Source: Bacteriovoracaceae bacterium (lineage in GTDB: Bacteria; Bdellovibrionota; Bacteriovoracia; Bacteriovoracales; Bacteriovoracaceae). Taken from it: a stretch of 64,000 nt of DNA. Of the stretch, positions 1 to 64,000 are shown one piece after another; the first letter of the stretch is position 1, and each line of letters starts with the position of its first letter. The notes below the pieces were generated by a model. The model did no database searches. It was not told where the DNA came from and saw only the letters and a program-made list of their open reading frames with translations. The position numbers and the translations under genes are program-made. The DNA is taken from positions 1-64,000 of the forward strand of contig CANFHC010000005.1 of assembly GCA_947446575.1 (NCBI GenBank), given 5' to 3'.

Positions 1-153
1 AACGCTGGAGTAGAAATGGTAATGCCAGGGGACAACACAACATTTAAAGTTGAGTTGATTTCAAAAGTTGCAATGGAAAAATCACTACGTTTCGCAATTC
101 GCGAAGGTGGTCGTACCATTGGTGCTGGTACTGTTGCTGAAATTTTAGATTAA
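1..153 (+). CDS. tuf: Elongation factor Tu, C-terminal end (partial)
   Basis: Only the last 50 codons are present; the gene begins left of the window. The visible residues form the end of EF-Tu domain 3, including the typical [10 protein letters not shown] stretch and the closing block [19 protein letters not shown]-Tu delivers aminoacyl-tRNA to the ribosome as a GTP complex. Its place just ahead of rpsJ is the classical str-S10 junction of bacteria. Confidence 0.97.
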
Positions 154-168
154 TTTTAAAGAAAAGAG

Positions 169-196
169 TATGCGGTCCTTGACAAAGGGCCGCATA
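169..196 (+). promoter_or_regulatory. Hairpin between tuf and rpsJ, with a -35-like box in its loop
   Basis: A 10-bp inverted repeat (TATGCGGTCC / GGGCCGCATA, one G-T pair) encloses an 8-nt loop. No T-run follows, so it is not a standard intrinsic terminator. The loop begins TTGACA (179-184), a perfect -35 hexamer, and a weak -10-like TAAAAA lies 17 nt downstream. It may be an S10-operon leader structure, a processing site, or a promoter overlapping a hairpin; the sequence alone does not decide. Confidence 0.5.
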
Positions 197-239
197 CAAA
201 ATAAAAAGTCAAAAACAAAAAATAAGGATCGAAGATATT

Positions 240-548
240 ATGAAAGCTACAAGACTAAGAATTAAGTTGCGTGCATACGATCACAAGCTATTGGACACTT
301 CAGTAAATGAAATCGTTCAAACAGCTAAAGAAACAGGTGCTAGAGTAGCAGGACCAATACCTCTACCTACAGAAATTAATAAATTTACAGTTCTTCGTTC
401 TCCTCACATTGACAAAAAATCACGTGAACAGTTCGAAATGAGAACTCATAAAAGATTGGTTGATATTATTGAACCAACTCAACAGACTATTGATCAACTA
501 ATGAAGCTTGATCTCTCTTCTGGGGTTGACGTAGAGATTAAGTACTAG
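240..548 (+). CDS. rpsJ: 30S ribosomal protein S10
   Basis: At 102 residues this is full length for bacterial S10. It opens with the typical [15 protein letters not shown] segment and carries the conserved GPIPLPT loop. S10 is part of the 30S head and, with NusB, of the antitermination complex. It is the first gene of the S10 operon, and the roughly 85-nt gap from tuf holds a hairpin. Confidence 0.98.
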
Positions 549-633
549 TAAAACAGTTAAACTTTTTAATAAGTAAAAATAATAAAAACCATGAACGCAT
601 CCCTTAGAGTAGGGTGATGCTGTGGAGGAAAAG

Positions 634-1284
634 ATGTCTGATGCAAAGATAGCTTTAGATGCCGTATTCGGTGTTAAAGCGGGAATGACTAGAGTTTTTG
701 ATGAAAACGGAAATCACATCCCAGTTACTGTCGTTAAAATTATCCCTAACTTAATCACGCAAGTTAAGACTACTGACAAAGATGGATACAATGCTTATCA
801 AGTCGGTTACGGTGAAAAGCGTGAAGCTCTTCTAAACAAGCCAAATAAAGGAATTCTTGCAAAAGCAGGCGTTTCTAAAAACGTTACACATTTTTCTGAA
901 GTAAAGTCTGATGCTGTTGAGGCATCTAATCTAGGAAAAGAAGTTGATATTGCAACTTTTACTCCCGGTACATATGTAGACGTTACTGGTGAATCAAAAG
1001 GTAAAGGCTTCGCTGGAGTTATGAAAAGATATAACTTCCGCGGTGGTCCAGCATCTCACGGTTCACACTTTCACAGAAGAGTAGGATCGATCGGTAACAG
1101 AGCAACTCCAGGACGTGTATTCAGAGGCAAGAAAATGCCAGGACACATGGGTGTTGATCAAAAAACAGTACAAAATATGGTAGTTGTTGAAGTAAATCTT
1201 GCCAAAGGTTACTTACTCTTAAAAGGGTCAGTTCCTGGTGGAAAAGAAGGATTTATTAAAATTTCTAAGGCCATGAAGAAGTAA
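634..1284 (+). CDS. rplC: 50S ribosomal protein L3
   Basis: Assembly protein near the peptidyl-transferase centre. The family block GKGFAGVMKRYNFRGG and the following ASHGSHFHR are intact. A GTG four codons upstream is also in frame, but the Shine-Dalgarno GGAGG lies inside that extension and sits properly before the ATG used here, giving 216 residues. Second gene of the S10 operon. Confidence 0.96.
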   Translation: MSDAKIALDAVFGVKAGMTRVFDENGNHIPVTVVKIIPNLITQVKTTDKDGYNAYQVGYGEKREALLNKPNKGILAKAGVSKNVTHFSEVKSDAVEASNLGKEVDIATFTPGTYVDVTGESKGKGFAGVMKRYNFRGGPASHGSHFHRRVGSIGNRATPGRVFRGKKMPGHMGVDQKTVQNMVVVEVNLAKGYLLLKGSVPGGKEGFIKISKAMKK

Positions 1285-1302
1285 TTAGATTAGAGGTCTA
1301 AA

Positions 1303-1920
1303 ATGACAGAATTAAATGTATTAAACAGTAAATTTGAAAATAAAGAAAAAATAAAAGTTGATTTTGAATTCACTCCGGATTTAATCAACGTTCCAGTTGT
1401 ACATCAGGTTGTAAAAGCAACTCTTGCAGGAAGAAGACAAGGGAATGCTCATACAAAAAATAAATCTGAAGTACGTGGTGGTGGTAAAAAGCCATTCAAG
1501 CAAAAAGGAACAGGTAATGCTCGTCAAGGGTCTACACGTTCACCTTTAATGCCTGGTGGGGGGACAGTTTTTGGTCCAAAACACAGATCTTTTGAGCAAA
1601 AAGTTAACAAAAAAGTTGTTCTTAATGCCCTTAAGTCGGTTTTAGTTGATAAGCAATTGGCTGGAAAGTTGATCATCGTTGACACACTTTCTACTACTGG
1701 AAAAACAAAAGAAATGGCTGCTCTTCTTGAATCAAAAAATCTACTAAACGCTTTGGTAGTAACTTTAGATTCATCTAGTTTGGCAATTAGAGCTACTAAA
1801 AACATTAGAACGGCTAAAGCGCTTGGTGTTGATAACATGAGTGTTTATGAAGCTGTAAAATATGAAAATTTAATTATGGAAAAGCAAGCTTTTGAAAAGC
1901 TAGCTAAAAAGTTGGTGTAA
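1303..1920 (+). CDS. rplD: 50S ribosomal protein L4
   Basis: 205 residues. The extended tunnel loop is recognisable by GRRQGNAHTKNKSEVRGGG and KPFKQKGTGNARQGS. In enterobacteria L4 also represses the S10 operon through the mRNA leader; whether that applies here is unknown. It sits 2 nt before rplW. Confidence 0.97.
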   Translation: MTELNVLNSKFENKEKIKVDFEFTPDLINVPVVHQVVKATLAGRRQGNAHTKNKSEVRGGGKKPFKQKGTGNARQGSTRSPLMPGGGTVFGPKHRSFEQKVNKKVVLNALKSVLVDKQLAGKLIIVDTLSTTGKTKEMAALLESKNLLNALVVTLDSSSLAIRATKNIRTAKALGVDNMSVYEAVKYENLIMEKQAFEKLAKKLV

Positions 1921-1922
1921 TC

Positions 1923-2213
1923 ATGGCTGCAATAAATGATGTAATTGTAAAACCTCTTATTACTGAGAAAATTTCAGCAGATTCAGACGCTCATAATCGT
2001 TATGGATTTGTTGTGAACTTAAAAGCAAATAAGAACCAAATAAAAAACGCAATCGAATCTTTTTATGATGTCAGAGTTGTTGCAATTAGAACTGCAATCA
2101 TTCCAGGTAAAACAAAAAGAACTTCAAAGTCTGTTAAGAAGACATCTTCTTATAAGAAAGCTTTAGTGCAATTAGCACAAGGGCAAAAAATTGAGTTTTT
2201 CAAAGGTATTTAG
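1923..2213 (+). CDS. rplW: 50S ribosomal protein L23
   Basis: 96 residues, normal for the family, with the opening VIVKPLITEKI and the KTKRTSKS basic segment. L23 lies at the peptide exit and is the docking site for trigger factor and SRP. Confidence 0.97.
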   Translation: MAAINDVIVKPLITEKISADSDAHNRYGFVVNLKANKNQIKNAIESFYDVRVVAIRTAIIPGKTKRTSKSVKKTSSYKKALVQLAQGQKIEFFKGI

Positions 2214-2239
2214 TTAAAAGGAATTTTTAAGGATATTTT

Positions 2240-3064
2240 ATGGGAATTAAAAAATTTAGACCTATTACTCCGACACTAAGAAAAAAGCAAGTAATGGACA
2301 GCAAAGACCTTACAAAAGGTGTGAGCATACCAAGCAGGCTTTTAGAAATTAAAAAAATTCAAGCTGGGCGTAACAACCACGGAAGAATTACTGTTCGTCA
2401 CCAAGGTGGCGGTGTAAAGCAGAAATATAGAATTATTGATTTCAAGAGAAATAAAATTGAAATTCCAGCTACTGTTAAGGCAATTTGTTACGATCCAAAT
2501 CGTACTTGCAACATTGCTTTAGTTGTATACGCAGATGGTGCAACAAGCTTTATCCTAGCTCCATTAGGACTAGTGGTTGGCGATGTTGTAATTTCATCAG
2601 CGTCAGCCGATATTAAAGTTGGAAACTCAAAACTACTATCTGATATCCCAGTAGGAACGCTTGTGCACAACGTTGAACTGAGTCCAGGTGCTGGTGGGCA
2701 AATTGCACGCTCAGCTGGATCTTACGTTCAAGTTATGGCTAAAGAAGGTGAAGTTGCACTTCTTAGAATGCCTTCAGGTGAATTAAGAAGAGTGAAATCA
2801 AACTGTCGCGCAACAATCGGACAGGTTGGAAATTTAGATCACGAGAAAGTTAACCGCGGTAAAGCTGGTATCACAAGAAAACTTGGTATTAGACCAACTG
2901 TTCGCGGGGTTGTAATGAACCCAGTGGATCACCCGATGGGTGGTGGTGAGGGTAGAACTTCTGGTGGTAGACATCCATGTACTCCATGGGGACTTCAAAC
3001 TCGTGGTTTCAAAACTCGCAAAAACAAAAGAACAGATAAATTTATCGTTAAGAGAAGAAAATAA
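2240..3064 (+). CDS. rplB: 50S ribosomal protein L2
   Basis: 274 residues, full length. The C-terminal [18 protein letters not shown] block contains the histidine implicated in peptidyl-transferase-centre function in other bacteria. The basic N-terminus and the [16 protein letters not shown] segment are typical rRNA-binding parts. Confidence 0.98.
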
Positions 3065-3081
3065 TTTAGGGAGTTTTTTTT

Positions 3082-3366
3082 ATGGCTCGATCGCTTAAGA
3101 AAGGACCTTTCGTAGATACACATTTGCTAAAAAAAGTTGCTGGAATCTCAAATGATTCTAACAAAGCTAGCAAGGTTATTAAGACTTGGTCACGTCGCTC
3201 AACTGTGGTTCCTGAATTTATCGGGATTACGTTTGCTGTACATAACGGGAAAAAATTTATTCCAGTTTACGTAACAGACAACATGATTGGCCACAAGCTT
3301 GGGGAATTTGCTTTAACAAGAACTTTTCATGGCCACGGTGCTGATAAGAAAGTTGCTAAGAAATAA
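3082..3366 (+). CDS. rpsS: 30S ribosomal protein S19
   Basis: 94 residues, starting with the hallmark [10 protein letters not shown] and containing TWSRRST and [11 protein letters not shown]. It binds 16S rRNA in the 30S head together with S13, which is encoded later in this cluster. Confidence 0.98.
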
Positions 3367-3387
3367 TTAATTTTTGGAGAGGGGCTT

Positions 3388-3723
3388 ATGGCCATTAAAG
3401 TAAAAAATAATAATGTTGGGATTGCACCAAGAAAAATCAGACAAGTTTGTGATTTAATCAGAAACAAAAAAGCTTCTGATGCAATCAAGATTTTAAGATT
3501 TTGCGAAAAGAAAGAAATCGCAATCGTTCTTACTAAGTTAATCAATAGTGGTCTTGCGATCGCTAATGAAACGAACAAGTACGATCTTGATAATTTAGTT
3601 GTTGGGACAATCTTTACAGATGAAGGGCCAATGCTAAAGAGAATCATGCCTAGAGCTCAAGGGCGTGCATACAAAATTAGAAAAAGAACAAGTCACGTTA
3701 CAGTTGTTTTAAAAGAAGCATAG
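3388..3723 (+). CDS. rplV: 50S ribosomal protein L22
   Basis: 111 residues. The C-terminal beta-hairpin that lines the exit tunnel is seen as PMLKRIMPRAQGRAYKIRKR. A purine-rich site (GGAGAGGGGC) precedes the ATG. Confidence 0.97.
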   Translation: MAIKVKNNNVGIAPRKIRQVCDLIRNKKASDAIKILRFCEKKEIAIVLTKLINSGLAIANETNKYDLDNLVVGTIFTDEGPMLKRIMPRAQGRAYKIRKRTSHVTVVLKEA

Positions 3724-3733
3724 GAAGGGATAA

Positions 3734-4360
3734 ATGGGACAAAAAGTACATCCTTACGGTTTTAGATTAGGTTATATCAAGTCTTGGCACTCAAGCTGGT
3801 ACGCAAAAGATAGATATGCTGACCTTCTTCATGAAGATCTAAAAATGAGAACTTATATTGAAAAGAATATGAAGAGCGCTGCTGTTGCAAGCATCGATAT
3901 CTCAAGAACTTCTGATCAAGTAAAAGTAACAGTAAATACAGCAAAACCTGGTATTGCTATCGGGAAAAAAGGAACAGGAATCGAAAAGATTAGAAATGAT
4001 CTTAAAAAGATGACAACTGGAACTTTAATTTTCAATATCGCTGAAGTTAAGAGACCAGATGCTGATGCAAAATTAATTGCAGAAAACATCGCCCAACAAC
4101 TTGAAAAGCGCGTAGCCTTCAGACGTGCAATGAAAAAAGTTATGCAATCTGCTTTTAGAGCAGGTGTAAAAGGAATAAAAGTTAGAACTTCAGGAAGACT
4201 TGGTGGAGCAGAAATGGCTCGTACTGAGGGATATGCTGAAAGAAAAGTACCACTTCATACACTAAGAGCTGACATTGACTACAATACGGCTGAAGCAATG
4301 ACTACTTACGGAATCATTGGTGTGAAGGTTTGGGTTTATAAGGGCGAGATTTATAAATAA
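3734..4360 (+). CDS. rpsC: 30S ribosomal protein S3
   Basis: 208 residues. It starts [13 protein letters not shown], has a type-II KH domain with the loop [12 protein letters not shown], and the C-terminal segment [20 protein letters not shown]. It helps form the mRNA entry channel. It is slightly shorter than the E. coli protein because the basic tail is short. Confidence 0.98.
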
Positions 4361-4396
4361 AATTTATAAATTGATAAAAATAAATAGAGGTTTCTC

Positions 4397-4816
4397 ATGT
4401 TAAGTCCTAAAAGAGTAAGATTTAGAAAACAACAAAAAGGCAGAATGATGGGTGCCGCAACTCGCGGTAACACAGTAAGCTTTGGTGAATACGGCCTACA
4501 AGCTACAACTTGTGGATATATCACAAATAGACAAATTGAAGCAGCTAGAATTGCAATTTCAAGAAAAATGAAACGTGGTGGAAATCTTTGGATCAAAATT
4601 TTTCCTGATAAGTCACTTTCTAGAAAGCCAGCTGAAGTTCGTATGGGTGGCGGTAAAGGTTCTCCAGAGACATGGGTAGCTGTAATCAGACCAGGAAGAA
4701 TCTTATTTGAAGTAGGTGGGCTTGATGCAGACATCAGTTTAGAGGCTCTAAGACTGGCAATGTATAAATTACCTATAAAAACTAAAGTTGTTCGAAAAGA
4801 AGACTTGTTAAAATAA
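4397..4816 (+). CDS. rplP: 50S ribosomal protein L16
   Basis: 139 residues. [17 protein letters not shown] and the [20 protein letters not shown] block, which contains the site equivalent to the hydroxylated arginine of E. coli L16, are present. It organises the A-site side of the 50S subunit. A GAGG site lies upstream of the ATG. Confidence 0.97.
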
Positions 4817-4865
4817 AAAAAAAATGTAATAAGGCGCAAGCCGATAAATTTTTTGGAAAGACAAT

Positions 4866-5057
4866 ATGATCACAATTGATGATGTAAAGAAATTAAATAC
4901 AAAAGAAGTTTCAAAGAAGCTTTTGGAATTGAAGAAAGAATTACTTACTTTTAAAATCCAATCTTCTGTCTCTGGTGCTGAAAAACCACACAGAAAACAA
5001 CTTATTAAAAAAGACATTGCTAGACTTTTGACTTTTAGCAAACAGCTAAATAAATAG
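4866..5057 (+). CDS. rpmC: 50S ribosomal protein L29
   Basis: 63 residues, two helices, with the typical ELLTFKIQ...[15 protein letters not shown] pattern. It lies near the tunnel exit beside L23. Position between rplP and rpsQ supports the call. Confidence 0.95.
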
Positions 5058-5068
5058 GACACTCGGAT

Positions 5069-5317
5069 ATGAGCACAGAAAAAACATTTAAAAAGACACT
5101 TGATGGAATTGTTGTAAGTGACAAAAACGAAAAAACAATTGTTGTTAAAGTTACAAGAAGATTTAAAGATGCCGTTTACAGCAAATTTGTAAGCACATCA
5201 AAAAAATACCACGTACATGACGAAGCTTCTAAAGCAAAAATCGGTGATGCAGTGACTATTATTGAATCTCGTCCGTACTCGAAATTAAAGAAATGGGAAT
5301 TGTTTAAAGTTAACTAA
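5069..5317 (+). CDS. rpsQ: 30S ribosomal protein S17
   Basis: 82 residues with an OB fold. Motifs are [19 protein letters not shown] and a C-terminal [13 protein letters not shown]. Primary 16S rRNA binder; canonical position between rpmC and rplN. Confidence 0.97.
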
Positions 5318-5328
5318 GGGATAAAGTT

Positions 5329-5697
5329 ATGATCCAAATGCAAAGTAATCTAGATGTTGCTGACAACTCTGGAGCTAAAGTTGTTACATGTTTTAAAGTC
5401 CTTGGTGGTTCTAAAAGAACTTCTGCAGGTGTAGGCGATATTATCGTAGTTGCAGTTCAACAAGCTGTTACTGGCGGTAAAATTAAGAAAGGTGATGTAA
5501 AGAAAGCGGTAATTGTACGCACTGTTTATCCAATAAGAAGAGAAGACGGTTCATACATTCAATTCGACACAAACAGTGTAGTTATCATTAACAATGCTAA
5601 CGAACCTGTTGGAACTCGTATTTTTGGGCCAGTAGCAAGAGAGTTAAGAGCAAGAAATTTTACAAAAATTTGTTCACTAGCTCCTGAAGTATTATAA
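5329..5697 (+). CDS. rplN: 50S ribosomal protein L14
   Basis: 122 residues, the invariant family length. Begins [17 protein letters not shown] and ends with [22 protein letters not shown]. Part of intersubunit bridges and the site where the silencing factor RsfS binds in other bacteria. Confidence 0.98.
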
Positions 5698-5717
5698 GTT
5701 ATTAAGGTATAGAAGTT

Positions 5718-6029
5718 ATGAAAAAATTAAAAGTAAATGATGAAGTAATTGTAACAACTGGAAAAAATGCTGGTAAAACTGGAAAGATTACATCTTTAAA
5801 CAGAAAAACCAACAAGTTGACGGTTGACGGTGTGAATGAAGTAAAGAGAGCTGTTAAGCCAAGTCAACAAAGTCCAGAAGGTGGATTTGTTACAAAGAGC
5901 CTACCAATCGATTCAAGCAATGTTTCTTTAATCAGCCCAAAAACTAAAAAACCGACAAAAGTTAAATTCGTTGTTGGAAAAGATAATAAAAAATCTAGAA
6001 CATCTAAAAAATGTGGCGCTGTAATTTAA
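5718..6029 (+). CDS. rplX: 50S ribosomal protein L24
   Basis: 103 residues with a KOW motif near the N-terminus ([18 protein letters not shown]). It is an early 50S assembly protein. The C-terminal [11 protein letters not shown] tail is normal for the family. Confidence 0.96.
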
Positions 6030-6041
6030 TAGGGATTATTT

Positions 6042-6581
6042 ATGAGTAGAATTAAAGAAATATATAAAAAAGAAGTTGTTCCGGGATTGGTCAAAAAATT
6101 TGGCTATTCTAACGTACACATGATTCCAAAGATTGAAAAAATCGTTGTTAACTGTGTAACTAAAGATGCTGTTTCAAATTCTAAAGTTGTTGATTCAATC
6201 GTTAATGATTTAGGTGCAATTACAGGCCAAAAACCAGTTATTGCTAGAGCTAAATCATCTATTGCTTCTTTTAAAGTTCGTGAAGGTATGCCACTTGGTG
6301 CTTCAGTAACTTTGAGAGGGGAAAAGATGTACGAATTCCTTGATAGATTAATCTCAATATCTCTTCCAAGAGTAAGAGACTTTAGGGGCGTGTCTTCAAA
6401 AGGATTCGACGGAAAAGGAAATTATACTCTTGGATTAAAAGAGCAAATTATTTTCCCAGAAATCAACTACGATAAAATTGATAAAATCAGAGGACTTGGT
6501 ATTTCAATCGTTACTTCAGCAAAAACTAACGATGAAGGAAGAGAGCTTTTAACATTGATTGGAATGCCTTTTAGAAAATAA
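6042..6581 (+). CDS. rplE: 50S ribosomal protein L5
   Basis: 179 residues. Family blocks include [10 protein letters not shown], the [14 protein letters not shown] segment and [17 protein letters not shown]. It binds 5S rRNA and contacts P-site tRNA. Confidence 0.98.
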
Positions 6582-6593
6582 CGGAGAAGTTAA

Positions 6594-6779
6594 ATGGCTA
6601 GATTAGCTAAAATTATTGCAAATGATAAAAAACCAAAGTTCCAGGTTAGACATAGAAATAGATGTGAACACTGTGGTAGACCAAGAGCTTTCATCAGAAT
6701 GTTTAAACTATGCAGAGTTTGCTTCAGAAATCTTTCCCTTAAAGGAATGGTTCCTGGTGTAACGAAGTCTAGCTGGTAA
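6594..6779 (+). CDS. rpsN: 30S ribosomal protein S14, short zinc-binding type
   Basis: Only 61 residues, against about 100 in the zinc-free E. coli form. Two CxxC pairs (CEHCGRPRAF and CRVCF) make the zinc knuckle of the short type, often named rpsZ or rpsN type Z. The gene keeps its normal place between rplE and rpsH. Confidence 0.97.
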   Translation: MARLAKIIANDKKPKFQVRHRNRCEHCGRPRAFIRMFKLCRVCFRNLSLKGMVPGVTKSSW

Positions 6780-6799
6780 TTAAGGATTAAGAGGAATAT

Positions 6800-7183
6800 A
6801 TGCAAACAGATCCAATTTCAAACATGCTTACTGTTATTAGAAACGGTGTAAGCGCAGGACATGAAAAAGTTGAATTTCCTGCAAGTAAAATTCAAGCAGC
6901 AATTTGTAAAGTTTTAAAAGACGAAGGTTTTATTAAGTCTTTCAAGATCATTGCGAAAGCTCCAAATGATATCAAAATTAAAGTTGCTCTTAAAGAAGGT
7001 GCAATCGTAGGCTTAAGCCGTGTTTCAAGACCAGGCTTAAGAAGATATAGCAGTTATGATTCATTCACTCGTGTAATGAGTGGTTTAGGTGTTTCAATTG
7101 TTTCTACTTCAAAGGGAGTTATGTCTTCTCGCGAAGCTAAGAAAAACAAAGTTGGCGGAGAAGTTCTCTGCAACATTTGGTAG
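6800..7183 (+). CDS. rpsH: 30S ribosomal protein S8
   Basis: 127 residues. Starts with DPISNMLTVIRNG and ends with the family signature STSKGVMSSREAKKNKVGGE. Binds the central domain of 16S rRNA and in E. coli represses the spc operon; regulation here is not visible. Confidence 0.97.
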   Translation: MQTDPISNMLTVIRNGVSAGHEKVEFPASKIQAAICKVLKDEGFIKSFKIIAKAPNDIKIKVALKEGAIVGLSRVSRPGLRRYSSYDSFTRVMSGLGVSIVSTSKGVMSSREAKKNKVGGEVLCNIW

Positions 7184-7195
7184 TAGGAGAATCTC

Positions 7196-7738
7196 ATGTC
7201 ACGTATTGGAAAAGTACCTGTTAATATTCCAGAAAAAGTAGAAGTAAATATTGCCAATGGTCTTATTACTGTAAAAGGTGCAAAAGGAACATTGACTCAT
7301 CAGTTAAACAATAATGTTATTGCAAAAATTGATGGAAAAATAATTACAGTTACTCCAAAAGATGAATCGGCTGAAGCTAGATCGCAATGGGGTACAGCTC
7401 GCACACTCGTTAACAATATGGTTGTTGGAGTTAGTACGGGATTTGTAAAATCTTTAGAATTCAATGGTGTTGGTTATAAGGCAGCAGTTAGTGGAAATAT
7501 GCTTAACTTAAGTTTAGGCTACTCTCATACTATCGACTTCCCACTTCCAGTAGGTATTACTGCAAAGGTTAACAAGAACCAAATTGATATTGAAGGATCA
7601 AATAAAGAATTAGTTGGGCAAGTTGCAGCTAAAGTTAGATCTTTCAGAGAGCCAGAACCATATAAAGGTAAAGGTGTTAAATATCTTGATGAAAAGATTA
7701 TTAGAAAGGCTGGAAAAGCCGGCGGTAAAGGTAAATAA
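7196..7738 (+). CDS. rplF: 50S ribosomal protein L6
   Basis: 180 residues, two repeated alpha-beta domains. MSRIGKVPVNIP at the front and FREPEPYKGKGVKYLDE at the back are characteristic. Located near the GTPase-associated region of the 50S subunit. Confidence 0.98.
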   Translation: MSRIGKVPVNIPEKVEVNIANGLITVKGAKGTLTHQLNNNVIAKIDGKIITVTPKDESAEARSQWGTARTLVNNMVVGVSTGFVKSLEFNGVGYKAAVSGNMLNLSLGYSHTIDFPLPVGITAKVNKNQIDIEGSNKELVGQVAAKVRSFREPEPYKGKGVKYLDEKIIRKAGKAGGKGK

Positions 7739-7762
7739 TTAATTACTTAGTGAGATCATTAT

Positions 7763-8137
7763 ATGAGAAAGCAATACGGTAAAGTAGTAAACAAAAAAGA
7801 TAAACAAAGACAGAAGAGAAGACTGACTATTAGAAATAAAATCAGTGGAACTTCTGAGAGACCTCGAATTTGCGCAATGAGATCTAATAAACATATTACT
7901 GTGCAAGTAATTGATGACACAAAATCAGTTAGTTTGTTTACGGTAAGTACATTTGGAAAATCAGCAGCAGCTGATAGTTGCAATATCGAAGGTGCAAAAA
8001 AAGTTGGTGCCAAAGTTGCTGAAGTAATGAAATCTAAAAATCTAAACGCGGCTGTGTTTGATAGAGCTGGTTATAGATATACAGGTGTAGTTGCTGCGCT
8101 TGTACAGAGTATTAGAGAAAGCGGAATCCAGGTTTAG
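7763..8137 (+). CDS. rplR: 50S ribosomal protein L18
   Basis: 124 residues with a basic N-terminus and the [21 protein letters not shown] and [15 protein letters not shown] blocks. It binds 5S rRNA together with L5. Follows rplF at 24 nt. Confidence 0.97.
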
Positions 8138-8145
8138 GAGTTAAT

Positions 8146-8739
8146 ATGTCTGAAGAAATTTCTGTAATTGAAGAATTTGAATCTGAAGCGAGCGAAAAGA
8201 AAGGCGGCAAAAGAAGAGGTCCTCCTCCTCCAAAGAAAAAAGCTCCTGCTCAGGGAACTGAGTTAGAAGAAAGAGTTGTCGCTGTTAACCGCGTTGCTAA
8301 AGTCGTTAAGGGTGGTAGAAGATTTTCTTTTTCTGCACTCATGATCGTTGGTGATAAAAAAGGTAAAGTTGGATATGGTTTAGGAAAAGCAAAAGAAGTT
8401 CCTGAAGCTATCAGAAAAGCTACTCAAGAAGCTTATAAAAATATGATAACTGTTCCACTTGATAATGGAACTATTCCACACGAAATCTTGGGTGAATTCG
8501 ATGCAGGAAAAATCCTATTTAAACCAGCAGCAAACGGTACTGGGGTAAAAGCAGCAGGAGCTTGTCGTTCAATTCTTGAGCTTGCAGGTGTACATAACAT
8601 TTTAACAAAGTCATTACGTGGAAATAATCCGCACAACGTAGTTAAAGCAACTTTCAAGGCATTAAAAGGTCTTAGATCAGTTGAACAAATTGCACTAAGC
8701 AGAGACAAAAGCGTAAAGGGATTAAGAGTTAAAAATTAA
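8146..8739 (+). CDS. rpsE: 30S ribosomal protein S5 with an N-terminal extension
   Basis: 197 residues, about 30 longer than E. coli S5. The S5 core starts at [20 protein letters not shown] and keeps the [17 protein letters not shown] and [13 protein letters not shown] blocks. The extra front is an acidic start followed by a basic/proline run ([15 protein letters not shown]). S5 acts in decoding accuracy. The ATG has a good GGAG site 6 nt upstream, so the extension is likely translated. Confidence 0.96.
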
Positions 8740-8753
8740 TAACGGGAAATTTT

Positions 8754-8942
8754 ATGGCTAAGACAGCATCAAAAATAATAGTAAAACTAGTTAAAGGATT
8801 ACCTGGAACAACTAAAGGCGTTCAAGCGAACGTACGTGGTTTAGGATTGAGAAAAATTGGTCAAACTTCTGAATTGGAAAATACTCCAAGCGTAAGAGGA
8901 ATGATCAAGAAAATTATCCACATGCTAGAAATTCAAGAGTAA
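8754..8942 (+). CDS. rpmD: 50S ribosomal protein L30
   Basis: 62 residues, normal length. The IVKLVKGLPGT..GVQANVRGLGLRKIGQT pattern is typical. Non-essential in some bacteria, but in its standard position between rpsE and rplO. Confidence 0.95.
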   Translation: MAKTASKIIVKLVKGLPGTTKGVQANVRGLGLRKIGQTSELENTPSVRGMIKKIIHMLEIQE

Positions 8943-8977
8943 CTTGTAGCGATTTAGAATTTTAAGAAGGAATACGT

Positions 8978-9430
8978 ATGTTGACATTAAATAATCTACA
9001 AAGCCCGAAAGGTGCAAACAAAGCAACTAAGAGACTTGGTCGTGGTCAAGGTTCTGGACAAGGTACTCAGGCTGGTAAAGGACACAAAGGGCAGAAAGCA
9101 AGAAAAAGTGGTCACGTTAGATCGGGATTCGAAGGTAACAACCTTCCGCTTTACATGCGTCTACCGAAAAGAGGATTTAGTAATGTTAGATTCGCTGATC
9201 CATTTGCCGTAGTTACACTTGAAAATATTGAAGCGAAATTCAACAAATCTGAAACAGTTAACAGAGAAACGTTAATTGAAAAAAGATTATTGTCAGGAGC
9301 TGCAAAAAATTTAAATATTAAGGTCATCGGAAATATTGCATTAACAAAAGCTCTAAATTTTGAAGGCGTTTCAAAGTTTTCAAAAAAAGCTCTTGAATCA
9401 ATTAAAAACAGCTCTGGAACTGTAAAGTAG
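8978..9430 (+). CDS. rplO: 50S ribosomal protein L15
   Basis: 150 residues. The glycine/basic front (TKRLGRGQGSGQGTQAGKGH) and the LPKRGFSN segment are typical. It is a 23S assembly protein. GAAGGA precedes the start codon, and secY follows after 23 nt. Confidence 0.97.
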   Translation: MLTLNNLQSPKGANKATKRLGRGQGSGQGTQAGKGHKGQKARKSGHVRSGFEGNNLPLYMRLPKRGFSNVRFADPFAVVTLENIEAKFNKSETVNRETLIEKRLLSGAAKNLNIKVIGNIALTKALNFEGVSKFSKKALESIKNSSGTVK

Positions 9431-9453
9431 TTTTCAAGGAAGAAGGACTCTAG

Positions 9454-10767
9454 ATGTCAACGACTCAAGGAAAGATAGAGGAATTAAAAAAGAGAATTTT
9501 TTATACGTTTTTACTCCTTCTAGTATACAGATTAGCAGCGCAAGTACCTGTACCAGGAGTAAATGCTTCGGCAATTGCTTCATACTTTAACGAGTCAGGT
9601 GGCGGCGGTATTTTTGACTTAGTAAATACCTTCAGTGGGGGAGCGTTTAAACGTTTTTCTGTCTTAGCTTTAGGTATTATGCCTTATATTACAACATCTA
9701 TCATTTTCAGCTTACTTGGTGAGGTTGTTCCTCAAATCCAAGAAATGCAGGAAGATAGCGAAGGATACAAAAAAATCCAAAAATGGACTCGTTACGCTTC
9801 GGTACTTCTTTGCTGTGTGCAAGGGTACGGAATGGCAGCGGTCTTTGAAAGCTTTAAAAGTCCAACAGGTGTTCCTGTTATTAATGACCCAGGTTTATTA
9901 TTCAGACTTACTACAATGATTACTCTTGCTGGTGGGACTATGTTCTTGCTTTGGCTTGGTGAAAGAATTACCGAGTTTGGGTTAGAGAATGGGGTTTCGC
10001 TTATTATCTTTACAGGTATTGCTGTTGAGTTGCCTTCGGAGCTTTTCCAGAAAGTGACACTATTTAGAAATGGTGAATTGTCTGGTTTTAGTTTAATGAT
10101 TGGCTTTGCTATTATTTGTCTTTCTCTTTATATCGTTTCTTTTATTGAAAGCTCGTTTAGAAATATTCCGGTTCAATATGCTAAGAAGGTTGTTAATAAT
10201 AAAGTTTATGGTGGAGCTCAAAACTTACCATTGCGACTAGATACTGGTGGAGTTATGCCTCCAATTTTGGCAAGTTCACTTTTGGCTGCACCTGCAACAA
10301 TTGCTAACTTTGTACCAAAAACAAGTCCATTGAAGCCATTTGTAGATGTTATACATCAATCATTAATGCCGGGGCAGTTATTGTTTAATTTGCTGTTCGC
10401 ATTTTTGATTATTTATATGTCATTCTTCTATGCACCAATTCAGTTTAAAACTAAGAAAGTTTCTGAAATGCTTCAAAAAAACAATGCTTTTATTCCAGGA
10501 ATACGTCCAGGATTGAAAACTCAGGATTATTTAGATTTTGTATTAAATAGAGTAACGTTTTTCGGCGCACTTTTTTTAATTGTTGTTTGTATTCTCCCTT
10601 CTGTAATTACTGGTAGCCATAGTCGATTTGAAGGTACTTCACTTTTGATTATGGTAAGTGTTGCAATGAGGGTTATGCTAAACGTTCAGACGTTTATGTA
10701 CTCAGATAAATACGAAACAGCATTTAAGAGTAAGGGTAAATATAACGGCCCTAACAGAAGATTTTAA
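9454..10767 (+). CDS. secY: Preprotein translocase subunit SecY
   Basis: Central pore subunit of the Sec translocon in the inner membrane. 437 residues with about ten hydrophobic segments; early signatures are YRLAAQVPVPGVN and LGIMPYITTSII, and the cytoplasmic loop before the last helices has RPGLKTQDYLD. The stop codon overlaps the adk start (TAATG), indicating translational coupling. Position at the end of the spc operon is standard. Confidence 0.98.
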   Translation: MSTTQGKIEELKKRIFYTFLLLLVYRLAAQVPVPGVNASAIASYFNESGGGGIFDLVNTFSGGAFKRFSVLALGIMPYITTSIIFSLLGEVVPQIQEMQEDSEGYKKIQKWTRYASVLLCCVQGYGMAAVFESFKSPTGVPVINDPGLLFRLTTMITLAGGTMFLLWLGERITEFGLENGVSLIIFTGIAVELPSELFQKVTLFRNGELSGFSLMIGFAIICLSLYIVSFIESSFRNIPVQYAKKVVNNKVYGGAQNLPLRLDTGGVMPPILASSLLAAPATIANFVPKTSPLKPFVDVIHQSLMPGQLLFNLLFAFLIIYMSFFYAPIQFKTKKVSEMLQKNNAFIPGIRPGLKTQDYLDFVLNRVTFFGALFLIVVCILPSVITGSHSRFEGTSLLIMVSVAMRVMLNVQTFMYSDKYETAFKSKGKYNGPNRRF

Positions 10768-11405
10768 TGAAACCTCACTTGATTATTTTAGGCGCTCCGG
10801 GTTCTGGAAAAGGAACACAAGCTGCGAAATTAGTTGAAAAAGGCTATAAGCATGTTTCGACTGGTGACTTGTTAAGAAGTGAAATAGCTAAAGGAAGTGA
10901 ATTAGGCCAAAAAGTGTCGGGAATAATTTCTCGAGGTGATTTGGTAGACGATAGTACTGTAATGGCCCTCTTAAAAGCTAATTGTAACGTAGACAAAGTA
11001 AGCTATATTTTTGATGGGTTCCCACGGAACATTGCACAAGCAGAAATGCTTGAGGCTGAATTGCTACAAGGAAGAAAAACACTAGCTGTGTACTTCAAGA
11101 TTGATCTTGGGATCTTAATTGACCGAGTTGTTAATCGAAGAACATGCGGATCATGTGGCGAGATTTATAATCTTGCGACCAAACCACCTAGTGTACTGAA
11201 TGTTTGCGATAAGTGTGGCGCTAATGACTCACTTAAACAGCGAAAAGATGACACTCGAGAAGTTGTCTCCAATCGGCTTAAGATTTTCGCAAATACAGTA
11301 GATCCAATGCTTGCTTTTTATAAATCAAGAAAAGCACTTGTTGAGATCGATGCTTCATTGGCAGAAAAAGAAGTCTTTAGTGCGTTGGAAAAATTTTTAG
11401 AATAA
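10767..11405 (+). CDS. adk: Adenylate kinase, zinc-type LID
   Basis: Interconverts 2 ADP with ATP and AMP. 212 residues with the P-loop GAPGSGKGT at 9-17 and the DGFPRN AMP-site motif. The LID domain carries a four-cysteine zinc cluster (CGSCGEIY ... CDKCG), as in Gram-positive and many deltaproteobacterial enzymes but not E. coli. Translationally coupled to secY, as in many bacteria. Confidence 0.97.
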   Translation: MKPHLIILGAPGSGKGTQAAKLVEKGYKHVSTGDLLRSEIAKGSELGQKVSGIISRGDLVDDSTVMALLKANCNVDKVSYIFDGFPRNIAQAEMLEAELLQGRKTLAVYFKIDLGILIDRVVNRRTCGSCGEIYNLATKPPSVLNVCDKCGANDSLKQRKDDTREVVSNRLKIFANTVDPMLAFYKSRKALVEIDASLAEKEVFSALEKFLE

Positions 11406-11430
11406 CAAATTAAATTGACCTAAATAGCTC

Positions 11431-11460
11431 TTGCTTTATGGGATTATTTTAGGATATACA
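11431..11460 (+). promoter_or_regulatory. Possible promoter before infA
   Basis: The 72-nt gap after adk contains TTGCTT and, 18 nt later, TATACA, about 17 nt before the infA start. A second -35-like TTGACC lies at 11415. This could give infA-rplQ a transcript independent of the S10-spc transcript. Judged from hexamer resemblance only. Confidence 0.35.
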
Positions 11461-11477
11461 ACCTATTTTAGGGGAAT

Positions 11478-11696
11478 ATGAGCGATAAAGATATCATTGA
11501 AGTTGAAGGTGAAGTCACTGAACTATTACCTAATACTAAGTTTCGAGTTAAGCTGCCAAATGGGCATATTATAATTGCACATATTAGTGGTAAGATGCGG
11601 ATGCACTTTATTAAAATACTACCAGGGGACAAAGTCCTGGTTGAGATAAGTAAATACGATTTAACTAAAGGTAGAATCACTTACAGAAGTAAGTAG
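11478..11696 (+). CDS. infA: Translation initiation factor IF-1
   Basis: 72 residues, a single OB fold. The [16 protein letters not shown] motif and the C-terminal [11 protein letters not shown] block are diagnostic. It binds the 30S A site during initiation. A GGGG site precedes the ATG. Followed by rpmJ, the normal order. Confidence 0.98.
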
Positions 11697-11711
11697 TTAT
11701 AGCGGGGATGT

Positions 11712-11828
11712 ATGAAAGTTAGAGCTTCGGTAAAAGTAATCTGTAAAGATTGTAAAGTAATTAAAAGAAAAGGTGTTTTAAGAGTTGTTTGTAAGAGCAG
11801 TCCTAAACATAAACAGAGACAAGGTTAA
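11712..11828 (+). CDS. rpmJ: 50S ribosomal protein L36, zinc-binding type
   Basis: A 38-codon gene in the gap between infA and rpsM. It starts [15 protein letters not shown] and ends KHKQRQG. Cysteines 11, 14 and 27 with histidine 33 form the zinc ribbon of the classical (zinc-requiring) L36. GGGG lies just upstream of the ATG. Length, motif and position agree. Confidence 0.97.
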
Positions 11829-11837
11829 GAGGAATAT

Positions 11838-12221
11838 ATGGCAAGAATTTTAGGTGTAGACATTCCAAGAAACAAAGCAATGAGAATTGCACTTCAGTCA
11901 CTTTACGGAGTTGGACCAAAAGTAGCAATGGACGTTTTAACTCTATCTGGAATCGATCCAGAAAAAAGTTCAAATGATATTGGCGAAGAAGAAGTTCAAA
12001 CAATTAGAAAGTACCTTGAAGAAGGACATGTTGTTGAAGGGGATCTTCGTCGTGAAATCGGACTTAATATTAAAAGACTAAAAGACATGGCTTGCTACAG
12101 AGGTGTTCGTCATAGAAGAAGCCTTCCTGTTAGAGGACAAAGAACGCACACAAACGCAAGAACGAGAAAAGGTCCTGCTGTTGCGATAGCTGGTAAAAAA
12201 TCAATTAAATCTCTAAAATAA
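11838..12221 (+). CDS. rpsM: 30S ribosomal protein S13
   Basis: 127 residues. Begins MARILGVDIPRNK and carries the C-terminal block RGVRHRRSLPVRGQRTHTNA that contacts P-site tRNA. First full-sized gene of the alpha operon segment. Confidence 0.98.
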   Translation: MARILGVDIPRNKAMRIALQSLYGVGPKVAMDVLTLSGIDPEKSSNDIGEEEVQTIRKYLEEGHVVEGDLRREIGLNIKRLKDMACYRGVRHRRSLPVRGQRTHTNARTRKGPAVAIAGKKSIKSLK

Positions 12222-12240
12222 TAAATTAAGGTAAGTTGTC

Positions 12241-12624
12241 ATGGTAAAAAAAGTTGTTAAGAAGAAAGTAAAAAAGAACGTATCGCATGGAATTTGTCAT
12301 ATTCAAGCATCGTTTAATAATACAATTGTAACTTTCACTGACCCTCAAGGGAACGCTCTTGCTTGGGCGAGTGCTGGTCAATTAGGATTTAGAGGATCTA
12401 AAAAATCTACTCCATTTGCTGCTCAAACTGCTTCACTTGAAGCTGCTAAGAGAGCTTCTGAGCACGGACTTAACTCTGTTGAAGTAAGAGTTAAGGGACC
12501 AGGTGCAGGAAGAGAAAACGCAATTAGAGCGCTTTTGGGAGCTGGAATTAGAATCATTTCTGTTTCTGATAGAAGCCCTATTCCACATAATGGTTGTAGA
12601 GCACCAAAGAGAAGAAGAGTCTAA
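12241..12624 (+). CDS. rpsK: 30S ribosomal protein S11
   Basis: 127 residues with [18 protein letters not shown] and the C-terminal [18 protein letters not shown]. It forms the 30S platform. In most bacteria rpsD (S4) comes next; here rpoA follows after only 30 nt. Confidence 0.98.
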
Positions 12625-12654
12625 TTACAATTTCTATTTAAGGAGATCTTTAAA

Positions 12655-13683
12655 ATGGATAATTTTACAGCGAAAAACTGGAATAGCATGATTAGACCAG
12701 TAGCTCTCGAGGCTGAGAGTGAAAGTTTAAGAAATGATTACGGAAAATTCGTAGCTAAGCCTCTAGAGAGAGGATACGGACAAACTCTTGGCAACTCACT
12801 TCGCAGAGTACTACTTTCTTCTCTTCAGGGAGCAGGGATTGTAGCTATACGTATTGAAGGTGTTGAGCATGAATTTGGAACAATTAATAACGTAAAAGAA
12901 GAAGTTTCAGAAATTATTCTTAACTTAAAAGAAGTTAGATTTAAAATTTCTGGAAAAGAAGATACTGTTCTTGTTCTTGAAAAATCTGGAGAAGGTCCAG
13001 TAAGAGGATCAGATATCGTTACTAATTCTAACGTTGAAATCCTTAACCCAAACCATGTTATCGCTAACATTTCTTCAGGTGGATCTTTAAAGATCGAACT
13101 AAAGGTTGCTAGAGGTAAAGGTTACGTAACTGCAGTAGACAACAAGGAAGAATATGATCTTCCAGTTGGATGGGTTTATCTAGATACTCTTTTTTCTCCA
13201 GTATACAGAGTAAACTATTCTGTTACTAACACACGTGTTGGTAAGAGAACTGACTTTGATAAATTAACTCTTGAAGTGTGGACGAACTCTGGAATTAATC
13301 CAGCTGACTCTATCGCTTACGCTGCAAAAATACTAAGAGACCAATTGGCGGTATTCTTAACTTTTGAAGATGAAGAGCAAGTAGTAAAGCATGATTCTAA
13401 GCCAATCGCTGTTTCATCTCCAACAAACAATGCCCTTCTTAAGCCAGTCTCTGAACTTGAACTTTCAGTTCGTTCAGCAAACTGTTTACAAAATGCTAAT
13501 ATTAAGTATATCTACGAACTAGTTTCAAAGACAGAAGGTGAGATGCTAAGAACTAAGAACTTTGGTAGAAAGTCTTTAAATGAAATTAAAGAAATTCTAA
13601 CAAGCATGGGGCTTGGACTTGGAATGAAAGTTGATAGTTTAATGAAAGATATGCAAGACGGAAAAACTTTAGGTAAAAACTAA
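12655..13683 (+). CDS. rpoA: RNA polymerase subunit alpha
   Basis: 342 residues. The N-terminal domain, used for dimerisation and binding of beta/beta-prime, shows [20 protein letters not shown]. The C-terminal domain, which binds UP elements and activators, shows [17 protein letters not shown] and [15 protein letters not shown] strong AAGGAG precedes the ATG. S4, which usually sits in front, is missing. Confidence 0.98.
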
Positions 13684-13705
13684 GAATTAATTATTAGGTG
13701 GAATT

Positions 13706-14062
13706 ATGAGACACGGGAATCACAAATATACTTTAGGCGTAAAGCCAGCTCACAGAGTAGCAATTATTAAAAACCTTGCTATCGAAGTATTCGAGCACGG
13801 ACAAATTAAAACAACTCACGCTAGATGTATGGCGCTCAGAACTTACGTTGAAAAACTAATTACTCTTGCAAAAGAAGATTCAGTTCACAACAGAAGAACT
13901 GCTTACTCTAAACTAAACAACAAAGATGCTGTTTCTAATCTATTTACTAAAGTAGCTCCAAAATTCAAAACAAGAAATGGTGGATATACTCGTGTAATTA
14001 AGATTGCTGACGGACGTGTTGGTGATAGTGCAAAAATGAGTTATTTCTCTTTGGTAGATTAA
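13706..14062 (+). CDS. rplQ: 50S ribosomal protein L17
   Basis: 118 residues; MRHGNHKYTLGVKPAHR and the GGYTRVIKIADGRVGD block are typical. Last gene of the ribosomal cluster, followed by an intrinsic terminator. Confidence 0.98.
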   Translation: MRHGNHKYTLGVKPAHRVAIIKNLAIEVFEHGQIKTTHARCMALRTYVEKLITLAKEDSVHNRRTAYSKLNNKDAVSNLFTKVAPKFKTRNGGYTRVIKIADGRVGDSAKMSYFSLVD

Positions 14063-14070
14063 AAATTATA

Positions 14071-14097
14071 AAGCCTCCTTAGGGAGGCTTTTTTTTT
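14071..14097 (+). terminator. Intrinsic terminator of the ribosomal cluster
   Basis: An 8-bp perfect stem (AAGCCTCC / GGAGGCTT) with a 4-nt loop runs straight into nine T residues, 8 nt after the rplQ stop codon. Confidence 0.93.
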
Positions 14098-14108
14098 CCC
14101 TTTTTTAT

Positions 14109-14705
14109 ATGCGATTAAATTCTTTTATTTCAAAACTTATCCTTATCTTTGTAGTTCTACTTCTAACGTATTTTTATGCTCAATATGAAAAGAAAAAATA
14201 TTATTCGTATGGAGATAATTCATCGAACGAACTTGTTTTAAAAAAGTTGCCAGATTTTAATTCTATTGAAGTGGTCAGTGGTAAAAAGATTAACTCTTAT
14301 GAGTTAATGAAAGAGGGCAGTGGTCTGTTTGTACATATTTGGGGGACGTGGTGCGGTCCTTGTGAAAAGGAAATGCCAGAGTTTTTGAAGTACGCACAAA
14401 GTGTGGAAAGTAAGGGCGTAAAGTTTCTTTTGGTTGCTGTTAATGATGAAGAGGTGAAGATAAATAAGTTTATGGGACGATATTCAATTCCAAAAAATGT
14501 TATTATTACCGTTGATAGTGAAAATAAAGTAATGGACCTTTTTGGTACATTAAAAGTGCCTGAGAGTTTTCTTTTTGATTCTACTGGTAAACACATCAAT
14601 AAATTCATAGGGCCGCAAGAGTGGGGTCAGGCTTCATATCAAACTCGTCTAGATTTTTGGCTTAATCTGCAAAATTTGGTTGAGCGTAAAATAGAAACTC
14701 ACTAA
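14109..14705 (+). CDS. TlpA-like thioredoxin-fold protein, membrane-anchored
   Basis: 198 residues. An N-terminal hydrophobic segment (about 8-24) is followed by a thioredoxin fold with the active site WCGPC (cysteines 82 and 85) in the TlpA-style context HIWGTWCGPCEKEMPEF. A cis-proline loop is visible at KVPESFLFD. It should act in the periplasm as a thiol-disulfide reductase, for example in cytochrome c maturation (ResA/TlpA/CcmG type). The substrate is unknown. The start lies only 11 nt after the terminator and lacks a clear Shine-Dalgarno site. Confidence 0.85.
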   Translation: MRLNSFISKLILIFVVLLLTYFYAQYEKKKYYSYGDNSSNELVLKKLPDFNSIEVVSGKKINSYELMKEGSGLFVHIWGTWCGPCEKEMPEFLKYAQSVESKGVKFLLVAVNDEEVKINKFMGRYSIPKNVIITVDSENKVMDLFGTLKVPESFLFDSTGKHINKFIGPQEWGQASYQTRLDFWLNLQNLVERKIETH

Positions 14706-14944
14706 TTGGCTCCAAAAGATCGAAGCTTTTTTATTTGCTATTTTCAAGGGTTCGGTCAATTAACCTGAAAAATCTGAAACATTTTTACCAGTTGAAGCTT
14801 AAGTGGAATGGTCGATTGTCGTTTTTTTATGAGTTCGGTAATTCCTATTTGTAAAATATTTCATCAATAATTTAAAGAATTTCTAAAAATTGCCGAAAAG
14901 TTAAACAACTAAGTGCTTAAAGCATGTAATCGATGGAGAGTTGT

Positions 14945-16510
14945 ATGATTAATTGGCAAGACATGGGTAAACTTCACGTTATCTCTAAACTTGAAGGGAT
15001 TCTAGGGAAGTGGTTTGGTGTTGAAATGTTTTACACTGATGCTCACGGGAAGCTTTGGTCGGATCATGCAAATAAAGACTATGGGTTTAAAAGTCATTTC
15101 ATGAAAGTGCAAATGCAAACGGCGGCTGGACATGAATTCTTAGCAGAAGATGTTGAGAAAATGATTGATCAGCTTTCTTCTGGTAAAGAAGAGATCGTTG
15201 TTTATCAATCACATTATAAGAACGTTAAAGGTGTGGCTTTCCCAATTAAGTTTGAAGGAGAGTTTGCTGGAGCTGTGTTTGTTTATCCATTTGTTTTGGA
15301 TACAGCGACGTCGGCTGAAATGAATGAGCTTAAAAAGCAATTGATAGAGTGTGGATCGAGTCCAGTAGATGCTGAAGCAGCTTGCGAGAAAGTAAAAAAA
15401 CTTTATCCAAGAGAGATGGATTACGTGAAAGAGTTAACCGGCCTTCTGGCTGAAGAGATGGTTACATTCCATGAAGAAATTACAAAACGTGAAAACCAAA
15501 TTCATGAATTATCATCACAAGTTGGTGAAAAATACCGTTACCATGCAATGATCGGTAAATCGAAAAAGATGCAAGCAATCTATACTTTATTAGAGAAGAT
15601 TTCGAATTCTGAATCATCGGTAATGATTCAAGGCGAGAACGGGACAGGTAAGGAGTTAGTAGCGAAAGCAATTCATTTCTATTCTCCAAGAAAAGATAAA
15701 ATGTTTTTAGCGGTGAACTGCTCTGCGTTTAACGATAACTTGCTTGATTCAGAATTATTTGGTCACGTGAAGGGATCGTTTACGGGGGCAGTAAAAGATA
15801 AGAAAGGTTTGTTCGAGACAGCTAATGGCGGAACGCTGTTCCTAGATGAGATTGGGGATACATCGCTTTCAATGCAGGTAAAATTACTTCGCGTTCTCCA
15901 AGAAGGTACATATCTTCCAGTCGGTGCTACTGCACCGAAAAAAGTTGATGTGCGAATTGTTGCAGCGACAAATAAAAACTTAAAAGAAATGATGGCCAAG
16001 GGGGAGTTTAGAGAAGATTTATTTTACAGAATTAACGTAATAAATATCAATCTTCCTGCCCTACGTGAGCGTCATGAAGATATTCCTCTTTTAATGGATT
16101 ATTTTTTAAAGAAAAGATGTGATGAATCTGGAAAAGCATTAAAGACATATGCGAAAAAATGTATGGAAAAAATGCTGGATTATCCTTGGCCGGGGAACGT
16201 TCGTGAATTAGAAAACGAAGTTGAACGACTTGTCGTTTTATCAGCGGATGAAAAGTTAATTGGGCCAGAAAATTTAAGTCCAAGAATTTTTGACTGGGGA
16301 GCGAGTGCTGAACCTGCGTTTAAAGGAGTCAACACTGAAGGAACCCTAAGAGATGCTCTTGAGCAGCTCGAAGTGATGATGATTAAAGAAGGATTGAAGC
16401 GCTGCAATTTCAATAAATCTAAGTTAGCAAAGGAATTAGATATTTCTAGAGCGAGCTTAATTATGAAAGTTGATAAATATGGACTAGATAAACGCGTAAA
16501 AGCAGCATAA
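14945..16510 (+). CDS. Sigma-54-dependent transcriptional activator
   Basis: 521 residues in three parts. An N-terminal sensor-like region (about 1-170) resembles PocR-type ligand-binding domains; this assignment is weak. A coiled segment leads to an AAA+ domain with Walker A GENGTGKE (230-237), a GSFTGA loop (277-282) that is a variant of the sigma-54-contacting GAFTGA, and Walker B GGTLFLDEIGD. A Fis-type helix-turn-helix ends the protein (NKSKLAKELDISRASL). The ATG used has GGAGAG 4 nt upstream; an in-frame ATG four codons earlier overlaps that site. There is no receiver domain, so it probably senses a ligand directly. It lies upstream of the acyl-CoA carboxylase genes, but no -24/-12 promoter was found there. 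Confidence 0.9.
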   Translation: MINWQDMGKLHVISKLEGILGKWFGVEMFYTDAHGKLWSDHANKDYGFKSHFMKVQMQTAAGHEFLAEDVEKMIDQLSSGKEEIVVYQSHYKNVKGVAFPIKFEGEFAGAVFVYPFVLDTATSAEMNELKKQLIECGSSPVDAEAACEKVKKLYPREMDYVKELTGLLAEEMVTFHEEITKRENQIHELSSQVGEKYRYHAMIGKSKKMQAIYTLLEKISNSESSVMIQGENGTGKELVAKAIHFYSPRKDKMFLAVNCSAFNDNLLDSELFGHVKGSFTGAVKDKKGLFETANGGTLFLDEIGDTSLSMQVKLLRVLQEGTYLPVGATAPKKVDVRIVAATNKNLKEMMAKGEFREDLFYRINVININLPALRERHEDIPLLMDYFLKKRCDESGKALKTYAKKCMEKMLDYPWPGNVRELENEVERLVVLSADEKLIGPENLSPRIFDWGASAEPAFKGVNTEGTLRDALEQLEVMMIKEGLKRCNFNKSKLAKELDISRASLIMKVDKYGLDKRVKAA

Positions 16511-16540
16511 AAATATAGAATTATTGACGCACTATAAGTA

Positions 16541-16592
16541 GCCTCCTAGGGAATGACAGTATAAAATGCCGTCTTCTTTAGGAGGTTTTTTT
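16541..16592 (+). promoter_or_regulatory. Hairpin sequestering the pccB Shine-Dalgarno, or a terminator
   Basis: CCTCCTA (16542-16548) is the perfect complement of the Shine-Dalgarno TAGGAGG (16579-16585) just before the carboxylase gene, and seven T residues follow. Pairing gives a 7-bp stem with a loop of about 30 nt. It can be read as a loose intrinsic terminator for the upstream regulator gene or as a translation-masking structure. A TTGACG -35-like box lies at 16524. Confidence 0.45.
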
Positions 16593-18149
16593 ATGTCTCA
16601 ATCACTTGAAGGCAAACGCACGCTATTACTTAAACTAAGACAAGAGTCTGAATTAGGTGGTGGTGAAGCCAGAATTAAAAAGCAACATGAAACTGGGAAG
16701 TATACAGCTCGTGAAAGAATCGAGCGCTTAGTTGATCCAGGATCGTTTTTAGAATTTGATCGTTTTGTTGTTCACAAAAGTCAGAATCTTGGTGATGCAA
16801 AATTTCTTGGTGACGGTGTCGTCACGGGAATTGCAACAATCAATGGACAAAAGATAGCTATTTTTTCTCAAGACTTTACTTGCTGGGGAGGTGCTCTAGG
16901 AGCTGCTCACGCAAAAAAGATTTGCAAAATAATGGACTTCGCTCTTGAAAACAGAATTCCAATGATCGGTATTAACGATTCAGGAGGAGCGAGAATTCAA
17001 GAAGGTGTTGAAGGTCTAGCGGGTTACGGTGAGATTTTTTATCGCAACGTGAAATGTTCGGGAGTAATTCCACAAATTTCTTTAATCATGGGTCCTTGTG
17101 CTGGTGGGGCAGTTTATTCTCCAGCGCTAACAGACTTTATTTTCATGGTTGAGAAAACGTCATACATGTTCGTAACTGGTCCTGACGTTATCAAGACTGT
17201 TACACACGAAGATGTGACTAAAGAAGCATTAGGTGGAGCTCGTACGCATTCTGAAATTTCAGGTGTTGCGCAATTTAATGTTCCAAGTGAAGATGAATGT
17301 TTTGAGCGCGTAAGAGAGCTTTTGAGTTATATTCCACCTGCGAATTTTACAAAAGCGACTCCGAAATACACTTCTGATATCGTTTATAGAGATAACGTAA
17401 AAATTAAAGAAACAGTTCCAGCTAATCCGAAAAAACCATACGACATGAAAGAAATTATTTTTGATGTTGTTGATGATGCTCAATTTTTAGAAGTTCATAA
17501 AGATTATGCTAAAAATATTATAGTTGGTTTTGCTTCAGTTGGTGGAATAAAAATCGGAATCGTTGCCAATCAGCCAGCTGTTTTAGCTGGAGTTTTGGAT
17601 ATTGCTTCCTCTGAAAAAGCTGCTCGTTTTGTTAGGTTCTGTGACGCTTTTGATATTCCTATTTTAACTTTAGTAGATGTTCCAGGATTCTTACCAGGAA
17701 CAAATCAAGAGTACGGTGGAATTATTAAACACGGATCAAAACTTCTTTATGCGTATTCAGAAGCAACTGTCCCTCTTATTTCAATCATCACTCGTAAGTC
17801 TTACGGTGGGGCATACCTCGTTATGGCCTCAAAACATATTAAAACTGACGTTAACTTAGCATACCCAACAGCAGAAATAGCAGTTATGGGAGCTGAAGGT
17901 GCAGTTAATATTATTTATCGTCATGAGCTTGAAGGTCTAACAGGAAAAGCATTTGATGATAAGAAAGCGCAATTGATTGCTGATTATGAAGAAAAATTCG
18001 CTAATCCATACAGAGCAGCGGAGCTTGGATTTATGGATGCGGTAATCTTGCCAGAAGAAACTCGTAAGAGAGTTTATGAATATTTAATTGCTCTTAAAAA
18101 TAAGAAACAAGAAAAACCTAAGCGTAAGCACGGTAATATTCAACTTTAA
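16593..18149 (+). CDS. pccB: Acyl-CoA carboxylase carboxyltransferase subunit (propionyl-CoA carboxylase beta)
   Basis: 518 residues, the normal length of PccB-type subunits, with N- and C-terminal crotonase-like carboxyltransferase halves. Signatures are [48 protein letters not shown] and [17 protein letters not shown]. It transfers the carboxyl group from carboxybiotin to the acyl-CoA. Propionyl-CoA is inferred as substrate from the methylmalonyl-CoA mutase nearby; acetyl- or methylcrotonyl-CoA is less likely. The ATG follows TAGGAGG; an earlier in-frame ATG is ignored. The biotin carboxylase and biotin carrier genes follow in the same operon. Confidence 0.9.
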
Positions 18150-18155
18150 GGGAAT

Positions 18156-19592
18156 ATGATGAGTACACAAAAAAGAATTCTTATTATCAACCGCGGAGAG
18201 ATCGCTGCTCGCATTGCTAAAGCATGTCGCGAGTTAGGTCACGTAGCAGTTGGTGTTTGGACAGATAATGAAGTTCAAGCAAAGCATTTAGAAGTATGTG
18301 ATGAATGGGTAAGGCTTCCAGGTTCAACGAACGCGGAAACTTATTTAAATATTCCGAACATTTTAGATGTTTGTAAAAAATATAAAATCGATGGTGTTCA
18401 TCCGGGATACGGATTTTTGTCTGAGAACACTGAGTTTTCACAAACTCTTGTTAGCAACGGAATCACTTGGATTGGGCCGCATCCAGAAGCTGTAAGAGTT
18501 ATGGGTGATAAAGCGGTATCGAAAGAATTTGCTAAGAAAGTAGGAATTCCTGTTGTTCCAGGATCGTTAGGAGCTGTAGCAACAATTGCAGAGGCAATTA
18601 AAATTGCCAATGAAATTAAATATCCTATTCTTCTAAAAGCAGTCGCTGGTGGTGGGGGACGCGGAATGCGTGTCTGTCATAATGAAGAAGATGTTCGCAA
18701 TAATTTTGAACCAGTTCAAAGAGAGGCACTTGCCGCTTTTAAAAATGGTGATTTATTAGTTGAAAAATTTATAGTTAATCCTCACCATATTGAAGTTCAG
18801 ATTTTAGCCGATAGAAAAGGAAATGTTTTCCATTTCTTCGAGAGAGAATGTTCAATTCAACGTCGACACCAAAAAATTGTTGAAGAAGCGCCATCACCAT
18901 TTATCGGTGATGACGAGGAACTTCGTCAGCGTGTTTGTAATACAGCCGTGAAATTAGCAAAAGCGATTAACTACGATTCAGCAGGAACAGTTGAGTTGAT
19001 CATGGGAGAAAATAAAGAATTTTATTTTCTTGAAATGAACACACGTATTCAAGTTGAACATCCGATCACTGAAGAAATTACTGGAATTGATTTGATTGTT
19101 TGTATGATTCAGTCAGCTTTTGGAGAAAATCTTGGAATTCCTTCGCAAGAATGGATTAAAAGAACGGGACATGCGATTGAATGTAGAATTTGTGCTGAAG
19201 ATCCCATTACAATGCTTCCAGCTCCGGGATTTGTAACTGGTTGTGAAACAAATTTCCCACAAGGAATTCGTTTCGATAATTGTTTATACAAAGGCTTAAA
19301 CGTTACTCCCGATTTCGATCCAATGGTTGGAAAGCTAGTAGCAAAGGGAATTATTCGTGAAGTAGCAGTTCGCAAAATGCGAGCAGCACTAGATGGACTT
19401 TTAATCGAAGGACTAAAAACAAATATTCCTCTTCATAAAGTAATTATGAACGAAGAAAATTTTATTAAAGGTCATTACTCAACAAACTATATCTCGACAG
19501 TAAGACCTCAAGATAAAGTTGATACTTCAATGGACTATGTAGCAGTTTATAAAAAAATTGCCGGCGTTGAAGCAAGAAGAATGGGATTCTAA
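18156..19592 (+). CDS. Biotin carboxylase subunit of the acyl-CoA carboxylase
   Basis: 478 residues. It opens ILIINRGEIAARIAKACRELG and has the ATP-grasp glycine-rich loop KAVAGGGGRGMR, the ERECSIQRRHQKIVEEAPSP block and FLEMNTRIQVEHPITEE. It carboxylates biotin using ATP and bicarbonate. It ends after the biotin-carboxylase domain, so unlike mitochondrial PccA the biotin carrier is a separate downstream gene. It begins 6 nt after the beta-subunit gene. Confidence 0.92.
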   Translation: MMSTQKRILIINRGEIAARIAKACRELGHVAVGVWTDNEVQAKHLEVCDEWVRLPGSTNAETYLNIPNILDVCKKYKIDGVHPGYGFLSENTEFSQTLVSNGITWIGPHPEAVRVMGDKAVSKEFAKKVGIPVVPGSLGAVATIAEAIKIANEIKYPILLKAVAGGGGRGMRVCHNEEDVRNNFEPVQREALAAFKNGDLLVEKFIVNPHHIEVQILADRKGNVFHFFERECSIQRRHQKIVEEAPSPFIGDDEELRQRVCNTAVKLAKAINYDSAGTVELIMGENKEFYFLEMNTRIQVEHPITEEITGIDLIVCMIQSAFGENLGIPSQEWIKRTGHAIECRICAEDPITMLPAPGFVTGCETNFPQGIRFDNCLYKGLNVTPDFDPMVGKLVAKGIIREVAVRKMRAALDGLLIEGLKTNIPLHKVIMNEENFIKGHYSTNYISTVRPQDKVDTSMDYVAVYKKIAGVEARRMGF

Positions 19593-19595
19593 TTT

Positions 19596-20108
19596 ATGAG
19601 AACATATCTAGTTGATAGCGATAAAAATGAATACATCGTTGATTTGATCAAAACTCGCAAACACTCTGCAGAGATGGTGGAGTTTGAATTCAGAACGATT
19701 AAAGATCAAAAAGAAGTAAATAAAGAGACGGTTTTCATCAGAAAATTAGCAGATCAATATTTTGCTTCTACCGATGGAATCAAGTGGAACAAGCTTGCTC
19801 GCCAAGATTCGCCTTCGTTGATGTTGAACGTTGATAAGGTTTATAAGCTTTATCACGGGTATAAACCATCAAGTTTAGGTGGGGATAATTCTGGAGGACT
19901 TTTCACTCAAATGCCAGGGAAGATCGTTAAAATCATGGCTCAAGTAGGTGATAAAGTTGAAAAAGGGCAAACACTCATCATTCTTGAAGCAATGAAAATG
20001 GAAAACGAAATTAAGGCAGGAGCTCCTGGAGTCGTGAAAGCTATTCATGTAAAGGCGGGCGATGCTCTTGAAAATGGAATCTTGATGATGGAAGTGGAAG
20101 CAGAGTAA
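19596..20108 (+). CDS. Biotin carboxyl carrier protein of the acyl-CoA carboxylase
   Basis: 170 residues. The C-terminal biotinyl domain has the motif EAMKMENEI with the biotinylated lysine at 134, preceded by MPGKIVKIMAQVGDKVEKGQ. The N-terminal 90 residues resemble the BT linker that joins carrier and subunits in propionyl-CoA carboxylases. It starts 3 nt after the biotin carboxylase gene. Together the three genes encode one complete enzyme. Confidence 0.9.
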   Translation: MRTYLVDSDKNEYIVDLIKTRKHSAEMVEFEFRTIKDQKEVNKETVFIRKLADQYFASTDGIKWNKLARQDSPSLMLNVDKVYKLYHGYKPSSLGGDNSGGLFTQMPGKIVKIMAQVGDKVEKGQTLIILEAMKMENEIKAGAPGVVKAIHVKAGDALENGILMMEVEAE

Positions 20109-20144
20109 TTAGTTTGGGTATTGCAAAGTAGAGCTTTAATAGTT

Positions 20145-20195
20145 GGCACTTGTGTTAATTGAAATAATCGTCCTCCCTTTTAAGTGCCCGTTTTT
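20145..20195 (+). terminator. Possible weak terminator after the carboxylase operon
   Basis: GGCACTT and its complement AAGTGCC are separated by about 30 nt and followed by CGTTTTTAT. The long loop makes this a weak candidate. Confidence 0.35.
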
Positions 20196-20227
20196 ATAGG
20201 TGCAATTTCTGGCTTAGTATATTCGAA

Positions 20228-20255
20228 TTGCTTATTTTGGGAAAGTACTTAGAAT
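20228..20255 (+). promoter_or_regulatory. Possible promoter of the TRAP binding-protein gene
   Basis: TTGCTT, a 16-nt spacer and TAGAAT, ending 32 nt before the ATG. A TAGGAG Shine-Dalgarno follows. Judged by resemblance to the sigma-70 consensus only. Confidence 0.4.
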
Positions 20256-20287
20256 AATGTAAGATGATAGATGCTTAGGAGTCCTAA

Positions 20288-21325
20288 ATGAAGCTGCGTA
20301 TTTTTGCAATCACGTTTTTGATGATATTTACTCAAGCCTTTGCTGCCGGAAAATCTACAACATCACCTACTCCTAAATATAAATTCAAATGGGTTTTAGC
20401 ACATGAGCCGGTAGAATTGTTTATTGCTGCTGCAAAAAGTTTTGCAGATGAAGTTTCTCAGCAGAGTAATGGTGAAATCAATGTTGAAATTTTAACACTC
20501 ACTGAATATTCTAAAAAATATAAACAAGGAAAACTTTTTTCACCATCAGAGGTTGCTCAACTAGTTAGAAGTGGCGAAATCGAAATGAGCCAGACCTATA
20601 CTACGACACTTGGTAGATCTTTTACTCCGCTATATGTTTTAGATCTTCCATTTTTATTTAGAGATCATTCTCACGCTACGAATGTGCTTGATGGAAAAAT
20701 TGGCAAAAATCTTTTAGAAGGCCTCAGTCTTTCTGATATAAAGGGGCTGGCTTTCACATATAGTGGTGGGTTCAGAATCCTTCCAGGTAGAAAAGCAATT
20801 GCTAATGTTGAAGATTTCAAAGGTCTTAAAGTATCAACAACGACAAGTCCTGTAGCGAGTGATATCTTTACAACTCTTGGAGCATATCCAACGACAGGCT
20901 CTCCTTATTCTGAATTTTCTGGAATCTTCTTAGATAAGAATATGGATTTGGCAGAATTAACGTATGCGAGATACACGTCCATACAAAAATCATTTTCTGC
21001 AAACGATATTAAGTTTGTAAATGAAACGAATCATAGTTTATTTTTAACCGCTATTATTATGAACCAAGGACTTTGGAATAAAATGACGGATGCTCAAAAA
21101 GCTATAATTCAACATGCGGCTAACTCTGCAGCTACTCTAGAGAGAACTCAATCCATTGAAGCAAATGAGAAATCAAGCGCTATTCTTCAAAGCACAGGAT
21201 TTAAAATTGTTAAAATGAAAGACAATGAAGTGGAAAAACTTAAAAATGCACTTAAGCCAGTCTATGAAAAATATAACAGACTTTTAGGTAAGGATTTAAT
21301 TCAGTCGATTATTGATCAACAATAA
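20288..21325 (+). CDS. TRAP-type solute-binding protein (DctP family)
   Basis: 345 residues with a cleavable signal peptide (MKLRIFAITFLMIFTQAFA). The DctP fold is suggested by FADEVSQQSNGEINVEI early on, the LYVLDLPFLF segment, FKGLKVSTTTSPV and the AELTYARY region. It would bind a carboxylate-type ligand in the periplasm for a TRAP transporter. No DctQ or DctM membrane gene is next to it, so its transporter must be elsewhere or it has another role. It converges with the MeaB gene, with only 2 nt between stop codons. Confidence 0.82.
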   Translation: MKLRIFAITFLMIFTQAFAAGKSTTSPTPKYKFKWVLAHEPVELFIAAAKSFADEVSQQSNGEINVEILTLTEYSKKYKQGKLFSPSEVAQLVRSGEIEMSQTYTTTLGRSFTPLYVLDLPFLFRDHSHATNVLDGKIGKNLLEGLSLSDIKGLAFTYSGGFRILPGRKAIANVEDFKGLKVSTTTSPVASDIFTTLGAYPTTGSPYSEFSGIFLDKNMDLAELTYARYTSIQKSFSANDIKFVNETNHSLFLTAIIMNQGLWNKMTDAQKAIIQHAANSAATLERTQSIEANEKSSAILQSTGFKIVKMKDNEVEKLKNALKPVYEKYNRLLGKDLIQSIIDQQ

Positions 21326-21327
21326 GT

Positions 21328-22299
21328 TTAATTAATTTTTATTTTAATAATAGAAAGAGCAATTTCACGAGCAGCTTCAATAGGTGTTATCTTCTGAGAT
21401 GTGATTAGTTCTTTTAATTCATTAAAACGTTGATTTGTTTTATGATCAGAATGAATTTTTTGAATGATAATTTCTTTTATCAGTGAATTAAACCAGTTAA
21501 TATTTTGCTTTTGTCGCTCACTTTCCCATTGAAGATTTTGCAGTGAAAGACTCTTGTAATGAAAAAGCATAGTATAAAGTTCATCCAAAGTTTCATGACT
21601 TAATGATGAATTGGTGAGGACTTCTGTTTTCCAGAAATTAGAATGTGCCGTTATTTGAAGAGCTGATTGATACTGGGCCTGTGTTTGTTTTGCAAGATTC
21701 AGGTTATCACCATCGGCCTTATTGATAATTATTGAGTCAGCAAGTTCTAGTATACCTTTTTTGATCCCCTGTAGCTCATCTCCACCGCTTGGTAAAATCA
21801 TAAGCATAAAAAAGTCAACCATGTTGGCAACTTCATATTCTGATTGTCCAACTCCTACAGTTTCTACAATAATAAAATCAAATCCAGCAGCTTCACATAA
21901 CAAAATAGCTTCTCTGGTTTTCTGAGCGACCCCTCCAAGGGCTCCGCTTGTAGGAGTTGGGCGAATGAAGGCATTAGGCTCATTCGCTAATTTTTCCATT
22001 CTTGTCTTATCACCAAGTATACTGCCGCCAGAAGTTGGTGAGCTCGGGTCTATAGCAAGAACAGCGACTTTATGATTTTTTGAAATAAGATATTGTCCAA
22101 AACTTTCAATAAGGGTTGATTTACCAACCCCTGGAGAGCCAGTCACACCAAGACGGAAACTATTCTTGCCACAATTTAAAATTTTTTTTAAAAGTTCTTG
22201 TGACAGAACCTGATCTTCTTCTTTGGAAGATTCTACTAGAGTGATTGCCTTTGCTAGTGATCGTCGATCACCAGATTTTAGTTTTTCAACATCAATCAT
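21328..22299 (-). CDS. meaB: Methylmalonyl-CoA mutase-associated GTPase MeaB (ArgK family)
   Basis: 323 residues. P-loop [10 protein letters not shown], the switch segment [20 protein letters not shown], the [13 protein letters not shown] motif and IINKADGDN (NKxD) define the G3E-family MeaB/MMAA proteins. It loads and protects the B12 cofactor of methylmalonyl-CoA mutase. It overlaps the mutase stop codon by 4 nt (ATGA), so the two are translated together. Confidence 0.95.
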
Positions 22300-24449
22300 T
22301 TTAAATTTTCCTCTATAGCATCGATAACTTCTTTAGCAGAATGAGAAATGGGAGTTCCGGGACCAAATATTCCTTTTACACCGGCCTTTCTTAATAAAGG
22401 GTAATCTTGTTTGGGAATAACTCCACCACAAACTACAATAATGTCTTCAGCGCCCAGATTTTTTAATTCTGAAATTAAATCTGGAATTAGTGTTTTGTGA
22501 CCTGCAGCCTGTGAGGAAACACCTACAACATGTACATCGTTTTCAAGAGCTTGTTTTGCTACTTCTTTAGGGGTAGAAAATAATGGAGCTAGATCTATAT
22601 CAAAGCCAAGATCAGCAAAAGAAGTAGCAATTACTTTAGCTCCTCTGTCGTGTCCATCTTGTCCCATTTTTGCAACTAGCATCCTTGGTCTTCTTCCATG
22701 TCTTTCTATAAAAGATTTTATTTGATCTTGAATCATTTTCCATCCTTCGTCATTTTCAAATGAGAATCCATAAACACCAGAGACTGTCTGTGTAGTAGCA
22801 TTATATCGTCCCCAAATTTTCTCTAAAGCATAAGTAATTTCACCAACACTTGCACGTGCGCGCGCCGCTTTAATAGCTAAATCTAATCCATTTCCGTTAC
22901 CAGAACGCGCGTATTCACTCAGAGCTTCGAGTGCCATCATTACGGACTCATTGTCACGGTTTGAACGAAGTTGATCGAGTCTCTTTAATTGTGACTCGCG
23001 TACTTTATTATTATCTATTTCTAAAATATCAACTTGATCTTCACTTTTAAGTTTATATTTATTAACACCAACAATGACATCTAAGCCTTTGTCGATACGA
23101 GCTTGTTTTGAAGCAGCTGATCTCTCAATGTTAAGCTTTGGTATTCCTGTTTCAATGGCCTTGGCCATTCCGCCCTGCTTTTCGATATCAATAATAATTT
23201 CCCAAGCTTTGTTGGCCATATCTTGAGTGAGCGATTCCATCATGTATGAACCACCCCATGGATCGACAACTTTTGTGATTTGCGTTTCTTCTTGAATTAC
23301 TATTTGTGTGTTACGGGCAATCCTTGCTGAAAATTCAGTTGGCAGAGCAATTGCTTCATCAAATGCATTCGTATGAAGAGATTGCGTTCCTCCAAAAATA
23401 GCAGCCATTGCTTCAATCGTTGTTCTAATGACATTGTTATATGGATCTTGCTCTGTAAGAGACCAGCCTGAAGTTTGGCAATGAGTTCGCAATATTTTTG
23501 AATTAATGTCGGTAGGGTTATATTGGGTAACAATTCTATCCCACAAAAGTCTAGCAGCACGTAGTTTCGCAATTTCCATATAAAAATTCATTCCAATTCC
23601 AAAGAAGAATGAAAGCCTTGGCGCGAAATCGTCAATATTCAATCCAGATTCAATGGCAGTATTAATATACTCTTTTCCATCTGCTAAAGTGTATGCCAGC
23701 TCTAAAACGGCATCGGCCCCGGCTTCTTGCATATGGTACCCAGAAATACTTATAGAATTAAATTTGGGCATATACTTGGAAGTATATCCAAAAATATCGG
23801 CGATAATTCGCATAGAGGGTTTGGGTGGATAAATATAGGTGTTTCTCACCATAAATTCTTTTAAAATATCATTTTGAATAGTTCCAGAAAGTTTATCTGG
23901 AGTCACACCTTGTTCTTCAGCAGCAACAATGTAATTCGCAAGAATTGGCAAAACAGCGCCATTCATTGTCATAGATACTGAAACTTTATCAAGTGGAATT
24001 TCATCAAAAAGAATTTTCATATCTTCAACAGAATCGATTGCCACACCGGCTTTTCCAACGTCACCAGAGACTCTAGGGTGGTCCGAATCGTAGCCTCTAT
24101 GAGTAGCAAGATCAAAAGCAACTGAGACTCCTTGACCACCAGCGGCCAGGGCTTTTCGATAAAATGCATTTGAATCTTCTGCAGTTGAAAATCCAGCATA
24201 TTGTCTGATCGTCCAAGGTCTACCGGCATACATTGTAGCTTTAGGACCGCGAATGAAAGGAGAGAAGCCAGGCATTGTGTTTGTAAACTCTAAATTTTGA
24301 ATATCCTCAACAGTATATAGAGGTTTAACATCAATTCCCTCTGGGCTCTTCCAAGTTAAATCATCTAATTTTTTGCCCTTTGACTCCTTAGAAGCTAATT
24401 GTTTCCAGTCTGACAAAGTTGCTTGTTTAGGTTCGTAACTATTACCCAT
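22296..24449 (-). CDS. Methylmalonyl-CoA mutase, single-chain
   Basis: 717 residues. The substrate barrel shows [20 protein letters not shown] and [15 protein letters not shown]. The C-terminal B12 domain has [13 protein letters not shown], the DxHxxG cobalt-ligand motif, followed by [12 protein letters not shown] and CGGVIP. It converts methylmalonyl-CoA to succinyl-CoA. Full length for the large (MutB/ScpA-type) chain, and no small subunit gene is adjacent, so it probably works as a homodimer. Together with the carboxylase operon it forms the propionate route; the epimerase gene is not in the window. Confidence 0.95.
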
Positions 24450-24561
24450 GGTGCATTTCCTTAAATGAGAGGAATTTCTTTCCTAGATTTTAGTAGCTAA
24501 TGAGAATGAAGTAAAATGTAACATGATCGAGATTTTTATTTCGGTCAATGGAGGAATTTTT

Positions 24562-25098
24562 ATGACTCAAAATATGAAACTTGTATTAGAAAATAGCTTG
24601 CAAGTCTTTTTCTTTGACCATCTTCAGGAAGTCAATAAAAAATTACTTAATCCCTTAAGCCAAGAAACCATTTTTTACTCTAGTATTGTCATGGATAATT
24701 TCGGTGAATCCTCAAAGTTATTTGAGCAAGTTGATAACCGAGTGCGTGAAAAAATTCTTGGTATAAAACTTATGGAGTCATCTCAACTTCCTAGAGAAAA
24801 GCAAAAAAAAGCATTAAAAGACATTGCGGAAACTTCTCTATTTATATGTGGGTATTTTGCGGATTCGCTTAACAGAAAAATAGTCGACGTGAGATATTAT
24901 GAAGACCTCGGCAAAATAGCTTACACAAGATTAAATAATTATTCTTCAGAAGTTTACGATGTTCCCTCATTTTATAAAATGATGGCAAATAATTTTAGCC
25001 ATGTAACTTTTCTAATGAACTTAGTATCGAAAAAATATTCGGCGGAGAGTGACCCCGCCTTACCTTGGTTGATCTTGCAAGATAGAAAAATCTCTTAA
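24562..25098 (+). CDS. Conserved-looking protein of unknown function
   Basis: 178 residues, largely helical, no signal peptide and no membrane segment. No domain was recognised. The ATG chosen follows GGAGGAATTTTT; an earlier in-frame ATG has no such site. The gene is divergent from the mutase operon and its end overlaps the convergent M16 peptidase gene by 4 nt. Confidence 0.65.
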   Translation: MTQNMKLVLENSLQVFFFDHLQEVNKKLLNPLSQETIFYSSIVMDNFGESSKLFEQVDNRVREKILGIKLMESSQLPREKQKKALKDIAETSLFICGYFADSLNRKIVDVRYYEDLGKIAYTRLNNYSSEVYDVPSFYKMMANNFSHVTFLMNLVSKKYSAESDPALPWLILQDRKIS

Positions 25099-27665
25099 GA
25101 ATTTCCTTCTCGTCCTACTACAATAGTATTCCATTTTTTAGAAAGTACTTTTCTAATATTTTTTTGGAAATCAGTATATTTTAGATCTTCTATTTCTTTA
25201 TTACCCATATAGTAAAAATCTAAACCTTGTGATTGTAAAACAGGGACAGAGTAAATCGAGGCAAAATCTTCATTGGTTTGAACATTGATTAAGTTTTGGC
25301 CTTTAATCATTGTTTTAATTCTGTTGAAATCTTCTTCTGGAAGACCGTTATCTCTAATGTTAGCTATGAGATCTTTAATGGCAGCGATGGCAGGTTTCAC
25401 TTTATCAAATCCCGATGCCATGTAGATTCCAAAGTATCCGCCTTCTATCGCCGAGAAATGAACTGGCTGAGCAGAGTAACATAGACCAAGTCGATCGCGA
25501 ACTTCAACAAATAGGACAGATGATTGACCAGAAAGATGAGAACTTAACATTTTGAGATAAAGATTTTCAGGGGATCCCAATTTTCCGCAAGGGATACCGT
25601 AAAAAATTTGTGTTTGCTCTCGATTAAAAGAAATGAATTTATCTACACCTATGACCGGTTTAAATTTTTTAAATTTCAACGGCACGGATTTTCGAGGAGC
25701 AAGACTATCAAAAAGTGGTTGAAGGGTGGGCATAATTTCTTCAAGATCAGCATCACCACAATAGGTAATTAGAATCTCCTGGTTCTTTATATTTTTTTTA
25801 TGAATATCAGAAAGATTTTTTTGGGTTATAGCCTTAATCGATTTCTCAGTGCCAACTGGATTCAAAGAATATGGATGATTGCTAAAAAAAAGTTCTTGAG
25901 CCTGCTTAAAGCATTGTTTTACAGGATCTTCTTTTTGATTTACCAACACTCTTAAGGAGAGCTGCTTTTCATGATTTAAAAATTTTAATGGCATATCTGG
26001 AGCAATCAGAGCTCCAGAGAAATGGGGGAACAAGTCTTGTAGATTATCGCTCAGTCCATGCATTAATAAACCATAAGCATTTTTACCCGAGAATCCGGAA
26101 ATACTTGAAGATTTTTCTTCCAATGCTTTTTTAATTTTATCATAACTTATTTTATGATGCCCTTTCGTGAGCATTGAACTCAGTAAGTGAGAAGCGCCGT
26201 TATTCTTTATACTTTCCTCGGTTAACCCCCCTCGCAAATATGCCTGAAGCACAAAAGTAGGTGTCATGGTATTTTGGCGATAAATGAAAGATACTCCAGG
26301 CTTAACTTTTATTAATTGTACTTGTTGATCAAACTTAGAATTTTCAATTTTCAATTTTGTTTTAATCCCAGCAGTAAGTGATTTTTTTAAGCTTTTAAGT
26401 TGGCCCTGGAAATTTACAATTTCTTTTTTACATTTCACAAGATCGGCTTCTTTAGGCAATTGCATACTGATGTGGATATCTTTAGAAAATATATTACGAA
26501 GGGCAATGTTGACATGTTTAGGACTGGTCGACTTAATTCGGTCGATAAATTCTTCTTCACATTTAACGTCCCCGTTTTGAGCATAGCTGTGACCAAGGGA
26601 AAAAGAAAAAGATTCAATTGATTCCATTTCATAGATTTTTGAAGAGAGATATTGATTCTTTATTTTTTGAACTTCATCATTGTCTAATCCCTTTTCAAGT
26701 GCGAATTCGATAGTAGCAATAAATTTTTTAAGTAGTTCTCCTAGGTTTTTATGAGGGAAAACTAATCTGATAAAATGAGCACCACCCTTTGTCATAAACA
26801 TCGTTGATGCGGAAGCCACATTGGCTAATGTTTTTTCTAAAACCAGTGCATTGTAGAGTCTAGATGTTTCTCCAAATCCCAAACAATTTACTGCTAAATC
26901 TTCTCCGGCAGCTTCTTTATCAGAGTATTGAGGAGCCTTTATGATCATTGTAAGAGTGGCCATTCCAACTTCTTTTTGATGAATATCTAAAGTTGGGTGC
27001 TCTTTTAATTCAAATTCAGGAAACGAACTCACGGGTCCTTTGGGAAGTGAATATTTTTCTATTGTGCTAATGTGGCTTTCTTTTTCAGAAATGTCTCCAG
27101 CAACTATTAAAAGTGCATTCGAGAGATTGTAAAAATTATTTCTAAAGGAATGTAATTGCTTTTGCGAGAAGTTTTTTATCGTATCTTCACGTCCAAGAAT
27201 TTGATGAGAATAACTTCCTTTGAATGCCGAAGCTTGTAGCTTGGCAAATGCAAATTGGCTAGGGCTATCAATTGATCTTCTAAATTCTTCAAATACAACA
27301 TCTCGCTCTGGAAGGAGATCTTCTTGCTTGAACAAAGGATTCGCTACCATGTCCATTAGTATATTTATTGAATCTTGTAATTTTGTATTTGGTGTATTGA
27401 TGTAGTAGCAAGTGTAATCAAACGAAGTAAAAGCGTTGATCTCACCACCGAATGTTTCAACTTCATGAGCGATCTTTGCGCCGGGACGAGTATCGGTCCC
27501 TTTAAAAAACATGTGCTCTAAAAAATGGGCGATTCCCTCATGATCTTCTTTTTCAAGTGCACTTCCGGCCCTGAACCATATTTGTACAGTCGCAGCAGTT
27601 GATCCAGGAGAGTGGACAAAAAGCGTCTTTAAGTTGTTTTTTAAGCTGAGTAATTCATATTGCAT
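25095..27665 (-). CDS. M16 family zinc metallopeptidase, two-domain (pitrilysin/PqqL-like)
   Basis: 856 residues. The inverted zinc motif HFLEH lies at 47-51 (HxxEH), with a downstream glutamate in VFEEFRRSI expected as third ligand. The second half is the inactive M16 domain with the RDRLGLCYSAQP segment that helps bind substrate. Such enzymes clip peptides held in a closed chamber. No signal peptide is seen, so it is probably cytoplasmic. The ATG with AAGGA 8 nt upstream is preferred over an ATG 17 codons earlier. It lies about 1.3 kb from the peptide-modification locus with hemW between; a role in leader removal is possible but unsupported. Confidence 0.9.
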   Translation of the reverse strand: MQYELLSLKNNLKTLFVHSPGSTAATVQIWFRAGSALEKEDHEGIAHFLEHMFFKGTDTRPGAKIAHEVETFGGEINAFTSFDYTCYYINTPNTKLQDSINILMDMVANPLFKQEDLLPERDVVFEEFRRSIDSPSQFAFAKLQASAFKGSYSHQILGREDTIKNFSQKQLHSFRNNFYNLSNALLIVAGDISEKESHISTIEKYSLPKGPVSSFPEFELKEHPTLDIHQKEVGMATLTMIIKAPQYSDKEAAGEDLAVNCLGFGETSRLYNALVLEKTLANVASASTMFMTKGGAHFIRLVFPHKNLGELLKKFIATIEFALEKGLDNDEVQKIKNQYLSSKIYEMESIESFSFSLGHSYAQNGDVKCEEEFIDRIKSTSPKHVNIALRNIFSKDIHISMQLPKEADLVKCKKEIVNFQGQLKSLKKSLTAGIKTKLKIENSKFDQQVQLIKVKPGVSFIYRQNTMTPTFVLQAYLRGGLTEESIKNNGASHLLSSMLTKGHHKISYDKIKKALEEKSSSISGFSGKNAYGLLMHGLSDNLQDLFPHFSGALIAPDMPLKFLNHEKQLSLRVLVNQKEDPVKQCFKQAQELFFSNHPYSLNPVGTEKSIKAITQKNLSDIHKKNIKNQEILITYCGDADLEEIMPTLQPLFDSLAPRKSVPLKFKKFKPVIGVDKFISFNREQTQIFYGIPCGKLGSPENLYLKMLSSHLSGQSSVLFVEVRDRLGLCYSAQPVHFSAIEGGYFGIYMASGFDKVKPAIAAIKDLIANIRDNGLPEEDFNRIKTMIKGQNLINVQTNEDFASIYSVPVLQSQGLDFYYMGNKEIEDLKYTDFQKNIRKVLSKKWNTIVVGREGNS

Positions 27666-27770
27666 TTTGTAGTTCCTTAATTTTTTAATGAGATTGAACC
27701 AGTTGATTATAACCAATAATCTTAGCCATTACCTAATAGAATTTCTCTATAACCTGAAGTAAGTTTAAGC

Positions 27771-28877
27771 ATGAGAAAAATTGATTCACTTTACCTCCAC
27801 TTCCCTTTCTGTGCCCATCTTTGCAATTATTGTGATTTTTATAAGAAAATCCCAGAGAATAAAGCACAAGATTACGAAAATTTTCATCGTTATTTACAAG
27901 GTGCATTTGATGAACATGAAAAACTGAGGAAAGTGAACGGTTATTCTTGGGCCCCACTAAAAACCCTTTACATTGGCGGTGGTACTCCATCTTTATGGGG
28001 AATAGAAGGAGCTAGATTTTTAAAAAATTTTTTGAAAGACAATGCACTTTCACTTGCTCCAGATTGTGAATTTACACTAGAAGTTAATCCCGGAGCTTGG
28101 GACGAGTATACCTTAAGTGAATGGGAAAAAATTGGTGTAAACCGATATTCACTCGGTATCCAATCCCTGGATGGCACATTAAGTAAATATCTCGACAGAG
28201 TCCATAGTATCGAAGATGTCTATGCAACATTGGAATTTTTTTACCGGAAAAAAGTAAATTTCTCAGTCGATTTCATGCTAGGATTACCTTTTTCGAAAGA
28301 ACTTAGCCGAGATGTCATTAATGAACTTGAGCGCGCCCTTAAATTTAACCCCTCGCATTTTAGTGTCTATATTTTAACCGTAAAAAATAATTATACTCAT
28401 TATAAGCAATTACCAGCCGAAGAGTGGATTGAAAAAGAATATTTATCTGTGGCCCATTTTCTTAAAGAAAAAGGATTTCGGCATTATGAGGTTTCTAATT
28501 TTGCACTTCCCAACAAAGAATCTCGTCACAATTTAAATTATTGGAAATCAAAAACAGTTGCAGGCTTAGGACCGTCTGCAACAGGATTTTTTGCAGAAGA
28601 GAAGTTGCGTTATAAGTGGAAGACGAATTCACCCGTTATGGAGCTAGAAAATTTATTAGATACAGAATTTCATTTAGAAAAAGTCTATATGGCCCTAAGG
28701 TCTTTTATCGGGATCGATTTGGATTCATTTTTACCAGAGAAAAATGTTTTTAAGAAATGGGAAAAAATGGGATGGGCAGCTATTGAGCAAGATCGCTATT
28801 TAACTTTAACGAGTCATGGTTATTTAATTCTCGACACTTTAATAAATGAACTTTTTACTTTAAAACTCATAAAATAA
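27771..28877 (+). CDS. hemW: HemW-like radical SAM haem chaperone
   Basis: 368 residues. Radical SAM cluster motif at HFPFCAHLCNYCDFYK (CxxxCxxC then F/Y), a glycine-rich YIGGGTPS, and the ISLGIQSLD-type block RYSLGIQSLDGTLS. The C-terminal HemN-like domain is present. These proteins are often mis-named coproporphyrinogen oxidase; HemW binds and delivers haem. Divergent from the peptidase gene. Confidence 0.88.
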   Translation: MRKIDSLYLHFPFCAHLCNYCDFYKKIPENKAQDYENFHRYLQGAFDEHEKLRKVNGYSWAPLKTLYIGGGTPSLWGIEGARFLKNFLKDNALSLAPDCEFTLEVNPGAWDEYTLSEWEKIGVNRYSLGIQSLDGTLSKYLDRVHSIEDVYATLEFFYRKKVNFSVDFMLGLPFSKELSRDVINELERALKFNPSHFSVYILTVKNNYTHYKQLPAEEWIEKEYLSVAHFLKEKGFRHYEVSNFALPNKESRHNLNYWKSKTVAGLGPSATGFFAEEKLRYKWKTNSPVMELENLLDTEFHLEKVYMALRSFIGIDLDSFLPEKNVFKKWEKMGWAAIEQDRYLTLTSHGYLILDTLINELFTLKLIK

Positions 28878-28960
28878 AAAGAGTCGACTATCCACTCATT
28901 TGATTAATCCTTTTTCTAATGAGAAACTTGAAATGTGCAAATATTATTCTAGGATAAAAA

Positions 28961-30682
28961 TTGAGTTGGTTAAGACTGCATGTCTCAAATTTATGTAATT
29001 TTAAATGTCCAAATTGCCATGTTTTTGAACTTGGTGAAAACGATTTACCAAATCGAGTTATGTCGCAAGACATTTTTGATAAATCAATAGAAGTTTTTAT
29101 CGATTCTTTAAATCATCTTGCTCAAGAGAAAGTTACGATCTCTATTTACGGTGGAGAAACTTTAGCAAATAAAAAAGTCATAAAACAGGGCATCGAAAAG
29201 TTTGGAGCTAGCTATAGAGGAATAGAAATAACATGGGTGATAAATACAAATGGTAGTTTGTTAAAAGAGGAAGATGTCCATTTTTTCAAAGAACAAAATG
29301 TTGAAATACATATAAGTGTTGATGGAAAAGAAGAAGTTCATAATATTTCGAGACCTACCCATAAAGGAAAGGGTACTTTTCATATGGTTGAACCAGCTTT
29401 AAATTTAATAAAAATGCATAAAGTACCATCACAAATAAACTCTTACATGATGCCTTCAAATTATAACCACTTGAAAGATTTAGTCGATATTGCTGAGAAG
29501 TACAATATTTCAAAAATTTATCTCGATCAATTTTATAACTTAGATATGATCACTCACAAAGTAGGAATGGAAAAATACATGTCGGTTTATCTCTATGGAT
29601 TAAAAAAAGGAATTCTTATTAATGGTCCATGGAATAGAGTTATCAGAAATTATCAAAACAATGAGTCGAGAGAGTTTGTTTTAAGAAAATCATTGTCCCT
29701 AGATGTTAACATTGATGGCTCTTGCTATTTTCCCGTTTACAGTGAATCTAAAGCAATGGGTTTTCATATTGATTCATTCTCAAAGTTTATTAAACGGGGT
29801 GGATGGAATGAAATAACGGAAAAAACAATTACTAGAAACATTTCTAAATGCAACGAGTGTTCCATTCAAAATTATTGTAATGGTGTCGCTATTGAGCAAG
29901 TTCATTATCATATTGGTTTAGAGGCTGACACAAAAGTTAGTTGTGATTTTTTTCGTGATTGGTGCCAGTTTTTAATGAGGCCAGTTTATTTCAAGAGACA
30001 CGAACTTGTTGATTATGTTTCTATGATTGAGTTGAGTCTTGTTGAACCAATGATTAAAAAAATTAATGAGCATATTAATTTACTAGAAAAGAAGCTCTGG
30101 CCTCTTAATCACAAAGTCGTTGTAAATTTCCTTGAGCATCACGAAGAAATACTTATGGCAAGCAAGATGGAAAGTCTGCCTAATTGGACAACTGCAATTA
30201 CTAAAGATTCAACTCTATATTTAAGAGGGACTATCTTAACACCGGCAATAATTCATGAACTTAGTCATATTTTTCTTAACCAAGAGAATGTAAAAGCTCC
30301 CAAGTGGTTTCTTGAAGGTGTTTGCGAGTGGATACAAAATAAAAAGATAGATCCCAAATTACTTTCAAAATCTTTAAAAGAAAAAAATTTATTTTCTTTA
30401 ATCGAAAAAGCAGAGGGGAATGATATTGTTTTAATAGATCATGATGACCAAAAGCCTGGAAGAAACTCATTATATGTTCAAGCTCATGCATTTGTAGATT
30501 TTCTTGAAAAAATAATGGGAAAGGAGCTTTTAAAGTTAATGATATTGGAAACTTCTCAAGCTAGTTTAACCTCAGTCTTAGAATCTTTTACGGGCTTAAG
30601 TCTCATTGAGATGATAAATAATTTTTTAGAATCGAGTTATTTTATAACTAAAGTGAGCAGAGGTACTCTTGTCAAAGTTTAA
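28961..30682 (+). CDS. Radical SAM/SPASM protein fused to a gluzincin-type metallopeptidase domain
   Basis: 573 residues with a TTG start preceded by AGGA. The radical SAM motif CNFKCPNC (cysteines 12, 16, 19) is at the extreme N-terminus, followed by IYGGET and a WVINTNGSLL strand. A SPASM-like auxiliary cluster region appears at CNECSIQNYC. The C-terminal ~150 residues look like the Peptidase_MA_2 family: HELSH at 432-436, then WFLEGVCEW with candidate third-ligand glutamates 452 and 456, and YVQAHAFVDFLEK. Radical SAM/SPASM enzymes often modify ribosomal peptides, and a peptidase domain could remove the leader; that link is inference. It overlaps the next radical SAM gene by 14 nt and converges on the PqqD operon. 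Confidence 0.85.
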   Translation: MSWLRLHVSNLCNFKCPNCHVFELGENDLPNRVMSQDIFDKSIEVFIDSLNHLAQEKVTISIYGGETLANKKVIKQGIEKFGASYRGIEITWVINTNGSLLKEEDVHFFKEQNVEIHISVDGKEEVHNISRPTHKGKGTFHMVEPALNLIKMHKVPSQINSYMMPSNYNHLKDLVDIAEKYNISKIYLDQFYNLDMITHKVGMEKYMSVYLYGLKKGILINGPWNRVIRNYQNNESREFVLRKSLSLDVNIDGSCYFPVYSESKAMGFHIDSFSKFIKRGGWNEITEKTITRNISKCNECSIQNYCNGVAIEQVHYHIGLEADTKVSCDFFRDWCQFLMRPVYFKRHELVDYVSMIELSLVEPMIKKINEHINLLEKKLWPLNHKVVVNFLEHHEEILMASKMESLPNWTTAITKDSTLYLRGTILTPAIIHELSHIFLNQENVKAPKWFLEGVCEWIQNKKIDPKLLSKSLKEKNLFSLIEKAEGNDIVLIDHDDQKPGRNSLYVQAHAFVDFLEKIMGKELLKLMILETSQASLTSVLESFTGLSLIEMINNFLESSYFITKVSRGTLVKV

Positions 30683-32006
30683 ATTATATTTGCATGGTGA
30701 AACTGGAACAAGAATAGCTTTATATGATCCTTATATATCTCATTTGGTTTGGGCAGATACAAACGAAGATGTTATTTCCAGAGAGAATGGCGCTCAGGAA
30801 AAATGGGAAAAAGTTTTACCAACGTCTCCAACCAATCCAGCAGGGAAAAGTAAAAATTTAAAAAAAATAAAAATTCAAATGGGTTTTGCGTGTAATTACT
30901 CATGCACTTATTGCAGCCAGAATAATCTAAGATCTCCAGCAGAGGAAAGTTTAAAAGTAGCGATGGAAAAACTTCCAAATTTTTTAGCAAATATGCATAA
31001 ATGGTTTGATGGTGGAAGTAATGGAAGGGGCGAGGGGGTATTTCTTGAGTTTTGGGGGGGGGAGACTTTGCTTTATTGGCCCGCCATAACAGTTTTGGCA
31101 ACAAAACTTAGAGAGATTTATCCAGATATCCACTTGGCTTTATTCACCAATGGTTCACTCGTAAAAAAAGAAATGGTAGATTTTGCACTTTTGATGCGAA
31201 TACATTTTATTGTTTCTCATGATGGTCCAACTTTTACTGAAGATAGGGCAAAAGATCCTTTTGATATTCCGTCGCAAGCTGAAAATTTACATTACCTTTT
31301 TAAAGTTTTAAATCCAGAAAAACTTATTTCATTTAATGCAACAGTATCACCGAAAAATTATTCATTATTAGCGATCAGAAAATATATTGCAGAGAAGTTG
31401 GGAGTTGGAACTGAGAAATTGGTTGTCACTTACGATCTTGCTACACCTTATGATTTGCCAGGCTTAAACTACGTGACAAAAAAAGATAAACGCCGAGATT
31501 TAATCAACAACTTGTTTAAAGAAATGATTCAATTTTATCCATTTGATATGTCTCTGGGAATGACAGATGTCTTTATTCATGATTTTTTTGAATCATTAAA
31601 GTTTGGACGAACGGGAGAATTTGTTGGCCAGAAGTGCACAATGGATTTGCCAAGTTCATTGGCGCTAGATCTAGATGGGAATGTTTTAACGTGCCAAAAT
31701 GTTACGGCAAAAGGTGGACATAAAATTGGGCATATTGATTCTTATGATGAAGTAAAACTTACAACTGCTTATCACTGGAGCCAACGAAGTGAATGTACCA
31801 AATGTCCGGTAGTTCAAATCTGTAAGGGATCGTGTATGTTTCTTACTGATAATTTATGGCAAGCTGCCTGTGATCAACATTTTACTTGGGGGTTAGCTTA
31901 TTTAGCTTTGGCCCTATATCTTCAGACGGATAAAGTTTTAACTAAGATTGAGGGTGAGTTTATTCGCAACTCTAATGATACTGTAATTGATGTTTTATAT
32001 TCCTAA
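30669..32006 (+). CDS. Radical SAM/SPASM peptide-maturase-like protein
   Basis: 445 residues; TTG start with AGAGG upstream, inside the end of the previous gene. An N-terminal ~65-residue region precedes the cluster motif FACNYSCTYCSQ (cysteines 75, 79, 82), then FWGGETLLYW. The C-terminal SPASM domain has CTMD, CQNV and CTKCPVVQICKGSCMF plus a later cysteine. The layout matches anSME/sactipeptide-type maturases; the product bond cannot be read from sequence. The codons for the WGGE motif form a run of nine G residues. Its end overlaps the convergent oxygenase gene by 12 nt. Confidence 0.88.
   Translation: MSKFKLYLHGETGTRIALYDPYISHLVWADTNEDVISRENGAQEKWEKVLPTSPTNPAGKSKNLKKIKIQMGFACNYSCTYCSQNNLRSPAEESLKVAMEKLPNFLANMHKWFDGGSNGRGEGVFLEFWGGETLLYWPAITVLATKLREIYPDIHLALFTNGSLVKKEMVDFALLMRIHFIVSHDGPTFTEDRAKDPFDIPSQAENLHYLFKVLNPEKLISFNATVSPKNYSLLAIRKYIAEKLGVGTEKLVVTYDLATPYDLPGLNYVTKKDKRRDLINNLFKEMIQFYPFDMSLGMTDVFIHDFFESLKFGRTGEFVGQKCTMDLPSSLALDLDGNVLTCQNVTAKGGHKIGHIDSYDEVKLTTAYHWSQRSECTKCPVVQICKGSCMFLTDNLWQAACDQHFTWGLAYLALALYLQTDKVLTKIEGEFIRNSNDTVIDVLYS
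31054..31062 (+). repeat. G9 homopolymer inside the radical SAM gene
   Basis: Nine consecutive G residues encode the WGGE motif of the enzyme. Runs of this length are slippage-prone in other bacteria and would put the gene out of frame. Confidence 0.9.
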
Positions 32007-32591
32007 CTTTTGACTGACATCTGCAATCAAATGGTATCTATTTTTATCAGATAAATTTAAGGCCCTGTGAAGTTGATTTATCTCAATTAGATAAATCGAA
32101 CCATCAGCTTTTAAGTGATGTCTTTCGTGTTGATATTCAAAAAAGCAATTTTCATTTGTGACAATTGGTATGTGCAATCTGAATGCTCTTTGTCCCTTGA
32201 TGATTTCGCCATCCTGGTGCCAATAAGAAGTACTCTCTGGGTGCGGTTTCAAGAGAGCAATTCTGAGGCGAGTAAGCGAAAGTGTAGGAAAAGATTGTTT
32301 GATAGATATAAGCAGTTCTTCAATGTATTCATTATAAATAGGAGTAGGTTTATCGAACTTTGTCGTTGAAAAAAATTCTTTTAATTTATTTTTTTCATCT
32401 TCTGAAATATTGGAATCGTTGATTTTTTCACCCGTTTGCCAACCATCATTTATTTCGCCTGTTGAAGAGGTGATTGACCATCCTCCCCATGGGCCATTTT
32501 TCTTCATAAAAGGGGGATTAGTTTTTTGAACATAATCCAAATATGAAGTAAGTTTGGAAATATCAATAGTTAAATCTAGTTTAATAATCAT
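31995..32591 (-). CDS. Aspartyl/asparaginyl beta-hydroxylase-like iron oxygenase
   Basis: 198 residues. The facial triad is visible as SYWHQDGE (HxD) and a distal QLHRALN histidine, with a following arginine in NRYHLIAD that would hold 2-oxoglutarate. This is the arrangement of the Asp/Arg-hydroxylase cupin fold. A peptide or amino-acid side chain is the likely substrate. It is the last gene of the leftward peptide operon, directly abutting the preceding gene. Confidence 0.78.
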   Translation of the reverse strand: MIIKLDLTIDISKLTSYLDYVQKTNPPFMKKNGPWGGWSITSSTGEINDGWQTGEKINDSNISEDEKNKLKEFFSTTKFDKPTPIYNEYIEELLISIKQSFPTLSLTRLRIALLKPHPESTSYWHQDGEIIKGQRAFRLHIPIVTNENCFFEYQHERHHLKADGSIYLIEINQLHRALNLSDKNRYHLIADVSQKLGI

Positions 32592-33149
32592 TTATTTCAT
32601 CTTATAAAGTTTAATGCCATGTTGGAAAGAGAGAGCAAGTACTTTTTCCAAAGAAAGATTATCTTGAATAACCATTGTACTTGGAAATTTTGAAACTAGT
32701 TGCGCACCTAGCGATAAGAATATGTTAAGAACTACACACTCTAGATTGAGTTGAGGATTTGATTTTATTTCAATTTTCCAATCCACTAAATTGGACTTTT
32801 TAAAATAGGTGATAAAGTCAAGTTCTTGAATACCATTTTCTTGCAAATGATCCAAGATGGCTGCTTTTGAAGGACCATTTAAGTCTGCAACATAATAAAA
32901 GCAATTTTTAGAATTAAATCTTATTGATAATAAATGATCTAGCGAATCATGCGAGAAATCAATTAGGTAGATTAATTTATTCTTTTTTTGTTGGTGAATT
33001 GTATTCGTTGTGAATAATTCAAAATAATATTCATGTTTTTGAGAAAGAATTTTTTTTAAATCACCAATGTCATATTTTATTTTACGAACGTCAGTCGCAG
33101 TAAGCATATCAAGCTTTAGATTGAAGTTTTCCTTAATTAAAAACTTCAT
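32592..33149 (-). CDS. Unknown protein of the peptide operon
   Basis: 185 residues, mixed alpha/beta, no signal peptide or membrane segment and no recognised motif. It overlaps the upstream glycosyltransferase gene by 4 nt (ATGA) and abuts the next, so it is co-translated with modifying enzymes. Function not recognised. Confidence 0.75.
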   Translation of the reverse strand: MKFLIKENFNLKLDMLTATDVRKIKYDIGDLKKILSQKHEYYFELFTTNTIHQQKKNKLIYLIDFSHDSLDHLLSIRFNSKNCFYYVADLNGPSKAAILDHLQENGIQELDFITYFKKSNLVDWKIEIKSNPQLNLECVVLNIFLSLGAQLVSKFPSTMVIQDNLSLEKVLALSFQHGIKLYKMK

Positions 33150-34375
33150 ATCTTATTCTTCCAAAAAGATTGATAAAAGTGCTCATATAATTCTAGTGCA
33201 GGATAATTGTCATTTAACATAAGCAGTGAGAGTGAAATGAATTCTTCATGGAAACCATGAAAGGGCTCGATTGGTTCTACTAAAAATTTAGCATATTGAT
33301 TTGAGATGTTATCAAGAGAGTATTTCGTTTTCATTTTGCGAGAAGTAGATTTTGAAATGCGCTTGTTTATGATAGAGCTTGTTATTTTTTCTTGAATTTC
33401 CTTTTCATTTAAAATGAGGGTGCATTCGCTGTATTCAAGATCAACATGTTGAATCATTTTATCTTTTGCATTTTGATTCTGTAAATCTCGATACCCCCCC
33501 CAGTTTGTTAAAACTACAGGAACTCCAGAGCAAAGGGCCTCTATAGGTGAATAACCAAAATCTTCGTCATGGTAAATGCTTAAGCTGATGAAAAGGTCAC
33601 TTCCCGCGTAGGCCTTTTTTAAATGTTGATGATTGATCCGTGGAAAGATTTTCACATCATCATCATTTTTAATGGAAGATTGTAATAGTTGAAAATATTC
33701 TCCAGGTTTAAATTTTTTTTCGTAAAAAGTTGGCATTTCGAATTCATCAACATTTCCAAAAATAAATAACTTTAGGTTCACTGTTGATTCGAGCGTTTTT
33801 TTAAGATTATTAAAGGTATCTATTAGTAAAAGGATATTCTTTTGAGGTGATATTCTTCCAGTATAGATGAGAGCAAAGTCCTTTTTCACAAGCCCGTGAT
33901 TTTTACGAAATGTTGAACGAGAATTTTTTTTGATATTAAAGGTCTGTTGCTTAATGGGAAAAGGACACAGTTGGCAGTTGCTTTTCGAGATGAGACTTTT
34001 ACCAATCAATACTTGATAACATTCAGAAGCTGCAAAAAACAAAACTTTTTTTCCAATTAGGCAGTCGTTGAGCCTAACGTAAAACGAAGATTTTCTAACA
34101 TAGTCTCCAAAGATATAAAAAATGAGCGACGTTTTGACCTCGTTAGTTTTTTCAATGAGCAGTTTTAGGCTGGGATCTATCAACACCATGGGGTGAACAA
34201 TTATAATAAAATCTAAATTCTGGATGGAGCTTGGTGAAAGCAATATTCTACTAATATTCGAGATGGTAAGAAAAATATTTGGAATCTTTTTATAAGCAGC
34301 GATAATATTCTTTGTGATATGGGTAACACTATCTTGTTCGTTAAATGATGAAGTAACAATGACAACATTTTTCAT
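33146..34375 (-). CDS. GT4-family glycosyltransferase of the peptide operon
   Basis: 409 residues, GT-B fold. The donor-binding half shows LIYTGRISPQKNILLLIDTF and the EX7E-type segment HDEDFGYSPIEALCSGVPVVLTNWGGY. It shares this motif block with two glycosyltransferases of the rightward operon (34-41 kb), so the three form a local family. It could glycosylate a peptide, a lipid or a surface sugar; the context with PqqD and oxygenases makes a peptide possible. A run of eight G codes for the NWGGY part. Confidence 0.85.
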   Translation of the reverse strand: MKNVVIVTSSFNEQDSVTHITKNIIAAYKKIPNIFLTISNISRILLSPSSIQNLDFIIIVHPMVLIDPSLKLLIEKTNEVKTSLIFYIFGDYVRKSSFYVRLNDCLIGKKVLFFAASECYQVLIGKSLISKSNCQLCPFPIKQQTFNIKKNSRSTFRKNHGLVKKDFALIYTGRISPQKNILLLIDTFNNLKKTLESTVNLKLFIFGNVDEFEMPTFYEKKFKPGEYFQLLQSSIKNDDDVKIFPRINHQHLKKAYAGSDLFISLSIYHDEDFGYSPIEALCSGVPVVLTNWGGYRDLQNQNAKDKMIQHVDLEYSECTLILNEKEIQEKITSSIINKRISKSTSRKMKTKYSLDNISNQYAKFLVEPIEPFHGFHEEFISLSLLMLNDNYPALELYEHFYQSFWKNKI

Positions 34376-34376
34376 T

Positions 34377-35261
34377 TTACTTACTAATTAGAGGACTTAT
34401 GTGTCCTTCTTGAAACATGTCAAAGGGATGAACTTCACCGTAGAACTCATTAGAGTGCCATGAGTTCGATTCAGAATGATAATCAAACCAAGGAGAGACA
34501 CCACAAATAATGTTAATGCGATCTAGGTTTGAAATTTTCTTACAAAAAGGTCGATGGTACTTTTGTGTATCATAAACATAAGCTTTGCCCGGGACCAGTT
34601 CAATTTCTGAAATCTTTGCAACTGAGTCTACTTCGTCTAAAAATTGAATGACATAATTTTCACTAGATTGAACTGGGATATTTATTCTTAGATTTATAAA
34701 AATAGATTCATCTTGATGCCAAAGATATTTAATATTTGTACTTTCAATTTCGTTTGCCTTAATCACTGAAATCCGAGATCTAATAATAGTTCTCTCGAAT
34801 GAATTAAGTAGATTGTTAAGCAGACCTACCTCGCTTATTGGAGTCCGCTTATTGAAAGAATACGTGTCCGCATAAGAGTTTTTTTCAGCTTCTATATTTT
34901 CATAATCACTCGAGTTTCCAGCACTGTATTTACTGGATCCTAGGCTGCTTTGGTGTGGATCATTAGAAAGGCTGTCAATAGATTGAGGGTTCCAGGTGAG
35001 GGCCGTTGAAAGGTAACTTGTAAACTGAGACACCCGTCCTTTATAGTTAAAATAAAAAGATCCATATTGTTTTAAAGATTCTCTAACTTCATTAAGAAGT
35101 TCGTTGCAATCGAAATTTAAAGTGGCAGATAAATAATCTGGTTTAGAACTTGAGCCAAGATTCAAAATATGCGTTCTGATATCTGTAGAATTGAGAATGT
35201 ATTTTTCAACAGTGCAATTTTGAGGAACGTCGCTTAGCTTAATGATCCATTTTTTTTTCAT
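34377..35261 (-). CDS. 2-oxoglutarate/Fe(II)-dioxygenase-like protein
   Basis: 294 residues. The likely iron ligands are in LWHQDES (HxD) and KYHRPFCKK (distal histidine), with an arginine in LDRINIICG behind them. A region of about 120 residues precedes this core and has no recognised domain. Hydroxylation of a peptide residue is the most likely role in this operon, by inference. It sits between the PqqD-like gene and the glycosyltransferase. Confidence 0.72.
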   Translation of the reverse strand: MKKKWIIKLSDVPQNCTVEKYILNSTDIRTHILNLGSSSKPDYLSATLNFDCNELLNEVRESLKQYGSFYFNYKGRVSQFTSYLSTALTWNPQSIDSLSNDPHQSSLGSSKYSAGNSSDYENIEAEKNSYADTYSFNKRTPISEVGLLNNLLNSFERTIIRSRISVIKANEIESTNIKYLWHQDESIFINLRINIPVQSSENYVIQFLDEVDSVAKISEIELVPGKAYVYDTQKYHRPFCKKISNLDRINIICGVSPWFDYHSESNSWHSNEFYGEVHPFDMFQEGHISPLISK

Positions 35262-35276
35262 AATACTTATGAAAAG

Positions 35277-35585
35277 TTAATTATCTTTTGAAGGCAATTG
35301 GGGTTCTTCAAAAAAGATTAATAAGCGGTTTTTTTCCAAGTCTTCAATGAGATTAGAAATCTCATTTTCATACTCACCATTTTGAATTTTCTGTTCTGCT
35401 TCAAAAGAGGAGATGACTTCAGAAAGTTTATGTTCTCCAGTAAACTTCTTGCAAAGGATCGCAGCAAAGCCATCAATAGCAAAACCTTTATTTGTCGCCG
35501 TGTTGAAAAGAAAAAATTCTTCCCTGTTATTTGGACTATTAAAAAATTGAGCTGATATTTTTGGAAATAAATTGCCTTGTTTCAT
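35277..35585 (-). CDS. PqqD-like peptide recognition protein (RRE domain)
   Basis: 102 residues. The segment FNTATNKGFAIDGFAAILCKKFTGEHKLSEVI matches the PqqD pattern, a winged-helix-like domain that binds precursor leaders and presents them to radical SAM or other enzymes. The neighbouring 53-codon gene, 23 nt upstream, is the natural candidate for its ligand. This is the strongest single sign that the locus makes a modified peptide. Confidence 0.8.
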   Translation of the reverse strand: MKQGNLFPKISAQFFNSPNNREEFFLFNTATNKGFAIDGFAAILCKKFTGEHKLSEVISSFEAEQKIQNGEYENEISNLIEDLEKNRLLIFFEEPQLPSKDN

Positions 35586-35608
35586 AGACTACCTGAATTA
35601 AATTTAGC

Positions 35609-35770
35609 TCAGTAGCAAGCACCTGCACTAACTGGAGAAGAGGGAACGAGAAGACCAATGATTTGAATAGCAGTTAATGGCTTAAGAGAGCCAAAAGACG
35701 GCTTAGAGTCATTGTTAGTATTACTCTTTAAATCATCTTCATCTGAAGAATTGCCATTATTTTCACTCAT
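35609..35770 (-). CDS. Candidate precursor peptide, 53 residues
   Basis: A short gene directly ahead of the PqqD-like gene, with AGAGG about 10 nt before its ATG. The first ~23 residues are hydrophilic (MSENNGNSSDEDDLK...), rich in Ser, Asn and Asp. The rest is hydrophobic (SLKPLTAIQIIGLL) and ends VPSSPVSAGACY, with the only cysteine next to the last residue. A leader-plus-core layout is inferred from this split. There are Ser, Thr, Pro, Cys and Tyr residues that oxygenases, a glycosyltransferase or radical SAM enzymes could modify. No similar peptide is known to me. Confidence 0.68.
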   Translation of the reverse strand: MSENNGNSSDEDDLKSNTNNDSKPSFGSLKPLTAIQIIGLLVPSSPVSAGACY

Positions 35771-35930
35771 TCGCTCTAACCTCTAATATTTAATATAGTC
35801 CATATCAATACAAAAAACTATTTAAATTAAAAAATTTCGAAATAACAAGTACTTGCCTAGCCTGGCTTCATAAGGCTTCTACATAAGGGGTCCCTACTAA
35901 ATTGGCAATCCAACCAAGGAGCTAGAACCG

Positions 35931-35958
35931 TTACATTCTGAAAAAAAGACACCATAAT
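35931..35958 (+). promoter_or_regulatory. Possible promoter of the rightward GT4/radical SAM operon
   Basis: TTACAT, a 16-nt spacer and CATAAT, ending about 30 nt before the ATG. It lies in the 217-nt divergent region between the peptide operon and this operon. That region also holds a GC-richer block (about 35852-35930) with a small hairpin AGCCT / AGGCT. Confidence 0.4.
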
Positions 35959-35987
35959 ATACTCTCATAAAGAGAGTTGAGGTCATC

Positions 35988-37340
35988 ATGAAACTGCTTG
36001 TTATTAAAAGCGCGGTTGAGTCAAAGTGGGGTAGTTGTCGGGTTATTTCACCGAATCTCCATCAAGTTTATACAAAATTGGGAACTGATTATGATGTTAG
36101 TTGGTTTGAATTACCAGAAGACATTATGAAAGCAGAGCTCAAATATAACGTGTCTTGCATTGCTGCATTGGTTGACAAAATAGCTACGCTTAATCCAGAT
36201 CGTTTGGTTTTTGTCGATCACTTGCCGCCACCACCTTTGGTTTTGGCGTACCTCTCTATGCAAATTAATTTAAAAAAACTGCCTCCAATAATTTTCCATC
36301 TCTATGGTGATTTTACATATTTTTCAAAAGAGTGGCTTTATTTCAGCGAAGTAATGCAGGGTCATGAAGTAACTTTTATAACTGCTTCAGTGTCCCAACA
36401 AAAATTAGTCGAAGAGTTTTTGGTGGTAAAAAAAATAGAACCGATTTCAAATATCGAAAAACTTTGTTTTCCAGTAAATTCATCAGAATATTTTTTCAAT
36501 GTTGATGAACGAAATATCTTTAGAAAAGAAATGAAAATTTCTGAGAATGATTTTGTAATTTTATATTCTGGAAGAATTAGTTTACAAAAAAATGTGGATG
36601 TATTGTTGAGAGAGTTTTTAAAATTAAAGAGTACTTCTCGCAAAATTCACTTATGGGTTGTAGGTGCTTTTGACGATGTAGGGGCAGATTTTTTAGGATA
36701 TGAATCCTACCCTGGATATATGTTTTCAAAGTTTCAATCTCTTTTGGATGATGCAAATCCAGAGCAAAGGAGCAGGATTAATTTATTTGGTTTAAAGGAC
36801 AAAAATGAGTTAAGAAAAATAAAAGCAGGGGCTGATTTTTTTACGAGTTTTAGTCTCTACCATGATGAGGATTATGGTATGTCTCCAGCGGAGGCACTGG
36901 CCACTGGAATCAAATGTATCCTTACTGACTGGGGAGGCTATTCATCATTTGCCAACAAAGATAAATGGCAATGTGATTTACTTTCGGTTGAAATAGGTGA
37001 GTTTGGCCATGAGCTTGTTGTTGAGGATTTTCATAGCGTAATTAGTGAAGTTAGTAATGTAAAAGATGAGGAGTTGGATCGCCAAAAAAGAGCGTTGGCA
37101 TTTATGGATGAATTCTCCATTGATGCGAATGTTAAAAAATTAAAGGACATTTTAAGGAAATCACCAGAAAAGTTTGAAGGTTTTAATTGGAAGTTGGATC
37201 AATTTGCAAATGCCTTAAATCAGAATTGGTCAAAATCAAAGTTTAACAAATTTCTATCTCCCAAAATTCATAGTTATTATTTTACTATTTATAAAAATTA
37301 TATTTCAAAGCTTATTCAGGAAAATAGTCATGAAAATTAA
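35988..37340 (+). CDS. GT4-family glycosyltransferase, module copy 1
   Basis: 450 residues. GT-B glycosyltransferase with ILYSGRISLQKNVDVLLREF and YHDEDYGMSPAEALATG followed by LTDWGGYSSF. It resembles the glycosyltransferase at 40 kb along its whole length and the leftward one at 34 kb in the C-terminal half. Acceptor unknown. It overlaps the following gene of unknown function by 11 nt, a pairing that is repeated downstream. Confidence 0.85.
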   Translation: MKLLVIKSAVESKWGSCRVISPNLHQVYTKLGTDYDVSWFELPEDIMKAELKYNVSCIAALVDKIATLNPDRLVFVDHLPPPPLVLAYLSMQINLKKLPPIIFHLYGDFTYFSKEWLYFSEVMQGHEVTFITASVSQQKLVEEFLVVKKIEPISNIEKLCFPVNSSEYFFNVDERNIFRKEMKISENDFVILYSGRISLQKNVDVLLREFLKLKSTSRKIHLWVVGAFDDVGADFLGYESYPGYMFSKFQSLLDDANPEQRSRINLFGLKDKNELRKIKAGADFFTSFSLYHDEDYGMSPAEALATGIKCILTDWGGYSSFANKDKWQCDLLSVEIGEFGHELVVEDFHSVISEVSNVKDEELDRQKRALAFMDEFSIDANVKKLKDILRKSPEKFEGFNWKLDQFANALNQNWSKSKFNKFLSPKIHSYYFTIYKNYISKLIQENSHEN

Positions 37341-38337
37341 AGAACCGAACGAAATTATTCAATGGAGTTATGACTTTATTCAAAGCTTTTATTTGAATAA
37401 TAGTGAGACTCAAACAGATACGGAAAGAATGTATGCGCACTATTTAGCGCCCTTTGCAGAAAAATATTATTCTCCGCTTAATCCATTTTTAATCTTTGGA
37501 GGTGCTGACATATCACATTTGATGAAAAAAGATGTGTGGTTATTAAGAGATGGGCTAATACCTTTGAGTTTTTTCTTTAAGGATGCACCGCTAGACTTAA
37601 TGGATGGGCAAAGAAAATTTCTTGTACATAAAGACTTTTGGTTTTTAATTCCTCCTGAATGGCAAAAAAGTGTTTTGTTTTACGACATGATTCCATCAAC
37701 TTTTTTTGGAAACGGAATTGTTCCTGAAAAAATGGTATTGACGGGAATTGCCAACGACACTTTGGCCGACATTGACGAATTTGTACAAGCGATTACAGAT
37801 TTGGCAGCTGCATTTACTGAAAAAGAAATAAAATCCATGCAAATAATAGCTTACTTTCCCAATAAAAGGGCCGATTTATGGGGGAAATGGCAAGATGAAA
37901 ATATTTTCAAGTACGCTAAGTTAATTTTCAAAAATTTAAAATTAGATATCGAATTTCCGGAATGGGATATTCTTCAATCATCAATGGATTATCAAAACAC
38001 TTTATATTATGAAATTAATAGTGGAGCAATCGTTAAGGACACTTCTGTTCAACAAATGTTCTTATCAAGAGGAGCGGGATTATTAAAAAAGAAGAACGAA
38101 ACCACTTCCTTCAAGATGATAAAAAAGCATCAGATCAGTTTATACCATAATGTTGAAATTTATGAGTTCGATTTTAAAAATAGTTTACCCTACGAAAATC
38201 CTTTAAAAGACGATCTAATGCCATATTTTAAAAAAATAATAGAAAAAGGAACTGCTCCTAGAGTTCTCTCAGAGGGATGGGAGAAATGGTACGGTACTTA
38301 TATAAAAAAATACTATAAAGCTCGGAAAATTATTTAA
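37330..38337 (+). CDS. Unknown protein family X, copy 1
   Basis: 335 residues, no signal peptide or membrane segment, rich in aromatic residues. It shares blocks with the later copy: YSPLNPFLIFGG, RDGLIPLSFFF, VAYFP-like NKRADLWG, LSRGAGLL and the C-terminal WEKWYGTYIKKYYK. The basic, aromatic tail may contact a membrane or nucleic acid, but this is a guess. Always paired with a GT4 gene here, so the two may act as one unit. No known domain was recognised. Confidence 0.75.
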   Translation: MKIKEPNEIIQWSYDFIQSFYLNNSETQTDTERMYAHYLAPFAEKYYSPLNPFLIFGGADISHLMKKDVWLLRDGLIPLSFFFKDAPLDLMDGQRKFLVHKDFWFLIPPEWQKSVLFYDMIPSTFFGNGIVPEKMVLTGIANDTLADIDEFVQAITDLAAAFTEKEIKSMQIIAYFPNKRADLWGKWQDENIFKYAKLIFKNLKLDIEFPEWDILQSSMDYQNTLYYEINSGAIVKDTSVQQMFLSRGAGLLKKKNETTSFKMIKKHQISLYHNVEIYEFDFKNSLPYENPLKDDLMPYFKKIIEKGTAPRVLSEGWEKWYGTYIKKYYKARKII

Positions 38338-38373
38338 TATCCACATTGGGGTAGATATGGATAAAATAATTTT

Positions 38374-38460
38374 ATGAATAAAAAAAGCAATGAAAAAAAC
38401 TATTTTGAAAAGCCTTGTTGCGTGGCTCCTTTTGCCAGATTAGCCCGCATATACCTTTAA
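38374..38460 (+). CDS. Possible 28-residue peptide ahead of a radical SAM gene
   Basis: ATG to TAA in the gap between family X copy 1 and the radical SAM gene. It has a charged start and the tail FEKPCCVAPFARLARIYL. It lies in a stretch that is clearly GC-richer than its surroundings. No good Shine-Dalgarno site is seen, so translation is doubtful. A second small frame, with TTG start and containing SFCQISPHIPL, overlaps it. Could be a precursor for the radical SAM enzyme or chance. Confidence 0.35.
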   Translation: MNKKSNEKNYFEKPCCVAPFARLARIYL

Positions 38461-38565
38461 ACCAAAGGAATGGCGAAGCTTCTGGCCCTTGGGTCTTGTG
38501 TAGGTCAGACAAGTTTTCCAAGTGAGCTTGTTTTAATAAATGATGGCACAGGTGTTAAAGGATAT

Positions 38566-39975
38566 ATGGAAAAAGATTCTATAATTACGGAATACTTAAA
38601 TACAAAAGAAAAACTAAATTCAGTTTCAGATTCATTTTGTCTAGCAAAATGGTTTCAAGTTACACTCCATTTACAAAATGGTCAAAATCATTCATGTCAT
38701 CATCCCAATACCCACCAGGCGACTATGGAAGAATTGCAAAAATCGCCAGACGCGCTTCATAATACAAAATTTAAAAAAAATATCCGGAAGATGATGTTAA
38801 ATGGTGTTCGTCCAAAAGAGTGTGAGTATTGTTGGAAAATTGAAGATACTCCTGGAGAGCATTACAGTGATCGACATGTGAAAAGTAATGATGACTGGGC
38901 AAAACCTTTTTTTGAAGAGGCGATTGCTGCGGGTTACAAGGAGAATATAAATCCAAAATACTTGGAAGTGAGTTTTAGTAATTCGTGCAATTTAAAATGT
39001 TCATATTGTCTTCCGCATATCTCTAGTAGTTGGATGAAAGAATTGAAACAATTTGGAAATTATCCCACTCAGTCAATCCACCATGCTATGCCAGCCGAGG
39101 AGAAGATGCCAATTACAGATTCTAGCTTGAATCCTTATGTAAAAGCATTCTGGGAGTGGTGGCCTTCTTTGTATAAAGATTTACGTGTCTTGAGAGTCAC
39201 GGGTGGAGAGCCACTCTTGGTACCAGATACATTTAAAATATTAGATTATGTTTCACAAAATCCAAATAAAGATCTGAATCTTGCCATTAATACAAATTTA
39301 AGTGTTGATCAAAAATTTGTTGAAAAAGCAGTTGATAAAATACACCAAATACAAAATTCTGGTCACCTCAGAGATATAACAATTTATACAAGTTTAGATA
39401 CCTGGGGTAAACAAGCCGAGTATATTCGCTTTGGCTTAAACATGGATTTATTTCTAAAAAATCTAACCCATTTGCTCGTCAATGCCCCCCAAGTGAAAAT
39501 TTCATTTATGTGCACTTATAACTTACTTTCTGTTGCAAACTTTCGAACTTTCCTTGAATTTATTTTAGATTTAAAAGATAAATATAGAACGCATTATGAC
39601 CCAAACCAGTCCCGGATTATTTTAGATATTTCATATTTAAAAGATCCTCATTTTATGTGTGCAAATTTGGTAGACGCTACTCTCTTAGAAAGAATGAAGT
39701 CGGATTTAAATTTCATGAAGGCCAATTCAAAAAAGAACAAAAAATTTGGCGATGTAGGATTTGATGAGTATGAGCTAAATAAGATGGAAAGACTTGTTGG
39801 GTTTTCATCACTGGGAGTTAGCGAAAAATTTAAAATGTTACAGCTTTCAGATTTATTTAAATTTTTTAACGAGTACGATAAAAGACGTGGAACAAATTTT
39901 GAGGAAATATTTCCTGAGTATAGTCATCTTTGGAGTATCGGTAAGATCTTAACACTCAGTGAGAGTAACTTGTGA
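38566..39975 (+). CDS. Radical SAM protein with N-terminal CHHP region (twitch/SPASM-like)
   Basis: 469 residues from this ATG, which has AAAGGA just ahead; an in-frame ATG at 38470 would add 32 residues but has no usable site. The front shows FCLAKWFQVTLHLQNG then CHHP, and CEYCWKIED, a pattern of radical SAM families that begin with FCxxPW. The cluster motif CNLKCSYC follows at about 141-148, then VTGGEPLL. These proteins often act beside glycosyltransferases on unknown substrates. It lies between the two GT4/X modules and overlaps the next glycosyltransferase gene (GTGA). Confidence 0.8.
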   Translation: MEKDSIITEYLNTKEKLNSVSDSFCLAKWFQVTLHLQNGQNHSCHHPNTHQATMEELQKSPDALHNTKFKKNIRKMMLNGVRPKECEYCWKIEDTPGEHYSDRHVKSNDDWAKPFFEEAIAAGYKENINPKYLEVSFSNSCNLKCSYCLPHISSSWMKELKQFGNYPTQSIHHAMPAEEKMPITDSSLNPYVKAFWEWWPSLYKDLRVLRVTGGEPLLVPDTFKILDYVSQNPNKDLNLAINTNLSVDQKFVEKAVDKIHQIQNSGHLRDITIYTSLDTWGKQAEYIRFGLNMDLFLKNLTHLLVNAPQVKISFMCTYNLLSVANFRTFLEFILDLKDKYRTHYDPNQSRIILDISYLKDPHFMCANLVDATLLERMKSDLNFMKANSKKNKKFGDVGFDEYELNKMERLVGFSSLGVSEKFKMLQLSDLFKFFNEYDKRRGTNFEEIFPEYSHLWSIGKILTLSESNL

Positions 39976-41297
39976 AGCGCTTACTGGTTATTCGATCCAA
40001 TAAAGAATCTTCTTGGGGGAGTTGTAAAGTTATTTCTCCAAATTTGCAAGAGTGCTACAGACGCTTAAAGGGATCAACTTGCGATGTTCGATTTTTTGAA
40101 ATAGATAAAGATTTTTTAAGGGAAGATGCGCTCAGAGATGATATTTTTATTATTAGTCTTGCGAGTGAGATAAAAGATTTTGATCCAACAGAATTAGTCT
40201 TTGTGGATCATGTTCCTCACGTAGTCGATCTTTTAAATTTTCTTTCAATTTATATTCCTATTAAAGATATGCCTCCCTTTGTTTTTCACGTTTATGGAGA
40301 TTTTACGTTTTATTCCCAGTCGTGGAGCAATATTAGTGAATCACTCAAGGGGCATTCAGTTAAATTCATAGTGGCTTCTGAGGCACAAGAAAAGATGATT
40401 AAAAGTTTTAGCAACAAAGACACGTGCGTTGAAAGATTTTTATTTCCAGTAGATGAAACTGAATATTATTATGATCACGACGAAAGGGTTAGTACAAGAC
40501 AAGAGGCTGGAGTAAAAGATTATGAAGTTGTAATACTCTATGCTGGACGAATAAGTTTACAAAAAAATGTTGAAAAATTAATCAAAGAATACTCAGAAAT
40601 ATTTTCTACATCAACCTTTCCAACTAAGTTGTGGATCGTTGGTGCTTTTGATGATTTTGGCGCTCCTTTTCAAGGCGTGTTAAATCATGAAGGGTATATG
40701 TTTTCAAAAATAGATCAGGTTATTAATTCTCTTCCTGAAAATGTTGCTGCAAGTATTAAGTTCTGGGGGCATCAACCCAAGCAGGTAATAAGAGAATTGA
40801 ATAATGCATCTGACATGTTTATGAGCTTAAGCTTATATCATGATGAAGACTTTGGAATGTCCCCTGCCGAAGCTCTTGCTTGTGGGGTACCGACTTTATT
40901 GACTGACTGGGGAGGCTATTCGTCTTTTGTCTCCAAAAGATGGTTTTGTAATTTATTACCCATTAAGTTAACTCCTTTTGGGCATGAGCTTATGGTTTCG
41001 CGTGTGTTGGATTTCTATAATTTATATTCTTTGTCTTACATTAATAAAATAGACAGAAAGAGATGGTCCGATGAATTTCTTAAAGAATTTTCAATAAGTG
41101 CCGGCACAGAAAAACTCAAAAAAATTATTGAAAAAGATTTCGAAAAATTTCAAGGATTCAACTGGAGTTTGGAGCATTTTGCAAGAGTTTATTGGTCTGT
41201 AAGTCATGGCAAGGAAATCAATGTCCATTTAACTCCATCAGATGATAATATCTATTTTCACGTTTATAAAAATTATATTTCAGGAAAAGAGACGTAA
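39972..41297 (+). CDS. GT4-family glycosyltransferase, module copy 2
   Basis: 441 residues, GTG start overlapping the previous stop. It is a paralogue of the glycosyltransferase at 36 kb: both start with an (I)RSxxESSWGSC-type segment, and share FVDHxP, FHVYGDFT, AGRISLQKNVEKL, YHDEDFGMSPAEALACG and LTDWGGYSSF. Acceptor unknown. Followed by the second copy of family X. Confidence 0.85.
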   Translation: MKRLLVIRSNKESSWGSCKVISPNLQECYRRLKGSTCDVRFFEIDKDFLREDALRDDIFIISLASEIKDFDPTELVFVDHVPHVVDLLNFLSIYIPIKDMPPFVFHVYGDFTFYSQSWSNISESLKGHSVKFIVASEAQEKMIKSFSNKDTCVERFLFPVDETEYYYDHDERVSTRQEAGVKDYEVVILYAGRISLQKNVEKLIKEYSEIFSTSTFPTKLWIVGAFDDFGAPFQGVLNHEGYMFSKIDQVINSLPENVAASIKFWGHQPKQVIRELNNASDMFMSLSLYHDEDFGMSPAEALACGVPTLLTDWGGYSSFVSKRWFCNLLPIKLTPFGHELMVSRVLDFYNLYSLSYINKIDRKRWSDEFLKEFSISAGTEKLKKIIEKDFEKFQGFNWSLEHFARVYWSVSHGKEINVHLTPSDDNIYFHVYKNYISGKET

Positions 41298-41314
41298 GTT
41301 AGTTGGGAAGGGAT

Positions 41315-42340
41315 ATGAACGAAAGATATGATCACGCTCAGTGGGTATACGACCTCATAAAAAATGCTTATTTAAACAAGTCTGATGAATTAAATGATAA
41401 AGATAATTTATATTTAAATTATCTTTATCCCTTTTCTGAAGTTGTTTATAGTCCACACAATTCAATGATGCTTTTTGGGGGGCACTCATTTGAAAATGTT
41501 TTGGATAAAACGGAGGTATTAGCTCGAGATGGATTAATTCCTTTAACTATTTTTTTTAGAGAAGTTGAACCATCGGAAATATCCAACCAAATATTTATTC
41601 CAAAAGATTTATGGTTTATCGTACCTGTCAGATGGAGAGAGAAAGTAAAGTTCTATGAAGTTAAAGCTCACTCTGTTTATAGTTCAACTAATCTTCCCAA
41701 AAAAATATTTATTAGTGGAATTTTAAATTCAACCCTAGCTGATCCAGATGAATTTGAACAAAACCTTATTCAACTTTCGGAATCTATTGGTTCTAGCAAT
41801 ATCAAGAATATTGAAGTTGTCGCCTATTTTCCAGATAAGAGAAATGATCTCTGGGGCTCTTGGGAAGAAGAAAACGTTTTGAAATTTTCAGCATTAATTT
41901 TTAAACATTTAAAAAATGATGTAAAAACGCCGGCCTGGAAAAATCTGAAAGTGGAGACAAGTTTTCGCGATTGCCTTTATCATGAAGTGAATACAGGTAT
42001 TTTTATAAAGGATAGTTTTCTAAGCCATTTTACTCTTTCACGAGGTGCGGGACTCCTTGATTACTCAAGCATAGTGCCTGCTGATGAACGATTTCGATTA
42101 ATTTCAGAGACAAGACTTTCTTTGTATCATAGTTATTGCTTTTACGATTTCGACTATAGTGATGTGGTTGGATTTGATGACCCATTATTATCAAAGCATG
42201 CAAGATATTTTAAGCGTATATCTGATTTTCAAAATAAAGGGATTTGCTTAAATTATGACTGGGAAAAATGGTATGCTAGTTACATTAGAAAATTTTATAA
42301 ATTGAGAAAAAAGGGAAGCAGTAGTTTGTTTAACTCATAA
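41315..42340 (+). CDS. Unknown protein family X, copy 2
   Basis: 341 residues from the ATG that follows GGGAAGGGAT; a TTG four codons earlier is in frame but overlaps that site. Clear paralogue of the protein at 37-38 kb, sharing RDGLIPLTIFF, the ISGILNSTLADPDEFEQ block, YFPDKRNDLWGSW, TLSRGAGLLD and WEKWYASYIRKFYKLRK. Together with the preceding GT4 it repeats the module found upstream. Function not recognised. Confidence 0.75.
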   Translation: MNERYDHAQWVYDLIKNAYLNKSDELNDKDNLYLNYLYPFSEVVYSPHNSMMLFGGHSFENVLDKTEVLARDGLIPLTIFFREVEPSEISNQIFIPKDLWFIVPVRWREKVKFYEVKAHSVYSSTNLPKKIFISGILNSTLADPDEFEQNLIQLSESIGSSNIKNIEVVAYFPDKRNDLWGSWEEENVLKFSALIFKHLKNDVKTPAWKNLKVETSFRDCLYHEVNTGIFIKDSFLSHFTLSRGAGLLDYSSIVPADERFRLISETRLSLYHSYCFYDFDYSDVVGFDDPLLSKHARYFKRISDFQNKGICLNYDWEKWYASYIRKFYKLRKKGSSSLFNS

Positions 42341-42349
42341 ACCTGCCAA

Positions 42350-43360
42350 TTATTCTTGTTTTATTTTCTTTGCCAGATGTCGTGAAAACTTGTCTGCCCC
42401 ACGTTTGTTCAAATGATTAAAGTCAATAAAATCGTCTTTGGATAATTGATCTGAAAAAGCATTCCCATCGATAATTATATATCCTTCAGCTGCAACTAAT
42501 TTTAATATTTTGTTTAAATCTATTTGATATTTTGACTCCTCGTCCCCTTGAGTTCTTTTTTCAAGCGGCGCAATTACAAAATAAAGTTTAATTTTTCTTT
42601 GACTTGCAAATTGGGCAATCTTGTGAAGATATTCTATTTCTGCTTTGGGGATTTCTGGAATTTTTTTGCTGAAAAAATTAACATATGGAGCTTTGAAATT
42701 TCTATCACTCAAAGTTTTATTAACGGGAGAGGCGTAGTGTCCATGGTTTTTCTCAATGTTTTCATGGTACCAATTAGTTAAATTAGATAGATTGAGATCA
42801 TTAATATTTCTTATGAAATTTGAAAGTTGAGAAGTTGCTTCACTGTTTAAATAGAAAAAAGAAACATAATAATTAAAGGTTAATTTAATTTTTGTTATTA
42901 GGGAGCACGACGTTACCTCATGCATGCAAAGAAGCTCGAGTATTTCTTTAAGCTCTATTTGCCTACTAGGTACTAGTGTACTCCATATATCTTCATCGTA
43001 GTGTTCACGAATAAATGTTTGAGTGAGAAGAATTCCTTTTGTAATTTGAATATGGGAAAGACTCGTTAATGTGTTGTAGCTCGAAAAAATTGTTCCTCCA
43101 ACATTTGCAGCTGAATAAGATTGTTCTGAAAAAAAGGTTGGGTTGATTGCATAGAGGCCACTTGAGTCGCCGAGAACTAGGAAGTCTACAACAGATGGTA
43201 TTGATTTTTGGATATAGTGATTTTTAATAATGAGTTTGGAAGAATGAATATTTGTCCGAGGATATATATAATATCTTTCAACTGTAAAATAGAGAAAATA
43301 AACCATAAAACATGGTAAGAGAATGTGAGAAATGAATATTAAACGATTTTTTAACTTCAT
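42350..43360 (-). CDS. SGNH-hydrolase-like membrane-anchored protein
   Basis: 336 residues with an N-terminal membrane anchor (about 8-28). LVLGDSSGLYAINP fits SGNH block I with the serine nucleophile, and the C-terminal DFIDFNHLNKRGADKFS fits the block V Asp-x-x-His. The active domain would face the periplasm. DltD/AlgJ-like O-acyl transfer or ester hydrolysis is possible. It starts inside the stop codon of the nucleotidyltransferase-like gene (TAATG). Confidence 0.65.
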   Translation of the reverse strand: MKLKNRLIFISHILLPCFMVYFLYFTVERYYIYPRTNIHSSKLIIKNHYIQKSIPSVVDFLVLGDSSGLYAINPTFFSEQSYSAANVGGTIFSSYNTLTSLSHIQITKGILLTQTFIREHYDEDIWSTLVPSRQIELKEILELLCMHEVTSCSLITKIKLTFNYYVSFFYLNSEATSQLSNFIRNINDLNLSNLTNWYHENIEKNHGHYASPVNKTLSDRNFKAPYVNFFSKKIPEIPKAEIEYLHKIAQFASQRKIKLYFVIAPLEKRTQGDEESKYQIDLNKILKLVAAEGYIIIDGNAFSDQLSKDDFIDFNHLNKRGADKFSRHLAKKIKQE

Positions 43361-44283
43361 TAATTTTTAGCTAAAATGTCTTTCATGTTGTTGATTACCT
43401 TGTCGATCACTTGAGTAAGAGTAGAACTACTTGACTGGTTAATTGTTGCTATTAAAAATTTAAGATTTTCAAGATGCAGAAAAAAATTTACTGGATTTTC
43501 CAGCAAGAACGGTTGAGACATCATTGCCCAAATCTCCCATTCGACCTGTGAGTGAATCAATGAAATCTCATTTTCTGAAAATGCAAAAGAATGTTCTTTG
43601 ATTTTATAACAAAAACATTGAGGTAAGAGGACTAATAATTCTTTTTGATAGTTTGAATTGTCAAAAATAATATAGTCGAGCTGGTGTGATTCTTTTTTAA
43701 TGAAATAATCTTCAATCGAGGCAAAGTACTTTGCAGATGAGCTTAGGAAATATTGTTCTATAATTAAGCTTAAAAGTTCTTTGTATTTTAAAGGGGAGCG
43801 TAAAACGATGGGGGAGTTTAGTATTTTAGAGAAATGGTAATTCCATTTCTTTGTAGAACGTTTTGAAAGATTATTATCCAAGAGTGAAGACTCAGAAAAA
43901 AATATTCTTAGTAGGTAAGACATTTTCTGAGAGGAGGTTGTATTAGATTTTACCGGAGATAAGTTCGATAGTATGAAGTCTCGCTTTGCCTCGTAGGGAT
44001 TCATGACTTGTAGGGCCAGGTTAATGGTTGGGGAAAAGTAAACGTTTATTTCTTTAATTATAATGAAGAATTTACTAATTTTTTTTATGCAGAGAATTTT
44101 ATTATATAGATTAACATCCGAAGTCATTAAAACACTGATATCCAGATCTGATTCACCAAAACTAAAATAATCTTCATTAATGCTATTGCGATACCAAATC
44201 TTTAAACTTGGTCCACAACATAAAAAGCATGTTATCTTGAAACAATAAAAAACAAGGAAGTATAAAAGTTTTCCTAGCTTCAT
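43360..44283 (-). CDS. Nucleotidyltransferase-fold protein
   Basis: 307 residues. SFGESDLDIS at 41-50 fits the G-S-x-D-x-D metal motif of MNT/pol-beta-type nucleotidyltransferases (Asp46, Asp48). The rest is helical and aromatic without known motifs. Nucleotidyltransferases accompany PqqD-like proteins and HprK-like kinases in some described peptide loci, and an HprK-like gene is close by here. It follows the 68-residue peptide gene by 6 nt. Confidence 0.6.
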   Translation of the reverse strand: MKLGKLLYFLVFYCFKITCFLCCGPSLKIWYRNSINEDYFSFGESDLDISVLMTSDVNLYNKILCIKKISKFFIIIKEINVYFSPTINLALQVMNPYEAKRDFILSNLSPVKSNTTSSQKMSYLLRIFFSESSLLDNNLSKRSTKKWNYHFSKILNSPIVLRSPLKYKELLSLIIEQYFLSSSAKYFASIEDYFIKKESHQLDYIIFDNSNYQKELLVLLPQCFCYKIKEHSFAFSENEISLIHSQVEWEIWAMMSQPFLLENPVNFFLHLENLKFLIATINQSSSSTLTQVIDKVINNMKDILAKN

Positions 44284-44289
44284 TGGAAA

Positions 44290-44496
44290 TTAAACCAGCG
44301 ATTCATCATTGACTATCACTTCTAAATTATCGAAACCAACTAGGTAAGAGGTCACTTGAGAAATACGGTTAGTTTTTTCTATATGTGGTTCGTTCGAAAT
44401 AATTTGGCTTTCTTCCGATGATAAATTAACAAATTCATTCTTTTGAATTTCTTGTCTAGTGTGAGTATTATCCAAGGAAGTATCTACGGTATACAT
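44290..44496 (-). CDS. 68-residue acidic peptide, possible precursor
   Basis: Hydrophilic, acidic, without cysteine. It starts MYTVDTSLDNTHTRQEIQ and ends VGFDNLEVIVNDESLV. It is the first gene of a leftward three-gene unit with the nucleotidyltransferase and SGNH-like genes. No Shine-Dalgarno site is seen; the -10 box lies only 7 nt upstream, so the mRNA is probably leaderless. Function not recognised; its place suggests a peptide substrate or a small regulator. Confidence 0.55.
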   Translation of the reverse strand: MYTVDTSLDNTHTRQEIQKNEFVNLSSEESQIISNEPHIEKTNRISQVTSYLVGFDNLEVIVNDESLV

Positions 44497-44503
44497 ATTT
44501 GTG

Positions 44504-44533
44504 ATTATACATTTGAATTTTTCGTAGTAGCAA
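44504..44533 (-). promoter_or_regulatory. Promoter of the 68-residue peptide gene, probably leaderless
   Basis: On the minus strand TTGCTA, an 18-nt spacer and a perfect TATAAT. Only 7 nt separate the -10 box from the ATG, so transcription should begin at or next to the start codon. Confidence 0.6.
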
Positions 44534-44760
44534 GATTTTTAAAAACTCGATCTCCGTATTGTTGTTTTAAGTCAATTAATCAGACCAAAAGCGTAAAATA
44601 GTGGATTAAGTAATTTAGTAAAACTTTTTGGTGTTGAGTTGAAAACTATGTATTTGCCCATGTGACCACTAACTCAAGAATAAACCGAGGGACCACTTTC
44701 TTAGCAACGATTACGATGCTAAAATCGATTTAGACTATTAACCTGTATTATGAGGTTTTT

Positions 44761-45789
44761 TTGCAACGTCTTATACTTAAACTCTCTGATGAATTTATAT
44801 TGGTTCAGACAGAGTGGATTGAATTAAGTGAAATTCTTAGAAAAGATTTTTGGTCATTTTTGGTGGACAATCAAAAGATAGAAGAATTAAGGACGCCAAT
44901 AGAAATACATATTTTTCGTTCTGCCGATCGTCCCTCTATGCCAGAAGAAGTGGCTTCGATGCAGACTCAAAATGCTATTACTTATGATCAAGGCAATATG
45001 CGCTTTTGTGACTATTATGGAAACGCCTATACAGATATTGATTTAAAAACAAATAAGGCCAATATTTATGGAACAGATTTTGAGCGTATTCATGAAATAG
45101 CGTACCTTTTAATCTTATCGCGGGCGGGAAAAAATCTTGATTTAAAAGGATTACACAAGCTTCATGCTTTTGCGATTTCCTATAAAGGGATAGCTTTTGT
45201 TTGTATGATGCCCTCTAAGGGGGGGAAAAGTACAATGCTAGTTGAACTATTAAAAAATCTCGAAGTAAAAATGATTTCGGATGATATTCCCTTAATTGAC
45301 TCTTGGGGGAGAGTTCATCCATTTCCTCTGAAGCTAGGACTCAATGAAATCCCTGAAGAACTGGAGATCAAAGACATAGTAGAAAATATTTATTTTATGA
45401 AACGTGAACATTACGGCGAGAAAAAGTTAATTTGCACTCGTGGAATAAAAGATAGAGTCGAAAATATTGATGCAAAATTTACCAAAATTGTCTTAGCAGA
45501 AGCATTTAGGTATAATTCCCCCCACTCGATGATTCTCTCTTCATCGTGGTTAAAAACTTTTGGGGGATTATTTAAGCATGGAGTGTTGGGATTAGGCTCA
45601 CCCATTATAATCGAATATTTTTGGCAATCTGGATGGCGAGATTTTATTATCAAAACTAGAATTTTTTTACTTCGATGTTTAGCTTTTTTCTCGTTAAGCA
45701 TAAGAGCAAGAAAAATTAAAATTTACTCGGGACATTCACCAAAAGAGACGGCAGAGCAGATTATTAATTTTTTAGAAAAAATTAAATAA
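44761..45789 (+). CDS. HprK-related kinase-like protein
   Basis: 342 residues, TTG start with GAGG upstream. The core shows LHAFAISYKGIAFVCMMPS then KGGKST (151-158), which resembles the HPr kinase/phosphorylase P-loop P-S-x-x-G-K-S, and ISDDIPLIDSWG for the acidic metal site. HprK-related kinases occur with PqqD-like proteins in peptide loci and in lasso-peptide clusters. No PTS HPr gene is nearby, so the target is probably not HPr. The glycine codons of the P-loop form a G7 run. Converges with the bicupin gene, overlapping by 8 nt. Confidence 0.72.
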   Translation: MQRLILKLSDEFILVQTEWIELSEILRKDFWSFLVDNQKIEELRTPIEIHIFRSADRPSMPEEVASMQTQNAITYDQGNMRFCDYYGNAYTDIDLKTNKANIYGTDFERIHEIAYLLILSRAGKNLDLKGLHKLHAFAISYKGIAFVCMMPSKGGKSTMLVELLKNLEVKMISDDIPLIDSWGRVHPFPLKLGLNEIPEELEIKDIVENIYFMKREHYGEKKLICTRGIKDRVENIDAKFTKIVLAEAFRYNSPHSMILSSSWLKTFGGLFKHGVLGLGSPIIIEYFWQSGWRDFIIKTRIFLLRCLAFFSLSIRARKIKIYSGHSPKETAEQIINFLEKIK

Positions 45790-46453
45790 TTGTTCGATTA
45801 ATCATGGGGTGTATTTCGTCTGTAGGTCCCCAGTCACTATCAGGATGAAAAGCGATTATATTCATGCACTCTTCTTCAGTGTCAAACTTATGTTTTACGA
45901 AGGGGGGAATATAAAATACATCACCAGTATTTAATTTTTCAGTCTTTGCGTCACTCACACAATTTCCACTACCAGATAAGACAATTCCAAATCTAAAACT
46001 TGGATGATGATGAGACGTTTGTTTTGTATGAACAGGAAAATGTAAAAGATTAAGACAAGGTTCTCCTAACCGACTGGGAGAAAGTAAAAGTGAGTCGCTA
46101 CAGCCATCTATGTAGCTAAGACGACCTATTTCCTCAACTGGGCCCCCTAAAGTATTTAATGAAGAGAAATTCTTAACAAAAATTTGAATTGCTTTAGATT
46201 TCTCATTGAGAGTTATAACTCCAGGCCCATTTATACTAAAATACATTCCCTCAGAGATTTGAGCATTCAGCGAATTGGTCTTAATGCAAGCAGTTCCACT
46301 TTGTAGATAAAAGTAACTAGAACCGCCGACATTTTCTAATTTAGATTCGTTTTTTTTAGTACTATGTAAGGTTAAATAAAAGTTTAAATTATTGAAAATT
46401 TCATTCTGTGAAAATTTTTCTCGGCCAATAATAATAGTGCTCTTCACAAACAA
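45782..46453 (-). CDS. Two-domain cupin protein
   Basis: 223 residues with two cupin-like halves. The C-terminal half has HTKQTSHHHPSFRFGIVLSG and GDVFYIPPFVKHKF, the two conserved cupin motifs with metal-binding histidines. The N-terminal half is degenerate. It may be a small-molecule or metal-binding enzyme. It lies 19 nt downstream of the B12-type radical SAM gene and is likely co-transcribed. Confidence 0.78.
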   Translation of the reverse strand: MFVKSTIIIGREKFSQNEIFNNLNFYLTLHSTKKNESKLENVGGSSYFYLQSGTACIKTNSLNAQISEGMYFSINGPGVITLNEKSKAIQIFVKNFSSLNTLGGPVEEIGRLSYIDGCSDSLLLSPSRLGEPCLNLLHFPVHTKQTSHHHPSFRFGIVLSGSGNCVSDAKTEKLNTGDVFYIPPFVKHKFDTEEECMNIIAFHPDSDWGPTDEIHPMINRTII

Positions 46454-46471
46454 CTCCTAAGTTTTAAGGAT

Positions 46472-48025
46472 TCAGCGATATCTGGCTTTTTCATAAACAA
46501 TCGTTTTGGGCCTGATTATTCTATTCAAGAGATTGACTAAAATATTTTTTGATTCAATCGCCAACATCCACCATCCTCTAACCCTGAACTCATTATATGA
46601 GTCACGTTTAATCATTTTTGTGAAATTAACGAGAATAAATGGATTAATAAAACTTGGAAAAAAGCGAATAAGATTATGGTTGACACAAAAATCAATAAAA
46701 AATTTAGGCATCAATGGTAAGAGAACTATAAAGGCATGATACTTTCGAGAAAGAGAATCTTGCTCAAGTTCAGTTCCACCGGCGATATGCCCTCTGGTGT
46801 GCTGAGCAGTTTCTAATTTGTGAATTTGTTCTGGAGATAATAGTTTTTTCTCCTTTGCGATACTCAAAATCTCTGTTGATGGGTAGTAACGAAGCCAGAA
46901 GGCGTATATGTGCCAAGGATTTCCTTCACTCAATAGACGTACAGTAGCATCCAAGTCTTCTTTTGTTTCTGTTGGCAAACCAATGATGATGTCGACAGTT
47001 GTTCTTATGCGAAATTTTCTAAGTGCTTTCATCGCAGTATAAATTTGTGTATCTTTCGTTTTGCGGTGGAGGACATCTTTTCGAAGGTGCTCGGCACCAG
47101 ATTGAATTCCCATTTCAACAGCATCGCATCCACTATCAGCAAGGAGTTGTGCCATTTCGTCATCAATAGTATTAGGATAAACCCAAGCAAAATATGGTAA
47201 ACCAACTTTTTCTTTGTAAAGAGGACAAAATTCTCTTAACCAATTTCTGTCGTAACTAAAATCTTCATCGTTAAAACGAACATGCTTAATATTATATTTT
47301 TTTATTGCCCAAAGTATTTCATCAACAACATATTGGGGACTATGTCTTCTTGCCCATTTTTGAGTTTGCTTCACTTCTTCTTTGTATAGTTTTATTGATG
47401 TATTGTTATCACAGAATGTACAGCGGTACGGGCATCCTCTTCCAGACATAGTGGTGTATCCATGATTTAAGTAAGACATTTCATTGTAATACAAATCTTT
47501 ATCAGGAAAAGGTAGTACATCCAAATCTTGAATTAAAGGGCGCATTTGATTAATTTTAATAACACCATTTTCTTTATATCCCAATCCTAAGACTTCAGAA
47601 AATTTTAGTTTTCCTTCAAGGGCATGAACAAGATCAAGAAGGGTTTCTTCTCCTTCTCCGCGAACAATGAAGTCAACGCAATCATGTTTTAAACATTCAT
47701 CGGGGTGAAAAGTCGAATGAGTATTTCCAAATACAACTGGAATTTTTAGATGTTTCTTTATTAGGTTTGCCCATTTTAACCCCCAGGTTAAATCGTCTGT
47801 GACAGCAGAAATTCCAATTAAATCTGGATTATGCTCATCAATTTTTTTTAAAATTAATTCAGGGTCTGAAAATATTTTAGAAAGAAATGGGTATTGAACC
47901 CAAGGATTGTCGAATAAGTTGGGGTCATTGACTAGAGCAACTTCATGGCCTGCAGCTTTGAGGAATGCAGACAAGCATTGAATGCCGCCCATTTCTTGTT
48001 GGGGGTTTAAGAATAAAATTTTCAA
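46472..48025 (-). CDS. B12-binding-domain radical SAM protein (BchE-like class)
   Basis: 517 residues. The N-terminal ~140 residues have the cobalamin-binding-like fold with NPQQEMGGIQCLSAFLKAAG, IGISAVTDD and FIVRGEGEETL. The radical SAM motif CPYRCTFC (198-205) follows, then FNDEDFSYD and EMGIQSGAEHLRKDVLHRKT. Such enzymes methylate or cyclise unactivated carbons. A substrate cannot be named. The region after 400 is a hydrophobic/basic tail that may lie at the membrane. Next to a bicupin and a TVP38-like gene. Confidence 0.85.
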   Translation of the reverse strand: MKILFLNPQQEMGGIQCLSAFLKAAGHEVALVNDPNLFDNPWVQYPFLSKIFSDPELILKKIDEHNPDLIGISAVTDDLTWGLKWANLIKKHLKIPVVFGNTHSTFHPDECLKHDCVDFIVRGEGEETLLDLVHALEGKLKFSEVLGLGYKENGVIKINQMRPLIQDLDVLPFPDKDLYYNEMSYLNHGYTTMSGRGCPYRCTFCDNNTSIKLYKEEVKQTQKWARRHSPQYVVDEILWAIKKYNIKHVRFNDEDFSYDRNWLREFCPLYKEKVGLPYFAWVYPNTIDDEMAQLLADSGCDAVEMGIQSGAEHLRKDVLHRKTKDTQIYTAMKALRKFRIRTTVDIIIGLPTETKEDLDATVRLLSEGNPWHIYAFWLRYYPSTEILSIAKEKKLLSPEQIHKLETAQHTRGHIAGGTELEQDSLSRKYHAFIVLLPLMPKFFIDFCVNHNLIRFFPSFINPFILVNFTKMIKRDSYNEFRVRGWWMLAIESKNILVNLLNRIIRPKTIVYEKARYR

Positions 48026-48028
48026 ACT

Positions 48029-48793
48029 TTAGACTCCTCTAGAGCAATTCTTAGCAATTAGTTTATTCTTGAAAATCTTAACACAATAAAATAATAAACA
48101 TAATCCGAGAAAGATTAATAAAAACTCCCATTTATTTTTAGCATTTAGTTTGGGGGCACCAGACAAGAAAGCTCCGAGACTGTTCAGTAGAGTCACGTCA
48201 AAAAATACTCCAATGATTGTTGTAGAAATGTAGAATCCAAAGTTTAGATTAAGAAAACCTAAAATAATATTTACGACACCGAAAGGAAGCAGAGGACTCA
48301 GTCTTAATAAAATCATAAAGAGGTAATTATTATTAGATAAGTTTTGTGATAACATAATAATTTGTTTTTCATATTTCTTTTTAATTCTTGAAAGAGGAAG
48401 CTTTTGTCCCAAAAAATATCCTAAACATCCACCAGTAATTGTAATTGAATAAACAATGAAAGTTCCTCTCCAGAAACCAAAAAGAGCGCCCGCAATAGTG
48501 TTGAGTAGTGTGCAACTACCTGGGATACTTAAGGTTGAAGCAGTCAAGTGTGCCAAGCAAAATATAAGTACTGTGCTGAGTGAGTGTAAAAGATAATATT
48601 CTTTGAGTAGGTTTAAGTTTGCGACTAACCAGTTGGAAGCCGGATACTGGTCCGATTTTGTTAACAACCAAAAAACCATTCCCATTAAAACGAAGAGAGA
48701 AATAGCAGATAATATATGTCGCTTAAATTTACTTATTAATAACCTCTTTCGTTTTAACTTTATATTCTTTAAGTATCTCTTTAATTTTACCAC
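48029..48793 (-). CDS. TVP38/VTT-family membrane protein
   Basis: 254 residues with about six hydrophobic segments. The central IPGSCTLLNTIAGALFGFWRG and LLRLSPLLPFGVVNIILGF blocks are typical of the SNARE-associated/VTT domain. Family members are proposed to move lipids across membranes. The start is uncertain: it overlaps the upstream JmjC gene by 65 nt, and no better start was seen. Confidence 0.8.
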   Translation of the reverse strand: MVKLKRYLKNIKLKRKRLLISKFKRHILSAISLFVLMGMVFWLLTKSDQYPASNWLVANLNLLKEYYLLHSLSTVLIFCLAHLTASTLSIPGSCTLLNTIAGALFGFWRGTFIVYSITITGGCLGYFLGQKLPLSRIKKKYEKQIIMLSQNLSNNNYLFMILLRLSPLLPFGVVNIILGFLNLNFGFYISTTIIGVFFDVTLLNSLGAFLSGAPKLNAKNKWEFLLIFLGLCLLFYCVKIFKNKLIAKNCSRGV

Positions 48794-49790
48794 CAGAATG
48801 CGCCCAAATTAAATTTGTATCTATTTTTCCATATTCCATGGTTTTCCAAATAGGGGGATTGGTAGATAAAATTCGTAATAAAGAAAGTGAGAAAGAAGCT
48901 TTTATAGCAGCCCTTAATGAAGAAAAACGATAACCGACAGCTATAGAATCAGTTAGGTTTTCAACAAAATGCCAAGTGTTGGGTGGAACATATAGAACGT
49001 CTCCGGGGCTAAGATGGGCCTCATAAGCTTGGGCATATTTGTATAAAGGGAATTTTGTGTGATCAGGCGAATCGACTTCAACAGGACTTTTTATGTAGGC
49101 TGTGTTGGAAATTGTAGGATAAATTAATGCTGAATCTTCAGCAGAAAAAAGAGTCCATTTTTTTTCACCAAAAATTTGTACATAGATATTACAAGGCTGA
49201 TCAGTGTGGAGCAAAGTCTTGTGTGATTTCCCCCCCAGAAACATATAGTAAGTATTTGCGAAAGTTTTTTCACCTTTCATATCTTGAAGCCAATCCATAT
49301 CCAAATCAGAAACAAGTTCGGGGTTGTTTTCAAGCAGGGGGCTAAAGCGCAAGTACTTATCACCTCCATTTTTAATATTATTAATTAATTCATTGACTGT
49401 TAAAAATTCATGATTTGAATTTTCTTCTCTAGAAGTAAGGCCTGAGGCGTTTACAATAAGAATATTTTTCTCACCATATCCAAATTTAAAATAATCAAGA
49501 TTCCACTTTTTTGTACAGGCCCAATTTTTAGCAGCTCCACTGAAAATTACAGGAGTTGATTTTTGAAAATAATTTTTTTTAAAGTCAGCCGCTGAAAGAT
49601 TATCTATTCGATCAATATTTATTTTGATTGGTGGGGGGAGCTTGGAAAGTCTCTTTAGAAGTCTATTTAAAAATTTTAATTTGAAAGGAGATATTGGTTT
49701 GAAAACTCTTGTTCCAAGAAGTTGTTCCAGTATTAGGAAAGAATGAAAAATAACTCTTTCTAAAAATGTAACGTTGGAAGTTTTTCTCAT
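48729..49790 (-). CDS. JmjC/cupin-8-type 2-oxoglutarate oxygenase
   Basis: 353 residues. Iron ligands are HTD at 195-197 (LLHTDQPCN) and histidine 274 in LYVPPNTWHFVENL; FSGAAKNW and GDVLYVPP are family blocks. These enzymes hydroxylate proteins, peptides or small molecules. A start 26 codons earlier is in frame, but it would leave only 5 nt between divergent genes; the ATG used has GGAAAG upstream and leaves room for promoters. It is the third oxygenase of the accessory region. Confidence 0.82.
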   Translation of the reverse strand: MRKTSNVTFLERVIFHSFLILEQLLGTRVFKPISPFKLKFLNRLLKRLSKLPPPIKINIDRIDNLSAADFKKNYFQKSTPVIFSGAAKNWACTKKWNLDYFKFGYGEKNILIVNASGLTSREENSNHEFLTVNELINNIKNGGDKYLRFSPLLENNPELVSDLDMDWLQDMKGEKTFANTYYMFLGGKSHKTLLHTDQPCNIYVQIFGEKKWTLFSAEDSALIYPTISNTAYIKSPVEVDSPDHTKFPLYKYAQAYEAHLSPGDVLYVPPNTWHFVENLTDSIAVGYRFSSLRAAIKASFSLSLLRILSTNPPIWKTMEYGKIDTNLIWAHSGGKIKEILKEYKVKTKEVINK

Positions 49791-49873
49791 ATAGCTTTCC
49801 GGTACCTGAATTCTGTTATATAATAGACATTTACTATATAGTTTAAACGAATAATGAAAGGCACGCACCTATT
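49791..49873. promoter_or_regulatory. Divergent promoter region between the JmjC and GT28-like genes
   Basis: Highly AT-rich, with TATAAT at 49819 on the + strand and TATATA-type boxes on the other. No convincing -35 box for either direction. Assigned as the shared regulatory region because both flanking genes start away from it. Confidence 0.35.
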
Positions 49874-50956
49874 ATGACAGGCAAGTCTACATTACCTAAA
49901 AAAATACTAATTTCTTGTGCAGGACTAGGGATGGGCAATGCGTCTCGCATTGCTGCTATTGTCGAAGCATTACTGGAACAATCAAATATTAGTGAAACAA
50001 AAATAGTTCTCAAGGTTATTTCCTGGGGGGCCGGATATGCTTTCTTGCGTGAATTTAAAAAAGAAAATGGTTTAGATTTTGAATTGAAGCAATTGGAAAG
50101 TTATTCACAAGCGCAATCAATAATTAAATTTTTAAAAAAATATGTCAATAATACAAAGTTGCTTAAAAAAGAAATATATGCTTTTGAACCCAATGTTTTA
50201 ATCCTTGATTCGGATTATCATTTGCCCAGCTATTGGCGAATAAGGTGTCCTAAAGTTTTTATCGGTCAGGCTTTAGATGTTGTTGAAAGAGCTAGGAAAT
50301 CTCATTATCAATATCAAAACATAACAGAAAAATTCAATATGTTTTTTAGAGAAAAAATGGATTCTCTCTATCAAGTATTTTTTTCAGATTTTTTAATTGT
50401 ACCTTCCTTTAATCCGTCAATTTCTAAAAATTCCAGGATTAAAAAAATATCATTAATTGTTAGAAAAGAATTTCTAAGTAAAAGAGAAAAAAGATCAAAT
50501 GGAAAAAAAATTGCCATTTTGTTAAGTGGATCAGAAATTGAAAAAAATGCTTTTATGGAAATAGGGTATATGTTTAATGTAAAAATTTTTACTCCCAACT
50601 CGCTTGGGAACTCATTTCTATGCCACTCGTCTGCTCTAGATGAATTCGATATTGTTTTTACTCAAGGTGGTTTGAGTTCAATTTCCGAAGTGCTATCGCG
50701 TGGAATCTTTGCTGTTGTTTTTCCAATTAAAAATCATCCAGAGCAAGTTTTAAATGCATTAGAGGTTGAGAGATTAGGCTTAGGAATAAGAGCGACACTA
50801 GATGATTTAAAGGATTTTCAATATTTCTCAGATAAATTATTTTTGAATAAATTAAATGCTCAAAGTCAGGTAATAAAATTTTCAGGTGCAAAAGAAGCTG
50901 CTGCTTTTATTTTTCACCTATTTAACATCTTCAGCGAAGTAAAAACTAACCATTAA
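49874..50956 (+). CDS. GT28/MurG-like glycosyltransferase
   Basis: 360 residues. The N-terminal GLGMGNASRI is the glycine-rich acceptor-side loop of GT-B enzymes of the MurG/GT28 type. The C-terminal FTQGGLSSISEVLSRGI and PIKNHPEQVLNALEV match the UDP-sugar-binding half. Acceptor unknown. Its end overlaps the convergent redoxin-monooxygenase gene by 39 nt. Confidence 0.8.
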   Translation: MTGKSTLPKKILISCAGLGMGNASRIAAIVEALLEQSNISETKIVLKVISWGAGYAFLREFKKENGLDFELKQLESYSQAQSIIKFLKKYVNNTKLLKKEIYAFEPNVLILDSDYHLPSYWRIRCPKVFIGQALDVVERARKSHYQYQNITEKFNMFFREKMDSLYQVFFSDFLIVPSFNPSISKNSRIKKISLIVRKEFLSKREKRSNGKKIAILLSGSEIEKNAFMEIGYMFNVKIFTPNSLGNSFLCHSSALDEFDIVFTQGGLSSISEVLSRGIFAVVFPIKNHPEQVLNALEVERLGLGIRATLDDLKDFQYFSDKLFLNKLNAQSQVIKFSGAKEAAAFIFHLFNIFSEVKTNH

Positions 50957-52831
50957 ATTACACATTTCTGAACGATCAACTCTCTGTCCCCAAGGCACAT
51001 CTTGTGTAGGGTCAGGATTATAGGGGTTTTGGGTAGAGTTATCGTACGTACAAGATCCAGTGAATCGTGATCCTTTCTTAATAAAGATTGGGCTTTCCAG
51101 ACTTAATCCCGCACCTGTATGCCATCCATAATTATAATTCGGAATAGATAAAAAAACCCTTTGTTCATTTTGAATTGGTTCTTTATAACTTAATTTTACT
51201 GATTTTCCTCGCATGTGCAAATGCCCTCCAAAAGAGACAATAAAAACGTCTTTGCTAAAAGTGACTTCTTTTGTATCTACCGTAAAATTGTTGGCGTTAG
51301 CAGGAATCTTAAACGAAATATTTGCCAACATTTTTACTCTTAATTGAAGCGGTTTTTTGGGGAGAATATTTCGTTGATAAAAATCTAGAGATGACTTTTC
51401 TGTTTCTGCTCGACCGGATCCCATATGGTGAGATTCCAGGATAATGTACGATCCTTTTGGAATGAATATATTTGCTTTTGAATCTACAAAAAATGGCTGA
51501 CTGCGCCCCGCAGCCCAGACCTGAGCCCGAAAATAATTCGGATTCATTTTTTTCTCATACTCTGTAATAGCAGTAAGTTCAAACAGGGAAATGTTACCGT
51601 CAGGTTTGGTGTTGATCGTATCATTGGGTCGCAGTTTCCTGAATTGCTCTGACGATTTTTTATAAAAAGATAGTGGCTTTGAAACTACAAGCATGGCCAC
51701 ATGGTGCAGTTGACGTAGATTTGTTGAGTGAAAGTGAATAGCGCCTATCCACATATCCCTAGGAGCGGCTTCACCTATTTGGGTGTAGATATATTCAGTA
51801 TTTCCTTGGGGCGGAATTTTTATTTCATGATTCATCGAGAGGGAATAAGCTTTTTTAAAATTGTTTTCAATAAATACTTTCATGTTATTTTGTTTATTTG
51901 CACTGTTTAAGAGTGGATCGGTAATTCCGTCTCTTGGAGCACCTTGATCAATCCATTTAATAAGTGTTCTTTTTTCATCAAGAGATAACGATATATTGTT
52001 TTTATAACTTCCATAATATGTATCTGCACTAAAAGGAGGCATTCTCTCTGTAAGTATGGTTTCTTTAGACATTTCTATCCAACTTCTAATTTTTTCATAA
52101 CTATTCAATGTAGGCAGAATCCCACTTTCCTCAACATGACATTTAAGGCATTTTGTTTTCCAAATGGGAGCGATTACCTTTTCATAAGAAAGGGGTGTGG
52201 AGGGAAGTGGTGTTATTTCACATCCATTAGTATTAGTTTTGGTAAGTTGTGTTGTCTTATTGGCTAAAAAATTTTCTAGAAAATTACTCAGTGAATTTTG
52301 ATTTGGTGAGATGATAGGGCCTCGATATACAATTTTCCATTCATTGGGATCTAAGACTATTGCTTCTCCCGAATGAGTAATTCCTAGAATTTCCGAAATT
52401 AATTTTGATTGATCAATGAGAATGGGGAACGGAATATTGTTTTGTACTGCAAGATTAATTAGAGAAAGTCTTGAATCTTCTTTTTCAGAATTAAGGTAAA
52501 AAAAGGAAATTTTTTTATTCAGATATCTTGAATAAAGTTCATTGACCAAAGGAATTGTTTTTCGATCATTTTCACAGTTGCGTTGCTGTCCAATAATAAC
52601 GATAGCCTTTGAGTCGAGATTTCTATAGAGCTCGTGGAAGACCCCATTTTGATCTAAAAGTGAAAAATTATTAATCTCTCCTTTGGCATTAGTTATTCTC
52701 GTAGATTTAAATCCATAACCAAGTGGTATAAAAGTTTTATTACTATTCGTAAAAAACCTTGATGAATTTAAAAATCCAACAACTAATAAGGCTGGCATTA
52801 GAGTAAAAAGGAAGATTTTTATTTTGTTCAT
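50918..52831 (-). CDS. Redoxin - cytochrome c - copper monooxygenase-like fusion, copy 1
   Basis: 637 residues with an N-terminal membrane anchor. A redoxin-like domain (about 45-190) carries a single cysteine at RNCEND. A haem c site CLKCH lies at 228-232. The last 300 residues have a PHM/DBM-like set of copper ligands: HH at 376-377, HH at 468-469, HLH at 537-539 and Met623 in RVDRSEMC. Known type-II copper, ascorbate-dependent monooxygenases use this same ligand order. The function of such fusions is not established. Two further copies are encoded at 59-63 kb. Confidence 0.82.
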   Translation of the reverse strand: MNKIKIFLFTLMPALLVVGFLNSSRFFTNSNKTFIPLGYGFKSTRITNAKGEINNFSLLDQNGVFHELYRNLDSKAIVIIGQQRNCENDRKTIPLVNELYSRYLNKKISFFYLNSEKEDSRLSLINLAVQNNIPFPILIDQSKLISEILGITHSGEAIVLDPNEWKIVYRGPIISPNQNSLSNFLENFLANKTTQLTKTNTNGCEITPLPSTPLSYEKVIAPIWKTKCLKCHVEESGILPTLNSYEKIRSWIEMSKETILTERMPPFSADTYYGSYKNNISLSLDEKRTLIKWIDQGAPRDGITDPLLNSANKQNNMKVFIENNFKKAYSLSMNHEIKIPPQGNTEYIYTQIGEAAPRDMWIGAIHFHSTNLRQLHHVAMLVVSKPLSFYKKSSEQFRKLRPNDTINTKPDGNISLFELTAITEYEKKMNPNYFRAQVWAAGRSQPFFVDSKANIFIPKGSYIILESHHMGSGRAETEKSSLDFYQRNILPKKPLQLRVKMLANISFKIPANANNFTVDTKEVTFSKDVFIVSFGGHLHMRGKSVKLSYKEPIQNEQRVFLSIPNYNYGWHTGAGLSLESPIFIKKGSRFTGSCTYDNSTQNPYNPDPTQDVPWGQRVDRSEMCNLMVSFYFAEDVK

Positions 52832-52834
52832 GGT

Positions 52835-53464
52835 TTATTCACCGTGAATTGTTTTAAATTCATTCAAGTTAGAGATTGTGAAACAAATGGCGCAACTAAT
52901 AGGAGTTGGGTAAAAAATCTTAGAAAAATTGAAACCTAAATGAGACGCAATTCTCTTGTAAGTTTCTGCGCTTCTAATTTGGACAGGACATTTTTTTAGT
53001 TTGTGATGTATTTTGTACATTCTTCCTCCGATTCCAGAACGCGGTACAAGAATTACCAGCCGACCATTAGGTGCAATGCTAGCAAGAATGTTTCTAAAAA
53101 CTTTTTCTGGATTATCAACGAACTCCATGACCCCGGCTGCGAGGACTAGGTCAAATTTTTCAGAGGATACGAAGTTTTCAATTGAATCAAGGACATATTC
53201 AATTCCATTTAATTTAAGTTGTTCAACCATGGCCGGTGAAGAATCAACTCCTAAGACATTTATTCTGTATTTATTTTTGAAGAATATTGAATAAAACCCA
53301 GCACCACTCCCTAGATCGAGTAAGCTCATTTTGCTATTGGGAGATAATAGAAAATCAATAGTCTGTAATTCTCTTTTTCGAAAAAAAGACCAAAAAAATG
53401 ATTGGCTATTTTTTAAATAATCTTGAGCGCTTTTTTCAAAATATTGGATCACTTTTTCGCCCAA
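52835..53464 (-). CDS. SAM-dependent methyltransferase (class I)
   Basis: 209 residues. SAM-binding motif I LLDLGSGAGFYSIFF, then VDSSPAM and VLAAGVMEFVDNPEKVF, the Methyltransf_11 pattern. Substrate unknown. It overlaps the upstream methyltransferase gene by 16 nt and lies 3 nt before the redoxin-monooxygenase gene, so they form one operon. Confidence 0.88.
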   Translation of the reverse strand: MGEKVIQYFEKSAQDYLKNSQSFFWSFFRKRELQTIDFLLSPNSKMSLLDLGSGAGFYSIFFKNKYRINVLGVDSSPAMVEQLKLNGIEYVLDSIENFVSSEKFDLVLAAGVMEFVDNPEKVFRNILASIAPNGRLVILVPRSGIGGRMYKIHHKLKKCPVQIRSAETYKRIASHLGFNFSKIFYPTPISCAICFTISNLNEFKTIHGE

Positions 53465-54102
53465 ACAATGGCCCCTGGATTAAAGAGCGTAGATGATTCA
53501 ATTATATTTAGTGTATAGCCTCTAGATTGTAATAAATTGCAAATGAAGTCGTGAGTATAAGTTCTAGCCTTATAAGAATTTTCACCAATGTCACGATCCA
53601 TGAATTTGCGGTAGTACCAATAAGGGTTTATTTTGGAAACAGCTCGTGTTTCTGTATACGAAAATAAAATGTTTGGTGAATTAATTTTGTTAAATAATTT
53701 TAACATTTGAGATTCATCTAACCAGTCAGTTAAGCCTAAAAATATAGTCAAATTATATTCTTCGTAAGTTATATCTAATACATTACTGGCTATGAAATTA
53801 ACGTTGGGAGAATCTATTTTTATTTTAGCGGATTCAATTGCATTTTTTGCAAAATCGACTCCTTGATAGCTAGCAAATAACTTATAAATTTTCTTGGCCA
53901 AAACTCCACTTCCACAACCTAGTTCTAAAACAGACCATGAAGGCTCTACTCTTTTCTTTATTATATTAAATGAACGATTTAATCTTGAGCGAACTGTCCA
54001 AGATAAGGGGTATAGAATTAGCCAGTTCGAATATCGAAGAGTTTCCCACATTAAAATTTTTTTCTCCCAAAATTTTGAAATATAATCAGGATTTTTAATC
54101 AT
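53449..54102 (-). CDS. SAM-dependent methyltransferase (class I), second type
   Basis: 217 residues. Motif I is VLELGCGSGVLAKKIYKLF, with GVDFAKNAIESAK behind it. Weakly similar to its neighbour only in the SAM-binding core. Substrate unknown. It overlaps the deacetylase gene by 8 nt. Confidence 0.86.
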   Translation of the reverse strand: MIKNPDYISKFWEKKILMWETLRYSNWLILYPLSWTVRSRLNRSFNIIKKRVEPSWSVLELGCGSGVLAKKIYKLFASYQGVDFAKNAIESAKIKIDSPNVNFIASNVLDITYEEYNLTIFLGLTDWLDESQMLKLFNKINSPNILFSYTETRAVSKINPYWYYRKFMDRDIGENSYKARTYTHDFICNLLQSRGYTLNIIESSTLFNPGAIVWAKK

Positions 54103-54853
54103 TGAAATACCTTAAGAGCGCATTAAGTTCATTTATTCTTTCGTCTTGAAGTGGATCCGTCATGTTGAATTTATTAAAGTCATTAAATTTTGCAGGATGA
54201 ACAATCAAGTAATTAAATCGAGATAACTTTTTTCTTAGAGTGTTCATGCTAATTATATTTTTAGAAAGAATATATCCACAAGATTCAACGGTGGCACCAT
54301 CTGCATATTTTGATAGAAAGTTTGAAAAATATAAACCTTGTAAGTAAGTTGGCTTGTGCTCGAAGTCGCACATCGTACGAATATTTTTAATTCCATTTGG
54401 TGTTAATCGGGAGGCAATGCTCTTGAAAATAAAAGGTATTAAATGAATATGATGATGACCATCGAGACCTTCAATTGGAATCTTTAGATCTCTAAGTTTT
54501 ATGAGTTGGCATTCAAATTCATTACAGACTTCGTTGGTCGAAACTCTCGAGAGAAGAATGTTGGCAATCAATTTGGAAAATGTATAAAAGTTAGTTTTGC
54601 TTCTTGGATCTATAAGTGTCGAGTTGAGATTATTTAATGGTGATTTGTAGGTTAAATTAAAGTGTATATTAAATTTTAATCCAACTTCTTGATAGGTAAG
54701 TAATTCTGTCAGGCCAAATTCAAGAAAGTCAGAGTTGGCAGCACAAGAGACTGAGTAAAGTAAACCTCTTCTAGCCAATTCTAATATCCCTTCATTTATG
54801 CCAGGAGAAAAACCCCAGTCATCAGCACAAAGAATTGCTTTAACTTGTTGCAT
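54095..54853 (-). CDS. ChbG/HpnK-family carbohydrate deacetylase-like protein
   Basis: 252 residues. The family metal motif ADDWGFSPGINEGI is at the N-terminus (usually ADDFG), with FNIHFNLT, GLDGHHHIH and LIVHPAKF completing the YdjC-like active site. It probably removes N-acetyl groups from a sugar or lipid. First gene of the leftward operon with two methyltransferases and the copper monooxygenase-like gene. Confidence 0.85.
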   Translation of the reverse strand: MQQVKAILCADDWGFSPGINEGILELARRGLLYSVSCAANSDFLEFGLTELLTYQEVGLKFNIHFNLTYKSPLNNLNSTLIDPRSKTNFYTFSKLIANILLSRVSTNEVCNEFECQLIKLRDLKIPIEGLDGHHHIHLIPFIFKSIASRLTPNGIKNIRTMCDFEHKPTYLQGLYFSNFLSKYADGATVESCGYILSKNIISMNTLRKKLSRFNYLIVHPAKFNDFNKFNMTDPLQDERINELNALLRYFND

Positions 54854-54893
54854 GCTAATGCGCCCTTCCAGTTAGTCTGACTTTTTTTACTCT

Positions 54894-54925
54894 TTTTCTA
54901 TAATATGATATCATATTATAGAAAA
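54894..54925. promoter_or_regulatory. Perfect 32-bp palindrome, probable operator
   Basis: Each 16-nt half is the exact reverse complement of the other, with no spacer; the centre reads ATGATATCAT. TATAAT occurs on both strands within it. It lies between the divergent deacetylase and binding-protein-like genes. Palindromes of this kind bind dimeric repressors in many bacteria. A cruciform or terminator role is less likely because no T-run or loop is present. Confidence 0.75.
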
Positions 54926-54946
54926 TATTTGTTGCGAGAAAAAAGC

Positions 54947-55984
54947 ATGTCGAAAAATAAAAAAGCTTCAAAAAGTAATGGTGCCAATTCAGTTAGTGGA
55001 ATCGTCATTTTCTTAGTTTTAATAGCTAGTTTTTTTTATTATAAAACTTATTCAAAAAAGGTAAAAGAAGAATCTAAATCAAAAAAGATAACACTTACTG
55101 CGACTAAACTACAAAACTCTGCCTCTTTAAATGTTTCAGATCCAGCTTTATCAGGGAAAAAAATACGTTTATTGAAGATGTATGAGGAATCAGAACCCAG
55201 TGAACATTTATTAAAAACTAAGACACATTTGGAGAGTTATTTTCAAAGTGCAGGGCTTGATTTGGAAGTCGTTTTGGCAAATTATCTAGATCCAAACATC
55301 ATCAAACTTGCTAGTGAAGCAGACTTTACGTTAAGGCCATTTGTTGGATACTTGAAGTTGGAAAATGTTAAAAACAATTTATTTGAGCCAATTTTAGTGT
55401 CAAATGATTGTAAAGTTAGAAGTAGGGTAATTGTTAATCGAAATTCAACTTTTAAGACATTAAAGGATCTTGATAATAAAATTATAGTCATTTTTTATAA
55501 GCTGCTAATTAATCCAATGACGGTAGATTATCTTCTTTCTTTGCCGATAAAAGAGCCGCAGGTACTAAATAGCGACAAATACACGTTTGTGTTGGATTTA
55601 ATGACTAATGATAAGATTGATGCTTTGGTTATATCTGAAAAGAGTTTTAAGGAAAATAAGGATTCAAGTGATAAAAAGTCTTCTGAGGAATTTAATCAAA
55701 AGTATAGGGAGCTTGATCGTGATCAAAGAGAATTACCATGTCTTGGAATTTTTGCTTCAGTGAAATTAAACAAAGTTCTTGTCGAAAAATTTTCTAAATT
55801 GTTTCAAGAGTTTTACAAAAATACTTTAATGAGAAAAGTTGAAAAAGATGAATTTAGCAAATTAATAGAATCGCTGAATTGGCTGGCAATTGATTCGATG
55901 ATGGAGAAAATGAAACCTGTTCCTAGAACTTTTCCTGTAATGCCAGAGGAATTCAAACAAGAAGTCCCGCCAGTTTTAAATTAA
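54947..55984 (+). CDS. Membrane-anchored substrate-binding-like protein (PhnD-like)
   Basis: 345 residues with an N-terminal anchor (about 14-33). The later part has TFKTLKDLDNKIIVIFYKLL, resembling the LkdLkGK hinge segment of PhnD-type binding proteins, but the match is weak. The chosen ATG is 3 nt behind GAAAAAAG; an earlier ATG lies inside the palindrome and is unlikely. Its end lies beside the convergent sulfotransferase-like gene (0 nt gap). Confidence 0.5.
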   Translation: MSKNKKASKSNGANSVSGIVIFLVLIASFFYYKTYSKKVKEESKSKKITLTATKLQNSASLNVSDPALSGKKIRLLKMYEESEPSEHLLKTKTHLESYFQSAGLDLEVVLANYLDPNIIKLASEADFTLRPFVGYLKLENVKNNLFEPILVSNDCKVRSRVIVNRNSTFKTLKDLDNKIIVIFYKLLINPMTVDYLLSLPIKEPQVLNSDKYTFVLDLMTNDKIDALVISEKSFKENKDSSDKKSSEEFNQKYRELDRDQRELPCLGIFASVKLNKVLVEKFSKLFQEFYKNTLMRKVEKDEFSKLIESLNWLAIDSMMEKMKPVPRTFPVMPEEFKQEVPPVLN

Positions 55985-57355
55985 CTAGATTTTTGACCGA
56001 TAAATTCTATAAGAGTACCCGTTTGGTTTTTTAAAGCTTATCGTCATACTAACTTTCGTACCTATTTGCTCAATAAAATCAAAACCGATATTACCTCTTG
56101 CACCTGGGGAAATTGAATATATATTTCCCTGCTTAACAACAGATCCCATTGATTTAGAAATTGTTTTTGAAGTGCTGATTAATGTAAATTTTTCTACCTT
56201 TTTTGTATTTCGATTTAATTTGTATTCTATGATCCGATAGGGAACATCATAAAGTCCATTATCAAATACTGTTAAAGTTTGAGTACTACTGTCGTAAAGT
56301 GGCGTGTGAAAATAGGCAATTTTTTGTTCAGTTGATAATTTAAATTGATCATTGGGACCACTAAAGGCCATTTTTAGTTTTTTAGTTTTTTTATCTATAA
56401 TGAGAACGGAGTCATATCCTAGAGAAAGTAGTATTTCACCATTCCCCAAAAGCTCGAAAGCGTTTAAGTGATAAGGATGTGCTGCCATTTTTCCATCAAA
56501 TTCAGAGATCAAGGTATAAGAAGGAAAATAGTTTTGACTTAAAAGATCTTTAATACCAAAATTAAAAATTTGTTTACCATTTTTCATTTCAATCAATTCT
56601 TGATTCAAAAAATAACCACCAAAAGAATTTAAACCCAGTTCATATTTTGTGGACATATACCAATTTATATCAAGTAACAAGAATTCATGCAGATCAAGTA
56701 ATTCTGGAAAAGTTTTAATGCGTTGAAAATTATCATTGAGTAAAGTTCGATGACCAACTAAAGAAACTCCAAGAAAAGATTTTGTAGTCTTCAAATATGA
56801 GAAGTACTGTGTCGTACCTAAATAATGTGGGCGAAAGTCAGCTGCTACGAAGGGCAATCTTTTGTAAAATAAAATATTTCCGGATTCATTCAAAACGAAG
56901 AGATCTGATGAATCGAGCATTTTTCCATTTTCGTTAACTAAAATGCGAGAAAAAATAAGTGATGATTTGATCACGGATTTCCCAACAACTTTGTAAGTAT
57001 TAAAATCATCGGGAAGTAGTTGAATAGTTTTCTTGTGAATTTTGGAGTTGAGTGAATAGGTAAGGTTAAAAGTTTTAGGGATATTTGTTTCATCAAGTTC
57101 AAGAGGAATGCTAGATTGTGGTCCGCAAGGTATTTTAGAATTGATAAAACAATCCTTTCCGTTGAAAGTTTTTTGAAAAACTATCGTAGGTTTTATTCTC
57201 GAGTTATATTCTAGTATTACGATTTTATCTTGCTGGATTTGAATTGAGCTAGGATCAACATTCTTAACAAAAAAGGGAATAGCGATCGTATCAGCTACTA
57301 ACCTTGTAGACACTGAAAAATAAAAAAACAAAATGGTATAATAAAATTTAAACAT
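55985..57355 (-). CDS. Arylsulfotransferase-like beta-propeller protein
   Basis: 456 residues with a signal peptide (about 1-20). HPYHLNAFELLGNGEILLSL, VLIIDKKTKKLKMAFSGPND and LTVFDNGLYDVPYRIIEY follow the ASST repeat pattern, in which blades carry His-Pro, Asn-Gly and Asp-Asn-Gly. ASST enzymes transfer sulfate groups in the periplasm, but many relatives have unknown roles, and the key histidine cannot be assigned. The start overlaps the upstream cytochrome stop codon (TAATG). Confidence 0.68.
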   Translation of the reverse strand: MFKFYYTILFFYFSVSTRLVADTIAIPFFVKNVDPSSIQIQQDKIVILEYNSRIKPTIVFQKTFNGKDCFINSKIPCGPQSSIPLELDETNIPKTFNLTYSLNSKIHKKTIQLLPDDFNTYKVVGKSVIKSSLIFSRILVNENGKMLDSSDLFVLNESGNILFYKRLPFVAADFRPHYLGTTQYFSYLKTTKSFLGVSLVGHRTLLNDNFQRIKTFPELLDLHEFLLLDINWYMSTKYELGLNSFGGYFLNQELIEMKNGKQIFNFGIKDLLSQNYFPSYTLISEFDGKMAAHPYHLNAFELLGNGEILLSLGYDSVLIIDKKTKKLKMAFSGPNDQFKLSTEQKIAYFHTPLYDSSTQTLTVFDNGLYDVPYRIIEYKLNRNTKKVEKFTLISTSKTISKSMGSVVKQGNIYSISPGARGNIGFDFIEQIGTKVSMTISFKKPNGYSYRIYRSKI

Positions 57356-58272
57356 TATTGGCAAATTTCAGCATCTGAAACCTTTTGATTGTTAAAAATT
57401 ATGAGAATATGAAATCCTTTTTGGCCACTACTGGAATTGCAACGAGTATTTTTTGGAGAATGCGAAACTATTGTGAAGTTTTGTTTGTCTAAAAATAAAG
57501 TTGAAGGAAGAAATGTTTTTTTGGATTGTTCAATCAATAATGGCGTTACTTCGCTCAGTGTTCCAGAGAAACCGTGCTTTTGAATATCGCCTTCTAAAAA
57601 TAAAATATCCGTTTCTTCTTTTGGCCCTATTGCAAAATGTTCTATGAAATTTTTATCAAAACTACTTATTTTTTTGGTAGAAAATTTAAATGCTGAATTT
57701 TTTGTGTTTGGAAATTGTGGAAATGGAGGTTCGCTTGGATCTAATTGGATAGCTCGAGAAAACACAAAATCTCTTTCAGGAACAGCTCGGTGGCACGCAG
57801 CACAAGCATTAGAACTATCCTTTTCATCTCCTGAAAAAAGTTTTCCCTTAGAATTAAAAAGTGCATACCCCCAACCATCTGTTGTTTTAAATTTCTTGTT
57901 ATCTTTTAACATAAATTGATAACGCATAGTAGATAATGGTTGCCTGGAACTAGGAAATGCTGGGTCTTGTTCTGTTAAGTAAGCCACTTTCGCAAACATC
58001 GCTCCGGTAGGATAATTGGGTTTAAGTTTAGTTAATCCTTCCCAAGCCTTCTCATTGGCATAAGTGGCCCGAATTTCTGTTGAGTCTTCACGATATCGAA
58101 ACGTGACAAGCTTCCACTTTTTAGTAAAATTTGAATATTTATCAAATTTTATTCCATTCATCTCTGATCGTTCTTTTGGGCCATTTGCCGATTCAAAATA
58201 AGCAAAACAATTTAGTGAAAAAAAGATGATAGCAAAATATAAAATATATTTTGGTCGGGTAAATTTTTTCAT
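57355..58272 (-). CDS. Cytochrome P460 family protein
   Basis: 305 residues with a signal peptide (MKKFTRPKYILYFAIIFFSL then NCFA). The haem-binding CAACH at 157-161 is followed by RAVPERDFVFSRA, and DGWGYALF precedes it, as in cytochrome P460. Known P460 proteins oxidise hydroxylamine or detoxify reactive nitrogen; the role here is unclear. The ATG follows GGAGGTGCAAT. An in-frame ATG 13 codons earlier has no such site. Coupled to the sulfotransferase-like gene. Confidence 0.85.
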   Translation of the reverse strand: MKKFTRPKYILYFAIIFFSLNCFAYFESANGPKERSEMNGIKFDKYSNFTKKWKLVTFRYREDSTEIRATYANEKAWEGLTKLKPNYPTGAMFAKVAYLTEQDPAFPSSRQPLSTMRYQFMLKDNKKFKTTDGWGYALFNSKGKLFSGDEKDSSNACAACHRAVPERDFVFSRAIQLDPSEPPFPQFPNTKNSAFKFSTKKISSFDKNFIEHFAIGPKEETDILFLEGDIQKHGFSGTLSEVTPLLIEQSKKTFLPSTLFLDKQNFTIVSHSPKNTRCNSSSGQKGFHILIIFNNQKVSDAEICQ

Positions 58273-58442
58273 ATTGCACCTCCAGATTCTTTCAGTCAGA
58301 GTTAAAATCATATTCCTGAAAATATAATTTCACAGCAATGGCATTGTTTTTATATCTCAATAACGATAGCATATTTTTAATTTCTAAATTAGTTTTTTTT
58401 GTTTTTTCATCTGAATAAAATATCTAATATCCAGGGCCATTA

Positions 58443-58862
58443 ATGTTTAATTTTACAAAACATTTTCCTTATTCTAATAAACGCATTCTGTTTCTTCTGA
58501 GCTGCACTTTGGTTGTAGACTTTTATTTTTGGATTCAATCTCGTTATGCTGCCTTTGATAAAAAAGTGCAAATGGGGGCTAGTACTAGTGCCTCTGGCAT
58601 TGTATTTGACATTGCTTTTCCCTGGCGATGGTATGGAAAATTTGCAGATTTAAATAATGATGGTTGGATAGATCAAAAAAAAATAAGAATTGAAGAAGTT
58701 TATGCTTCTTACTCAAATGTTGCAGTTGCTCTTCAGGGGGATGGAAATTCAAGTATTATTGCTACAGCAGTGAAGCTGGTGAAAATTATTTGGTCTGATG
58801 GCATTTTTCAGATTTTGGATCATATTTTTAAAGCAAATAATCCATACAAAATTGAGCGCTAA
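58443..58862 (+). CDS. Small anchored protein with a Ca-binding-like loop
   Basis: 139 residues with an N-terminal hydrophobic segment (about 12-30). FADLNNDGWID fits a DxNxDGxxD calcium-loop pattern of the kind found in dockerin, thrombospondin type-3 and EF-hand repeats. No other domain. It begins the operon of the two tandem redoxin-monooxygenase genes, 10 nt ahead of the next start. Confidence 0.65.
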   Translation: MFNFTKHFPYSNKRILFLLSCTLVVDFYFWIQSRYAAFDKKVQMGASTSASGIVFDIAFPWRWYGKFADLNNDGWIDQKKIRIEEVYASYSNVAVALQGDGNSSIIATAVKLVKIIWSDGIFQILDHIFKANNPYKIER

Positions 58863-58872
58863 ATTGAGAGTC

Positions 58873-60843
58873 ATGAAAAAGATAATATTGTTGATGATCC
58901 CGATTTTAATAATCGGGATTGGCGTTTTTTATTTCAGTGGAAAAACCGGCGAAGAACTAGTGTCTTACGGATATGGTTTTAAAAGTAATAAATATTTATC
59001 CCAAGCCAAAGGTGAAATTGCAGACTTTGGATTACTAGATCATCAGGGAAATTTTAGATCTCTATATCGAGATTCAAATGCTTTGGCGATCGTGATTATT
59101 AGCCAAGGAAATGACTGTCCAATAATTCAAAGATATTCATCAATAATAAATGAAATTAAGAACAAATATGCTCCGAAGAATATTGTTTTTTATTTTTTGA
59201 ATTCGAATCGTCAAGATTCAAGAGAAGCCATAATAAAAGAAGCAAAAAAATATAATTTAAGTATACCTATTTTAATGGATCCTTCACAAGTTGTAGCTGA
59301 AAGTCTGGGTATAACTCGTACCTCTGAAGCGGTAGTGATTTCACCCAAAGATTGGAAAATTCTATACAAAGGAGCTATTAGTGATCGAATGGACTATGGG
59401 ATTGATAAACAAGTAGCTCGTAATAATTATTTAAACACTGTACTAGATGCAATTGTTGAAAACAAAACGATAAGCTTGGAAAAAGTAGTTGATGCCAAAG
59501 GATGTTTGATTTCATTCAATAAACCAGTTTCTTTGTCTTACGAGAAAGTAATCGCACCGATCATTATTAACAAATGTCTAAATTGTCATACAGAAAGTTC
59601 TGGGTATTTACCATATTTTGATAATTATCAGAAAGTAAAAGGGTGGACGGCAATGTCGAAAGAGACAATTGTCACAGATAGAATGCCGCCTTGGAGCTCA
59701 GATCCATTATATGGAAAATATGCAAATAATATCTCTCTAACGCCTGAAGAGAAAAGAGTTCTTATAAAGTGGATAGACATTGGAGCTCCTAAAGACGGAA
59801 CTAATGATCCCTTAGTTCTGGCAAACTCAAATATTAAAACTAAAAAGCTTAGCTTAAAAAATATCTATCCTCTTCATGTAGGAGAAATGAGAGCGGATAA
59901 TAAAATTCCTCCTTCCGGCCTCATTGAGTACAAATATGTTCAGCTCGGAGGTGCAATTCCATTTGATATGTGGGTCACTGGAGTTGAAACTATTTCAACA
60001 ACACCTCAACTTCTTCATCATGCAAACTTAATGATTACTTCAAAGGACTTATCTTTTTATCAGCAACTCATGAAAGATAATGGCGCTATTAACGAAAAAG
60101 AGCGCAGCAAAAATCTAGATGGAGATCTTCCAATTTATACCCTTGCGACTATTAATCGTTATGATCAAGTGCATTCGCCTGATAATTTAATTCGTTTTTT
60201 AATTTGGGCCCCTTCGCGACCACAACCATTGTTTTTTGGGAAGTATGGATACATTTTTGTTCCCAAGGGCTCATATATGATTGAAGAAGCCCACTATATG
60301 GGATCAGGAAGAGAAGAGTTTGAAAGAAACAGAGTTGCGCTCTATGGTTTTTTAACGAAACCCAAGGAAGGTCAACAAATAAAATCACTTTCTATTAACA
60401 ATTATAATTTTACTATTTTACCAAACAAGAAAGAAAATATCGTTAAAACACCTGAATATAAAATAAATAAGAATATTCATTTATTAAGTTTTAATGGCCA
60501 CCTCCATATGCGAGGCACTTCTATAAAATTGGAAGTAATTTTACCAGACAACAAAACAAAAACAATTGTTTCAATTCCAAATTACTATTACGGCTGGGGA
60601 ACCGGAACTTCACTTGTTCCAATAGATCCAATTGCAATAAAGGCAGGCTCATCGCTTCGGGCTATTTGTAACTATGACAACTCCGAACAAAATCCTTATA
60701 ACCCTGATTCAACTAAGACAGTACACTTCGGGCAAAGAGTTGATCGCTCAGAGATGTGCCAGTTTAATATTGCCGCCACATATGACGATCCCAAAGATCA
60801 TGGATTTATTCATCCTGGTTACGATATGGGAATTTCGGAGTAG
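58873..60843 (+). CDS. Redoxin - cytochrome c - copper monooxygenase-like fusion, copy 2
   Basis: 656 residues from the ATG 10 nt after the previous stop, which has GAGAG upstream; an in-frame ATG 25 codons earlier lies inside that gene. Anchored by MKKIILLMIPILIIGIGVFY. The redoxin domain has NDCPI near residue 82, haem site CLNCH is at 235-239, and the copper ligands are HH 382-383, His474, HLH 543-545 and Met628. It is closer to the third copy than to the copy at 51-53 kb, suggesting a tandem duplication. Substrate unknown. Confidence 0.83.
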   Translation: MKKIILLMIPILIIGIGVFYFSGKTGEELVSYGYGFKSNKYLSQAKGEIADFGLLDHQGNFRSLYRDSNALAIVIISQGNDCPIIQRYSSIINEIKNKYAPKNIVFYFLNSNRQDSREAIIKEAKKYNLSIPILMDPSQVVAESLGITRTSEAVVISPKDWKILYKGAISDRMDYGIDKQVARNNYLNTVLDAIVENKTISLEKVVDAKGCLISFNKPVSLSYEKVIAPIIINKCLNCHTESSGYLPYFDNYQKVKGWTAMSKETIVTDRMPPWSSDPLYGKYANNISLTPEEKRVLIKWIDIGAPKDGTNDPLVLANSNIKTKKLSLKNIYPLHVGEMRADNKIPPSGLIEYKYVQLGGAIPFDMWVTGVETISTTPQLLHHANLMITSKDLSFYQQLMKDNGAINEKERSKNLDGDLPIYTLATINRYDQVHSPDNLIRFLIWAPSRPQPLFFGKYGYIFVPKGSYMIEEAHYMGSGREEFERNRVALYGFLTKPKEGQQIKSLSINNYNFTILPNKKENIVKTPEYKINKNIHLLSFNGHLHMRGTSIKLEVILPDNKTKTIVSIPNYYYGWGTGTSLVPIDPIAIKAGSSLRAICNYDNSEQNPYNPDSTKTVHFGQRVDRSEMCQFNIAATYDDPKDHGFIHPGYDMGISE

Positions 60844-60871
60844 AGTATATATATGAAGAGGAATTGTTAAA

Positions 60872-62779
60872 GTGAAAATGAAAAAAAACACATTAATTAG
60901 TTTAACGGCGAGTATCCTTTTATTAGGAGTTTTCATTTTTTATTTGAAAAGAAAAAAACCAGAATATCTCGTTTCGTATGGGTATGGTTTTAAGAATGAA
61001 AAATATCTCTCACAATTAAAGGGAGAAGTTGGTGATTTTGGACTTTTAGATCACAAAGGTGTTTTTCATTCGCTCTACAGGGACTCAGATGCAGATGCAG
61101 TAATCATTATTAGTCAGGATAATAAATGTCCAATGGCAAAAGATAAGATTTTAGCTCTTGAAAAGATAAAAAGCTCTTACAAGCGCAATCATGTCTCATT
61201 TTATTTTTTAAATTCAAATCCAAGCGATAGTAGAAGTTCGATTATTGAAGAAGATAAAAAGTATCAAATTGAATTACCAATCCTAATGGATTCTTCTCAA
61301 GTCGTGGCCAATCACTTGGGTATGAAAAAAATATCTGAAGCTGTAGTTATAGATCCAAAAAACTGGAAAATTTTATATCGCGGGGAAATTGGTGAGCATT
61401 TAGAAGAAGTAATAAAAGCAGCAGTTACAAAACAATCTCTCCATATTGACAAAGTAACAGATTCAAATGGCTGTTTAATAAGTTACGAAAAACCTAAATC
61501 TTTATCTTATGAAAAGACAATTGCACCTATAATTATTAATAAATGCATGAGTTGTCACACTGAAAGTGTTGGTTATCTACCTTATTTCGACAATTACGAA
61601 AAAGTGAAAGGCTGGGGCGCCATGTCCAAAGAGACAATTTTTACAGACCGAATGCCTCCCTGGAGTGCAGATCCATTATATGGCAGTTATGTAAATGATC
61701 TATCACTTACTCCTGAAGAAAAACGATCTCTCGTTAAGTGGATTGATTTAGGAGCGCCTAGAGACGGTATAAGTGATCCTTTAATTCAAGCAAGCGAGAA
61801 GTTAAAAGAGAAAAAAGAAATTTTCAAAAAGTTAAAACCCATTTATTCAATCAGCTACACCGAAAAAAATATCCCACCAGGAGGTCTGATTGAATATCGC
61901 TACGTACAGCTTGGTGAGCGTGCACCATATGATATGTGGGTTACAGGACTGCAAACATTATCATCTAACCCAAGGCAGCTTCACCATGAAACCTTGATGA
62001 TTACATCTAAACCTCTTAAGTTTTACGAATCTTTGATTGATAAGTATGCAGACATAAATGAAGAAACTCGTAAAAAAAATGTTGATGGTGATGTCACCAT
62101 GTTTGTTCTGGGAACTATAAACCAGTATGAAAGGTATTTTGCTCCAGAAAATTACTTGAGATTCCAGGCTTGGGGAGGAGGGCACTTACAACCAACATTT
62201 ATGGATAAGCAAGGATTGATGATTTTTGTTCCAAAGAATTCATATTTGATCTTAGAAAGTCACTATATGGGAACGGGGATTGTAGATAATGAAAAAAGTA
62301 CATTTGAATTTTATGGATTTAGAGAAAAACCAAAAGGCCTAAGGCAGATTCGAAGTGTTTATACTACAAACTTTAATTTTGAAATACCTCCTAATACAAA
62401 AGATTATGTAGTCACAACACCAGAGTGGATACCCGAGCAAGACATACATATTAGAGAATTTAATGGACATCTTCACATGAGAGGAATTTCTGTCAAAATT
62501 GAAATGACAACTAAAGATGGAAAGACTCAAACATTAGCTTCGATTCCCAATTACAACTACGGATGGGGGGTTGGAACTTATATGGAGTTGAAAGAACCAA
62601 TTGCAGTAAAGGCAGGGTCAAGATTTCGAACTATTTGTCACTACGATAACACTGCTAATAATCCCTACAATCCTGACCCTGATAAGAAAATACATTTTGG
62701 TCAAAGAGTTGATAGGAGTGAAATGTGCATTATGCATGTTCGCTATACAAACGATGCGGAATTAAGGGCAGAAAAATAA
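60872..62779 (+). CDS. Redoxin - cytochrome c - copper monooxygenase-like fusion, copy 3
   Basis: 635 residues; GTG start preceded by GAGGA, with an ATG two codons later as alternative. Membrane anchor, redoxin domain with NKCPM near residue 86, haem site CMSCH (225-229), copper ligands HH 371-372, His464, HLH 533-535 and Met618. Same domain order as the other two copies. The SYGYGF segment right after the anchor is shared by copies 2 and 3. Follows copy 2 after 28 nt. Confidence 0.83.
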   Translation: MKMKKNTLISLTASILLLGVFIFYLKRKKPEYLVSYGYGFKNEKYLSQLKGEVGDFGLLDHKGVFHSLYRDSDADAVIIISQDNKCPMAKDKILALEKIKSSYKRNHVSFYFLNSNPSDSRSSIIEEDKKYQIELPILMDSSQVVANHLGMKKISEAVVIDPKNWKILYRGEIGEHLEEVIKAAVTKQSLHIDKVTDSNGCLISYEKPKSLSYEKTIAPIIINKCMSCHTESVGYLPYFDNYEKVKGWGAMSKETIFTDRMPPWSADPLYGSYVNDLSLTPEEKRSLVKWIDLGAPRDGISDPLIQASEKLKEKKEIFKKLKPIYSISYTEKNIPPGGLIEYRYVQLGERAPYDMWVTGLQTLSSNPRQLHHETLMITSKPLKFYESLIDKYADINEETRKKNVDGDVTMFVLGTINQYERYFAPENYLRFQAWGGGHLQPTFMDKQGLMIFVPKNSYLILESHYMGTGIVDNEKSTFEFYGFREKPKGLRQIRSVYTTNFNFEIPPNTKDYVVTTPEWIPEQDIHIREFNGHLHMRGISVKIEMTTKDGKTQTLASIPNYNYGWGVGTYMELKEPIAVKAGSRFRTICHYDNTANNPYNPDPDKKIHFGQRVDRSEMCIMHVRYTNDAELRAEK

Positions 62780-62808
62780 TTTCTGGAAAACGGAAATTGG
62801 AGATTAAA

Positions 62809-64000
62809 TTGTTAGTTAATTTTAGAAAAAATTACGTAATAAGAAATGCAATTTTGTGCATTGGCCTTATCATTGTTTTTTCATTTTGTATAAATATTTT
62901 TGACCTTTTTGATAAAACATTATTTTTTATTTTTCAAAATAGAGATATTAGCAGAGCAAGAAATTTATTGGCTGGGAATTTAATATTCTACGGACCAGAA
63001 ATGACTGGAGGTGGAAATTTACCAGGGCCACTTTATTATATATTCTTGTCAGTCTCACAGTTTTTTAGTCAAACGTGGAAGAGTGCATGGATTATGCAAC
63101 TGATTCTTGTTCAACTAGCAACATTAATCGCTGCATTTTATTTTAAGACCAAAGGATCAATTACTCAGATGTTATTATGGGTTGTTTTTTTCTCACTTGC
63201 TCCTTTTACTTATAATTACCTCAAGTTTTTTTTAAATATAAGTTCGATGTTTGTTTTCACGGTTTCTGCATTAATTTTAATTCTTAAAGTTCAAGACGAT
63301 AAAAATTCACTAAAAACTAGGAGCAATTCTTTTTTATGGGCATCATTAATAATTGGGATGGGATTACAGTTTCATTTTTCAATTATAACATTTTATATTG
63401 CGTTGCTGTTAATGAATTATTTCCCTAAAAAAATAGGTCTCTGTTCCGTTTCTCAAAAAACAATCCTTAAAGGGATTGCACTTTTTTTAGCACCTTCTTT
63501 ACCATATTTTATTTGGAGTTTGTGTGCTCGGTTGAATTTAAATTTTGGTGTCCCTGCTTTTTACTCAGGTACATCGGCGAGTGCTCCCGTCAGTTTGCTA
63601 CATCTAATGACCTATGGATATTCCGAGGGGCAAGGATACATAATTGCGAAAACCCTTTTCTCGCTTACGCCTTTTACATTGTTTTTAATATTACCAATTT
63701 ATTATTTTGATAAAAACAAAGACAGTAAGGTCAGCGACGAAAAGGTTGAATTTCTTAAAAAGATAAAGCCTCTGCTTGTTTGCGTGGTAGTTTCGTTCCC
63801 TCCAGTGTTTGAACTTTTTTATTCTCCTCAAGCAAGTAGATACACAATGCCTTTTTGTGTTGGCTTGAATGTTTTAAATTTATTTTTTTTCCAAGAAACA
63901 ATTAAATCACATAAACGAATCAAGATCTTTAATGTTTTAAGTGTTGTTACTTTGATATTACTTTGGGTTTATGTTTATCTGTTTTTTAATCATTTGTTTA
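62809..64000 (+). CDS. Multi-pass membrane protein, GT-C glycosyltransferase-like (partial)
   Basis: The reading frame is open from a TTG start, which has GGAG 6 nt upstream, to the window edge; the C-terminus is missing. At least eight hydrophobic segments are visible. The first outer loop has QNRDISRARNLLAGN followed by GGGNLPGPLYYIFL, like the acidic catalytic loop and PxxYY segment of the GT39/ArnT-type enzymes that transfer sugars from lipid carriers. The assignment is tentative. It directly follows the third redoxin fusion. Confidence 0.6.
   Translation, partial: MLVNFRKNYVIRNAILCIGLIIVFSFCINIFDLFDKTLFFIFQNRDISRARNLLAGNLIFYGPEMTGGGNLPGPLYYIFLSVSQFFSQTWKSAWIMQLILVQLATLIAAFYFKTKGSITQMLLWVVFFSLAPFTYNYLKFFLNISSMFVFTVSALILILKVQDDKNSLKTRSNSFLWASLIIGMGLQFHFSIITFYIALLLMNYFPKKIGLCSVSQKTILKGIALFLAPSLPYFIWSLCARLNLNFGVPAFYSGTSASAPVSLLHLMTYGYSEGQGYIIAKTLFSLTPFTLFLILPIYYFDKNKDSKVSDEKVEFLKKIKPLLVCVVVSFPPVFELFYSPQASRYTMPFCVGLNVLNLFFFQETIKSHKRIKIFNVLSVVTLILLWVYVYLFFNHLF

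Follow-up and report, generated by a model that had tools for sequence, protein, structure and literature searches.

A conserved precursor peptide gene and its co-occurring enzymes: a likely new RiPP pathway in Bacteriovoracaceae

The window analyzed here is a 64,000-nucleotide stretch of Bacteriovoracaceae DNA. A preliminary description had placed in it a leftward series of genes (peptide, PqqD-like protein, oxygenase, GT4 glycosyltransferase, unknown, oxygenase) converging with two overlapping radical SAM/SPASM genes, and all of these genes were confirmed in position and order. Along the leftward series, the intergenic gaps of 23, 15, 1, -4, and 0 bp are operon-like. The two rightward radical SAM genes share 14 bp, and radical SAM 2 also overlaps the convergent OxyA gene by 12 bp. 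Promoter and terminator scans performed no better than shuffles. The described gene set was incomplete in that two more GT4/partner pairs and an HExxH domain had been missed, and the 185-amino-acid unknown is a short relative of the GT4-partner proteins. The features are as follows.

28961..30682, + strand: radical SAM 1 (PF04055), with a C-terminal HExxH...E domain at residues about 420-560
30669..32006, + strand: radical SAM 2, with a complete SPASM domain (TIGR04085, 35.1 bits versus a cut-off of 27)
31995..32591, - strand: OxyA, 198 aa, putative oxygenase of the aspartyl/asparaginyl beta-hydroxylase type (PF05118, 3.4e-7; WHQD...HR...RYHLI)
32592..33149, - strand: short member of the GT4-partner family, 185 aa, function inferred (hhalign to the 280-aa partners)
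33146..34375, - strand: GT4 glycosyltransferase (PF00534, 1.1e-21; EX7E motif)
34377..35261, - strand: OxyB, 294 aa, predicted Fe(II)/2-oxoglutarate oxygenase and marker gene of the system (WHQDE...KYHR...DR)
35277..35585, - strand: PqqD-like RiPP recognition element, 102 aa (PF05402, 0.001; PDB 3g2b)
35609..35770, - strand: precursor peptide, 53 aa, with constant block FGSLKPLTAIQIIGL, variable core ...VPSSPVSAGACY, and an invariant C-terminal Tyr
35988..37340, + strand: second GT4 glycosyltransferase, transcribed away from the peptide operon (PF00534, 4.7e-14); it adjoins a partner gene in genome G008 too
37330..38337, + strand: GT4-partner protein, 335 aa, whose strong homologues are confined to the 10 genomes with the peptide; weak GT-B-fold structure matches
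39972..41297, + strand: third GT4 glycosyltransferase, paired with the next gene (position and neighbourhood)
41303..42340, + strand: GT4-partner protein, 345 aa (similarity to the partner family)

The peptide gene was found in 10 of 129 genomes of the family. Because it is conserved in these 10 genomes and its constant part is under purifying selection (pN/pS of 0.04-0.25 in the block FGxLxPLTxxQIIxL), it is more than a chance reading frame and is a real conserved gene. The 11 precursors recovered share a hydrophilic front and the constant block and then diverge in their tails, examples of which are PSSPVSAGACY, KTDVTMAGPCY, GTTGSNSSYGGY, and NSDNSAGACACACACGGPCY. Every one of the 11 ends in Tyr, and the residues preceding it vary. 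The alignment shows the leader/core organization of a RiPP, with a constant leader and a variable core. A single weak match to VlpA (E of 0.014) raised a lipoprotein reading, which was rejected in the absence of a proper lipobox; -AGAC- and -AGPC- do not qualify because there is no L/V/I at -3 and because some have P or N at -1. The precursors also lack a basic N-terminus. One further weak peptide match, in genome G001 (L016), had no cassette around it and was set aside.

The same 10 genomes that carry the peptide carry full-length orthologues of OxyB and of the GT partner, and all three are absent from six genomes of the same genus. This co-occurrence is exact even where the gene order is rearranged (for peptide and OxyB, Fisher P of 4e-15 over the 129 genomes and 3e-4 within the genus, uncorrected for relatedness). 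All of the genomes compared are metagenome assembled and mutually related. The preliminary description would have been refuted if relatives lacked the peptide or did not keep it next to the PqqD-like gene; this was checked and did not refute it, as the PqqD-like gene adjoins 9 of the 11 precursor genes. In one carrier genome, it lies 20 kb from the precursor, beside radical SAM 2. No PqqD-like, radical SAM 1, or OxyA gene was found in G004 (89% complete), which means that the genome is incomplete or that those genes are dispensable. As to a plasmid origin, OxyB had no match among 72,556 plasmids. With a short precursor gene that has a conserved leader and a variable core, and with modifying enzymes that co-occur with it, the system satisfies two general criteria for a RiPP; the third, modification of the core with removal of the leader, is inferred.

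The window PqqD-like protein scores below the gathering score for PF05402 but matches the PqqD structure 3g2b at 4.6e-5. Its homologues match PF05402 in 6 of 6 cases (best, 3e-7), so the 102-amino-acid protein meets the membership criterion by profile; that it binds the peptide is inferred. W/Y/LxxP/L/I is among the recognition motifs published for RREs (PMC12710340), and the constant block of the precursor contains comparable FxxL and LxxL motifs. A stand-alone binder of about this size (100 amino acids) beside a precursor resembles the discrete RREs of lasso peptide and PQQ systems (PqqD, TfuB1). However, the window cluster has neither a lasso cyclase nor PQQ genes, and its leader motif is different.

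Both oxygenase assignments rest on sequence. OxyA has the HxD...H motif plus Arg, fits PF05118 (Asp_Arg_Hydrox), and matches the beta-hydroxylase 7v4f at 9.5e-5, which meets the criteria for an Fe(II)/2OG oxygenase; the reaction it would catalyze is inferred. OxyB has no Pfam match. It has an invariant WHxDE ... KxH ... DR pattern and aligns to OxyA by hhalign at 90.5%, and a remote OxyB homologue in G103 does match PF05118.

The radical SAM genes match PF04055 at 7.9e-12 and 4.6e-6, and the best profile scores of both are to peptide maturases. Their description as two SPASM genes held in part, since the SPASM cysteine set is full in radical SAM 2 and only partial (CX2CX5C plus a later C) in radical SAM 1. 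Orthologues of radical SAM 2 are present in 7 of 7 genomes with Cys in the core and in none of 3 without it; for radical SAM 1, the counts are 6 of 7 and 0 of 3. Thus, as pathway parts, the two enzymes accompany the Cys-containing variants and not every member. A separate N-Twitch radical SAM gene (38470-39975) was considered as a third maturase and left out of the core because just 6 of 10 carriers have a close homologue and noncarriers have related copies. By profile and structure, the best radical SAM matches are to ranthipeptide/sactipeptide maturases (PapB, CteB/SCIFF) and TigE, and Cys-containing cores are a further shared feature. Nevertheless, no curated cut-off is reached (for the ranthipeptide model NF047865, 89.2 and 60.7 versus 340 bits, so that criterion is not met), the precursors are unrelated, and the window system adds oxygenases and glycosyltransferases.

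Radical SAM 1, which models on TigE, ChlB, and CteB, is fused at its C-terminus to an HExxH...E metallopeptidase-like domain. In six orthologues, neither the HExxH nor the later Glu varies; the domain matches PF04450 in 6 of 6 and PF13485 in 3 of 6, with further matches to the aminopeptidase 3cia and flagellinolysin, and the gluzincin glutamate downstream (EGxCEW) is retained. It thus meets the gluzincin criteria (HExxH, downstream Glu, peptidase profiles) with modest scores, and peptidase activity is inferred. A paralogue in G139 (C35) has lost the radical SAM CX3CX2C motif and kept the HExxH domain. Within the RiPP reading, a ChlB-like role for this domain, as alpha-ketoglutarate hydroxylase and not leader peptidase, remains possible: one radical SAM/HExxH fusion that had earlier been labeled a peptidase was found to hydroxylate Asp and His (Nat Chem 2024, cited in PMC12636437). 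Against this stand the peptidase matches and the gluzincin glutamate, together with the lack of any NCBIfam match to an HExxH modification family. The same fusion is seen in ChlB-type proteins (FxsB family, cyclophane RiPPs), and the radical SAM domain of ChlB (9gm3) is a structural match. Yet TIGR04269 gives 54.3 bits versus a cut-off of 370, so the FxsB criteria are not met; the precursor differs, and the window has a separate PqqD-like protein. We continue to favor a leader peptidase.

The GT4 partners have no assignment in Pfam or NCBIfam. By hhalign, the short 185-amino-acid member aligns to the 280-amino-acid partners at an E of 7e-5 (probability, 63%), and these align to the 335- and 345-amino-acid partners at 1e-11. 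The partner structure model (pLDDT, 66) gave only weak GT-B-fold matches (best Foldseek E, 1.1e-3; TM, <0.35); both structure models made here are of moderate confidence only. A GT4 encoded with a nonclassical partner recalls the SRR-adhesin O-glycosyltransferase GtfA/GtfB, which is among the weak fold matches, but the window partner gives no significant sequence or fold score.

The neighbourhood contains many glycosyltransferases and further genes of the glycan type, along with a Wzm/Wzt-like ABC transporter. Because the cluster lies in a glycan-synthesis island, some of the GT genes may serve the glycan. The closest copies of the Wzm/Wzt-like pair are in carriers, and since related copies occur in most genomes, its role as a dedicated exporter is only suggestive. 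An HPr-kinase-like gene (44761-45789), considered as a pathway kinase, is present in 15 of 17 genomes, including noncarriers, and is not specific. A rival explanation is that the enzymes form a surface-polysaccharide island in which the peptide and PqqD-like genes are passengers, or in which the peptide is a small membrane or secreted protein. The neighbourhood and the hydrophobic peptide tail favor it. We consider it very unlikely, given the exact co-occurrence in 10 of 129 genomes despite rearrangement, the way in which the maturase-like radical SAM genes track core cysteines, and a peptide without a lipobox or basic N-terminus.

Under a second rival, the C-terminal residues would be carved into a redox cofactor or signal, as in mycofactocin (MftA, MftB, MftC, MftF), instead of yielding a variable-core peptide. 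The part types are the same: a small Tyr-ending precursor, a PqqD-like carrier, a radical SAM/SPASM enzyme, and a glycosyltransferase. However, mycofactocin precursors have an extremely conserved C-terminus (PMC3023750), whereas the core here differs greatly between genomes. For neither radical SAM protein does the MftC model rank in the top 25, no MftD- or MftE-like gene was seen, the glycosyltransferase is a GT4 with a partner instead of the GT2 MftF, and the window system has two Fe/2OG-type oxygenases. The criteria for mycofactocin (MftA-F) are not met, and we consider this rival very unlikely. The SynChlorMet cassette was also rejected (ScmD, 17 versus 100 bits).

Taken together, the conserved gene set is likely a dedicated RiPP pathway that makes a heavily modified peptide. 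The earlier statement that it matches no recognized pathway held, in that no described RiPP class fits, and we judge it a new class; the pathway is well supported, and the individual reactions are inferred. The overall reading, in which the peptide is the substrate of these enzymes, is supported, although their action on it remains an inference without mass spectrometry. In the proposed scheme, the PqqD-like protein would grip the constant segment and present the core. Where the core contains Cys, the radical SAM pair would form a bond at those residues, either a thioether or a carbon crosslink and perhaps with the -Cys-Tyr end taking part. A core side chain would be hydroxylated by OxyB, which is in every carrier genome, and the GT4 and its partner would add a sugar to Ser/Thr, Tyr, or a new hydroxyl. 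Cleavage of the leader would fall to the HExxH domain of radical SAM 1, hydroxylation being the less likely role; Cys-free cassettes lack this domain, so leader removal there must take place by other means. Export may proceed via the Wzm/Wzt-like ABC transporter, which is nearby in most carriers. A bolder reading, which we offer only as a possibility, is a new RiPP class whose Tyr-ending core receives a Cys crosslink from the radical SAM pair (possibly at the Cys-Tyr end), a hydroxyl from OxyB, and an O-linked sugar from a two-component GT4; one of the enzymes would both crosslink by radical chemistry and cut the leader within one chain.

In the literature searched, no RiPP has been described in Bacteriovoracaceae. 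If this interpretation is true, peptide modification would gain two new tools, one being a radical SAM enzyme that carries a likely leader peptidase in the same chain and the other a GT4 that works on a small peptide together with an unassigned partner. These Bdellovibrio-like bacteria carry a previously unnamed gene set with natural pairings of precursor and enzymes, namely, cores without Cys whose genomes lack the two radical SAM enzymes, Cys cores accompanied by these enzymes, and a paralogue that retains the HExxH domain after losing its radical SAM cysteines, and the role of each enzyme is therefore directly testable.

The genome is a Bacteriovoracaceae metagenome-assembled genome (MAG). 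The preliminary description proposed a peptide-modification pathway in it, and all of the pathway's genes were found at the positions given there. These genes and two further GT4 partners are as follows.

28961-30682, + strand, radical SAM 1
30669-32006, + strand, radical SAM 2
31995-32591, - strand, predicted oxygenase OxyA, 198 aa
32592-33149, - strand, putative GT4 partner, 185 aa
33146-34375, - strand, GT4
34377-35261, - strand, predicted oxygenase OxyB, 294 aa
35277-35585, - strand, PqqD-like protein, 102 aa
35609-35770, - strand, precursor peptide, 53 aa
37330-38337, + strand, GT4 partner, 335 aa
41303-42340, + strand, GT4 partner, 345 aa

The leftward genes form a tightly packed, operon-like group (intergenic gaps of 23, 15, 1, -4, and 0 bp) that converges with the two overlapping radical SAM genes. 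The proposed 53-residue peptide also held as a real gene with leader/core form. Homologues from the same genus were already found by searching with one sequence; with an eight-sequence profile, the peptide was detected in 10 of the 129 genomes from the family, and G139 has two copies. The 11 precursors share a constant block, FG[STG][LI]x[PA][LM]T[AT]xQ[IV][IV]x[LA], followed by variable segments: LVPSSPVSAGACY, IVPSSPAGAGACY, ILPSSPVGATACY, IAPSSPAGASNCY, FIKTDVTMAGPCY, LVGTTGSNSSYGGGY, LVGTTGSNSSYGGY, LVGTTSSNSSYGGY, LINSDNSAGACACACGGPCY, LINSDNSAGACACACACGGPCY, and LFTGDALGAPCACGPCGGPCACGTPCY. All 11 end in Tyr, and a -Cys-Tyr end is common. Because constant-block pN/pS is low (0.17, 0.09, and 0.04 in three groups; 0.25 overall), the peptide is translated and constrained.

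The ten peptide-carrying genomes are exactly those that have full-length OxyB, and the GT4-partner family has strong matches (E below 1e-100) in these ten and only weak ones in noncarriers. An eleventh genome, G103, has a remote OxyB homologue without the peptide or PqqD; it lies amid several radical SAM/N-Twitch-like genes (L066:1-20000), a locus with no recognized precursor or PqqD-like gene. The PqqD-like protein is present in 9/10 carriers, was not found in G004 (genome 89% complete), and in G006 adjoins radical SAM 2, 20 kb from the peptide. OxyA is found in five carriers. Since the set persists despite varying gene order, it probably reflects function rather than simple co-inheritance. 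Radical SAM 2 occurs in 7/7 genomes with a Cys core and radical SAM 1 in 6/7, and both are absent from the three with Cys-free cores; because those three look like one group, this link is merely suggestive and not independent evidence.

Several cassette copies adjoin the same hemW-M16 peptidase-MCM genes, so this neighborhood may be an insertion hot spot. The M16-type peptidase (25095-27716; PqqF/G superfamily) adjoins the cassette in six genomes; it is likely housekeeping, and could be a leader protease for cassettes without an HExxH domain. Public relatives from an OxyB alignment search are labeled Bacteriovoracaceae, Bacteriovorax, or unclassified Proteobacteria MAGs. Between G012 and G006 (L067 versus L012), flanking genes are 97-99% identical and radical SAM 1 and OxyB 74-77% identical, which might mean that the cassette was exchanged or that a MAG bin is mixed.

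Both radical SAM proteins best resemble peptide maturases, and neither reached a curated maturase cutoff. The SPASM cysteine set is full in radical SAM 2 and partial in radical SAM 1, whose radical SAM part models on TigE, ChlB, and CteB (moderate-confidence model). The C-terminal domain of radical SAM 1 has an invariant HExxH and a later EGxCEW and matches PF04450 (6/6), PF13485 (3/6), flagellinolysin, and aminopeptidase 3cia. Fused radical SAM/HExxH proteins exist, and because one that has been studied hydroxylates (PMC12636437, citing Nat Chem 2024), the peptidase reading, inferred from sequence, is not certain. At a second G139 locus (L068:2879-4525), beside a very Cys-rich precursor, a radical SAM 1 paralogue has lost CX3CX2C and kept HELTH...EGVCEW and SPASM-type cysteines, so the HExxH domain is likely useful by itself. 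Elsewhere in the window's genome, a radical SAM/SPASM gene adjoins the gene for another PqqD-like protein, unrelated to the first (L083:6194-7539, contig C7; PF05402, 2.5e-17), and this is probably another peptide-modification system.

OxyA is of the Asp/Asn beta-hydroxylase type and shares an HxD...H...R pattern with OxyB. A 2025 paper cited in PMC12636437 reports that an alpha-ketoglutarate enzyme links Cys to Tyr; since the -Cys-Tyr end is common among the precursors, this reaction may, by analogy, be a lead for the chemistry here. GT4 contains EX7E, and each GT4 in this region has a partner gene after it. By hhalign, the 185-aa partner matches partners of 280 aa (E 7e-5), and these match the 335/345-aa ones (E 1e-11); the partner model gave only weak GT-B matches, GtfA/B among them. 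Single continuous reading frames of ~770 aa joining GT4 and the 345-aa partner (L013:1808-4132 in G002; L015:2131-4443 in G011) could be natural fusions, which would fit a GT4-partner complex.

Three of four ~640-aa paralogues lie elsewhere in the window (50918-52831, 58798-60843, and 60872-62779; the fourth is L092:1144-3063), with a cytochrome P460 gene among them. Both of the two scanned have a redoxin part, and one also has weak heme-binding and copper monooxygenase matches.

Co-occurrence, leader/core form, and domain identities are shown. In the inferred pathway, the PqqD-like protein would bind the constant block and the radical SAM enzymes would form a bond at Cys, with putative hydroxylation, glycosylation, leader removal, and export steps. 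The pathway fails the membership tests for the FxsB/ChlB and ranthipeptide classes. Mycofactocin has the nearest parts list, sharing the Tyr end, PqqD-like protein, radical SAM, and glycosyltransferase; here, however, the core is variable, the radical SAM enzymes and glycosyltransferase belong to other families, and oxygenases are added. No description of the pathway was found in the open-access literature searched, and a subscription-journal report could be missed. The comparative evidence for the pathway is good, and it likely represents a new RiPP class, although its chemistry is inferred and untested.
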